Below are positions 1 to 64,000 of a DNA stretch of 64,000 bases, piece after piece. The stretch is from Cristatella mucedo. Taxonomy: Eukaryota > Bryozoa > Phylactolaemata > Cristatellidae. How positions within the stretch are numbered: the first letter of the stretch is position 1; the number at the start of each line of letters is the position of its first letter. The stretch covers positions 1 to 64,000 of the forward strand of contig WPIO01000206.1 of NCBI GenBank assembly GCA_009760855.2, in the 5' to 3' direction. Made by a program: the position numbers and the translations under genes. The notes under the pieces are model-generated. The model saw only the letters and a list, made by a program, of their open reading frames with translations, did no database searches and had not been told where the DNA came from.

Positions 1-3000
1 AAGTGAGCAGCGGTGGTGGTTGCAGTGGCTGTGTCAGCAGAGAGCTCTACAGGTCGGTCCCGTGGAAGTTCGGTCCTGCTCGACGCCGGCAGGCACCTGT
101 TCGTAACCTTCAAAGCGGGCGCGAGCTAAGGCGTGCCGAACATTTGTGGATATGAGTGCTAATTCTAACTAGTCTACTGCGTATACATCGGGCTCAGGAG
201 ATCTAAATACGCCCTAATACTCGCTAACTAAAGAGCGGGATGTGGCGGACGGTGTCATGGCTTTCATCATCGAAGTGCTTGTGGCGGAAATGTGCGAATC
301 ACATTCAGATGACGAGTTCAAGATGTGCATGGCCCATGGTATATGATCGGTGACAGTGTTCGTGGTCTGGAAGACGTTGTTTGCGGCAATGTGCGTGGCG
401 ACGACGGCTGGCAATGTTTAGTAAGCCAAAACGTAGGTCAGCTCTGCAACACTAGGCAGCAATAACGAAACAGCATTTAGCGTTAGGGCGAATGTTTTGG
501 AGCCCCATTCGGTTGAGAGAAGTGAGCAAGGACTAAAATGAAAGCCTTAGGAGACAGTCTTCGTGGTTCTCCAAAAGTGGCCGAAAAATCGTTGCATGCA
601 ATGCTGGTTGGCTGATCAAGATCGGGCTTAAGTGAGCATTTTTGACAAGACCATCACGTAACTCGGCGACAGTAACGACAAAATTATCTTAATGCCGAGC
701 TAAAGCTAAAAATTTCGTTCCCTTTCTGACATTTCTTACACTCGTCAGTTGACCCTTGCTATATTTTATCCTCGTCTTACACAATAGCTCCCCGCAAAAA
801 TGGCAGTTGATTCGGCAATTTGTTTAGGGTGGCTGCTTTGGCCGATGACCTGGAAGTATGGTGCTTCAGCGCTGGCACAGTTCGGAGGAACTCCTGCAAG
901 CTAGGGCGATAGCAGGTCGCCACGTGATTGCCGGTGAACTCGATAAGCCAAAAAGTTCCGTGGGATAGGCTCTAATTCAGCGTCGACGCTCACTATTTGT
1001 ACTCCTTGTTCTGCCGCTATGGTACCGTCAGCATTTTGTGGAGCATTAAGGACTAGATCAACCAGTGATGCGCAGCCTCTGAGGTTGGATGTCGCACCTG
1101 CTCATTTGCCCTATCTTTGTGGCCCGTCGATGTTCTCGGCTAATTTCAAATGAAATAATCTTAAAATTAATATGATACGAATCAAGCTTTTTGGATTCAT
1201 TTAAGAGTTCAGATCTATTAGCGTGTATTTACCAGCTCAGCCTATTTCGATATTGTATGGCCGCATCTGTCTATTTTTTCGTCGGCCGATATACCCTAGT
1301 GAGATATACAGCAAGTAGACAGGAATGGAAAATTGAGCTAATTTAACAATCTTGCTCTGTACAGTAGCAGATGAGCTTCTGGGCTATCATCAAGACGGCT
1401 TCCAAGTAGCTGAAAAACAACTACGCTAAAATGATAAACTCGTAATAAAGCTCCCAATCTACCACCCTTTTTGATTGATCTAATTATGGGCATGCACAAG
1501 CGTTTTCGGAGGCGCAAAGCGAAAAACGTTTGGGAGTTGACCAATTTCAGCCAGATCTCGGTCAAAGGCAAGAAGGTCGACAGTTTTTTTACACACAAAT
1601 ATTTTGCTTACTAAACAGGATGCACATTGAGCTCACCGGATTCCGATGACAAGCTTGAATTTCGTTTGCTATGGGTTATACCAGGCATTTCCGATCACTA
1701 AGCTAGAGAGATTCCGCACCAGCAATCGAGGGAGATCCACTTTAGGATGGTTTAAGATCATGCCAAGAGTATCGAACGAGCTGGACCTCAAGTCGCGACC
1801 TTCTCCCAAGCTTTTCGGGGATTGCACTTCTGTACCGGGTAATTCGTGGACTTTAGCAACAGCAATGACATCAATACATTAAATTAAGCGACCATAGCGA
1901 TATAACAATATGGTGTTGCACGGTCCAATAGGTATTAAGCAGGTTTACTGAAAGATAATCCTAGAGGCTCTACTGCCACCGCCGTCTTCTCAAACAGAAA
2001 CAAACACCTACTCAGATAAGTGTGTTAAGAGAAAAATTCGCCAAAAACGTATGTATACACCGATCATTACTATTCGTTTTGCAATAATGAAGTTAAATTT
2101 TGCTGAAGAAAGAAGCCCATATATTAAGTGATAAAACAGGCTAAACTGTGTTGCCTATATATTGGAACTATATGTAAAGTTCAAGCCGAATGGAAAAACA
2201 GTTGCAAGTGACTTTGAAGCAATCTTTTTGGTAATTTGTAGACGTTTGGATTAGAACCACTAAGCGCCAGTGGTTGCATTGACAACTTGCGTTCGACAGG
2301 TATTAGGAACTATTTAAGGGGATCTGACTTCCGAGCTCATTGGTTGTTCTATCCAGTAATTCATGATCAGTCTCAAGATCGTTTGAAGGTGAGACAATCC
2401 TACACTAGCTAATGCATAGGTTTAGCTACATCCTAGAAAGTTCTTGTTGTAAGAAACCGGTATAAAGTAATTGTACCACAGCGGCCCATTCGTCCACTGG
2501 TGTCTCCTTTATGTAAATCACCAGCTTGCTAAACGATACAAGGAAACGATTCTCTTTCTTATGCACAGGGGTCCACACTTACTCGCTTCCTTAATATATC
2601 ATAGCCCGAACTACTGCACCGGGTTTTAGTAGCTTGTATGTTCTTTTTTAAAATCATCTAATCCACCAAACATTAGCTGTTTATTCCTCTGCTAAGCGGT
2701 GGTTAATAACAGAAGCATAGGCTTTGCATGTCCAAGGCAACGGAAACGAAATGAACATTTGAGAGGGAGAGAGAGGGGGCCGGATTTACAATCAACTGTG
2801 TTTGTGCATATATAGTGAGCATTCATGAACGGACCAAGGCAAGAATTGTGATTTATTATGCGGAATTAAACCTAGTCTCTTAGTGCGAAAACTAACAATG
2901 GTATCATGAGAGCGGACATATTACTTAACTTTTTATGTTCAAATTGTGAAACTATAAAAATAAGGTACGTGTAATTAAAACCTATTTTATGAGAAGTCAC

Positions 3001-6000
3001 AACTGTTTCGACTCACAAGCTCGGTTTTACAAAAATCAAATGAGAGATGGGTTTTCAGTCACCTAGTCGCATTGGGGTGGTACGCCATCTATTGGCCTCG
3101 GGATGGTAAGCCACCTAGTCACCTTAGAGTAGTAAACCCCTGATGTGGGGAGGTAGTATTAGTACAGCTGACTGGTGACAAGCAATGCACCCTCGCGACC
3201 TAACTATTTCCACCCCAAGCTTCAAATGAGGTCATTGAAATAGCCGCGATCGGGTTAGCAAAGAGTACCGGTGTGTTGCGTATTCCTCTGTGAGGCTAAG
3301 TCGGCCAGGCCTGACCTGTGGCTCGTCATCACTGATACCTGCCTACCAGGCAGCCTGCCGAGGCCTCAGCTGCGACCAAACAGAAGTCGACCCCGGCTGC
3401 AGCTCACCGCCTGAACTAGTTTACTGTCGTGTCGAGGCTATTCACGCGCAAGCACGTCGTTGTATACACTGGGACCGTGACGGTTATGCCCATCACCGCT
3501 GGAGCCACGTTTGAAAGAATTGCTCTTGTAGGAAGAGTACCCAGCCTAATCAAATCTTCAGGCTGGAAGTCGAGTTAATGTTCGCAAAGGTCCACATTGA
3601 CACTCCTAGAGGATTGAATCTTCTAGTCAATGATTGGTCTGATTTAGGCAAAGGGAGTGGAGCCGAGGGCTGCAGTCAATACTTGCAATGCACAAAGTCG
3701 ATGTATGTAGTCAAGACATGCACACCTTCCACCTATGAATAGACTAATCTTCAGGGCCAACTCAAAATATATTCACACATACTTTCACCATGAGGTCACA
3801 GTCAGCGAGAAACAACACGATACTGGTTTTCAGCTATGTTTCTCAACATTAGAATGAACTTACGTTACAAAATGAGTTTTCGTTTCCTGTAAGGCAGTGA
3901 TTTGAAATCCAAAATTTGAAAACCAAAATTTGAAAACCAAACCCNCTGCCCGGGAAAACCGCAATGCACTCCAATCCACTGCATCTACGGCAACACAAAT
4001 AACAGTACATTCTGCCAGGTTTCGATTATATAGCCCATTAAAGCAGACTGTTTTGTGCACACACGCTCAAGATAATTCAGGACATTGTGCATACAATTAC
4101 TCTGCCATTAGTGATAATCCCATGAAAAAGAATGGGCAGATAATGCAATCCAATCTAAACCGCTGAAAACAAAATCTCAAATCGTCAACACGATGCACTA
4201 ATGTACAGTTCATTGTAGGAATAGACTTGATTTTGATTATTTTGATTTTTGACATTATTTTGAAATACACTCACACAATATTGTTGCACAGCGCCAGTCG
4301 AGCTCAATTTTGAATTGCACGATGGCAAAAACACTTTTATCAACGAGCAATGAGCCAGAGGGGGCGCAACAGTGTTGAGATAGGAAGGAGTTAAATGCAA
4401 ACCTGGAAACTGTAAGGCCAACTGTGGTGATTTGATATTTAGCATTGATCTGCTACCCTAAGGAGCGGCTGAGAGGGATCTCTGGTGGCCTGTCAACCAA
4501 GGCCATAACTAAGTCCAAAAAGAACTGCTTGGAACTTTTTCAGCATTCAAGCGGGCCAGTGTTGCTTAGCCGGCGTTCGAGTGATTGTTATAATTACTTA
4601 CCACAATGGCCCGTGGTGCAGGACCCAATACTAATACTGCTAAGCTCTTGCCCCATTGTCCCAGCTAGTTATTTTAAAGTAGAGCTACAGTCGCTTAGAG
4701 AATTCACCGTAGCCTTCACTTCTTTGTAGTCCCTGTGAGAGACTCGTTTTCACTTAAAACGACGGAAGAGAGCGTGCTGTTCACGCCTGAAACGACGATC
4801 ACGAGACACCACAGCACCAGCGCTGGGAGATTTTAGCTAACGCCATCACGAGAGGTCGTATAAACGCCAGCAAAGTTTTATCTCACAATTTATATTTTTT
4901 GCTTGTGTCTGTATGTGACAAGGTGCTGGATTATTGATTTGCAGCTGCGAGCCAGAGTTTGTTCGGTGAAGCAGGGCTGAGGTATTTTTTCTTTTGCCTA
5001 ACGGCCCTCACTGTTCCATCCTTTCCGAACGTGGAAACAGTAAAATCTCAAGGAAAAGTAAAATATCAACGCCCACCTTCGTCTTTGCAGCTTATTTGCA
5101 AGATTTTTTCTAGCTCCCAGTGACATGAAATGTGTTGGATACATAAAATCAATCGTGTACAACTAGATTGGGTCACATTTTGAGCTCGGTAACGTCACCT
5201 GCCTTTCAATTTTATCCCAAGCAAAGCAGATTGCCGTGGATCGCTGTAGCTCGTCTAACCAGCGGATTGCCGTAATCCATTGTACCAGCTTCTTGAGGGC
5301 AGTCTTGGCTCCGGCTCTGAGGCCGGTACCACCCTGGATGGCAGAGCAGCCGGCCAGCGGTTGGTTACCACTCACTGGTGTTGCCGGCTTCGGGCCAGCC
5401 AACGCGGCTTCCAGCCCGGCTGAGAACCACAATTGGCCACATTGGTGATACTACGGTGGTGGGTCGGGTGAGAAAAACATGGAAATACGCCGGAAGTGGC
5501 TAAAGTCTCAATGGTCAGAGCAATCTGGAGTCCCAGAACCAGCCGAATTAAGGGATCGCCGTACAAAAGAAGCTTTTAAATCAGATAGTAATATATTCAA
5601 CGGTAGCTTCTAATATTTTTTATGACCATACTAGGAGGCACATGACATGTAATACAAGGAAGATCGTGGTGAGAAGCTCGTTTAACAACAACAATCCGCA
5701 GAGGTCATATGAATATTGAAAAAGACGATGGCGAATGCTGGAAATGAAGCTCCTAAAGAAGCTTAGTTTCTATCTTTCTCATTAACACGGTATATTAAGA
5801 GCACAATTGATTAGAAGAGATTAAATTATTGCTAAGCAGCACTGTAAATGGAACTTGAAAACCACTATGGGTCACCAGAGGCATAGTATAGAGCCGAACT
5901 TTAAGTACATAATGTGGTTGTAGTTGCAGCAGCAGTAGCAATATATTATTACGCTGCTGCTGCTTCACTAAGAGACCACATGTTTTTCATGGCCAATCAC

Positions 6001-7557
6001 TGGCGATCACGATGCTTTATTTTTCAGGAATACTTCGTAGATGGTAATCGTAATAATAATTATAACAAATAATAATTTTGTAGGACGTCTTTTGGAAAAT
6101 TATTTCTGTACGGCCAATTTAAGTATGCCTTATAAGATGATGTTACTATGGTGATAACAAAATGCATAATGTCAGAGCAAATAATTACCGAAAATGATAA
6201 ATCATCTAGTTCCAGCTGAGTTAGTAAGCATCAGGGTAGATTTGAGGTACTTTTCCAACATTTTCATAATGTTAGAAATCCGGATATAGGTGAGGAGTGT
6301 GTTAAAGGTTAGAAAAAAGACAAACTTGAGGCATTGTCTAAATACGATTTGAAGTTTATTCGATACACATTTAGTTTGGCATTGGAAAAAAAATTGGTCT
6401 ATTGGCCACCGGGCTAATGAAGATCAGCAGACTTACATCCGACCAGAGTAATCGGCAAACAGGTACGATGCCACTTACGGATGACTGCATAGGATACAAT
6501 TCACAAGCATTGATCTGGCATTCAATAATTAGTACCTTCTGCATTTTTGCTTAGTGGAGCCACGTGCGATATAAAAGCTGACAAGTCTAATAAATGCCTA
6601 GAAATTTGCGGTTAATGCTAGTTTTAGTGTGCCAGTGGTCTTATGCAATGAAGGCGATACCAAATACAATTAAATTTTAGCTAGAATGATATTTTGCTCT
6701 AAAACCGTTAACTGAGCAAGAATGCATAGCACTCGCTCCAACATAAGAGCGGTCAAAAGACGGTCGCAAGTGCGTGCTAAATCGAAGGTTCGCAAAAAAT
6801 TCTCGCCCTTTATAGCAGCACAAGCATTAGGCGGCTACGCGCGGTCGCCGAGAAACGACGGTGCACGACACAGCGACACGATTTGCTTACAGTCTTTCCT
6901 GAAGACGCCTAAGCAGAGCTGGGGGACGCAGTTTAGCTGCACAACGTTTCCCCAGCCTCGCACTTTTCAGTAGCCGTACTTTCGCTGTTTCCAGTGCTAC
7001 GCTCGTGAAACTTTCATCCGTGGTCATCCGTTGTGCAAAGACTATCAGCCGGAGAATACGCCGCTGCAGCCGCTCCCTGTGACCAAAGGGATGACAGACG
7101 ACGCAGTTGCACCACTAGGCGACGCGGGGACGCCACGAGCGGGGCTGGGCACTGCGGCGGCAAACTTCTATTGAATGATGCTGAATTAATTTTGACGGTT
7201 AACTTTCATGAATAACCGGTGAACTTTTATTTCAGTCCTCGCTTTTCTGCAGCAGGATTAGACTGAGCGATTCGAAAGCTAAAAGCACAAAAACAGCATC
7301 AAACTTTGTCTTCACAGCTGCTCCTAATTAGCGAATTACTCCACTTGGAATTTACTACTAGGGGTACTTGGTATTGAAATTTAGGACTCCGAACATCTGT
7401 AAAATACAAATCTGAAAGCCTTTAGAGCTGCCTTCAAAAGCTATAGTGTGCCTTACAATTGCAAAATTATATAATCATATCTGCTATATATAATAATTAT
7501 AACAATTATAACAATTATACAATAATTACAATATAAATTACAACTGCAAGAGTACTC
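1..7557. other. No recognisable gene or mobile element
   Basis: Both strands were read without finding a protein domain, RNA gene or known repeat. Open frames here are short (94 codons or fewer) and unsupported by motifs. Base composition is uneven: GC-richer islets lie near 3290-3514, 5230-5450 and 6720-7160 in an otherwise AT-rich background. A purine tract is at 2761-2780 and an AT-rich run at 7485-7545. One ambiguous base (n) sits at 3945. The GC islets could be eroded LTR or CpG-type sequence, but nothing confirms this. Confidence 0.5.
3905..3938 (+). repeat. Short direct repeat beside the ambiguous base
   Basis: Two to three imperfect copies of a unit of about 15 bases (CAAAATTTGAAAAC core) lie in tandem just before the single undetermined base at 3945. 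This is a plausible local assembly difficulty with no functional inference. Confidence 0.6.
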
Positions 7558-9285
7558 TGCTGTTAAAAAGAGACGAAAATGTAAAGAGGCAGCAGCATAT
7601 GATTGCATCAAAGCTGCTGACCTTGCAAGGTGGCCTTTTCCTTATCGTAATTGGTTTCTAATCGCCGGTGGCAATTTTGTCTATCCGTTTGGAATTAGCC
7701 AACCATGGTAGCTTGTCCGCCGAGGCAATCGCCGCAGGCACATTGGCAGGTACTTAAACTTAAAACCGAGTGTACAAATTGCATGTAACTAAAACTACAG
7801 CAGAATGTGCCAAGGTAACTGATGGCACTAAATACACGGTTATCCTCGACAGTAAAACGTACTTGCACACACTGTAGAATATCGCCTGGCCACAGCAAAG
7901 AGTGAAGTCAGCCTAGAATAATAAAGATAACTGTCTTTCACTGGAAGCACAAAACTATACCTCGTCGGACATTGGTGCTTTACATATCACACCAACGCTT
8001 GTCCAAGAAGATGCCAAGTGAATCTCATACGATTATGAGATTATAGGCACGTCCAGAAATATTGTAATATTCAAATAAAAATATTAGCTTATTTAATAGC
8101 CTCTTTTTTTTTTTTTCATAAGAGCTGGATGTCTATCGATACCGCTTGCAGTGGCAAAGCAGGATCACCCATTGCAGGATTAGAAACCCACGACATCGCT
8201 CCAGAGGTAGTGAAAAAGCGACCGCCATCCTGAATGATGGGACGTCGTCAAAGAAATGAGGATGCACTGCACAGAGACAGTAAGGCAAATGCATTGGCAA
8301 AACAAACATTTAGGCGTTTAAGCTAATCTCATGCTAGAGTGATGCTTGCGAAGTCGGGGTTCAAATAACTAAAGAGCATCCTTGTATTTACAGCAACAGA
8401 TGCTCCGGCATTGAAGGCACGTAGCAAATTGGATTCCTAATTGACTCTAAATGACGAAATTCCATTGAATGAAAGCAATTACCATCCTCGCAGACTCCGG
8501 GATTCACAAGTCAATGTTCGAAAATAATTTGAAGCATTTTTTAGTCTCATCTGGGCCTTTGCTCGTACAAAGTTAATGTATGCTTGCTGTCATCACCACT
8601 TTAAATACTGCCAGTGTGAAGAAGACCGCTTACGGCATCCTTCGCTTTTCTGACGATTACTAGAAACTAAGTTTTTTTTTACATGCACAAGTAAATTGTA
8701 ACGGAATTTGAATTCCGGATGTATGGTCAACTTGACTGCAATGAAAGCTTTCCAAAACAATTGACGAATAATCGGCTTTATATAATGTTCAATCATACTT
8801 AAGGTGAGTATTTTGGCTATCTAGGGAGTCCTTGGACATTTAGCTCAATCACATGGCCTCCTTCACGTTATCCATGACCAGATAATCCCCCAATCGCAGT
8901 TGAGCCTGACAGAAGTAAGATCCGCTATTAGGCAATGCAGAATTTGCTAGATGCTTTTACAAATTATTGAGCTCACCTGGGATAGGCTTTGGCTAGCAAC
9001 ATGAATGAATGACCGATGCACTCCTACCCAAGTACACAGCTATCAATTTATTTAGCTATCAATTTATTTACTTTATGTAGCTTTGGCAGAACCTTAGGCA
9101 GCGCACAAAAAAGGAGTTTTGTAGGATCGCCTGTAGAATGAAGCAGCTCGATGTCTGTACCGATTGTGCGCGCCCAGACCAAGACCGGCTTCTACCTCGT
9201 CAGTGTCACCTGAGGGTAAACATTGTGCATGCGCTGCTTCCTCGGGCAGATTTCCTAAACATAACGTCTAGAAAGTTGGCAACGA
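7558..9285 (-). pseudogene. Decayed duplicate of the 3' end of MCM7, introns included
   Basis: This stretch runs colinear, in the same orientation, with about 59295-60895, the MCM7 3' end and downstream flank. Paired blocks are: 7595-7680 with 59337-59425; 7845-7895 with 59605-59650; 8255-8365 with 59823-59940; 8545-8640 with 60080-60175 (last coding exon); 8806-8910 with 60388-60485 (penultimate exon); 8930-8985 with 60520-60565; 9120-9285 with 60715-60895. On the minus strand the penultimate-exon copy keeps its splice acceptor (CTGTCAG) and an MSKDSL string but has internal stops. The last-exon copy is frameshifted. Intron and 3' flank are duplicated too, so this is a DNA-level copy rather than a retrocopy. 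Extra sequence at about 8085-8240 and 8650-8800 has no obvious partner. It is clearly non-coding now; boundaries are good to perhaps 30 bases. Confidence 0.85.
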
Positions 9286-11699
9286 CGTCTATCCAATTTA
9301 GTTGCACCAAATAAGCGTATGCACAGGTACAGTTTGCTGTGTCCAGTTGGCTAGTTACGATTTTACCGGTCTTTCAATTTGTTTTTTAGTAAAACTCCAG
9401 TGCCGGTGTCGCATTAAAGCTTGCAGCTCTATGCTCTCTCCGATTTGGCTTCTTGCCCTGGCTCTGTACCCTTTTTACGAGCCACCCTTCACTCGTCTGA
9501 GCTTTCGGGTCCTATTCTAGTATCTATTTAAAGTAGGTGACGGTCGCATCGCCTCAGGGCTAGAGCGGGAGGTCCCTCTTATTTGAATCGAGCAGAGGAT
9601 TGCTGTGCACCATCTAACTGCAGTGTCGTTAGCCTGGGCGGTGGTTGTGATAGCCCTCCTCACAATGACAAAGTACGCGACCCTCATCACTCTGTGTGGC
9701 CGATCCCAGTATATGCATTTCAGCCTGTGTTTAGATATCTAGCCCTTTTTTTCACTCTGCATACATCTACGGCAGCCTTAATATTCCACGCATGGGTTGT
9801 CTTTGCACTGTCAAGCCGTGGTTTGCTCCAAAACCAGCCGACATCTTGTGGCAGGCTTTCCCCTTTCCTTGGCCATCAAACGACCTCACCCCTGCTGTGG
9901 GCGTGGCAGCCCTACTTGGATCATCGGTTGGAATTTATCGATTGGATTATCGCTTGGACTGTAGATAATATGGTAGCTAAAAAAACAGTTCACTTCTCAA
10001 TGTAAAATACAGTCCCAATAGCTGCGAAAGTCTTGACTAGTGTGCATGTGGAGAATGGCGGCTATAAAAACACAACCTCATCTATGTTTGGTACCTCTGC
10101 ATGCTTGCAGGTCGTTAAGGTCTTTACTGCAGAAGTATTTGGCAAAATTCAAGTGCCGAACCACTTACCGTGAATATTCTAAGCCAATATCTCCGTTTTC
10201 ATTTAGGCATTTGATTGTCTGATTATGGTGAAAATACAATACTGCCACAGCTGGTTTTAAGCTTTTTTCGTAATTCCCAGCATGGGAATCTATCTATTAT
10301 CCATGCCATTGGCAACAAGTTGAACCTGTACTATCTTGGAGGCAGTGCTCGGGGTTTTGTGCTGATGAAGGATAGCCGACCGATCACGGCCATAGCCTGG
10401 GACCTGAGTGCCTGGATCGTCCCCCAAATTTGCATTTTTTTAAATTACAACTTTGAATATTACAATTAACAAGTTTGAGGGCGCTACATACCGGCTTCCA
10501 ACCTTAACTGTAACCTTTAGCCTTAGACTACAAGACTTTGCCATTGTGGATACACTGCTGTGTGTTTGCAGTTGATTGCACATATGCACTGCCAATAATG
10601 CGCTGCCAATAAGGCCAATAATGCCAATATAGGTGGAGTTTCGTTTCGCGGTGGCTCTTCAATGGCAGTTATCAGTAATACGGTTGTCTTGCAATTTCAA
10701 TCTGTCAAATGGTCTTCTTAGACGAGAGCTTCAGAGAAACTGTTCCTCAGTCTTGTTAGCTTTTCATGGACGGCAGGAAGTTTAGGTAGTCCACTGGAGC
10801 CTAGTCAGCGGCAGCCTTACTCTCAGCAGTCAGGGTTTTTTTGTGTGTTCTGACCCTATGCGTATTCGGTAATGGTCACGCCTGCAGTAGTCTATGTGGC
10901 TGGAAGGATGGTGGAATAATCCTACTAGTGATGCTCGGAGAATCTGTAGTTGATCTAGCTGTTCAATAATGAGCCTCGTGAGAGCCACCCGACGGACTAG
11001 TGGTTCAGCACAAAATTACTGGCTGGTCTTACTCGAGAAATCAGCACATCACATCACATCAAACCGGGCCAACTGAGGCACTTGCGACCACGTCAAGGTA
11101 AATAGCTAGTTGGCCTCTGCAAGTCAAGGCAAAGGCTCTGGAACAGGCTCTGTCAAAGGATAGCTTTGGAGATTTCGTTACCAATTTGAACCTTCGACTA
11201 ACTACCGACCAGTAGCTACCTGGGATACAGGCAGTTCAGCTTGTGCAGCTCCATCATCCAGATGCTCTACAGTTGTGTCGCATATCCTCCAAAATCAGAC
11301 ATTTTGCAGCCGAAAATTTGATTGTTATACAGCTGCTTTCAGAACGTCAACATCTGTATAGCTTAATGTTTGAAGTATATACATATATATATATTGCAAA
11401 TTTACTTCTTAAATCATTGCTGTGTGTTTAAAAAGTATAAGTTATGAAATACAACAAAGCGGTCTCTACGTAGATTTTTTCAATGACCTGTCAGCAGTGT
11501 GGAGGCCATGGTGATGAGGTTAAGCTTTCACAGGCAGTTGATACTTACAGGACCATGCTTTGCAGCAGCACTTCCTAGTTTTGCTAGTCAGGAGAATCAA
11601 GGCTAGCCAGATGAGTCTGGACAAATGGCTGCACTTCTGCATTTCACTGCTTGTTGGCATACTGGCATTTGCAAGCAGGTGCTTACAGCTGGAGCCAAA
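9286..11699. other. No recognisable gene
   Basis: Nothing was recognised here. The longest open stretch is about 140 codons at 9583-10005 on the plus strand. It begins at a TTG, has no recognisable domain, and shows one hydrophobic stretch near its middle. A short direct repeat of GCCAATAA-type units lies at about 10590-10625, and CACAT/CATCA repeats at 11045-11065. Confidence 0.45.
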
Positions 11700-12640
11700 A
11701 TCTGTAATAATATAATTAATAATAATGCACTTGATAAAGCACCCTCAGAGAACTCAATCTCTTTCCAGGCGCTTTACATTTGCTGTGAAGGGAAACTCAA
11801 TAGAATCGTGAGTAATATCATTCTCGATAAACAACATGAATAACATGGTTAGGTGTGACCAGCACAGGGTCAGCATGCAAATTTAGTTTAGTTGCAGCAT
11901 GCTCAGTGTCAGCACGCATAAGCACATAAAGGACGAATCACACGGACCCACTAAATGCTGTCCTGAATAGATGTGTTAATAAGTTTTTTTGAAATGTGGT
12001 CAAGTCAGGGGATGTTCTGACGCAATTTGGGAGGGAGTTCAGGGCTTTGGGACCTTCCGAACTACATGCACGGTCTCCCGAGGATTTGAGGTTTGTACGA
12101 GGTATAGATAAACTTTTGGATTCCGAACAGCGGGTGGTACGATGCTTGGCCTAGTGGGGGAGTAGATCTGAGAGATTGGCTACAGCCAAAGAATACAGTG
12201 ACCTAAGAGTGAGCGACAAGACATTGAAGACGATCCGTTGCTTGACTGGTAGCCAGTGCAGGTCGGCGAGAAGTGGTGTGATGTGTGGCAACTGCGACGC
12301 TCACGTTAGACAAGCCTAGCTGTGGAGTTTTGCACTGGCTGTAGTCGCGCCTGATTGGACATGCTGGTATGCAAGCAAGCACTGAGTTACAGAATTCATG
12401 TCGGGATGTCACAAAAATGCGTGGACCAACTTAGACATGGTGTCCTTATCTAAACAAGCCCGAATTTTAGCAATGTTATGTAGCTGAAAGTAGGCAGATT
12501 TGACTGTAGAGCTGATTTGGTCGTCTAACGAACGGTTACTTTGGAACATGACACCTAGATTTTCAGCTGATTTAACAGGATATACGCTGGCAGAGCAAAT
12601 TTTGAGCGTCAAATATTTTGTAGCTAGGCTCATCTAGCGT
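11700..12640 (-). mobile_element. LINE family A, 3' half (5'-truncated)
   Basis: On the minus strand this reads the C-terminal part of a non-LTR retrotransposon ORF2, from an ENLGVMFQS block (about 12530-12570) through NSVLACIPACP and later thumb/C-terminal blocks. The untranslated tail ends at 11700-11790 as AAAGCGCC...GAGATTGAGTTCTCTGAGGG...ATTATT. The reading frame is broken several times. It abuts another family A copy in the opposite orientation at about 12640, so the two lie head to head with their tails pointing outward. Clade (CR1/L2 group of the Jockey superfamily) is judged from motif style only. Confidence 0.85.
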
Positions 12641-13243
12641 GAGCGTCGCAGTTGCCACTTCGCACAACTTTTCACCAACCTGAACTTCATACTAGTTAAG
12701 CCATGGATCGACTGTAAGGCTTTGTCGTTTGCTTTTAGATCCCTTCATTCTTTAGCTCAGGCCTACCTATCAGATCTACTCCACCACCAGGCCAAGCATC
12801 GTACCATTTGCTTTTTTGAAAACTCACTGTTTACCCATACCTCCTACTACCTAACCTCCAGTCCTTTGGAGACCATGCATCAAGTTCGGATGCTCCCAAA
12901 GCCAGGAACTAACACCCGACTTGCATCGTGACATCCCTGACTTGACCACAAAGAAAAAAGTAATTAAAATTGCCCCTATTTATAAAAACATTTAGCAGGT
13001 CTGTTTGATTCATTCTTTATGTGCCAATTATTGCTGACACTGTGCATTCTGCAACTAACCATACTTGTATGCTGACCCTGTTCATGTAACCCCTAACAAT
13101 GTTATTCATATTGCTTATCAAGCATGATACCGCTCACCATTCAATCGTGTTTCCTTTCCAGCAAATGTAAAGCGCCTAGAAAGATATTGAGTTCTCTGAA
13201 GGCACTTTTAAAATGAATTATTATTAATATTATTAATCTTGAT
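12636..13243 (+). mobile_element. LINE family A, 3' end (5'-truncated)
   Basis: It begins in the ORF2 block read elsewhere as [20 protein letters not shown] and continues through SLHSLAQAYLSDLLHHQAKHR (frame broken) to the family A tail at about 13165-13243, ending in ATT-rich repeats. It forms the right arm of an inverted pair with 11700-12640; the arms share roughly 600 bases. Confidence 0.85.
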
Positions 13244-15037
13244 GAACTCAGCACCCACAAGCTGAAAAAGAGATTGTGGAGATTTGGAGGGTGGACCTCA
13301 GATGCGTCACTCACCGACTACACAAATCTGCGAGTCTCTTTAGTGCTAGCAGGTGACCAAAATTTAGTCAAGCAGTGGCAGTCAAACCATGCTTGCAAAA
13401 AGTGAGCAACAAAATCAGTAATAGCTTGAGTTTTTTTTTAGTTGTATCTAGGCAGGAAATTATGCATTTAAATTTCCTACATTCATATCTACACTGCAAG
13501 TAGTTTGTTGGCTAGCCTTTATATTCACCTCCTGCTCAATCAGGATATGGCGAGTTGCCGGTTATAAGTGAATGGCAATGGGGAATTCTAGAAATTTAGC
13601 AGCCTAACACTGCCTAATTTCTCTTTGGGAGTTGTGCATAGGCTTAAGTTAACACGATTAGTATTAATATCGTCACACATGCATGCAAAGTCGATTTAAT
13701 ATCTCGGTCGAATAATAAGGAAAAATTCGAATAATTAATAATTTAATTATTTTTATAATAATTATTATAATATTAATTAATAATAAGAGCAATTAATTGA
13801 CTTTTGGCCAGCTGCCAGGTCAATCGGAAAATGGAAAGGACATCAGTTGGCAGGCTGTGCTGGCAATGCAATGCAAGTATAATCTTAGAAGGTCTTAGCT
13901 TTAATCTGGGTCACTGCTGGTCTGCGAGGCATTCGTTCACTTTTTTTTACTGAAGCCCTTATTGTGATGCACTTTACGATCAATAGTAATGCATTTATCA
14001 CATCGTTCGAAACACTTCAGTAACGCGACGGAACAGGAATCTCTTACAATGGCAAGAGAAACTCCTGACTGTAGAGGAGTCGTTATGAATATGAAATGAC
14101 TTCTTATGTTGCTAAATCAGTAATCGTGCTCACTTTAGAGCGTTCTATCAGCATCGTAGCTTTGGCAGGTTCTTTATGCTATTGCTATCGTGATTTCTAG
14201 TTCAGCTTTCTGTGCATTTGTGTAAGGTTACTTTTGAATGAAATTACGTCATAATAATAACTTCAATTGTGGCAGCAGTCTGGAATTGGTACTTTTACTA
14301 TAGAAGATGCCAAGATGGATACGCTGAGAGAAATCGCCCATCAAAAGGCCACAGCTGGAACTCAATGCGATTATGTATGGAAATCTCCATTTAGTGGCCG
14401 GAATGTAGCAGCTGACAAATTCAGGCAACTGCATTTTCATGGCTGCTGTTAACATACATATGTCTCCTACTTTCAATGTCACTGAGTTTGTGTAAAAATA
14501 ATTGTGATGTGCATGAAAACCAATTATAGACACTGTAGACGAAATTAATCTTATATTTTTCTCCGCTGCAACTAACTTGCGAATTTTGGAGGAATCAAAA
14601 TAGACGATGAAAAAATCTTACTGCTGCAACGTGTGTGTGGGCAGCTCCAAGTGATAAGCTGCACATTTTCTATGAAGTGGAGGTTCTAACTCAGGCTTTG
14701 GAGGTTGTTCTAACGTAATTTCTGATGACACTTGCAGTTACAATCGACCTTGTTCTGCTGAGCTCGACGAGTTCAATGCACCCGCACAGAATTAAAAGCC
14801 GTCAGGAGATGAAAATCTCGTCACCGAAGTATATTTGCTGCCGCCATCACACTGAGCTCAACATTGGTGAAACTTGCTTCTGATTGAGTTTTGACACCTT
14901 CGCTGCACTAATAACAGTAACAAATTTGTATATCTCTCTCTCAGGTAACTGATTATATGTAAAAGCGCTTTAAACATGCTGCTTACAAGGCACAACCAAA
15001 TGATTTGGGTAAAAATTGCAAGCAGCAATCGTAGAGG
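13244..15037. other. No recognisable gene; AT-rich block
   Basis: No domain or repeat family was recognised. An extremely AT-rich segment lies at about 13725-13797. A 61-codon open frame at 14267-14452 (plus) shows no family resemblance that I can name. Confidence 0.45.
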
Positions 15038-15202
15038 GAGCAATTATAAAAATAAATATAACATATTTCATTTGTATAGCGCCCCAATAGAACTAAATCT
15101 GTATTCAGGTGCTTCACAAATCCCTCAGGGCTCGAGCCAACGACCTCAGCCAGACCCTAGTTGGGGCGAGCACCTTAACCGCTGGACCAACCCAGCTCGG
15201 CG
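15038..15202 (-). mobile_element. tRNA-derived SINE
   Basis: Read on the minus strand it starts CGCCGAGCTGGGTTGGTCCA, followed by GCGGTTAAGGTGC (box A region), then AGGTCGTTGGCTCGAGCCC (box B region). It ends in a tail of the GAAGCACCTGAATACAGAT...GGGGCGCTATACAAAT type. The internal RNA polymerase III promoter layout identifies a tRNA-related head. The tail resembles the LINE family A 3' end. Confidence 0.85.
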
Positions 15203-15204
15203 AG

Positions 15205-15480
15205 TACATGCACAAGCAAAAGAAATGACAAATAATCTCCAAATGGTGTAATAAACGGGTGTATTGTAAGCTTCTTTTTAAATGTGTAAAATATGTTCAT
15301 GTCAGGGTACGCTGAGACGTGCGTCGCTAATGAGTTGTTGGCTTTGGGAGCATGGAATCATAAGGTGTGGTCTCTGAAAGGTTTAATTTTCGTAAGAGGA
15401 ATAACTAAACGATTTGAGTCAGAAGAAGGGGTGGTACGAGTCTTCGACTGGTGAGTCCACAAATATTTTGTAGGAGCTAA
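15205..15480 (-). mobile_element. LINE family A fragment
   Basis: This matches the C-terminal ORF2 to 3'-UTR segment seen in other minus copies (TTTTTAAATGT...GTCAGG...GTACG on the plus strand), without the terminal tail. It is diverged and frame-broken. Confidence 0.65.
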
Positions 15481-16950
15481 ATTCAGTCTTTGCTAGAATA
15501 TTTTCACTCTGACAGCATCCATATCAAGTTTTTTTTTTTTTTCGCGATTCCATGTGATTTTGGATGAAGAGGATGGCACAAGCTGTTGATTGGACAAGAT
15601 CAGCATTTGATCAGATGAGCAGGATTCGTTAATAATCGGGATGAATATTTAATTGAATAAGCGACCCTTGTTGTGAGTGGGTTCATGCACCTAAGCCACA
15701 AGAGAGAAAGAGTCAGTGCACGAAATTCAGCACTTAAAGTGTCAGTTAGTTAGTTCATCAAAATGATGTCAAAATCACGCACAATCACTCATAATAGTGC
15801 ATTCAATATTTCCAGTTGTAGCCACCTGATGGCACGGCATCTTTAAGGCCAAGTCTAGCTTCTGCTACAGCTTCTGCGATTAAGATTCGGATTCTCTCAT
15901 TAACCGATAAAGAGTGCAGGCCACCAACTCAAACGGTACTAGTTTTGTGAAATTCTAAATGCCTCGCGTACGAGAATGTGGAACTTTACGGCTGTTGTGG
16001 AAATACAAGTGGCTCTTCTGCAATTTTTACCTTTAATTGTACATAAACCTACCGGATATATGGTGTTCAGTTTTGATTTTGGATTTAATGGTGATTAGAA
16101 TGCACATTATCTCTCGTCGTGCAGGTCCAAAAGTAGAGTTCTGGCCTAAATAAATGTCCGGACCGCTAAGCAACATATAAAAAAACATGGGGCCAAATGG
16201 GGTGTGTCCAACACAAACTGTACAGTTTGCACGAGTTTGCAGCCGCACTTCAGGCTCCATGCTAATCCATAGTCATTCATGAAATTGAATAATTTGCATT
16301 CGTCGTTTGCTGCTTTTCTCTCATATATTTAAAAAAAATGAAGCTGGCTGTTGACACTCAGTTCGATGTCAGTTCGATGCTGGTATTTTTGAATCTGCTC
16401 TCTCTGATCGATGCCAGGTAATTATGCCCAAAGATGAGTTCAGCTTTGGTTCAGAAAGGGTTGAGACTCAATGTTATTTAGTCGAGAGCGCTATCGTAGC
16501 CTAGTGTATAAAGTCCTAAGCCAAGGTGCATTTGCTGCAGAAGTATAAGAGGCATGTCTCAGACGGACCATCTGACATGGTAATTTAAATAATAGTTGAC
16601 GTTCATCTACTTCTCACCAGCTATAATAGAAGGGAACCTTATACATCCTTCTGCGTCTCGTGCAATTACCAAAGGTAATTTGTCCCTTTCGTTTTACTGA
16701 TCTTCATTGATAGTGCCGTGTGTGTTGTAAGTACATCAGTCAGAACCAGTCTCCTTTTCGACTACTTCATTTCATCCACACTGCCATTATTATTTTTCTC
16801 CTTGTTCTAGAATTTTCTCTGCTGCATGTATTTGCATTAAGGCCATTTCGTAATATGATTAACTTTACATTTTCATATAACCCTGTGTGATATGGACCAC
16901 GTTCTGGACATTTAGCATCGGCTGTACAGGAAGCATGATCATATTGTTGG
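15481..16950. other. No recognisable gene
   Basis: Nothing supportable was found on either strand. A T-run lies at about 15530-15542. A 75-codon open frame at 16033-16260 (minus) has no recognisable motif. Confidence 0.45.
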
Positions 16951-17030
16951 TGTTATGTATCTCCATCCGTAACTCCGCAAATCTGCAAATACTATGTAGG
17001 TATTACGCAGAAGAGTTTAGTAAGTTTTCT
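16951..17030 (-). mobile_element. LINE family B tail fragment
   Basis: GTTATGTATCTCCATCCGTA, followed by ACTCCGCAAA... and ...TACGCAGAAGAGTTT, matches on the plus strand the reversed 3' end of family B copies at 28822 and 43565. Only the last 80 or so bases are present. Confidence 0.65.
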
Positions 17031-19042
17031 CTGCCTTGAATTGCTTTATTGATTCCTGTTCTAACTAAAGCCTTTTAGGAAGAGGCAGGGATATGACCGT
17101 AGGCTAAGGACAGACATATTCTGTTATTTATGCAATACTGCAACAAGTCTATGCATCATAGAAGTAGAACAGTGTAAATACGGTAAAAGGGCTGGTTTTC
17201 ATCGTTGACTGGGAGATCAATTTCAGGATGAGGTCATTTGTTAGCCTCTTTAAATGTAAAAATTGAGGTGAGAACAAATTTAGTGACGTCTGTCATGTTG
17301 GGCTGTAATTGAGGGATATGAATCTGGAGTGGATGTACATATAGAGATGTAGAGATGTATGTAGAGATGATCTGTATAGCTTGAATCTCTGATCATTTCT
17401 GTCTTATTGACAAAGACACTAGCGAAAATATTACGCTAATATTAGATTAGAGAGATCACATCAAAAATCCCAATACAAGGTGCCAATGCTAACCTGGTAG
17501 CGGTTAAGTGGATGGTTGATGGAAGACGTAATAATTTTTCAGAATTGCTTTTACACAAGTCAGATTTGGAATTTTCTGGGATTGATTACATAATCTACAG
17601 TAGTCTGCGTAGTCTGTCAATAAAAACTCTCTTCAGATTTTTTTATGCCGTTTTAAGACAGTGCCATGTATTTCTCATGTTAATATTGTTCGAAGAATAC
17701 CTTAGCCCTCTTGACGAAGAGCCGTCTAGGGTAAGCAGCACCATTAGTGCAATATACCAGTTTTTTAAGCATGTCAGATAGTTTTGTGTTGTATAATTCT
17801 AACAATTAAGGCAGGCTAAATGCGGGATTGAGAAAACTTGGTAAAGGAGGTACAGTCGAGTGGACCACGCCAGTGTCCAAGGTCTTGAGATTTTTCAATT
17901 TTTAGGCGATTTGGAAGGGGGCGGTGGGCACGCACTGACGACAGAACGAGCTCTGCATGTAGTCTGTTACACAGAATTCTCTAAGTATATGTGATGATAG
18001 CGTTTGGTTGCTAGAGAAATTTCGGTAGGAAGTGTCACCCTCGTTGTGAATAGATTTCTCTATTTGAACCACAAGTGAAATTTATTGGTAGTCCACAGCA
18101 GAACTTGATTTTGAAGTGATAAGCATTACACGTCTATAAGCGCTAGATTCATTTTGCACTACAGTGAAACCAATTACGGCTGTACTTCCAAAAAGCTTCA
18201 GTTGTACCAATTTCCTAATGAGATGCTTACGAGAACTTCAATTTTCGGAAGGAAATTCTGCAACGGACACGAAACGTACGTAGCATTTAGTTTCGGGAGA
18301 TGAGAAGTTAACGTCAAATGTACTGCATTGTTAGTTTTACGTAAAGATATAGGCATTCTTAATTGCTTTACTCAGCATCAGCTTCTGCCGGCTGATACTG
18401 AGATTAATCCTGTATACTAAGTATTTTATGTGACTCTGTTGAGAGCTAGTTGTGGGCAAAAGCTTGTCGATAGAAGCAAATTCGTGAAAACGGTTCCATT
18501 CCTGCACTAAGGCAGCACCTAGTGACAGCCAACGACCCAAATGATATTCGGAGTCTGCGATGTTAATTGAACTTGTCAAAGACACTGTGAGTCGATGACA
18601 AACTCAATTTTTTAGGACGGACGTTAGGTTTCCAATTTAGGATAGTGCAATCACCCGTGATTATAGACTATTAGCTTTATAGCTGAATCTCCCTTATTAA
18701 CTGTGAGCTTAGTTGCTGAATTTGAGCAGGGCTGTTTTTTAAATAGCCGCTATTAAAAGCCAAGGCAGCTTGGACTCATGATTTTGCATGAATGAGATTA
18801 TTGCACATCATACGACCTAGTAACCATCGAGGGTACTGAGTAAAATCCCTCTATTGGATTAGTTGTGTTCCTCTAGGTGAATCACCGAGCTGAGCATGTG
18901 CAACGGCAAGCCTGTGAATGATTCTGTGGAAGGTGTAAGTGCTAGCCACTAGCAATGGAGAGCACTCGTTTATTTGCAGCCATTTTACTTTTAGGACCCA
19001 AACTGCAGGCCAAGCGTAGCTTCCCCTAATTGGTCAGCTTGT
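17031..19042. other. No recognisable gene; small tandem repeat
   Basis: No gene or element was recognised. A short GAGATGTA-type tandem repeat lies at about 17343-17372. Confidence 0.45.
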
Positions 19043-19135
19043 CAGTGATAATAATAATAATAATACACTTGATAAAGCGCCCTGCGAGAACTCAATCTCT
19101 TTCTAGGTGCTTTACATTCGCTGATGCTGTGGCTC
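19043..19135 (-). mobile_element. LINE family A tail (solo 3' end)
   Basis: Only the conserved tail is present, read in reverse: ATT-repeat end at 19048-19062, then ACTTGATAAAGCGCCCTGCG, AGAACTCAATCTC and TAGGTGCTTTACATT. This is a very short 5'-truncated insertion. Confidence 0.8.
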
Positions 19136-20580
19136 CACCCTGGCAGATCTGCTATCACGCCTTCCCTCCTAATAAGAACAGTAGCGTTTTCAAATATATA
19201 GCTATCGGATTGGCTTTACCATCCTGCCACACCTTGTTGTCATTTGGTGATGAGATGTGTGCATCTCTTCGGCATTACTTTGAAACTAATCCTGTCCTGC
19301 CGTTTTAGGGTTCATTGGATGCAGGAAAGCACCATCAGATTCGCTGCTAGCGACTTGTATATCATCCTCAATCGTTATGCCAAGAATCCTTTGGAAAATT
19401 GGTTGGAAGTTAAGGTTCATGCGGTTGAATCATCAGGCTATTTGGCAGCTGCAAAAGCCAACAAGTTTCATTAAGTCTTGGCTAATGCCTTGCCAGTAGG
19501 CATATGACTATGCTCAGTCCCTTCATTTGGTAGCTGCCTGGTGGCGATCATGGATCCGATCAAACTTAAAGCCTGCAGGCTTTGAGGCATCATACAGTAG
19601 TAAGCTGTTCGAAACAGAAAGATGATTACTTATGGTGAAGTACTTCCAAAGGTTTTCTTTGGTAGGCCCGTGCTCGATTTAGGCTACTTTGACAGCGCAT
19701 ACTCCATGAGCGACTGTAGCTCTCTGTCGTTATTATCGATCGACTCCTGATGCTGTATGCACCCTGCGGCTTCTGCTGTTGTAATTAGCTTAGCGCCCGA
19801 CACTTATGTACATGACTCGCCTGTGGCCATTAGTGAAGGCATTGACTAAGCCCAGCATCACGCCACTAATGCATGTTATATTTCGTTCCGTGTGCTGCGA
19901 TTGATTGAGCTCTCATAAATGCGCCCATAAAGTCAAGTTACGTTTACCACTCACTCTTCGCCCGCTGTCTCGCCCTAAGATTCCACTAGAACAGCCTCTG
20001 CCGGAGCCACCGCTATACAACACTACTTTACTTCGCTCAAGTGAGCTACTGAGTGCTATTTAGCAACGAAGTGTCTACATAGAGCTGAGCGGCTTTGGCA
20101 TTGTCAAATTCGCCCTCAACAACCTAGGCAATGCACACCAGACAGCTCATCAGCTACTAATTGGGTCTTTCCATTTATATACATCGTGCTAGGATTAAAA
20201 TGCATCATTCGCATCAGTAGGCAGTGCAATCTAAGCCAAAACCTTGTCAAGGTCGTTATTCATCAGTAAAGGTATAGGCAGTTTGTATTTATTTCAAAGA
20301 CGAACGAAGGCAAACGACAATGAAGTAAAGGAACTTCTTGCATGCCAACATTGCCATGCAACACTTTAAAGAACGTTTTATTTCGAAGCCTGAAAACGAG
20401 CTGGATGTAAAAGCGAGAGGTTGCACATCTTCCTTTAGCGTTCCGCGGCACTTCATTAGAAACGCTCGTGCACTTCAGCTACTGGAACGGGCACTTGCAA
20501 TAACCACCAAATTATGAGTCGAAAGAGGCACTAAAAGCTACTTCACATTCTCCGAATTAATTTCCCTGCTTAGGCTCTTA
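19136..20580. other. No recognisable gene
   Basis: Both strands are crossed by short open frames without domains. No repeat family was recognised. Confidence 0.45.
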
Positions 20581-20589
20581 GTACCTTTT

Positions 20590-20880
20590 TAGTCGATTGG
20601 ATGAAGGACGTTTAGTGGTGCTAAGAGGTGGCGAGACGTGGTGCAAACTAGCCAGGGTAGTTAATTATACCAAGGCATCACTTTAGCTCAGCTAATGTTG
20701 GTCGGATCAGGAAGGGTTAAGGATTGCTTTTACTTTGATGTCTAACGGTCGAATGCCGATGGCATCAATAACATACCCTAAAAACTTCAATTTGGGCTGG
20801 CGGAAAATAAACTTGTCTCTTAAACAATTTTCCCAGCTTCGACATTCCGGAAATGAAGAGACGAAATCAATTATCATCTT
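20590..20880 (-). mobile_element. Gypsy-type LTR retrotransposon reverse-transcriptase fragment
   Basis: On the minus strand the segment reads KFIFRQPKLKFLGYVIDAIG followed by IRPLDIKVKAIL. This is the classic post-YxDD block of Ty3/Gypsy reverse transcriptase (KCxF...V.FLGH.VS..GI.P...K..AI). Downstream, across stops, there is a weak remnant of the NYxxxF region before 20640. No LTRs, protease or integrase were recognised nearby, so this is an isolated decayed scrap. Confidence 0.7.
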
Positions 20881-22272
20881 TAGCCGCCGTGAAGCCTTAC
20901 AACCAAAATTTGCCCTTATGAGCTGTAGTTTCGTATGAACGTATGTATGTAGGGGGCTCCAATACCTGTGTATTATATCATGGCTCGCAGCGTTAAACCG
21001 CACGGCCGTTCTCCCCTCCGTCCTTTTACCCAATGCATCCTTCTCACCCGGCAGTGACTCACCCTTGTAAAAGCATTAACACATTCAACCACAAACCCGT
21101 ATATCCTACGAACAAATAAAACCACTAACCCACTATAAGCCATAACATCGCAGTCCTCATAGGCAAAGGTGGTCGAATTTCAATTCAGCATGAGCTTCCA
21201 TGGCCTACCAAGGCGTACTTATCTATAGGCCCTTGACCTCTGACGTCAGCTTCGCAGCCGTCACGTCAAGCCAAAAGTGGTTCCGTAATGATGCGGGCTA
21301 TAACACCGGTTCATAAACCTTAAACTTCACTGGAAGGCAATACTAAGCCATTTCGTGAGACATGTTGATATTGAGGGCAAACGTCACCACTAATACCATC
21401 TAATAAAAAAAAGCCGAAGGCCGCTAGCAGCTAAATATACGTTGTTCATCCGCTAGCAACTAGCAGTTGGTCAACGCATGATTGTTAGGAGCCATGTTAC
21501 GTTCACGTTTTAGACCTCCGGCCGAGCGTGGCCTCTCTTGATTTCTCGCTTACTTTTGGCTCCGCCCAGGTAACTTCTCTATCGCAGTGGTCACGAGCTG
21601 TATTAGTTTTAATATACAGGCTATTGGTTGGGCTTATCATTAATATAGTGTTTTTAAAAGAAAACAGGCAGAATATCGAGAGCTGTGTTCTTAGCATAGG
21701 CTTAATCTAATCATCAATAGTCTTTGCACATTGCATGGATCGAGCAAATCCCCGAGCAAGTGAGGGTCACGTGGTCACCACGGAGCTGCCGTAATGATCG
21801 ACTGCAGCCACCGAGGCTTCGTCAGTCTGGATATTTGTTCACTGTTCTATGAAAAAAGTACCTGCAAAAATACTTTAATTTGTCTAAGAATGCTAAACTA
21901 GGCAACAACATTGATAGTATGACGCAATCCTATGAAAATAGGATTTAATACTTATTTTGAAATATGGTAAAGGATAATTCTTCAATTAAAAAAACTGTAT
22001 TTCATATTTCATATTTCATATTGTATTTCATATTCTATCTTTTTCGCGACAGAACTGCTCGCGCACCACGATAACCATCAAAGACAGGTATTATGAGCCT
22101 TGTTGCACGCGCAGCCGATATATAGCAAAAGTACATTCACAGCAAGAGTAAAAATCAAAATTCAGTGTGCATGTACAAAGAGCCTAGTGATATGCTACTC
22201 GCCGTGAACCAAATTCCTTTCGGATTCTTCGTTGCAGGTGAGTCAAGAAAATATTAACTGGCTTAGCGTAGA
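20881..22272. other. No recognisable gene; TTTCATA repeats
   Basis: Nothing was recognised apart from a short tandem of TTTCATA-like units at about 22003-22040. This interval lies immediately downstream of the P450 stop codon at its right end, so the region just below 22273 presumably holds that gene's 3'-UTR. No clear polyadenylation hexamer position could be assigned. Confidence 0.45.
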
Positions 22273-22457
22273 TTAATTTTCCGTGCGTCTTTTGAAGACT
22301 ATTGAATAGGGTATTGGCTTGTGAATGGGTCTCAATTTTCCTTCAGCCTTGATTGTACAACCTTGGGGAACCTCAAGGTAAAACTGTTGAAGGACGCTTA
22401 CAAAGAAAAGGAAGACCTCATCTCTAGCCAGGCTTTCTCCAATGCAAGCTCGACGTC
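22273..22457 (-). CDS. P450 last exon (heme-binding Cys, C-terminus)
   Basis: The acceptor TTTTCAG precedes GACGTCGAGCTTGC. Joined to the previous exon's final G, it restores [18 protein letters not shown], containing the cysteine that ligates the heme and the L helix. The frame runs 60 codons to a TAA at 22273-22275, ending in KRRTEN. Length after the cysteine is normal for CYP2 proteins. Confidence 0.93.
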
Positions 22458-25400
22458 CTGAAAATAGAACAGAAATTCTTTGAAATCGAATTGGTAAACC
22501 AATGGGGTGGCTCTTGAAATGCCACTCCTAGGACATTACATCTAATTGCCGAAACGATCATAGTACGATCACACATGACGGCTACAGACTGATTTGTTTA
22601 CACAACCGCAGATTTCAAAAAAATAATGCCGAATATCATGGGCATATGCAGACAAGCCCTCATTAGCTCATGCGCTGGGCTTGGTACCACCCTCAAGAAA
22701 AAGCAAAAGTCACGTGAAGGCTGAACAAATTGCCGACTGTATTTTAGTATTTTAGCTATTTATTTAGCATTTTAGTAGCGCTTCCATAGCCCTGTGCAAG
22801 ATACAATCTCGCCCTGGACAGAAACGAAATGGGTGACAATTTCGTGTTATATTTGTTTTTTTTTATTGTACACTACCTTGTACGAGAGAGATGCAAGAAG
22901 CTGATGGATTCGAACTTTCGTAAATACAGCTCCGTTGGAGCATCCGCTTGAACCAACTGCACCTGCTTCCCAACAGGTCGTTTTTCCACGAAATCCTCTC
23001 GCTCGGACTTGCTGCTTGGGCAAGCCACTGCTGTCATCGATATGAGTTATTCCCTGGCTGGCCGACAGCCGTTCCGGCTCTAGAAGAATTTTGCCACTCG
23101 TCGGAGGTGTCGTTACCGTTCTCGATTTATCTGCGACCGACTCGGTGGTGGCCGTGCATGGGTTGTGCATGTGGTCAGTGAATGAATTCGTGATTAGTGA
23201 CCTAGTCGTCATTATGGCACGCACGTATTCATTCAATCGCGTTTCCCTTTGCAGGAAATGTAAAGCGCCTAGAAAGAGATTGAGTTCTCTGAGGGCGCTT
23301 TATCAAGTGCATTATTATTATTATTATTAGCATTTTCCAAATATTGCTAGTGAAACAACGTGACAGTAGCACAAACATGAGATACACTGGACGAAGATCA
23401 ATTGCAGTGAACACTTTGCTAAGTGACTTCATTAGATGACCATATCAGTACTAGAACTAAATCAGTCTAGAGGAAACTATATACAACTGTGAGAAACTTA
23501 TTTAAATACAGGCGAATAACTAGAATAGTAGCGAATAATATAGAGTATAACCTGAACGTTGGTGCGAACTATGAATCCACAGAGGTTGCAAGTGTACTAC
23601 CTAGCTGTCTTACGATTTCAATGCTAGTTTCAAAGAATTCTGGAGATTTAATTCAGTTGGCAGTGATCCCCTCAATGACATTGCTAACAATTTCAAAAGA
23701 GCCATTGCTGGGCTCACCCGCTTACAGGCTTGCCAGCTTACCGATTCCAAAAGGAATAAACTTCTTCGGCTTTACAAACGATCCATCCAGTCCGAGGAAG
23801 CGCGCCGGAATGAATTCCTTTGGATTAGGGTAATTGCTTTCGTTGAGATGTACGTCGGAGATCGAAGAGGTTAGAATGCTGCCCTTAGGAATAAAATATC
23901 CACCAACGACCATATCCCGATCAGAAATGTGCGGGAGTGAGCCAGCTGCTGTGTTGGCAAGGCGAAATATCTCGGTTAGCACGGCTTCGCAATAAGGCAT
24001 ATTGGCTCTGTCCTGGAGTCTTGGAAGACGTGAACCTGAAAACATATCGGTTACGACCAGTTTGATATTGGCTAGCTGGGAGTAGGAATTTCAGCTAATG
24101 TCACTGATCGTCGCCAAGGCAGTCGTGGTGATCCAAGTTTAGCTATATCGGTGGTTATTGAATGGTCACCCTGCGTGATCAAAACATTGTCTCTAGCATT
24201 TATCTTAATTAGAGAACCAGCAGGACATCCTCAAAGCAGTTTGAGAGATAAATTTGTCTAGGGTCTTGTTATATCTGGCTCACAAGGAAGGTGGATGCTT
24301 TTACGACCTCGGTCCCGAGGTCGTGGGTTCGATTCCTCTGGTTAGCGATTCTTTATCGCCATTGCAAGCGGTGGTTTTAGCCATAAAGGTTCTTCTGTCG
24401 CTATACAAAAAAGGCTGTTTAATCAGCTAGGATTTATGTATATCTAGCACCAGAGGGTGAGGTCTCGAGATTAGAGAAAAGCGCTGCTTAGCTTTCTTTA
24501 AACTGTGGGCTTTTAGTGTGTACATAATTACCGTTTACGTATTTCTTGCTTACGTATGTCTTGCTATTATTGTTGCGGTGGTGACGTCACGCATTTCGAT
24601 TTTTTGATACGTGTGAATGGTTATTACGTACCGAAGGACAGGCACGTGTGGTGGCTCGCAGTGATACAAGGGGACCCATGCGGCCCCACTAGATCTTTAA
24701 GTTTTAGCAATTTAAATATTAAAATTACCAATAATAAAAACTTCATAAGTAAATTATAAATACTCGTCCTGCACTTTCAGAATTGTTGCGTTAAAGGAAC
24801 TGAAGAAGCGGAAGGCTATCAATTTAAAACAACAACTCGATATTGTTTATGCGTTGAAGACGAGCAAGGGGAATCGGCGCATTGGTTATGTGTAATCCTG
24901 ATCCGTCGATGACTTCCAAAATCAAAAAGAACGAAGAAGCGATTGGAGTGAAAGCACTGGAAAACGGGAATTTGAATCTAGAACGGCAGCCCAATTTGAA
25001 TTACCAGAAGTCAAATTAGCCTAATTCGCTGGGTTTCAATCAATGTGGGCCCAGAATGCTCCGACTAATGAAGCATTAATGATGAAAAAAAAGACCGTCA
25101 ATTGACATTGCTACTGCACCGCGAATTTTCAGACACTTGGATTGTTTCGTTACAATAATAATTAGCAAACCCTTGACGAAGTGCCCTCAGAAAACTCAAT
25201 CTTCTTCTAGGCGCTTTACATTTTCCGGAAAGACACACGGTTGACTGGTTAGTGGTATCAATCTTGATAAGCAACATGAGTATCGTAGAGAGGTGATATG
25301 TATAGGGTCAGCATACAAGTGCTGTTGGTGACAGCCTGCAACAGCCCAACTGCAACAGTGTCAGCACGCATAAGTTCTCGAAGTAGGAATCACAGGCACC

Positions 25401-28400
25401 CACTAAATGTTGTCATAAATAGACGCGTTTTCAATTTCGTTTTACACGTAATGAAGTCAAGAGATTTCGTGACGGCAGTCGGGAATCAGTTAGAGGCTTT
25501 GGGAGCATACGAAGTAAATGTACGGTCTCCACAGAATTTGAGGTTTGTACGAGGTATAGGTAAGCAGTTAGTTTCCCAAAAATGGGTTGTACGATATTTA
25601 GCCTGGCGGTGGAGTAGACCTGATAGATGGCCTGGAGCCGAAGAATGAAGTGAACTAAAAGTGAGAGACAAAACCTTGAAATCGATTCACTGCTTGACTG
25701 GGTAGCCAGTGCAGGTCGGCGAAACGTGGTGGGATGTGGCAACTGGGACGCTCACTACAGACAAGACTAGCTGTAGAGTTTTGCACCGGCTGCAAGCGCC
25801 TGATTGCACATGCCGGTAGGGCAGCAAGCAGTGTGAGTTACAGAAGTCAAGATGAGATTTTACAAATGCCTAAACCACCTTATATGTGATCGATTCACTA
25901 CGAAACATTAAAATCGAACTTGAGCCTATTTATGGCGAAAGAGCTGAGGCAGACGAAAGTAGTGCCTAACAAATGGATCGAAGAAATACTATGTGGCCTC
26001 GTCCAAGGTATAAAGCCGAATGACATGTTCAATAAGAATGGTTGATATGAATCGGGATTCTTTCACAGGCAACACCGACTCGCATATCAGCTGTGACGGG
26101 CCACAATTCAACTGGCTGCAAATCCAAAAGAATCGTCTAGCCGTCTTATTTTTCTGCAGTAGCTCCGAAACCAAGAAAAACCTCATCGTTGGAAGATTTT
26201 GGTAGCTCGGACACTTTCACAAAGCCAGACTGCTGTCGTCTTATTACGCTAATCATAAATCATGGAAAATAAGTAAAATCTGGAATGATAGCATGCAGAA
26301 ATTTGATCGGGTATCGGGAAAATAAAAAAAACTATCGTGTTAGTTGATAGCCCGGGTGCCATAGGAATTACAAAACGCTCAAAAATATAAAAATTGTGTT
26401 TATGCCATCAAATGCAACAGTTCTGATTGAACCGTTTGATCTTTCTACCTAAATCAATCAAAACTGCAGGAGTTTTGATTATCATGCACTCGAAATTTGA
26501 CTTAGAGATATTTGCATTTCTCTTGAAGTAGACTTTCGAATCGATTAATTGAACTTCACTCCGCAGAAAGCTACCAATGCTGTCAGTAGTCTGTCGCCCA
26601 CCAGGTACCAGACCTCCTTTATTCCAGTTTTCTCAGATTTTATTTTGATTCCGTATGCTAGATATCGATCCTTCCTTGTCAGAGATTACTTCAACATTCC
26701 CTTTGATAACTTATCTGGCACCTTCAGCATTGAATTTCTTGCGTTGACTGACTTGTTATCACTTTTGGCTCATGTGTACAGCCCTACTCGCATCAAATAT
26801 GACACACTCAACCAACTTTTTCTCATACAATTTCACTTCGTCAACACCAATTACTACCAAATCCTGCTCATCTGACCACATACAGATCCCATTCATTCTA
26901 CAATGTGTGCCTTCCTCTTCCTCCTTCTCCTCTAAGATCACATATGAATCGCAATACTTGGAGACCATTGACGTTGATGCTGTCCGTGCGGGAATATCTG
27001 CCTCACCTCTGCTGCTCAGTCTCCCTTCTAACCTGTCATCATTGGTAGATTGCTGCAGCACGACACTAGCTAACACTATCGACAAGTTTTCACCTCTGAC
27101 TGAGCGAACTTTGTGCCCTCCACCAGACGGCCTGTAGTTTACTGCAGTCATTAAACTAGCTAGGTCCACCAACCTCAACCTAGAAAAAGCGTACAAAATA
27201 TCGGGACTGTCTGTACATCGACAGGCATACGAGAGGACTACGGTTACACTTACCAATCGACCCAAGCAAGGGCCAAGTCTAGCTTCTATAAAAAGATTGA
27301 TGAATTGCAGATGCACAATCCAACATTGCTGATGCCAATGATCAACAATCTCTTCAACCGTTCCCAGGTTAGCTCCTTATCTAATGATTCCTGAGATGAT
27401 CTAGCTGATTGCTTCTCTAGCTTCTTCGTTCAGATTATAGACAAGATCAATGAGTCCATCCCTACTATGGCAGTGTCCCCTTAAATGCTGTCCCTCAACT
27501 CCTTGCAGCACCTCAATGTCAAAATTCAAGGGGGTCAACAGTTACCTCGACCTGAAGTTCATATCCCAATTAAAGAAGGCGGCTAGTCTTGTGGACCCTA
27601 TTCCCGCTGTCCTGCTTCTACGATGCATTGGTCTGCTCCCGCCATGCGTAAAAAACTTCATTAATATGCCAATCCCCTTAGGTCAAATCCCAGCACCTTT
27701 TAAAAAGGCCGTAGTCAGGCCACTACCCAAGAAAGCAACGCATGTCCAAGATAACTTGAGCAGCTATCGCCGCCAAGTCTCTCTCTACGATTGCTATTAA
27801 AGAAATTGGAACACATAGTGGCAGACCAGCTGAACTCATATTTCAAAACTTAATAATGATAATAATAATAATGCACTTGATAATACGCTCTCGGAGAGCT
27901 TAATCTCTTTCTATGCACTTTACATTTGCTGCAAAGGGAAATGCAATTGAAATGGTGAGTAGAATCATGCATGATAAACAAACAACATGAATAAAATGGT
28001 TAGGGGTGACATGCATAGGGTCAGCATGCAAATGTGGTTAGTGGCAGCATGCACAGTGCCAGCGCGCATAAGCACATCAAGGATGAATCACAGGGACCCA
28101 CTAAATGCTGTCCTAAATAGGTGTGTTTTTAAGTTCTTTTTAAATGTTGTCAGGTCAGGGGATTTTCTGATGCAGGTTGGGATGGAATTCCAGGCTTTGG
28201 GCGCCTGCGAGCTAAATGCACGGTCTCCAAAGGATTTGAGGTTTGTACGGGGTATTTGTAAACTGCTGAATTCCGAAAAGCGGATGGTACGATGCTTGGC
28301 CTGATGTGGGAGTATATCAGATAGATAGGCTGGAGCCAAAGAATGAATCGACCTAAAATTGAGCGACAAAACTTTAAAGTCAATCCATTGCTTGACTGGT

Positions 28401-31400
28401 AGCGAGTGCAGGTCGGCAAGAAGTGGAGTAATGTGGCAACTGCGACGCTCACGACAGACAAGCCTAGCTACGGAGTTGTTCACTAGCTGCAATCGCCTCA
28501 TCGCTCATGCTGGTAGGCCAGTAAGTTCTTACCTGTGTAGTAAATTTCAGTCTAATTTTAGAGCTATTTACTCCACTGAGTCAGCATTGCTTTGGGTGTA
28601 CAACGATCTCCTTAGGAATGTAGACATAGATAAAGTATAAAGATTTTTTGCTTAAGTTTTCGGCTGCTTTTGATACAATCAATCACCAAGTCTTTCTTGA
28701 GCGCCTCTCATCTTGCTTGAGCATTTGTTGCACTTTATTGCAATGGTATGGCTCTTATCCCAGTGGGAACCTGTAGAGGCTTGACTTAGTGAATGAACAA
28801 AAATCATCGTAGGAACATCTTATGTAATGTAATGTATCTCCGTCTGTAACTCCACAAAGTCATGGAGACCATGTGAGCGTTACGCAGGAGAGTTTTGTAT
28901 TGCGCACTCACAGCCTAAGCGGCTTTCGGTACGCATTCGGTAGCCAACAGACTTTGTCTCACGCAACAGAGAGAAGGTGGGAAGCATAGCTGTCAGGAGA
29001 GCAGTTGAGGTAGTGAGTAGCATAGAAGTAGCAGCTCAGGACCGCTGAAAAGGATGTGCCATAGTCGGAAGTAGGAGAGTAGTTATCGCTGCGTAAGAAT
29101 TGAGGAAGCGACTTCCACAGTCTAGGACCTGCAGAGCTAAAGCTTCTGTCACCAACTGTCTTTAAGCGGAGGAATGGGACAGCTAATTTATTGTCCACAC
29201 AGGACCTGAGGGCGCGAATAGCCATATGGGATACTTCTGGGCTCTGTGATAGGTCCGGTTTTTTTCATGGTTTATACTCTTCTTCTTGCCGATGTGCTTT
29301 TCAAGCATAATCAAGGCTTTCACTTCTATGCAGATTCTACTCAGTTGTACCTTTACTTGTATCGCTCCCAGCGAACCGGCACGACGAATTATCTTCACTC
29401 CCTTGCTGCATGTATTAATGACATCGACACATGGCTGGCCGCAAATCGTCTTTAATAGAGCGATGATAAACCAACTTGCTAGTTATGAACAGATCAAGTG
29501 CGGTTCATAAATTGGAAAGGCTGACGCCTAGAATCGGCTATACCACCATATTTCCTGCTGAGTCGGCACTAAATCTAGATGTCACATTCTAAAGTAACCT
29601 TTCATTCGACGACGACTACATCATCTCCACGATAAAGTCTGCCTACATTTAGCTACATAATATCTATAAATGTTGGACTTTTTAAGGCAGGGATACTAAA
29701 TCTAAGTTGGTTCATGTATTTGTGACATTCCGTGTGGACTTCTGTAATTCACTTATTGCTGGTTTACCTGAATGTTTAATCGGGTGCTTACAGTTGGTGC
29801 CGAACTCTGCAGCTGGGCTTGTCTGTCGTGAGCGTTGCACTGGCCTAATCGCACCACTTCTCGTCGACCTGCACGGGCTACCAGTCAAGCAACGCATCAA
29901 CGTCAAGGTTTGGTAGCTCACTTTTAGGTCCCTTCATTCTTTGGCTTCAGCCTGCCTATTAGATTTACTTCCCCACCAGGCTAAGCATTTACCACCGCCG
30001 CTTTTCGAAAACTAAATGTGTATCTATACTTCGTACGAACCTTGAATCCTTTGGAAACTCTGCCTTAAGTTCGTATGCTCTCAAAGCCCGGAACTCACTC
30101 CCGACTTCCGTCACGACCTCCCCCGACTTTACCGCATTTCAAAAGAAATTAAAAAAACGCACCTTTTTATTTCAGCACTCAGTGAGTCAATGGGATTCAT
30201 CCTCTATGCGCTTATGAGTGCTCACACTGTGCATGCTGTCACTAACCCCACTTGCATTCTGACCTTGTGCATGTCACCCCTAACCATATTATTCTTGCTG
30301 TGTTTCGAGCACGCTGCGCCATTCGCGTTTTTTTCTTTACAACAAATGTAAAGCACCTAGAAAGAGATGGAGTTAAAATAATGCGCTTTATCAAGTGTTA
30401 AAAATAATCTTATCATTATTAAGGGATGATTCGAGCTGGGAAGGCTCAATATCGAACGTAAATATGCGTCACATTTTGAAACTTATCAAAAACGGGACGT
30501 CAGTGATTGATTTTTCAAAATCAGTTGACGTTTTAAAGGCCATGCGCATGCTGAAGAGCCAGTAGTTTCTCGTTACCCATCACCATTTGTTTCAAAAGCG
30601 GAATGTGCATACACCGGCGAAGATATTGACCAAAACGGAATGAAAAATCAAGACAAAATTGATGCTCAAGACACCAGGCCCAGGATTACAGACCTGTAGT
30701 TTAACATCGAACGATTTTTACGTACACTAAAACATTGACAACATCGAGTGCTTAGGCCACTTAACCGGCGGGTATATCTGTGACGAGGCGATACGAAAGA
30801 GCATAAAATTTCTCTACATCTACTCTGCAGCCTGTCGAAGAAGGGACCGCAAAGAGTCATTGAGTTATTTGTTTAAATACAGTCCTGAAAATTTCCTATC
30901 CACATAGTCTTGCCTATTTGCCTTGAGGCCTAGCCCCACGGACATCTTAATTATTGTAAAGGCGCAGCAACTCATCTAGGCTTCGACTCAGTTTACTTTT
31001 TGCACATAAACTCAGTTTATTTTATTGTACATGCCGTAAACGCATGCAGACGCAGAATACAACATCAATCGACGTCAAGATTACTATTCAAATATTTCAG
31101 CAGTGGATAAATAAACAGTTCTCGCTCTCTGGAAAACATCACCAGACGGTGGGAGGGGGTTGGTGTTAGCGAATTGAGTACACGTTTGCCGGAGAGAGGT
31201 AGACGGTCGACTTTTATCTTTACAAGTACGTAAACACAATTTTCAATCGATTAACTTGTTCAACATAATTGCTTACAGGGGCAGTTGAATACATAGTGGA
31301 TGATAAAGGCAATTAAATGCCAACTAGATTGATCAAAAACAGGTTGTTGCTAAGGAGCCTGCAGACAATGAACTGGAATTTGTTGCTATCACAGAAAAGC

Positions 31401-34400
31401 AATTGCCGCGAAACGTCAGCTAAATTTTGTCGCAGGTCCACAGTCATAAGGGTTGTTCCTTGAAATCAATTTTGCAATTCAAAGCATGCCGATTCTATCA
31501 CGTAGTATAAACTAAATTCTGTTATAAATGCTGCTTCTAAGATTCGTGAACTATGCATTAACAAAAGAAAAGCGCCCAGGAGCCGCTGCAGTGGCCAAAA
31601 CTGCTCAGCTCAGATGCCGCTCAATCGGAGGTAACTGTGAGCTGAGTACCAAGTCGTTTGGTATTCCTAGCATTGTCTTGAACCGCTCAGCACGTTCCTT
31701 CGCATGCGTCACTGTGAATCTCTCTAACTTAGTGATCATCAGGCCTGTTATAACTCCACCGGCCAGACTTGATGCTTGCCTTTGGACTCCTCAATCAATG
31801 TGCAATAAACCTCTAGTAATAAGCGACCTTATTTCTGAAAATGGTATCGACCAGCTCGCCCTAACTGAAACTTGGTTAAAATCGACAAACTGCCCAACAA
31901 TTAAAGACGCGACTCCAACGGGTATCTTATTCTTTCACACCCCTAGATCTATCAAAACTAGAGGTGGAGTTGCTGTTATCGTGCACTCTGTGTCAACTTT
32001 AAGCCATTTACAGTATCTTCGAAGCAATCTTTTGAATCAATTGTCTTGTTCTCACCCAAAAACAAGCAACCGATAGTGGCAGTAGTCTATTGCCCACCAG
32101 GTACCAAATCCTCCTTTATCTCGGATTTCTCCGATCTCGTTTCGATTCAGTGTGCAAGAAATCTATCCTTCCTCGTTATGGGGGATTTCAACGTTCACTT
32201 TGATAGCTTATCAGACTCCTTCAGCACTGAATTTCGTGCATTGACTGACTCATTGTCTCTTGTGGCTCATGTGCATGGCCCTACTCACATCAAGGGTCAC
32301 ACACTCAACCAGATTTTCTTATACAACTACACTTTGTCATCACCAATTATTTCTAAATCCTGCTTATCTGACCACATGCAGATCGCATTCAATCTACAGT
32401 GTTTGCCCACCTCCTCCTCTAAAATAACCTGTGAATCGCGAAACCTCAAGACCCTTGACATCGATGCTGCCCGTGCAAGAATATCAGCTTCACCTCTGCT
32501 GCTCAGTCCTCCCTCCGATCTGTCAACATTGGTAGATAGCTCCAACACGACACTAGCTGACACGCTCGACGAGTTTGCACCTCCGAATAAGCGCACTGAG
32601 CGCCCCTGCCCAGATGGCCCACGGTAACGACGGACATTTAACTAGCCAGGTCTACTAAGTCCAAGCTTGAAAAAGCATGCAATAGATCAGGACTGACTGT
32701 TCATCGACAGGCATACGGAGAGTACTGTATGTCGTACCAATCGATTCTTGCCAAGGCGAAGTCTAGCTTCTATTGAAATATTGTTGAAACACAGATGCAC
32801 AATCCAGAAATGCTGATGTCAACGACCAACCATCTCCTCATCCGCTCCCAGGTTTGCTCCTTACCTGATAATCCTTGTCTTGATCTAGCCGATCGCTTTT
32901 TCGATTCTTTGTGCCGAAGATTGACAAGATCAGGTAGTCCATCCTGATTGCTCGTCAATGTCTACATTTAAGCAGGTTAGTGGTGATCTCGTCCTAAAGT
33001 TCATATCCCAATCAAAGAAGACAACAAGTCCTTTGGACCCTATTCCCACTGTCCTGCTCCTACACTGCATTGATCGGCTGCTGCCATGCATTGCTGAAAT
33101 CATTAATATGTCATTAGCCTCAGTTCATGTCCCAGCACCTTTCAAAAAAGGTGCAGTCAGGCCGCTTCTCAAGAAAGCGACACCGGACCAAGACAACATG
33201 AGCAACTACCGCCCAGTTTCCCCTTCTACGATTCCGGTCTATGACACCTGAACGGGTCGTGGCAGACCAGCTGAACTCATATATTGAAACCTCAAACCTT
33301 GCTAGTAAGTTCCAGTCTGGCTTTAGAGCTAATCACTCCACAGATGGAGAGTATAAACGGTGAAAAGAACCGGACCTAGCACGAATCCCTAAATAACCCC
33401 ATATTTCAGAGGTACCTCGGATGATCTTTGCCGGTTCACGTCAATACTCTGGAGTCTCCCACTGCGATATGATCTGTACCATTGTAGAGCAATACCAGTG
33501 ATGCCCAAGCGAGATAATAGGCGCTCTAGATGACTTTTGTGATCAATAGTGTCAAAAGCTGCCGAAATATCAAGAAAAAACAAGCAGAGACACTCTACCT
33601 ATGTCTGCATTCCTAAGTAGGTCGCCTGGGCATTACTATTAATGCTCTACAGTGGTTCATTTCATATCTCAGTGGAAGACTCCAGAGTATTGTCGTGAAT
33701 GGACAAAGATCATCCGACGTACCTCTGAAATATGGAGTCCCTCAAGGCTCCGTGCTAGGTCCGGCTCTTTTCACGGTTTAAACTCTCCCCCTTGCTGATG
33801 TGATTCAAAAGCACAATCTAGGCTTTTCTTCTTTTCACTCAGTTGTACCTTTGCTTTGATCCCTCACTGCTTTCGAGCACCTCGAATTCTCTGAACTCAC
33901 TTGCTGCAAACATTGATGACATCTGTACATGGATGGCAGCAAAGTTTCTAAATCTAAACGATGATAAAAGCAACTTACTAGTTAGAGACAAACCCAGTGT
34001 GATTCAGAAATTGGAAAGGCTGACGCTCAAAATTGGCTCTGCCAGCATATCTCCTGTTGAATCAGCTCGAAATCTAGGTGTCATGTTCCAAAGTGACCTC
34101 TCGTTAGTCGACCACATCAGCTCCACAGTTAAATCTACCTACTTTCAGCTACATAAAATTGCTAAAATTCGGGCTTGTTTAGATAAGGATACCACGTCCA
34201 AGTTGGTCCATGCATTTGTGACATCCCGACTTAATTTCGGTAACTCACTACCTACTGACCTATCGACTTGTGCAATCAGGTGATTACAGCCTGTGCAAAA
34301 CTCTGCAGCTAGGCTTGTCTTTCGTGAACGTCGCAGTTGCCACATCACACCACTTCTCGCTGACCTGCACTGGCTACAAGTCAAGCAAAGGATAGACCTT

Positions 34401-37400
34401 AAATCGTTCATCGCTCACTTTTAAGTCACTTCGTTCTTTGGCTCCAGCCTATCTCTCAGATCTACTCCCCCACCAGGCCAAGCATCGTACCACCCGCTTT
34501 TCGGAATCCAACCGTTTACCAATACCTCGTACAAACCTCAAATCTTTTGGAGACTGTGCATTCAGTCCGTACGCTCTCAAAGCCTGGAACTCCCTCCCAA
34601 CTTGCGTCAGAACTTCCCCTGACTTGACCACAGTTAAAAAGAACTTCAAAACACACCTATACAGGACAGCATTTAGTGGGTCACCGTGATTCGTCCTTGA
34701 TGTGCTTATGCGTGCTGACACTGTACATGCTGCCACTAGCCACATTTGCATGCTGACCCTGTGCATGTCACCCCTAATCATGTTATTCATGTTGTTTATC
34801 AAGCATGATGTTACTCACTATTCGATCGTGTTTTCCTTTGCAGCCAATGTAAAGCGCCTAGGAAGAGATTGCGTTCACTGAGGGCGCTTTATCAAGTGCA
34901 TTATTATTAAGAAACTAATTTGGCTGTTGCTGGATAATGAAAATTAGACATGTAGTTAGAAATTTTCTGCGTCTTGCGAAAAAACGATGGCCAACTAAGA
35001 ATCTCGCTCCTTAGAAAATTGAAAGGACAGCCCTGTCATCGGAATCGATCAGAAACAAAATATTTATATACTTATAAATAATTTGCATAGAACCCTGGGG
35101 ATAAAATCTATATCTTAGTGCTTTACATGCGTCAAAGGGCTTGATTCCACAACCTTGGTCATTGAATGCGTTCACCCTGACCTCGGTGCTTATAGGTGAG
35201 AACACTGACCCCTGGGCAAAACCAGGGCGACAGAACCACTGCAACTCCAAGCAAACCTGCTCTTGAAGCTTCCAAACGAATGCTATATGCAATATACCGT
35301 TATTATTGGGGAATACGAGGCTCGAGGAAGCCCGCGACTTATTTGCCATGGCCATCACCTGGCTGAAACGGAAACAGAGAGCTACCAGTAATACATAAAA
35401 AATGCCAAAGCTTTCTGTGTCTCTCATACCCACGGTTATTTAAAATGTGATGGAACTGATAGCATCGCTTGCTCTGTCAACTTAATCTGAATGGGTTCAG
35501 CACTATTCCTTTGAATCTCATATGCCCAGTCATTCAACCCACTATATTTCATTGTTTGCTGTACTGTATCACCACTGGAACGAAGACTGGACTTACTTGA
35601 GATTCTTCTAAATCATTCTGAGTTTGAGTTTTATAAAATCGTCCCATCATCATGCTGGGCCATTGTAACATTCATTTCGAAAATCCTCCTTACCATATTG
35701 CATCGAGCTTGGCTTATTTGTTGATTCATTGGACTCGGAGCTATTTGAAATTGCAGCCCTTGCCGTACCACACCCAGCAAACTAAGTCTGTTTTGTTAAT
35801 TCAATGGAATAGCTGCTGAATATCGCCATTACCTCTCTGCACGTGCTTGCTAGGCACTGAGTGGCTTTTGGACTGTATGGGTTTGCCAAACTAGTTTAGT
35901 TATCGCTATTTTTTCTCCTGATTCACCGTCTGCAATATTTTCTGAACTGCTGCTCATGGGACACCCTAAGCGTGTGGCTGGATTAAAAGGCTTTGATCTT
36001 CTATTAGGTGGTGCTGTTGTGTGACCATTACCACGTACTCGAAATTTAGGTGTCGTTTTCGACAGCTGCCTCAACTTTAAAAGCTTTATTCAGAAGACTG
36101 CTTCTACAGCTAGCCATCACGTCCGATACCTATCCGAGATTTAGAGTTGTCTCCCACTCTTGCGTGTAAAAAATTTAACTAGCTCCGTAGTTCTGTCTCG
36201 GCTTGACTATTGTAATTCCCTTTTGGCTGGGCTGCCAGAGAAAGCTACTAGGCCACTGCAGCAGACTATGGATATGGCTGAAAGACTAGTCTTCAAGTCC
36301 TAGTGGTTTGAGAACGTGTCTCCTTAGCTAAAAGAGCTAGGATGGATGCCGGTTGAGCAACGGATACAGAGCAAAGTTCTTACGCTGACCCACAAGGCTC
36401 GCCACGGTTTGGCTTCTTCGTACCTAGCTAAACTGCTGCATCAGTTTCAGCCTGTTCGCGCCCTCAGATCCTGTGTGGAAATTAAATTATCTGGTCCATT
36501 TCTCCACTTAAAGACCGTTGGCGACAGAAGCTTTAGCTCTGCAGGTCCTAGACTGTGGAACTCGCTCCACAACTCTTACGCAACGACAACTACTCTCCTA
36601 CTGCCGACTATGGGCTCATCCTATTCAGCGGTCCTGAGCTGCTACTTCCATGCTACTCACTACCTCAACAGCTCTCCTGACTCAGCTATGCTTCCAACTT
36701 TCTCTTTGTTGCGTGAGAAGAAGTCTTTTGGCTACCGAATGCGTACCGAAAGCCGCTTAGGCTGTGAGTGCGCTATACAAAACTCTCTTGAGTTACATCC
36801 ACATGATCTTTATGACTTTGTGGAGTTACAGACAGAGATACATTACATTACGTTAAACAGATCTCCGGTTGCACGACCTGCTCTTCTGATTTTATTCGTG
36901 TGGCTTTCCCTCTAACGAATTACAGCTCCCTTGGAGACGGTGCATTCAGCTAAAAATGATCCTAAAGCCACAAAGCCCTTGAACTCGTAACCGCCTGTCA
37001 CTAAGTAATTATCTAAGAAACCGTAAGAATCGTCCTATAAAAAGGCTTACTTTAATTAAATTGTGTTTAAATTAAGTTAATCCTCATTCGAATGCTGAAC
37101 CTTTAGAGCAAATGACTCCCAAGAAACGACAGCTATTCAGCATTTAAAAAACAAGTGATTTTTATCATTTAAAAAGAGCTAAAATGTTGATATGGATATT
37201 TTTACCACGAATCAAAAAGGTTCTCTGCCTTTGAGACCACAAAAACTTTAAAATGCGCCTACTTATGACAGCATTTAGTGGGTCCCCGAGATTCTTCCTG
37301 TATGTGCTTATGCGTGCTGATGCTGATGCATGCTGCTACTAACCACACTTGCATGATGACCCTGTGCATGTCCCCCATAACTATGTTATTTATGCCGTTT

Positions 37401-40400
37401 ATCAAGTATAATACACTCACCACTCAATCGTGTTTTCTTTGCAGCACATGTAAAGTGCCTAGAACGAGATTGAGTTATCTGACGACCCTTTATCAAGTGT
37501 ATTATTATTATTATTAAAGTGTTTGACTTTCTATATTTACAAACTTATGCTTTTATTTTTTCTCTATAAATTATGAAATTCATTTTTTTCAGAAAATAAG
37601 TTTCACATAGCTAAGGTATTACCCCGAGGCTTTGCTACCGTTTAGATATGCTCTAGAGTATTTGGAAGCTGTAGTTCTTTTGCGAAAAGCTGCTCACTTA
37701 AACCTCTTTGCCCGGTCAAAGCAGTCCATGAGCTGCTAAAATGGTATTCTTCTATCATTGAATAAGAGGATATAAATTAGGAAGCAAAGTTTGCTTTAAG
37801 ACCCAGAAAACGCGTATTAAAGGATTCTTCTCAATAATACCCATCTGTCTTTTCAAGCAAAGTTCGTTGCTAAACTGGGCCTGTATTATATTTCTACTCC
37901 AACTTTCTACGCGATTTCTGTATTACGGCTATTGTAAAATATCCAGTTAAAATTATTGGCCATGTAAAACTGTAAATCTCTTTAATTAAGTTATCGTTGA
38001 AAAAACGTTTTCAGGCAATCCTAGAAGGGTAGGTTTACTATATTATTCGTTGCGGGCGCTTGCATTTGTCTTGATAAAAAAAATGCAGTAACTCCAAGAA
38101 TTTCTTCAAGCTATCAGCTGCATTGCTGCATGCATTAGAGAAACTAAAACTGCTTCAATCAGTGCTTCGATGTAGAGGTTCTTCTAGCATAGATCATGAT
38201 ACTGTGAAGCCTATAAACTCACTTAATTTTTTAATATCTTCTAATAATTATACCTACACGAAATAACGGCACAGTAAAATAAAAATAAAAATGTCGTAGC
38301 GTAGCAAGTAATGTTTGTGAAAAAGTGGATATTTCAATGGCATTACTCTCTTTAATCCTGTTTGGTCACTGAAAATCTCCTTCATTTGTCCACGAGCTAT
38401 GCAAATATGGTAATTTAATGCCATGCAGTGAAATCAGCCAGAGTTTCAAAATTCCTATTGAATGAATCAGTAATGGTTGCGGTTTACTAATAATGATAAT
38501 AATAAAACAATTTGCTATAGCGCCCTCAGGGAATTTAATTTCCTTGCCGCATTCTTAAATTTTCGGCAAAGGTAGCATGAGGGTAGGTGTTTGGTAGACT
38601 GCTCAATGACAAACAAACCTAACATGGTTAGAGGTTTCATGCACAGGGCGAGCAATGCAAATAAGGCTAAGTCGCAGCGCTCACAGTGTCGGCACGCACG
38701 AGTGCTCAAAGAAAGAATCACGTGGACTCACTGAATGCAGTGATAAATAGATGCTTTTTAGTTTCTTGTTAAATGTGGTGAGGTCAAGAGACGTCACGAC
38801 GCTTGTCGCTAATAAGTTCTAGGCTCTGGGAGCATAGAACGAAAGGCACTGTCCCATATAGAGGGAGACTCGTAAGGGTGCAAGTAAGGGTGCACGATTG
38901 GATTGCGATAAGTGGATGGTACGATGCTTAATTGTGGCAGCTAAGTAGGTCTGATTTGTAGGCCAGAGAAAAAGAATGAAGGGACCTAACAGTGAGTGAC
39001 TGAATTTTGAAGTTATATGTGCTGCTCAACAGCGAGCCAGTGCAGGGTCGCAGAGAAGTGGTGTGACATTCACGACAGACAAGCCTAGCTGCAGAGTTGG
39101 TGTACAAACTTTAAGCGCCTAATTGAACGTTCGGTAGACAGCAAGCAGCGATTTACAGGAGTTGAAGTGGATGTCAGAAATGCGTGGACCAATTCAGATG
39201 GCAATAACCCTAAGCAAGCAAGCCAAAATCTTAGCAATGGTATGTAGCTGAAAGTAGGCAGATTTGACTGTGGAGCTGAAGCTATGATCTCTAATAAAAA
39301 GTTCACTTTGAAACAGGGTAGTTAGATGTCGTGCAGATTCAACACACGATATGCTGGCAGAGCCGATTTGGAGCGTTAGATTTTCTAATTTCTGAATCGT
39401 ACCCAATTTTCCCAAACCTGGTAAGTTGTATTAGTTATTGTTTAGTTCGAGATAGTTTTGCGCCGCCTAACGTGAGCTGATTTCATGAATACATGTAGCA
39501 CGAGAATTGAGAGGAAATTTGACAGTGGTGCTAGAGGGCTAACAACTGTTATTGTTTTAAAAACGATTCAAAATTTCCGACCTTCGGTCACCTGAACTTC
39601 TGCTTCGATGGATTTCACGTGCATAGAGTGACTGAATTACTCTGGATAATGTGTCATGTAAAATTAAGGCAGGTATACCTCAAAACTGGTTGCTTTTCAA
39701 CGATCGTGAGTTTCACCTGACGGAAGCCTAATTGGCTCCAGAAATATCCCGATTGAACCATTCTGCCTGTAGTAGAGTAATTGTAATGCTTGTGCCAAAA
39801 TTGGAAGTGAATCATTCGTACTTATGGGTTGTGTGAAGTGTGGACTCATGAACATCGGTAGGACCGACTGGTCTAGGTTATCTTACATTCGCACAATATA
39901 GCGGCTTAGTTTACTTGCCTGAAAGTGTGCAGTTGTGTACAATTGTATTTGCCTGTATTGAGGCACATCAATAAAGGCCCACCTGTTCAGTTAGGGCTCT
40001 CGTAAAAGAAATTACCGGGGAAAGGTGCATTAGAAAACCGCAGGCCTTCAATTATTAGACTTGCTTGAGTTGCATTCAAACCCGATTTGACTTACCCGAA
40101 TGGCATAAACACAATCGAAAAGAAACGATGATAAATCGATTGTTTTAGCTAATATTAGATAACAATAAAATATTAAAAATAATAATAAAATATTAGACCG
40201 AACATTCCGGGACCAAACTGCATAGCTCGCAGCTGCTGCAGCCGCCGCATAACCGCCGCCGCCGGCCGCTCGCTTCATTGGGAAACCATCCTTCCAATCC
40301 ATCTATTCCTCTAATTTATAGTAAGGTTTTGATTTTATTTTAATAGAGCATGAACTCATTTTAACCATATATCTGTGTGTGTGTGTGTAGGTGTGTGTGT

Positions 40401-40404
40401 GTGT

Positions 40405-40479
<75 letters not shown>

Positions 40480-43400
40480 GTTCCTACCTGGGGGAATGTC
40501 CGGCTGGGGAAATGTCGCAGGGTCCACCGAGGGAAAAGGTCGGGGGGGGAAACACCGGGGGGGGGGGGGATGTCCTAAAACCAAGCGTCAAGCACACCCG
40601 TCTATTGGTTCTGACACAGACGGCTTTTGAGGCCCAGTGCCTATCCGACCCGGCTGATACTTTGCCAGTAGCTATAGCATCCCTTAGAGAATAAATCTCG
40701 TTCCATGCACTTTTTAAGACACTGTTAAGAAAGCCAGACCACGCTATCACGTGGTTGACGTTTCGTAATGTCATCAAGAGGAAAAAATCTTTGCGACATG
40801 GCACACGGTCAAAATGTAGATAGTTTTAGTGGCAACAGTCAGAGCGTCAGTAAACATATGCACAAAGAGGAGCAAATCAGAAGGACCCACTAATTTCTCT
40901 ATTGTAAAATTTAACAGATGTGTTTTAAGCTTCTTTTTAAATGTCGTCAGGTCAGAAAATGGTAGGAGTAGACCTCCAGGCCTTTTGGAGCATACAAAAT
41001 AACTGGTACTGTCTGTGTAATTATTTGAGGGGTTCATAATACAAGGTTAAAGTTAAACGGTTTGATTTAGACCAGCAGGTTGTTACTATGCTTTGCCTGA
41101 TTACCACTTGGCATACTTAAATATAATATATTGCAGTCAGAAAAGCGACAATGGTCAAATGTTTCGCCTTCTACGGCTCAATTCCCGAGCACTCCAATCT
41201 TACTCAGACATTTAGTCATTTCAATATTTGAGTATACACGAATAATTATGCAAGTAACTATGAATATGTAATGTAATGCGAAGCAGTTAAGGATTACCTA
41301 GTAATTCGGAAATCTCAAGCTGAACATTTGCTTGTAACTTCAGGGTGCAGTATCATGAATAGCCACGCCCACATTAGAGTAGCGGCTGTAGTATCGGTGC
41401 CGGCTAGTGAAGAGCTGCAGTACTGAAGCCAGGCAGTTAGTCCTCTACAAGAGAAAATGTGGCACCACTGAACGACTGCAACTCCGAACGGCATTTAAAA
41501 TTTTGCAATTAAAGTAAGTAGGGATTACACTCTTGTTACCTGTTCAATTAAAAGTTTCTCAAGTAAATTAAAATACTTCTCACCGAACTACACTGGCTCC
41601 CAGTGAAGAAACGCATTGGACTTCAGGATTTAGTCACTCACTTTAGGTCTCTTCATTATTTGGCCCCCACCCTACCTATCAGATCAAATCCCACCTTTCG
41701 GATGATCGGTTTACATACCTCGTATAAATCTCAAATCCTTCGGAGACCGTGCCTTTAATTCGTATCCTCCCAAAGCCTGGGAACTCACTGCTGCCCTGAG
41801 TCGCGATATCTCCTGACTCGTCCCTACATTTAAAAAGAAACCAAAAACGCATCTATTTATGGCAGCATTATTGGGGACCTGCGATTTGTTCTTTATGTGT
41901 TTATGCTTGCTAACACTGTGCATGCCCTACTGACCCTACTTGCATGCTGATCCTGCACATGTCAACCCCCCACTAAAAATATAATAATAGTGCACTTGAT
42001 AAAGCCACCCTCAGAGAATACAATCTCTGTCTAGTCGCTTTAAGTTGCTGCAAAGGGAAACGCTATTGAATGCTGAGTAATATCATGCTTGATAAACAAC
42101 ATGAATAACATGGTTAGGGGTGACATTCACATGGTCAGCATGCAAAGTTGGTTAGTGGCAGCAATGCACAGTGTCAGCCGCATAAGCAAAATCAAGAACG
42201 AATCCATCACAGAGACCCACTAAATGCTGTCCTAAATAGGTGTTTTTTTTTTTTTTTTTAAATGTGGTCATGTCAGGGGATGTTCTGACGCAAGTCGGGA
42301 GGGAGTTCCAGGCTTTGGGACTATACGAACTAAATGCACGATCTCCAAAGGATTTGAGGTTTGTACGAGAGGTATTGGTAAAACTGTGGGTTTCCAAAAG
42401 TGAATCGTACGATGCTTGGCCTGGTGGGTGTAGATCTGAGAGATAGGCTGAAGCCAAACAACGAAGTGACCTAAAAGTGAGCGACAAAACATTGAAGTCA
42501 ATCCGTTGCTTGACTGGTAGCCAGTGCAGGTCGGCGAGAAGTGGTGTGATGTGGCAACTGCGATGCTCACTACAGACAAGCCTAGCTGTAAAGTTTTGGA
42601 ACCAGCTGTAATCGCCTGATCGCACATGGCGGTAGGCCAGCAAACACTGAGTTACAGAAGTCAAGACGGCATGTCACAAATGTATGGACGAACTCAGCCA
42701 TGGTATCCTTATCTGAAAAACCATGTTGTTCATGTTGCTTATTCAGCATGTTACCACTAGTCGCTCGATTCGTGCTTCCTTTGCAGGAAAATATAAAAAA
42801 AGCTCCTAGAAAGATATTGAGTTCTCTTTGGTGCCACTATATCAATTGCATTATTAGTATTGTTATTATTACTTGCATATTATAATGCAAAGCACGTAAA
42901 TCGTCGCATCAAAACATATTAGCTTGTTTCTTACAGCTGCTATACGAATTTAGAGGACTCTGCACTGCTCATAGATTTGTTAGGAATATTTCCATTAATG
43001 CGACTGAAAAACTATCTACAGCCTTTGCAGCATAGCAGAATGTTGTCTTTGACCATCCTGCTACGGAATTTGGGCTAATTAGACTTAAAACTTCCCCGAA
43101 GCCAGGAGCCAATAGGGCGCCGAAGAAATCGTAGACAGAATCTTGCTTGAGGCATCACGAATAATGGCGGAACATAACACCCAGCAACATGTGGTTCGCT
43201 TCAAGATAATTTTTAATAAACGATAGACCTGATGAAGTATGACTGAAAAACCCCAAACAGTTACATGATGATTCCTTTCCCCAAGCTAGCGAGCCACTTT
43301 AATACCGCTTTGAGCCCCTTCATTCTAGCTCTTCGATGTAAGTTGATACAAAACAAATAAGATACCCTAATAAAGTCGCAAATTACGTTAAGCCCATAGC

Positions 43401-46400
43401 TCTGCTCATGTTGTCTGCACTTGATTAAGATGAATTCGACTAAATTGTGATACTATTGACAGTAATATTGTAAATGGAAAACTAGATTTTCTGGATATGC
43501 TCAGTACAACAATGACTTTCGCGAGCAAATCATGGACATTGTATCGGGCCGAAAATCAAAGTAGTCGTGTAATGTAACGTATCTCCACCTTAAAATGCAC
43601 AAAGCAGCAATGACGAAGTGGGTATTACTCATGAGAGCTCCTATAGCACACTCAAAGCCTAAGCTGATTTCTTTAGGCGTCGGGTAGGAAAAAAAACACC
43701 ATCTCACGCAGAAAAGAGAACGAGATAGAATAGCTGAGTCAAATTGGCGGTTAAGTTAGTGAGTAGCATGAAAGTAGCAGCTCAATATAGCTGAAAAAGA
43801 TGCGTTTACATAAGGATACCACATCGAAGTTGGTCCACGCATTCGTGATATCCCGTCTCGACTTCTGCAACTCACTGCTTACTGACCTACCAGCATGTGC
43901 GATCAGGCGTTTGCAGCTGGTGAAAAACTCCGCAGCTAGGCTTCTCTGTTGTGAGCGTCGCAGTTGCCACATTACTCCACTTCTCGCCGACCTGCACTGG
44001 CTACCAGTCAAGCAACGGATCGACTTCAAGGTTTTGTCGCTCACTTTTAGGTCACTTCATTCTTTGGCTCCAGCCTATCTCTCAGACATACTCCCCCATC
44101 AGGCCAAGCACCGTATCACCCACTTTTTCGGAATCCAACAGTCTACAAATACCCCGTACAAGCCTCAAATCCTTTGGAGACCGTGCATTTAGCTCGTAAG
44201 CTCCCAAAGCCCGGAACTTCCTCCCATACTGCTTCAGGACATCCCCTGACATGACCACATTTCAAAAGAACTTGAAAAACACACCTATTTTTGGACAGAA
44301 TTTAGTGGGTCCCTGTGATTCGTTCTTGATGTGCTTATGCGTGCTGACACCGTGCATGCTGCCACTAACCGCATTTGCATGCTGACCCTGTGCATGTCAC
44401 CCCTAACCATGTTATTCATTTTGTTTGGTTATCAAGCATGATTTTACTAACCGTTTCAATTGCATTTCCCTTTGCAGCAAATGCGAAGCGCCTAGAGAGA
44501 GATTAAGTCTCTAAAAGCGCTTTATCAAATTCCTTATTATTATTTTTTTATTATTATTGCCATAGTCGATAGCAAGAGAGTAGAAGTAATTATGCGAGAT
44601 TTGTCGATGTCAACTCCACAGCCTACGACCTGCATAGCAAACGCTTTTGTCGACGAGGTCTTGAAGCGGAGGGATGGAACAGCAACTGCATTGTCCCTAC
44701 AAGACCTGAGGGCACAAAAAAGCTGAAGCTGGTGCAATGGTTCATCTAGGTATGAATAATCAACCCGTTCTTAATGTTGTCGGTCAATATACGAACTTCA
44801 TTCTTGTCACCGTCGATCAATCGGAAGACATCAAAGCTTCTTCACCAAAGAAGAAACATAGCTGCAACTCCGTGATTTGCCATGTCGTCTTGCAGCCATA
44901 TTCATTACCAGCTGCGATGGCCTTGTTGCTTTTTCTGTAGCCAAGCCAAAAATGGAAGTGCAATAATCTAGCTGAGACAGAATCGGGGCACTAGTTGCAT
45001 TTTTGGCAAGCCACCATGTAGACGGTTACTAATCTTAGATAATGATAACGATTATTTGTGAGGGCGAACTTTTAAGGCACTCCTTGGTAAACAAAATTAG
45101 CAATGTACATAGTTATCAAAGACGACGTCTAAATTCCTAGCACATGGTGACGGCGGCACGACAGCTTGGCCTGTTTTAAAAGCAAAGTCTTCTAGTTCAG
45201 CCAGACCCCTGGGGTGTCCTATGAACAGCCCTCACCGTGCACAACTTAGTTGCGATAAAATCTGAGCTTGAAAGTAAAAGTGAAATTTCACATGTCAATT
45301 TGACCATTCAATGTGGTCAAAGAGCAATTACAAAATGACTAGCTTAGTAGAGCTTGGGTATTTAAGCTGTGGAACCTGGTTCAGAGTCGTGATTTCGCTT
45401 TAGAGTAGTTACTGGCTCTAACATACCGTCAAAAGAAGATTGCTGTTCACTTCCTTCACTCTTTTGCATCTCGATGAGGTAGGAGTCAATAAAATCTTTT
45501 GGCTGTTCTGGGTCCAGGTTCTGAGCATGACAATTGATCGCTGAAGCGAAGAATTCTCTGACCTCAACAATGCTCTTGCAGTATGAGTGATACCCGAAGA
45601 CATCCACCGGTAACCATTTTAGGAAAGGTAGAGCGAAAACGGCTGCCATCCTCCTCAACAATCGAAATTGGTTTAGAAACTTATTCAATATACCACTGAA
45701 TATTGTATCGTCATATTCAAAGCGAGATCCCAGCACAAGATTGCAGATTATATTTGAGATGGCGCTGTGCATTAGGCTGTCGACTATTATCGGCGAGCCG
45801 CTCACACGTTCAATCTCTTTAATGAAAGCGTCGACTTCTTCCATAATCTTATTTTCCATGCTCATTTTGCCCATTCCTTGTTCCCGCAAAAACGAAAGAG
45901 CAAATTTACGTTGTTCTTTCCAGTCAGGTGAGTTTATAATTCCTTTACCTAAAAAACAGGATTACATTAGGCGATATCGGTTCACAGAATATTATTTAAA
46001 GCCTCGGGAGAATTCATCTGCTACATCCGGAGCCACTGCTGCGCTTAGCAACAACATGGGCATCAGCACAAAGCGAATACTTGGATTCCTCTGCAGGGAA
46101 TGCCAAACCAATCCTGGAGTTCAGTGGCAGAATATGGATGGTGTGCCTGTGTTCTTCAGGACCATCTATCGTTAGTCACTTTTAAAACCAGCCAAGCCTA
46201 TCAAATCAGAAATAATCGATTGCAGCATCAGCGATCCCTGGAATCTATCTCGGTAGGTACTTTATTTGTGCCACTTGACTAATTTAGCGAACTTATTAGC
46301 AAAGCCTAACTTAAGACACTATATGACAGGGTAGAGAAGTAAGGGTTCCTGCATTGCAACACTTAAATTTGTGATTGGGCGATTAGGGTTATCGGGTTCC

Positions 46401-48535
46401 TCTCAGATACCTACTTAACCGTGCCTTTATTTTGTATGCTTTCAAAGCCAGGAAGTCACTTCAGACTGGCATTACATCCCCTGCCTTTACCACATCAAAA
46501 AAGAAGCTAAGAACGCATCTAATAAACGTAGCATTTATACGGGTTCCTTTGATTCGTCTTTTGCGTGCTCACGCGTGCTGACTTTGTGCATGCTGTAAAT
46601 TATCATCTTTTCATGCTGACCTTGTGCAGATCACCTCTAACCATACTGTGCTTCTTGTCATTGAGCGTGCCAGTACTAACCATTCGACTGCGCTTATTTT
46701 CATGTATGTAAAGTGCCTAGATAAGATTGAGTTTTCTGAGGGGAATTTTTACGTGTATTATTTTTCTTATTATATATATATATGCATACTGAAATTTTGA
46801 GCCTCTATAATATAAGATATATATTAGGTTCCACTGAACAATTACCTGCCTGCCAGAGCACGGAGCTCAGTTCAATGACAGGAAACAGCCTTGCCTCAAC
46901 TACTACAGCCAGTTTGAAGCGGCATTAGCATGTTCGTCCAAACAGGGATACTCGCAAGATAAACTTAAAAGCACCTCTAGAGCAACCAACCACGACCAGG
47001 ATAGACAGTGGCCCAAGACCAGCGCCAGTGTGGTTATATCTTACGATAAAAGCAGGCCAATCGGTATGTGGAGGGAATCTGGGCATGCCATTCTAAATCA
47101 ATAAGTAATTGGATGAGCATACTGTCTCCACATAAGGGACATAAGTAAAACGGTATCAAGTGGGAGCAACAAATTTTGACTGTGAGATTTTACAACAAAA
47201 GCTGACTCTGTGGGAGTGGCCACGCCGCAATGTGGTTCAGCCCCAACCGTATTCACACCACTCGCCAACCCGTCACCTGTCAACAAGTGCCTGTGTACCG
47301 GCTGGTTAGACATTGCACTCGGACCATAGGGGCTCACCCCACGACATTTAATTGCGACAGGTCAGCACTGAGCTGGGCACTCGTACGTCACTGCACGTTA
47401 CTGCCACATTGCATACCACTGCCAATCACTGATGACCTTGGACCTCTGAACTGAGCACCTCAGATGACGAACCGACCGCACTCGGCTTGATGATAGCCTC
47501 GATGACGCTTGACGCTGACGATGACCTCGTGCATATCACCTCTAACCATACTGTGGTTCTTTTCATTGAGCATGCCGCTACCATTCGAACGTGATTCCTT
47601 TGCAGCAAATGTAAAGTGCCTAGAAAGAGATTCAGTTCTCCGAGGGCACTACATTAAATGCATTATTATTTAGATTACCAAGATGCTCAGGTGCATCTGA
47701 GTATCGGACATTATTTTAGTAATATGGGCATAATCATGCATACGTAAGCACGCTAAATAAGTAGGAATAAAAATAGCTAAGTGGAGCTAAAGCGACTGTT
47801 TATGTAAACAGATACCCTTTAGCTGAAATTTTCTAAATGATACCAGGTCATTGAGCTTTTTGGACGAATTCTAGTCTCAAAAAATTAATCATGGATTTAG
47901 TCCACTTTCCGATCCTTCAGATTGATAACATCTGATAGCATTTTAATTCTCAAGCTCAAAAACCTTATTGCATATATTTATTTTCAAAACAAAAGTTGTT
48001 TTCAGTTACAAAATTGGAGCATATCGTCAACACCTTTCCGGCAATGGTCCGGGGGTCATGGTTTGATAGCAACGCATGGGCGGGCATTGCCCTCTCTGAT
48101 AACTTATCATCTTTTTCGGCAATTTGCGAACCAAATGAGAGCTACAATAACAGCAAAGCACCAGGCTTACCTTCTAATCCTATAAGGATTGAACCGAATC
48201 GTCTTGGCCGTGAACTGCAGCTACCAGCTTGTACGACGAACGCTTCGTGTATGACATCGTAATCCGTCATGAATACTTCAGAAAACCTTCCCAAGGAGGA
48301 TACATATATGCTTCCAAATGTGTTTCTCCATTTTTCTTTATAATGCAAGAAGTCTTCGAAATGAAACAAGGAAACGAGCGTTGTCGAGATCCGGGATGGT
48401 CCAGGTGGGGTGCTTAAGCTTTTGTCGTCTACTCAGCACGAAACTGCTGAAGATCCCAATAGTAAGAATTGCTACAGCCACAGCACAAAGTGCCTCGTCT
48501 CGAAAAAAATCCAGGAGTCGATCATCGATACCCAT
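22273..48535 (-). CDS. Cytochrome P450, CYP2-type, four exons found, one apparently missing
   Basis: This encodes a microsomal heme-thiolate monooxygenase, which uses O2 and NADPH-P450 reductase electrons on small lipophilic substrates; the substrate cannot be told from sequence. Exons on the minus strand are 48171-48535, 45427-45948, 23742-24035 and 22273-22457. Found joins are phase 1 (G|GT or G|GA) with GT...AG borders. Visible landmarks are an N-terminal membrane anchor, a PPGP hinge, WKEQR (C helix), EIFR (K-helix ExxR), FIPARF (PERF-like) and the heme loop FGIGRRACIG with its Cys ligand. The exon that should carry the I-helix (A/G)GxxT motif, between 24036 and 45426, was not found by eye. 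Exon 1 has a one-base frameshift. The gene may be functional with sequence errors, or a recent pseudogene. Large introns are filled with LINE, Tigger and SINE insertions. Confidence 0.88.
22458..23214. other. P450 last intron, upstream part; unassigned open frame
   Basis: This is intron sequence between the K-helix exon and the heme exon. A minus-strand open frame of about 129 codons spans 22847-23236, overlapping the LINE tail that follows. It has no recognised domain and is not likely to be coding. Confidence 0.5.
23215..23332 (+). mobile_element. LINE family A tail (solo 3' end)
   Basis: A sharply preserved tail within the last P450 intron: TTTGCAGGAAATGTAAAGCG, then CCTAGAAAGAGATTGAGTTC, then TCTGAGGGCGC and ATT repeats ending at about 23330. 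It is one of the cleanest copies and useful as a tail reference. Confidence 0.9.
23742..24035 (-). CDS. P450 exon with K helix and PERF region
   Basis: The acceptor TTTTCAG is followed by GTTCACG. The exon reads from [19 protein letters not shown] through EIFR (K helix), then [17 protein letters not shown] and FIPARF, ending FIPFGI with a phase-1 donor CG|GTAAGC. It is 294 bases with no internal stop. The heme loop is split by the following intron. Confidence 0.94.
24256..24440 (+). mobile_element. Possible second tRNA-like SINE family
   Basis: Box A-like TGGCTCACAAGGAAGG and box B-like GTGGGTTCGATTCCTC are spaced as in a tRNA head, followed by a body ending GGCTGTTTAATCAGCT. A weaker relative is seen at 61205-61335. 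The body and tail differ from the main SINE family. It could also be a lone tRNA relic. Confidence 0.45.
24786..25155 (+). mobile_element. Tigger/pogo-type DNA transposon remnant, N-terminal part
   Basis: In broken frames the plus strand shows [20 protein letters not shown], then [12 protein letters not shown], which are the first helix-turn-helix of pogo/CENP-B transposases. [19 protein letters not shown] then ADFQTLGLF follow, the second CENP-B type DNA-binding domain. Stops interrupt it. The remainder of the transposase resumes at 25905 after a LINE A insertion. Confidence 0.75.
25156..25880 (-). mobile_element. LINE family A copy inserted in the Tigger remnant
   Basis: The tail reads in reverse from 25156 (AATAATAATTAGCAAACCCT, then GAGAACTC-like and CTAGGCGCTTTACATTT), followed by C-terminal ORF2 blocks up to about 25870. 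It separates the DNA-binding and catalytic parts of the transposase, so it arrived later than the DNA transposon. Confidence 0.85.
25905..26520 (+). mobile_element. Tigger/pogo-type DNA transposon remnant, catalytic part
   Basis: Across several frames one sees [20 protein letters not shown] (leading to the usual NADETG, here NKNG, so the first catalytic Asp is lost), [40 protein letters not shown] (second Asp block), and [20 protein letters not shown], which matches the LPPNTT..LQP.D block. The order is exactly that of the DDE domain of Tigger transposases. It is non-functional, with multiple stops and frameshifts. Confidence 0.78.
27850..28514 (-). mobile_element. LINE family A copy nested inside family A (inverted)
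   Basis: The ATT-repeat end is at 27853-27875, then tail and C-terminal ORF2 read on the minus strand ([37 protein letters not shown]). The long 137-codon minus frame at 28088-28501 is one of the better preserved family A C-termini. The host copy resumes directly at about 28515, so the insertion point is sharp. No convincing target-site duplication is visible. Confidence 0.88.
28822..29227 (-). mobile_element. LINE family B copy nested inside family A
   Basis: The terminal GTAATGTAATGTATCTCC (reverse of the ATTAC-type tail) is followed on the minus strand by [20 protein letters not shown] and [20 protein letters not shown]. It interrupts the host copy within the reverse transcriptase, between the GRLQS-like and GSVLGP blocks. 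A possible TATG duplication flanks it, which is weak. Confidence 0.85.
30421..31690. other. No recognisable gene; possible 5' part of next LINE
   Basis: No domain was recognised. The right part, from about 31528, is open in the frame of the following LINE but lacks endonuclease motifs. It might hold the element's 5' region or unrelated DNA. This lies within the large P450 intron. Confidence 0.4.
31700..34912 (+). mobile_element. LINE family A, near-complete ORF2 and tail
   Basis: Endonuclease motifs appear in order: [17 protein letters not shown] (about 31830-31881), GGVAVIVHS (31963), [11 protein letters not shown] (32075), [10 protein letters not shown] (32178), KSCLSDHMQ (32360). Then the linker, with DPIPTVLLL (33036), VRPLLKKA and NYRPVS (33208). 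The reverse transcriptase is interrupted by an inverted segment (33343-33620), then reads [15 protein letters not shown] (33741). The YADD catalytic loop is deleted (about 33825-33840). Thumb and C-terminal blocks run to 34689, ending [13 protein letters not shown], and the tail with conserved stem-loop ends at about 34912 in ATT repeats. ORF1 was not identified. The copy is dead but is the most complete family reference in the window. Confidence 0.92.
33343..33620 (-). repeat. Inverted reverse-transcriptase segment inside LINE family A
   Basis: The minus strand here reads [20 protein letters not shown], then [20 protein letters not shown], then EVPLKYGV and [13 protein letters not shown]. 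This is the same reverse transcriptase region that the plus strand partly carries at 33622-33790 ([31 protein letters not shown]). The flanks on both sides are plus-oriented family A, so an internal piece is flipped and also partly duplicated, giving inverted arms of roughly 170 bases. Confidence 0.85.
35060..35200 (-). mobile_element. Diverged tRNA-derived SINE
   Basis: On the minus strand: GACCAAGGTTGTGGAATCAA then GCCCTTTGACGCATGTAAAG, CACTAAGATATAGATTTTAT and CCCCAGGG, then an AT-rich end with TTATTTATAAG. This matches box B and tail of the SINEs at 56166 and 58858, but with many changes. It accounts for most of an open frame spanning 35011-35433. Confidence 0.6.
35201..35544. other. No recognisable feature
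   Basis: A gap between the SINE and LINE family B within the P450 intron. No motif was recognised. Confidence 0.4.
35545..36868 (+). mobile_element. LINE family B, internally deleted copy
   Basis: Endonuclease remnants ([20 protein letters not shown], about 35655-35725) are followed, without most of the reverse transcriptase, by [17 protein letters not shown] (36033), [20 protein letters not shown] (36190-36250) and a 189-codon open C-terminus at 36346-36915 ([34 protein letters not shown]). The tail has ACTTTGTGGAGTTACAGACA, then GAGATACATTACATTACGTT. Family B tails lack the family A stem-loop. Confidence 0.82.
36920..37516 (+). mobile_element. LINE family A 3' end with an internal insertion
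   Basis: Begins at the block usually read [16 protein letters not shown] (36925-36990), then about 230 bases of unrelated sequence (37000-37235), then resumes at AAAACTTTAAAATGCGCCTA and runs to the tail at 37440-37516 (TGTAAAGTGCCTAGAACGAG, ending in ATT repeats). Confidence 0.8.
37517..38486. other. No recognisable gene (P450 intron)
   Basis: AT-rich sequence with no domain or repeat family recognised on either strand. Confidence 0.45.
38487..39420 (-). mobile_element. LINE family A, 3' half
   Basis: The reversed tail begins at 38487 (AATAATGATAATAATAAAAC, then AGCGCCCTCAGGG). ORF2 thumb and C-terminus follow on the minus strand up to [20 protein letters not shown] near 39400. It is diverged and frame-broken, with a truncated 5' end near 39420. 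Confidence 0.83.
39421..40372. other. No recognisable gene; GCC-rich patch
   Basis: No gene recognised. A GCC/GCAGC-rich patch at 40228-40272 would encode an alanine run on the minus strand, but no surrounding gene structure supports coding. Confidence 0.45.
40373..40483 (+). repeat. (TG)n microsatellite, followed by G-runs
   Basis: About 110 bases of almost pure TG dinucleotides with two small interruptions. G homopolymers at 40542-40549 and 40557-40569 lie close downstream. Cys-Val open frames across it are artefacts. It lies in the large P450 intron. Confidence 0.98.
40484..40799. other. No recognisable gene (P450 intron)
   Basis: G-rich near the left edge, otherwise unremarkable; no domain recognised on either strand. 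Confidence 0.4.
40800..41065 (-). mobile_element. LINE family A fragment
   Basis: Contains TAAGCTTCTTTTTAAATGTC, GTCAGGTCAG and surrounding 3'-UTR and C-terminal blocks of family A on the minus strand ([17 protein letters not shown]). No tail repeat remains. Confidence 0.7.
41066..41567. other. No recognisable gene (P450 intron)
   Basis: No supportable feature on either strand. Confidence 0.4.
41568..42875 (+). mobile_element. LINE family A 3' end split by an inverted family A copy
   Basis: The left part (41568-41970) starts near the HWLPVKKRI block and runs into the 3'-UTR. It stops within the GTCACCCCTAACCATG-type segment, which resumes at 42715 (CCATGTTGTTCATGTTGCTT), and the tail closes at about 42780-42875 with ATT-rich repeats. 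The intervening 744 bases are another copy in reverse. Confidence 0.85.
41971..42714 (-). mobile_element. LINE family A copy nested in family A (inverted)
   Basis: The reversed tail is at 41975-42050. A 170-codon minus frame (42152-42664) follows with [40 protein letters not shown] and [20 protein letters not shown]. It is among the better preserved C-termini. A T-run sits at about 42243-42259. Confidence 0.88.
42876..43564. other. No recognisable gene (P450 intron)
   Basis: No motif or repeat recognised. Confidence 0.4.
43565..45010 (-). mobile_element. LINE family B copy split by a family A insertion
   Basis: The family B tail and C-terminus in reverse (43565-43797: GTAATGTAACGTATCTCC...) stop at GAAAAAGATG. 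Family B resumes at GCCATAGTCGATAGCAAG (44556), continuing through the ALRSCRDN-type block to a diverged RT C-terminus (LDYC...LATEKA-like, about 44890-45000). The break lies exactly where intact family B reads GATGTGCCATAGTCGG. Confidence 0.75.
43798..44553 (+). mobile_element. LINE family A inserted into family B
   Basis: A 5'-truncated family [60 protein letters not shown], then the 3'-UTR and tail (GCGCCTAGAGAGAGATTAAG ... ATT repeats to 44553). The first 130 codons are open. No clear target-site duplication at its borders. Confidence 0.9.
45011..45426. other. No recognisable gene (P450 intron)
   Basis: Sequence beside the second P450 exon. It was searched for an I-helix exon on the minus strand without success. 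Confidence 0.4.
45427..45948 (-). CDS. P450 second exon (C-helix to pre-I-helix region)
   Basis: The acceptor TTTTTTAG is followed by GTAAAGG. The exon reads [20 protein letters not shown] (C helix WxxxR, heme-propionate contact), [31 protein letters not shown], and ends EQQSSFDG with donor CG|GTATGT. It is 522 bases, phase 1 in and out. In many CYP2 genes this span is divided among two or three exons, so intron loss or an ancestral large exon is implied. Confidence 0.92.
45949..46407. other. P450 first intron, left part; nothing recognised
   Basis: No recognisable element before the LINE A fragment that follows. Confidence 0.4.
46408..46785 (+). mobile_element. LINE family A 3' end
   Basis: Begins in the PKAWNS block (AAAGCCAGGAAGTCACTTCA), passes the 3'-UTR and ends in a diverged tail (TGTAAAGTGCCTAGATAAGA ... 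) followed by a TA-rich run at 46773-46790 instead of clean ATT repeats. Confidence 0.78.
46786..47510. other. P450 first intron; nothing recognised
   Basis: A slightly GC-richer piece at 47215-47450 has short open frames on both strands without motifs. Confidence 0.4.
47511..47672 (+). mobile_element. LINE family A tail
   Basis: GACCTCGTGCATATCACCTC, then the 3'-UTR, GCAAATGTAAAGTGCCTAGA, AAGAGATTCAGTTCTCCGAG and ATTATT. A short 5'-truncated insertion. Confidence 0.85.
47673..48170. other. P450 first intron, right part; nothing recognised
   Basis: AT-rich, no motif. Confidence 0.4.
48171..48535 (-). CDS. P450 first exon with membrane anchor; one-base frameshift
   Basis: The start ATG at 48533-48535 opens [17 protein letters not shown], then a hydrophobic anchor [17 protein letters not shown] and SRRQKL. 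The frame then shifts by one base near 48410-48422 (C-rich CACCCCACC). In the next frame the hinge reads PPGPSRIS, followed by [39 protein letters not shown] and ILIGLEG, with donor AAG|GTAAGC. Exon length (365) exceeds phase 1 by one base, consistent with one extra base. The usual GLPxxGN after PPGP is degenerate. In-frame sequence continues upstream of the ATG, but the anchor fits the internal Met. Confidence 0.85.
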
Positions 48536-51500
48536 TGAAACTGCGTCGTCGATGCAAACTGTAAATACGATTAGGACACTGTCACTAAGCCCACTGAAAC
48601 CCACATATCGACTTCCAAAAGTGGCGTCGGGCTGAGTAAGTTCATAAGGGTTTGCAGGCAATTCGCACCAGAAGATCATTTCGGGCGGCATCATTACCAG
48701 TATTCTGGATTGGCCCTTTTAGAGCTGTCGACTGTCGATAGGCTGCACTCCAGGTGAGTATAGGTTTCGATAGCCAAATGTTGCACTAACCTGGGCTGAA
48801 ACGTGGTTGCATTCAAATCAGCCTAAAACTCATTAAAATATCAGACTTAGCGACCATCATCACTACAATGAGAAAGAATCCAATCTAGACTAAGAATAAT
48901 ATCGTGTATTGTTTGTAGCAGCGGCTTGCTATCAGCGGCCGGCGACAGCCCTTCTAAGCTCTGAACAGCCACCACTGAGCGTCCAAGCGTCGCTAAACCA
49001 GCCTGTAGTGTTCACGAGATGCCTGTTGTATGCACAGGCGTATCACCAATGGCCCGTCGCCTATTATTTATTCGGTCGGCCAATTAGTAATGATCGCAGG
49101 TCGTCCATGGTCAGTCAATCTACTAAATATTTAGCCTCTGAGTTTGGTCGATCATGATCTGCTCGTGAGTCTACGGTCGGCTAAACTCCTGCAATAGGCC
49201 AACTATCTTGCCAACGTATAAGCTATATTGAAGTAATCCCGACCGTTCTCAGTGCTGCTGCGGCCTGGCGGCAAGGGAGAGGCGGTAGATAAGGCGGGAG
49301 CAACTCTGGTGCCCGTGCACTCATCCCAGCCTTGACTCTGCCCCTTGACCCCTACACTGGATCCCACGGTTCGTTGGTATCTAGAGGGATCTCTGCAGTA
49401 CTCCGCTGCTTTACCTTAGCTCACACCGAACTTCACTATAGCACTCGTGTTTAATCACTCCTCAGCGGAAAGACAAAAGCTACGCACACCTGCACAAAGG
49501 CAATGGCTCTCCCAATTCACAAGATAATACTCAGCCTGTAATTCGGGTAGCTGGTCGTGGCGTTCCCTAGTTAATTCACTTCAACTGACGGTCGCACGAC
49601 CGACCTGGTGGTCTGCTCTGTGTTTCATCCATTTACTATCGTAATTCTTATATCAGGCTAGTTCCTCTATAGCTGTCGTCGCCTGACAACTCTCTCGTCT
49701 ACAATAGGATTGGCTGTACTAGAAACACTATTTGTCCTGTTGTAATCCTGTCAGCTCTCGGCGATACTTGCTGCGAAGCTCGTGAACTAAGCCCCGACCT
49801 ACATGGCCACTGGCATGCCTCCGGTTATTAGTAACGCCTGGCTGACTTCAGCGCCCGACCCCAATACAGCTTACAGCAACCGGGCCAGCTCTCTTGCTTA
49901 AGACCTGAGGCTTGAGCTACCATTCTGCCTTGAATCGAACCTATCCAAATTCCGTGCTGTCGCTAAGAATACCTCAGTTGATTTATTAGTATCATTTATT
50001 TATCGGCAAAGTCCCTCATCGGCAATCACCACAAAGGCTAGCCCAACTATAATATTCGAACCCTTGAACTGTCGTGAAGAGCAAGCACCTTGCAGTGCTT
50101 TCTTTAACAGGCTTAGTAATTGCCTTCTGCAATCCCAGGTGACCAGAATAGAGAAATTGTGATCATGTAGGAATAACTGACTCCAAACATAGACTGTCAG
50201 GCTGAGCAAGCTTGGGGGTCATCAATAGAGATTCTTACACGGTGAGAAGCGCCCGCGTCTTGATCAGGTCTTTGGTGTACACTTCACCAAGACTAGCTGA
50301 CAATTCCAGACTAAAGAAAGACTTAACGAAAACTCAGATGCTTAGCATGGACCAATATGACCAAGAATAAGATAGGACAGAACAAACAACCAATCGTAGG
50401 CACCTTCAACCTCATGCCTTCTTCGTGCTTTAAAAAGAGTAGCATGTGAGTCAGCCAGCGAAATCATTAAAGCGATACATGAGCGTTCCAGTTTAAGGGA
50501 CACTGCGAGCTTATTGAATAGGAATCAGATTAAAAGGCAGATAAAAATAAAATCAAACGTTGAGCGTTAAAATTCGCAAGGAGCTGCAGTCCAGACAGCC
50601 GTTTTCTATCTTCCTAGCAAAATCTAGTTTTCCTTTAATTCTTCAGGAGTTGGAGCGAGGAAGAAGCAAGACTTTGGGGAAATCTAACATGACACAATCA
50701 GGGTAAAAGCACAATAGCAGCAACATGCACCGTGTAATTGCGGCTTAGTGGTGGGCTTTTGCTGATTTCAATTGTCAGCAAGAGAAAACCACCATCATAT
50801 TAAAAGTGGCAAGAGCATAGCAGCTTGAATAAGGTGATCGTGTTACAAAGATGGCTCCGATCATTGCAGGCAAGTGACAGGATGGCTCAAAAATAAACAG
50901 GAATATGACGTTGAGATAAAGGACACCCTTTAACCCCGAGCAAGTTTGATTCTTAATACGTAGTACGACTGCCATGGCATAGCATGAATAAGCTGGCTAC
51001 TTCTTAGCTGTCCACTCTAAACTGTTGACCAGAGTTTTCTCTCGGAAGTGTGCCAGTGCATAGCATACTGCGTCAGTCTTAATCGTAGAGCAGCGTTTTG
51101 AGTCAGGTGACATGAGGTGACTCTCATCGGTCTTTATTTCATTAGCTAGTCGAGGCACGGAATGATGCTATCAAATCGTACTATTCGAGATGTAGGCGAG
51201 CATCAATATGTTGCACACGGCTAGCCGGACTGGTGCAAACTGCAAGACGAAGTAAGCAGTCTAGCTCAAAACTAAGGACATATGTGTCTTTAAGCTGTGA
51301 TAGTCTTTCTTTGCCTCCGATGCCGGCTCTAGTCTTCGGTTTATGCATGGCCCGTGTGGTATGGCATGAAATTGTACACAGCCCTAAGACAACAAGTACT
51401 AGGCCTGGTTGTCATTAGTAATGGCCGCTTGAAGACTGGTGTGGTGCCTATTGTCACAACGCGACCCAAGCACGAACAACATACCTTGTCATTGTTCAGC

Positions 51501-51954
51501 TGCGATGCGGATAGCTCGTTGTGCTTTACTCTCCCGTCGCTATTCCGTCAGAATTCAAGCGCAGTCAGAAAGGTCATGCAGTGACAAAGCCAGACAATTG
51601 GTCGAGCAGCTGTACGGTAGCTACTAGCGGCTGCCTCCTCTCTCCGGCTTGTCAGCCACTGACCACGGCGGCCTGGAAAATACCAGCCAGCATGAGTATT
51701 GGCTTACGTGGGTTAGACCGGATTCGCTCATCCAATTGCAAAGCTGGCTGCAATTCTGAGTGGCCTTCTCTGATTGGTTGCCATAGCATGCCTGTACCAT
51801 TTAGGATTACTGTGACCCATACTTCAATTCCCGGAAATGCGGATCAGTCTCACCAGGCATATTCATGGGGGAGCATCCTTAGAGTTTGACCATCTCGGAC
51901 TAGGAAGCAGTAATATACTAGACATGAACTCGATCATTAAGCTTCGTATAGACC

Positions 51955-52150
51955 TTGCGCCTGACCTCCACGATGACTATAGAATAAACGCTTTTGTTAC
52001 TCACTTTTAGGACCTCTGTAATCATGCTCCGCCTTTCCTATCCTAGCAACTCACCAACGATGCCAGGCGTCGCACTACCTACTCGCCGGCATTTCATCGG
52101 GTGCATAACAAACTAATAAGGGACGGTTGTTTTTCCAATGCACTTCCCAG
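51955..52150 (+). mobile_element. Possible old LINE family A fragment
   Basis: GATGACTATAGAATAAACGC then TTTTGTTACTCACTTTTAGG and CTCCGCC...AGCAACTCACC echo the family A segment normally read [22 protein letters not shown]. Highly diverged and uncertain. Confidence 0.4.
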
Positions 52151-52625
52151 GCAGCTGCACTGATGCGATCCAAAAAACAATGAATCATTTCGTTCTATAA
52201 AACTGCTGCTGCACGTCCGTGCGTGGCTAAATAATTAGCCAAGTTAGTTCAGAATTGGGCGACAAAACCGCTGGTGCCTAAAATGCGCCTATACTTGCTT
52301 GCTTCATAGAGATCCAGTTTTATCAAACCACCGATGACACGTACAATTCATAAGCTTACATTTAAAACGTCGCTAATGCTAATCCATTTTAGCTAGACAT
52401 ACTAGACTTGGAAAGAGAATGGCAGCAGCTTGCTGTCCTAGGTCATTCGCAATGATGTATGATGCCTGGAGCTCTTTTTCAGCAGAAAGCCACGCAACGT
52501 CAATTGCATAATATTTATTTAAAGGTCAACTTATCGTCGGGAATCATAACTTTACACTTGCTGACAAACGGTTATTTCTTAATGCCGCTTGCATATACTA
52601 CCTTAAGCAGGCATATTAGCATAAT

Positions 52626-52680
52626 CTATCCTGGTATATCCAAGTATATCCATCGATCCTGGTATATCCAAGCCGGCATA
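52626..52680 (+). repeat. Short direct repeat (TCCTGGTATATCCAAG)
   Basis: The 16-base unit occurs twice, 37 bases apart, with partial copies between and after (TATATCCATCGA, GGCATATCAGGATATC). Confidence 0.75.
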
Positions 52681-52865
52681 TCAGGATATCAGTATCTTGA
52701 GTCCTGGTTCGTTCGGAGCTGCAATTCCAGGTTGAACCATTGCTTAACCTCAAATCAGCTGAGTAATTGTAGCCATAAAATCCCACTCGAGTTAAAGTAA
52801 TAACAGCAAATCTGAAAGCGGCAAGCTCAAAATGACCGAGAGAGTGTCTGAGAATAACCTTGCAC

Positions 52866-53632
52866 TCATAATATTAATAATCATAATTATTATTATTATC
52901 CGTTTATATAACCTTCTATGAGAACTTCATCTCTTTCTACGCACATCATCTGCTGCAAACACAAGTGTGGTCAAGTGATTAGAGGATTCATACTCAATGA
53001 CAACCAGAATAGTATGGTTAAGATGACATACACCAGATTAGCATGGAAAGATGGCTAGTGGCAGTATCCACTGTGTCAGCACAGATTAGCACACAAACGA
53101 CGAATCACATAGACCTACTAAATAATGTGATAACTAGCTGCGTTTAGCGTCCATTTAGATGTCGAGAAGTCAATGAATGTCGTGACGCTACTCGGAAGTA
53201 ATTTTCGGGCTTTGGGAGCTTACAAACACAAAAAAGGCATAGTCTCTAAAGAACGTGTGGTACCTACGAGGTGTTGCTAAACGATTGGATTCAGACAAAC
53301 TAGCGGTAGGATGATCAGCCTGGTTGGGGAGCAGATCTGATTAGTAGAATGGAGCAAAAGAATGAAAAAACTTAAAAGAGACTGACAGAAACTGGAATTC
53401 GATGCGTTAATTTACTAACAGAAAGAGCAGGTCAGGTAGACGTGGCACGGTATGGCAATTGTCGCCGACGACAGACAAGCCTTGCTGCCGAGTTTTGCAC
53501 CGGCTGCGAGCGCCTGGTTGCACAGGCCAGTAGACCAGCAAGCAGTAAGTTACAGAAGTAGAAACAGGATGCCACGAATGCATAGACCAATAATGTTTCA
53601 GATGTGGTATCCAGTTCTAAACTGGCCACCAT
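52866..53632 (-). mobile_element. LINE family A, 3' half
   Basis: The reversed tail is at 52870-52960 (ATTATTATTATTATC then ACTTCATCTCTTTCTACGCA). On the minus strand, ORF2 C-terminus blocks run up to TLLVYAFVASCFYFCNLLLA and GLLACATRR near 53560-53620. It abuts an opposite-orientation copy at about 53632. Confidence 0.8.
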
Positions 53633-55266
53633 TTTAGAAATATTCTGACCTCAAGACCCTTGACAACAATGCCGTCCGTGCAAGAGTATATGCTTCACCT
53701 CTTCTGCTCAATCCTCCTTCCGACCTGTCATCATTGGTAGTTTGCTACAACACGACACTAGCTGACATGCTCGACGAGTTTGCACCTCTTACTTAGCTCA
53801 CTGTGCACCCTTTCCCTAACGGCTTATGGTTATGGCATTAAAATACTGTTGATTCGCACGGTACAATAAAAGAAATGCTGTTGTTGAGGTTAACAATCTC
53901 TTCAACCATTCCCATGTTAGCTCCTGATCTAGGGATCCGCGTAATGATCTAGCTGGTCACTTCTCTAGCTAGCTTCTTTGTCAAAAAGGAGACAAGACCA
54001 GAGAGTGCATCCCAAAAATGGTGCCATCCCCTTGGAATCCCGCTAATCAATTTGATCCAGCACCTCGATGTTCAAAATTCAAGCAAGTCAATAGTGTTTC
54101 TGACATTGATATCCCAATCAAAGAAGGCAACTTGTTCTCTGGATACTATTTTCACTGTCCTGCTTCCAAGATGCATTGATCTGCTGCTGCCATGCATAAC
54201 TAACATCGTAAATATGCCATTAGCATTGGGCCATATCCCGAAACCTTTCAAACAGGCCCCTACTCAAGAAAGCGACACTAAACTAAGAGAACGTGAGCAA
54301 CTTTGTGCTCAGTCTCCAGTCTACCGTTCCTATCAAAACACCAAACGAGTCGTGGCTGACCAGCTGAAATTATATATTGAAGCTTCAAACTGTGCTACTA
54401 AGTTACAGTCTAGTTTTAAAGCGAATCATTCTACAGAGTCAGCATTTCTTCGGGTTTAAAATATTCTACTTATAAATTCAGAAATTGGTAGAGTATATCT
54501 GGTTGTTTTGCTGGATCTTTTAGCCGCTTTTCATACATTAGATCATTAAGTTCTTCTTGAGCGCCTCTCATCTCGCTTGGGCATCAATGGCACTGAGAAA
54601 TCTGTGCTTGGTTCCATTATTTTCAAGGTTTATACTCTCCCTTTTGCCCATGTGATTGCCAAGTACAATCTAGGCTTCCACTTCTATGCAGATGGCACTC
54701 ATTCGTACCTTTGCTTGTATCCCTCTCAGCCCTCCAGCACGTTAATGTCTCTCAACTCCCTTACTGCATGTATTGATAACATCCGCCCGGTATATCAATA
54801 AACTTTATGAAATTGAATGATGATAAAACCAACTTACTAGCTAAGTGCAAAACAAGTGTGATTCAGAAAGTGGAAAGATTAACGCTCACAATCAGCTCCG
54901 TCAGCATATCTCATGTTGAATCTGCACGAAATATAGGTGTCATGTTCCAAAGTGACCTTTCATTAGACGAAAATATCAGCTCGATAGTCAAGTCTGCCTA
55001 CTTTCAGCTACAGAACATTGTAAAACTCGGGCTTTTTCAGACAGTGATACCTTATCTAAAGTGGTCCATGCATTTGCGACATCCTATCTTGACTTCTATA
55101 ACTCACTGCTTGCTGGTCTGTCGGCCTGCGAATTCAGGCATTTACAGAAGGTGCAAAACTCTGCAGCTAGGCTTGTCCGCCGTGAGCGTCACCACCGCTA
55201 CATCACACCACTTCTCGCCGGTCTTTACTGGCTCCCAGTCAAGCACCGCATCGACTTCCATGTTCA
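53633..55266 (+). mobile_element. LINE family A, middle portion, ended by a SINE
   Basis: Starts after the endonuclease (LKTLDNNAVRARVYASPLLL), continues with the linker (LDTIFTVLLPRCIDLLLPCI), NHSTESAFLRV and SAAFHTLDH-like blocks, and the catalytic loop read YADGTHS (YADD lost). KVERLTLTISSVSISHVESA and HRIDFHV follow. It is cut at 55266 by a SINE and has no family A tail beyond. Confidence 0.85.
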
Positions 55267-55395
55267 TGCCGAGCCGGATTGTTTCAGCGGTTAAGCGCTC
55301 GCCCCGACCAAGGTCTGGCTGAGGTCGTGGGCTCGAGTCCTGTGGCATATGTGAAGTGCCTGAATAGAGATTAAGTTCTCGATACACTACGGCCA
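55267..55395 (+). mobile_element. tRNA-derived SINE inserted in LINE family A
   Basis: TGCCGAGCCGGATTGTTTCA, GCGGTTAAGCGCTCGCCCCG (box A region), TGAGGTCGTGGGCTCGAGTC (box B region), then GTGAAGTGCCTGAATAGAGA and TTAAGTTCTCGATACACTAC. Same family as 15038, 56166 and 58858, here in the plus orientation. The tail end is shortened. Confidence 0.88.
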
Positions 55396-55862
55396 CCCGG
55401 TCAGTTAGGCTCTCTTCAACACCTTCCAGAAAGCCGTCATTATAACGCAGGCTCTAAAATTAATCTGGTCTGCATTACATCGTATCCGTTTTTAGATACC
55501 AAACTTCATGAACATAATAAGACTTTCCTTTTCATTTCATAGCCACGCAGGCCACGGCAGGTGCTCAGATTAGCAACGTAGTATATACAACGATATTACT
55601 CTCTGTTCTTGCTGGCGTTACCTAGTTACAATTTTTTAGAACTCTGTGAGCGCTTGACACCAATTTAAGACAACAGAAAGACAACTTTGAGATTTCCAAG
55701 CTCTCGGAACTCGGACATTTCGTAATGGTTATATTGTAGCTCTGCTCTGTCAGCCGGTCCGATAGGACGAGAGGCCGTAGCCCTGCCTTCCGATGCACTT
55801 AGGTCTGGGCAGATTGGCTCCACGGTTGTCAGTGCGACTGAAGGCAAGGGGCGAGACTCTAT
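55396..55862. other. No recognisable feature
   Basis: Between the SINE and the LTR remnant. A purine-rich stretch at 55840-55856 precedes the LTR edge but lies outside the element as oriented. Confidence 0.4.
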
Positions 55863-56165
55863 TGTAACGTCGAAATTTTGGCGGAGTAGGCGTAACCTGT
55901 AGCTTACCTAGTCGCGTAGCCTACGGCCGATGGCGGTTCGGCGTGCAATCCTACGAACATAGCAATAAGCAGACCGCCTCGAAACAAGTCTTTCCGGCGA
56001 TGACCTACTTATCTCTATCTCACTGCTGCAAGCAAAAGGCGTTTTTCCCTTCCAAACAGTTCTTGTTAGTGCTAAAGCTAAGCCAACGCCAGCACAGTGC
56101 TACAAACCTATCAACCCTGGGAAGATCTTGTAGGGGCTCGTGGGCAGGCGTTGGCGGCTCGACGA

Positions 56166-56319
56166 AAAAATATAAATATATAATTTATTTATATAGCGCC
56201 CCAAGGGAACTTGATTACTATTCAGGCGCTTCTCACATGCCTCGGGGCTCGAGCCCATGACCTCAGCCAGACTTCGGTCGGGGCGAGCACCTTAACCACT
56301 GGACGAAACCAGCTCGGCA
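56166..56319 (-). mobile_element. tRNA-derived SINE inserted in the LTR element
   Basis: On the minus strand: TGCCGAGCTGGTTTCGTCCA, GTGGTTAAGGTGCTCGCCCC, GAGGTCATGGGCTCGAGCCC, then AGCGCCTGAATAGTAATCAA, GTTCCCTTGGGGCGCTATAT and an AT-rich end. It is full length with well-kept box A and box B. A 14-base C-run follows at 56329-56342. Confidence 0.92.
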
Positions 56320-57154
56320 GAGCGAAGCCCCCCCCCCCCCCACAAGCAAGTTGTTGCGTTGTCGACGACGGCTGTATTATATCGCATACAGGCAGCATAT
56401 GCGAACGAGCGTACATGCTAATAGTGGCCAACGTGCGTGCAGCTCCGGAGCACGTGATGTTTAGAGAGAAGAGAGTGGATAGCGTTCGTACAGGCCGCAC
56501 AGACAGAAAGTTAATTGAGCCGGCAAGGAGCTTGCCTGTTGGGCGGACGGAATATCGGCCGGGGAGTAACCGCGTGACGGCGATGACACGCCCACAATCC
56601 AACCCTGGATCTGTCCTGTAAACTAACGAAGCTGGTACGCTCAATCATGCACCAGCATCGAGGCAACAATCATTCGTAATTAAGCATAACCTAACATCGC
56701 GACGTGCCAGTGATTTACTGGGAAGCGAACAAAAAACTCCGGCTTATTTCTCGACTTTCAGCTTGCAACTTTCCGCGTTCATCCATGCACTACCTAGCGC
56801 TAAAGCCTCGAGCTTGGTTGTGTTTCGTCCTGAGGTGGTCACTCCGGTATGAGCGATCGCGGAGGTCCCCTCATCTCTTTCCCAGTGTCACCGAATATCC
56901 GGCGTCGGTCTGCTCCTCTGGCTGAATCACCGCAAGAATATTGTGTGCAATTTCAGTTGGTCCATTCGGCGGTTGGCGTTCGTCTACAAGAACTTCATGT
57001 TAATGCCCGCTCTAAGACGGAAAGTGACAGGAAAAAAGATGTTGAAACCTCAGTCTCCCTCCACAACGTGGCTTCGTTGCGACGTCGTCCCAAAGCACCT
57101 TCTGTCGACGCCGGCTCTTCGAGACCGCCGAAAGTTTTAACTGATGGAAAAGCC

Positions 57155-57409
57155 TCACCACCAGCTTGGAATAATCGTTCTCGTCAAAACCTTCGAGCCC
57201 TCCAGTTTCGTGCCTAAGCGGCGGGGTTTAATTTCGCCGTCCCACCGCAGGCTTCCTGCCTGTGATGTATATGCCTTCAGCCATCTAATAAACGATTCTG
57301 ACCTTTCACCGGAGAAACGCTGTGCGATAGTTGCGGTATTCATTCCAGTCAGCTTCTCGTCGAAGGAATGCGGAGGAAACGTAATTTTCGGTGCGGCTTG
57401 GTTCGGCAA
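57155..57409 (-). CDS. Gag-like open frame of the LTR element
   Basis: An 84-codon minus frame located about 270 bases past the primer-binding site, where gag is expected. It contains FSGERSESFIRWLKAYTSQA, followed by LRWDGEIKPRRLGTKLEG, which resembles the FxGe...FxxWlxxyexqa...w.d..k...L...L.G pattern of Gypsy gag. No zinc knuckle follows. It is probably an exposed fragment of a longer broken gag. Confidence 0.5.
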   Translation of the reverse strand: MPNQAAPKITFPPHSFDEKLTGMNTATIAQRFSGERSESFIRWLKAYTSQAGSLRWDGEIKPRRLGTKLEGSKVLTRTIIPSWW

Positions 57410-57682
57410 CTGCTGCCGAGCGTGCGCTCAGCCATCATCTGTAGCAGGCGTTTTGCTACCAAGCTGATGCGCTACTCCCTCCAGCTACAGCCTGATGAGC
57501 CTGGCTTGTCTCAGGAGTTTCGCCTCACCAGCTTAGAAATATGCCCCTACTTCTCGGGTTCCAAAGGCACTCATTCGCTTGATCCAATTTACACGCCTAC
57601 AGGTCAAATTCAGGGGACCTAAGCGTAGCAAGCCACCTCCTGCGGAATTTCTCGTCATAGGATCCTCCCTAAAATTTGACAA

Positions 57683-57700
57683 GTCCCTGTTCGGGCGCCA
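57683..57700 (-). promoter_or_regulatory. Primer-binding site, tRNA-Lys type
   Basis: The minus strand reads TGGCGCCCGAACAGGGAC, the 18-base complement of the 3' end of a tRNA-Lys (Lys3). It sits three bases inside the LTR end (GTTACA then TTT). Such a site primes minus-strand cDNA synthesis in LTR retroelements. Confidence 0.88.
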
Positions 57701-57703
57701 AAA

Positions 57704-58331
57704 TGTAACGCCGAAGGTTCAACGGAGTAGGCGTAACCTGCCCGCTTACTTTTGGCCGAATACGGTTCGGAGCGCGCCTACGCGAAACAAGCTGGCCGCT
57801 GCAAAACGAGTGTTTCTGGCGCTGACCTACTTATCGCTACTAAGGGGGTCGTGAGTCGGCGTGAATTGGAAAGCTAGACACACAAATTGGGGATTTTACA
57901 GAGCTTTATTCGCAAGCGAAGAAAGACGCTTCGCGTCTAGCTCAGTTATATCTCCACAATCCTCACACGCTCTCATCAGCACAAGCACTCTTTCGGTGAG
58001 AACACGTCCCCGCACGTAGGCTACCTACGTGTCATGTGGGGAACGATCCAAAAAGACGGACGAGCCCAAACCAGCGGAATAACTCACACACCACACCAAC
58101 TACATCTAGTTCGCACAGGCAAATCCTTACGCCGAGACTACGTTCGAGCGCGAACAAGCACAAAACACAACAGAAACTCAAAATGTGAGCTCGGGCGCGA
58201 TACGACCATATTCGGCGGCGTCCACCGAATCCTCCTAGCGCTGTCTCGTCCATCGCCTCAACTGCCGCGTCCATCGTCTATGGCAAGGGGGCACTAGACG
58301 TAGGCAGGCCACCCCAACTTCTCACCAGCAA
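57704..58331 (-). repeat. 5' LTR of the retroelement
   Basis: On the minus strand a TATA-like GATATAACTG (about 57944-57953) is followed by an AATAAA polyadenylation hexamer at 57905-57910. The last bases before the primer-binding site are CGGCGTTACA. Short palindromes (GACGCGAAGCGTC) lie between. The 5' boundary is uncertain. Confidence 0.6.
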
Positions 58332-58857
58332 CAAGTCTTTAAATTTCTAAAGCATTATTGGTAGCGTTGTATGCATTAACTCGGGATAATGAGCACCAAA
58401 AATGGCCCGACAGCACGGGCTTTGCAGCGCCTCTGCAATAGTGGCATCACCCAGGATTGAGAAGTCTGAACCTCTACCTGCACCGAAAGAATCCAACCCA
58501 GCCTAAATCCTTTTTAGCATCCGCCTGCAAAGCTTCAGGTACTGCTACCGAAGTTTGAGGCAACGGTGCACACGCGAAAGCACACAAATACCTTGATAAG
58601 CTTCGGTGAAGGTATATTCGATGGACGCTGACTGTAGAACAGCTCTTCCCTCCGTTCCTGTCGTCATTGTCTTATCCGGGTCTGCTGGCACTAGCCTTCC
58701 TTCCTAGGAACAGCCGAACCTCTCCCAAGCAAAAAGCTGTATCTATTCGAAGAAGCACTCTCCTTATCAAGGGCTGGGTGCCAGTGCCGGCGCGCCATTA
58801 AACCACGGCTTTTCTTGGACCGTAAAGCTGCTGAGAGAGAAATGTTGAGAACAAATA
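58332..58857. other. No recognisable gene
   Basis: Flank of the LTR element; nothing recognised on either strand. Confidence 0.4.
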
Positions 58858-58998
58858 TAAAAAAAATAATTCATTAATATAGCACCCCAAGAGAACTTAA
58901 TCTCTATTCAGGCGCTTCACATATGCCTTGGGGCTCGAGCCCACGACCTCAGTCAGACCTTGGTCAGGGCGAGCACCTTAACCGCTAGACCAAACCAG
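58858..58998 (-). mobile_element. tRNA-derived SINE
   Basis: On the minus strand: CTGGTTTGGTCTAGCGGTTA, AGGTGCTCGCCCTGACCAAG, GAGGTCGTGGGCTCGAGCCC, then CATATGTGAAGCGCCTGAAT, AGAGATTAAGTTCTCTTGGG and GTGCTATATTAATGAATTAT. It has the cleanest tail of the family and is best for comparison with LINE A. The extreme 5' bases are changed. Confidence 0.92.
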
Positions 58999-60022
58999 TG
59001 ATAGTGTAGCTCATACTCGTCTAGCCGGACCAATTGCAGGAGGGACTGTAGACTGCTGCAACACGTTCAGAATATTATGGGAAAGGAGGTCAGCTGTATT
59101 TCTCTTGCCGGAAGAAGTCAACGCATTCTACTGGGTGTAAGATCAGCAATGGAAACGACTGTCACCATGGAAGCAGGACTGCCACCGAAGAGACACGCTG
59201 GGCCAAACGTTCGCAAAAATAGGTACCATCGCGATCACGTAGTTTCCATGCAGACTACAGCAACCAAAGAGTGTGGTTGTACGTGTTAAATCGCTGTTTA
59301 AAAATGATTTTTCTTAAATGTGGAACGTTCAAGCAGGATATGACTGCATCAAGCCTGCTAACCGTGCAGGGCAGCCTTTTCTTTGTCATAATCGGTTTCT
59401 CATCGCGTGGCTATTTTGCTGCCATTTTGCAAGTCGCAGATCGTCAAAGGTAATCAGTCGAGTCGTGCACAGCAGTCACTTGGATTGGGACTTGAAGCCT
59501 GACCCAAATTCGTCGTCTAAGCACAATATAAGAATGCAACAAAAGCTGAAGATGCTGACAAAAAATAACTAACTATATTTGTACTGAGAACACGTTAGCC
59601 AATGTGCCTACTTGCACATATTGTAGGACACCTGGCAGCTGCACCGTGTGGAGTTGGTCTAGCTCTAAAATGATCGTTGTCAATTGTTGAAAGCCGTACA
59701 TCATAGGCCATCGATGCATTACAACTGACAGTGATGCTTGTCCCACACGAACTAAAGTGTACTGCATACTTGTATTAGGGTATAACCACGTCCAGAAAAA
59801 TAACATACAAATGATGGGACGGTGAGACAGAAACGAGGACACTGTAGTAACACACGGAGTCGGTGGGACTAATGCAACTTAGTGGCATCAGCATAACAAA
59901 AACTCTCAGGTTAGCACGATGCTGGTAAAGTCGCCGAGAATTATATACCGAGGAGAATTCACAAGGCTGCGATAGAGGCTCCGGCAATGCAGGCATCGTG
60001 CAAGTCCGAAGTAAGAGTTTCA
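58999..60022. other. MCM7 3' flank
   Basis: Downstream of the MCM7 stop. No gene recognised. The part from about 59295 is the counterpart of the duplicated block at 7558-8480. The MCM7 3'-UTR must lie at its right end, but no canonical AATAAA was assigned close to the stop. Confidence 0.5.
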
Positions 60023-63904
<3,882 letters not shown>

Positions 63905-64000
63905 GAAATTAACTCATACCTCGTACAAATCTCGAATCATTTGGCGACCGTGCCTTTAGTTCGAACACTCTCGAAGCCTGGAACTCACTCCTGACCTATA
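63905..64000 (+). mobile_element. LINE family A fragment, cut by the window edge
   Basis: Begins near ACTCATACCTCGTACAAATC and continues ATTTGGCGACCGTGCCTTTA, CTCGAAGCCTGGAACTCACT. This is the family A C-terminal block usually read [22 protein letters not shown]. The rest should lie to the right. Confidence 0.85.

Follow-up and report, generated by a model that had tools for sequence, protein, structure and literature searches.

The window, that is, the whole stretch of 64,000 nucleotides of Cristatella mucedo DNA that was analysed, contains copies of one SINE family and of two LINE families, LINE A and LINE B, whose coordinates are collected in Table 1. Two cytochrome P450 pieces, 45365-45961 and 23725-24090, both on the minus strand (Pfam p450, E 8.3e-21 and 1.4e-27), are separated by about 21 kb, within which LINE copies occur. 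An open frame at 20710-21075 on the minus strand resembles by eye a piece of a Ty3/Gypsy reverse transcriptase; no Pfam match was obtained for it at E ≤ 0.01.

Table 1. Positions of SINE and LINE features in the 64-kb window
Feature	Position	Strand	Basis or remark
SINE copy under study	58858-58998	-	tail core 58871-58923; A/B-box head precedes tail
SINE copy, full length	56174-56312	-	SINE profile
SINE copy, full length	15060-15195	-	SINE profile
SINE copy without 3′ part of tail	55274-55389	+	adjoins LINE A ORF2 piece
SINE copy, old and diverged	35057-35225	-	SINE profile
LINE A 3′ tail	11704-11813	-	LINE-tail profile
LINE A 3′ tail	13132-13238	+	LINE-tail profile
LINE A 3′ tail, very short copy	19043-19125	-	LINE-tail profile
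LINE A 3′ tail quoted in the initial annotation	23230-23332	+	LINE-tail profile
LINE A 3′ tail	25146-25253	-	LINE-tail profile
LINE A 3′ tail, SINE-type loop TTAAG	27850-27960	-	LINE-tail profile
LINE A 3′ tail	30317-30420	+	LINE-tail profile
LINE A 3′ tail	34813-34921	+	LINE-tail profile
LINE A 3′ tail	37415-37522	+	LINE-tail profile
LINE A-type 3′ tail, diverged	38485-38574	-	LINE-tail profile
LINE A 3′ tail	41971-42078	-	LINE-tail profile
LINE A 3′ tail	42765-42872	+	LINE-tail profile
LINE A 3′ tail, SINE-type loop TTAAG	44446-44550	+	LINE-tail profile
LINE A-type 3′ tail, diverged	46675-46773	+	LINE-tail profile
LINE A 3′ tail	47579-47685	+	LINE-tail profile
LINE A-type 3′ tail, diverged	52873-52982	-	LINE-tail profile
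LINE A endonuclease domain piece	31962-32624	+	Pfam Exo_endo_phos_2, E 3.4e-06, 27.4 bits (equal to the cut-off)
LINE A ORF2 C-terminal piece	28091-28504	-	
LINE B	36328-36912	+	3′ part, 36328-36851, used as negative control

The SINE is about 140 bp long. A profile built from three copies finds five in the window: three are full-length, one is truncated in the tail and one is old. This agrees with the initial annotation, which had counted at least five copies at the locus, and the copy that it described at 58858-58998 is indeed found there, on the minus strand. Within the window, the only matches to a strict pattern of A and B boxes, the letters of which we take to be those of the canonical boxes, are two of the five SINEs; 100 simulated windows gave no match. 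Neither ARAGORN nor Rfam recognises a tRNA in the SINE head; at a lowered ARAGORN threshold, the sole match spans the SINE tail and is not confined to the head. The description of the head as tRNA-derived is likely to be right, with the A and B boxes as its basis.

The tails of LINE A were located with a profile built from 13 LINE tails. At E ≤ 0.01 it yields 20 matches in the window, four within SINEs and 16 in LINE tails, so that LINE A is abundant, as had been proposed, with somewhat fewer copies than the figure of about twenty given; the tail for which a position had been quoted is confirmed at 23258-23300 on the plus strand. The reverse transcriptase pieces of LINE A are broken, and one of them, joined from two frames, has a weak match to RVT_1 (E 0.028, below the cut-off). 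Two LINE A pieces compared with the PDB found no match at E ≤ 1. LINE B is a second LINE family, a further copy of which (28824-29221, minus strand) is 90% identical over 401 bases to that in Table 1; it ends in ATTAC-type repeats, and its end differs from that of LINE A and does not match the SINE tail.

The SINE is not restricted to the window. In the genome searched (572,011,866 bases in 688 contigs), the SINE query produced 2479 first-look candidates, and the 40 places that were scored, the query itself being one, are 96-100% identical to it, which argues that the family moved recently. Separate flanks are present in 27 of 28 fetched copies; the exception repeats the flanks of another (L002 and L001). 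In this pair, the window SINE recurs together with its flanks on contig 464, as a duplication or an uncollapsed haplotype. Abundance was gauged from 25 stretches of 10 kb each. As these were placed at round coordinates, on contigs that came from the list of SINE matches, they are not a strictly random sample. The sample contains 18 SINEs with heads (E ≤ 1e-5) and 70 tail matches (E ≤ 0.01), 13 of them within SINEs. As a rough genome total, these counts suggest tens of thousands of SINEs and on the order of 100,000 LINE tails, the latter as seen by a profile that was built from LINE A and would therefore miss very different tails. Across window and sample, SINE copies range from 98% down to 78% identity to the young consensus.

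The signs of target-site duplications at the SINE are weak. With a minimum length of 7 nt, they accompany 4 of 27 copies, against a control mean of 0.57 and a control maximum of 4; with a minimum of 6 nt, the figure is 8 of 27, against a mean of 3.1 and a maximum of 9. None of 7 nt was found around eight elements of the window. Four SINE copies (L008, L013, L014 and L016) have 3′ ends with repeated short units, for example a doubled AATGA; such units fit slippage during copying from the 3′ end.

A 3′ tail common to the SINE and LINE A

The initial annotation had claimed agreement of the two tails over about 45 bases; the last 50-60 nt of the SINE are indeed shared with the 3′ end of LINE A. 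Consensus sequences built independently from four SINE copies and 13 LINE tails, all from the window, align with a score of 79 with the AT-rich end and of 64 without it. Dinucleotide shuffles (2000 each) reach a maximum of 30 in the first case (mean 17.3, sd 2.9) and of 31 in the second (mean 16.1, sd 2.7). With the AT-rich end excluded, 41 of 50 ungapped positions are identical; the comparison with shuffled controls that had been recommended thus leaves a similarity that persists beyond the AT-rich end. The profile of 13 LINE tails also matches all five SINE tails, with E-values of 2.2e-11 (at 58929), 1.8e-6 (15118), 1.2e-5 (55344), 2.2e-5 (56240) and 0.017 (35138). The similarity is confirmed as real and far beyond chance. 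The idea that it reflects a fortuitous or AT-rich resemblance is rejected by the shuffles with and without the AT-rich end and by LINE B, which as a control scores 22 and 17, i.e., at shuffle level; we regard it as having practically no probability. By the same scores, LINE B was discarded as a partner of the SINE.

Upstream of the tail the resemblance ceases. The SINE head, compared with 400 bases of upstream sequence at each of 16 LINE tails, gives scores of 12-19, which is the level of shuffles, and the two heads are unrelated, again as claimed. Exact searches with two patterns in viral contigs and with one in genome contigs gave no match.

LINE C, a nearer match to the SINE tail

The comparison of tails in window and sample led to a third LINE family. 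Among 73 non-SINE tails, seven resemble the SINE core more closely than the young LINE A core. One of these (L047:2628-2559) and a tied tail (L048:7667-7596) have their 3′ untranslated region in common, and the L047 copy runs into an ORF2 that is about 45% identical to that of LINE A over 143 residues. When the genome was searched with the L047 3′ end, 833 candidates were obtained, among which 39 scored places, not counting the query, are 72-80% identical to it. Twenty copies fetched from these places, together with L047 and L048, form the 22-copy consensus of the family, named LINE C here; it should be noted that this consensus was built from old copies chosen by their likeness to one old copy. 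Translated sequence from upstream of two further LINE C copies resembles the C-terminus of LINE A, with 55% identity over 51 residues in one case and 52% over 91 residues in the other. Judged by these resemblances, LINE C is a LINE related to LINE A, with a related tail; from their ORF2 motifs, we presume that both are L2-like. In the 64-kb window, nothing of LINE C was detected except the tail that the families share.

Aligned with the young SINE tail, the LINE C consensus is identical at 49 of 55 positions and needs no gap, compared with 46 of 57 with a gap for the young consensus of LINE A and 45 of 57 for its middle-aged consensus. The local scores against the SINE tail are 88 for LINE C and 73 for LINE A; LINE C sequences whose letters were shuffled (2000 times) score 33 at most. 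Individual copies behave in the same way: of the 20 fetched, 18 are nearer to the SINE core, one is tied and one is nearer to LINE A. The SINE tail therefore matches another LINE better than it matches LINE A, which the initial annotation had put forward as the mobilisation partner. Such a better match was one of the two outcomes that this annotation had itself named as speaking against its pairing, while its more general idea of a SINE carrying a LINE-type 3′ tail stands.

The explanation that we consider probable is that a head of the Pol III promoter type was joined directly onto the final 50-60 nt of a LINE, that the source of this tail was a LINE C-type element or a close common ancestor, and that the tail of LINE A is a cousin of it. 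RNA polymerase III would transcribe the SINE, the 3′ end of its RNA is predicted to fold into a two-part hairpin and, if the established LINE/SINE model applies, the tail would be recognised by the reverse transcriptase of a LINE, so that the SINE would be copied into new sites. The direction of transfer cannot be read from similarity alone, and the LINEs might conceivably have taken the tail from the SINE. We think this very improbable, as the tail occurs in LINE A, in its old relatives and in LINE C, i.e., more broadly among LINEs than in one SINE family.

Predicted hairpin, ages and possible helpers of the SINE

One and the same two-part hairpin is predicted for the consensus tails of LINE A (-22.4 kcal/mol, z -4.6) and the SINE (-20.3 kcal/mol, z -5.2); it consists of a lower stem, an internal loop of 4 + 2 nt, an upper stem of 5 bp and a terminal loop of 6 nt, UUAAGU in the SINE. 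Six individual tails have z-scores of -1.3 to -5.1, the poorest being 56185-56238 (z -1.3). The masters of the window differ at 8 of 46 positions, two of which fall among 32 stem positions and six among 14 loop positions (P 0.006, post hoc); in dead copies, stem and loop have mutated to a similar extent (72/506 and 26/221 in the LINE, 22/151 and 7/66 in the SINE). When five masters are compared, 96% of cells pair, versus 31-70% in slid controls; a single pair shows changes of both partners (G-C, G-U, A-U), which is also reached by 207 of 500 shuffles. Among 21 tail copies, neither covariation beyond that of shuffles nor a structure by RNAalifold was obtained. Since dead copies are not expected to covary, this null result means absent support and not contradiction, and the common 3′ hairpin of SINE and LINE tails stands as a prediction.

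The details of the predicted fold bear on the version of the relationship given in the initial annotation, in which LINE A serves the SINE as tail donor and as partner. LINE A is the main tail-bearing LINE in window and sample, and its best copies there are 98.0, 97.4 and then 96.0% like their consensus. Moreover, the exact terminal loop of the SINE, TTAAGT, is present in five of the nine youngest copies, a set chosen by pairwise identity; TTAAG is present in seven, one has TTGAGT and in one the loop is absent. Apart from the better match of LINE C, however, LINE A and SINE consensus differ at five of the six internal-loop positions, and an A.A mismatch between the lower and outer stem, common to LINE C and the SINE, is paired in LINE A. 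We therefore hold it unlikely that LINE A filled both roles.

Age points the other way. When the LINE C consensus served as the query, the 40 scored places among 4068 candidates were all 83-89% identical and none reached 90%. As a near-identical copy should rank first, LINE C looks dormant, unless a young branch diverges from the consensus used and was missed. The SINE, with its scored places at 96-100%, would then have outlived the donor of its tail. This raises the tentative possibility of a switch of partner, in which LINE C donated the tail and later became silent, and LINE A is now the carrier of the SINE. The youngest branch of LINE A shows the UUAAGU of the SINE and LINE C, whereas the consensus loops of middle-aged (21 copies) and old (10 copies) LINE A are UUGAGU. 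Several points weigh against such a switch, besides a young LINE C branch that could have escaped the search. The two best LINE A copies are inverted in one 10-kb stretch and could stem from a single duplication event. Outside the young set, too, TTAAG is found in LINE A copies (L034:2323, L036:1924 and L030:2945), including old ones, the latter two among them, so that the loop may have been either gained or kept by the young copies. A replacement of LINE C by LINE A as carrier is, in our opinion, a minority reading, although a possible one. If true, it would be a natural record of partner switching, in which the shared key is the terminal loop and stem and not the internal loop.

Given that its youngest copies mostly carry the SINE terminal loop, LINE A may supply the enzyme to the SINE today; of the two candidate helpers, LINE C is favoured by sequence and LINE A by age.

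Known pairs and minor observations

A review of such elements counts 58 SINEs with the tail of a partner LINE, describes hairpins in tails of the stringent type and mentions the case of the eel (PMC3747384). Like the stringent pairs of that review (PMC3747384), the elements described here have their last tens of bases in common but unrelated heads, and a hairpin, predicted in our case, would precede short repeats in the tail. In contrast to those pairs, the nearest LINE looks dormant here, and it is a relative of that LINE, with a comparable tail, that looks younger. In the zebrafish L2-clade elements ZfL2-1 and ZfL2-2, the 3′ hairpin is reported to be needed for retrotransposition, with its loop giving specificity, and the region between endonuclease and reverse transcriptase to bind it (PMC4176376). 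The tails described here share with these elements a 3′ hairpin, predicted in our case, beside short repeats (PMC4176376). In an arthropod, Plutella xylostella, PxSE5 and PxLINE1 have a common tail, and the partner was sought with a 50-bp 3′ query (PMC8010984). PxSE5 differs in its 5S-derived head, and the term "stem-loop" is absent from the text of that paper (PMC8010984). The Ruka SINE of ixodid ticks, compared by its published description, is likewise of the Pol III type and has a reference interval of 138 bp, near the length found here (PMC3160391).

On these features, the pair is a further case of the stringent LINE/SINE pair, which is a known kind; as tail sharing between LINEs and SINEs is established, the pair itself is not surprising. 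No paper in the literature searched was recognised as naming it, the Ruka sequence and Repbase lying outside the comparison, so that it cannot be called unreported. The new point, if true, would be the possible change of helper. The SINE, LINE C and LINE A coexist in one genome with graded tails and different apparent ages. Three such families let one ask from sequence which parts of the hairpin must match for a SINE to be mobile, and whether SINEs swap their helper once the donor LINE dies.

Several arrangements of the repeats are recorded here as separate observations. In L036, a SINE without its first third (5240-5332, minus strand) directly follows the 3′ end of a LINE B. In L071, a LINE C tail has as its immediate neighbour a second tail (229-274, minus strand), which is oppositely oriented. 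Within a LINE A element of the window, about 440 bases (33346-33788) match their own reverse complement at 73%, as an imperfect palindrome or an inverted duplication. The very short LINE A copy of Table 1 starts near the point where the similarity between SINE and LINE begins, and is the kind of piece from which SINE tails could arise.
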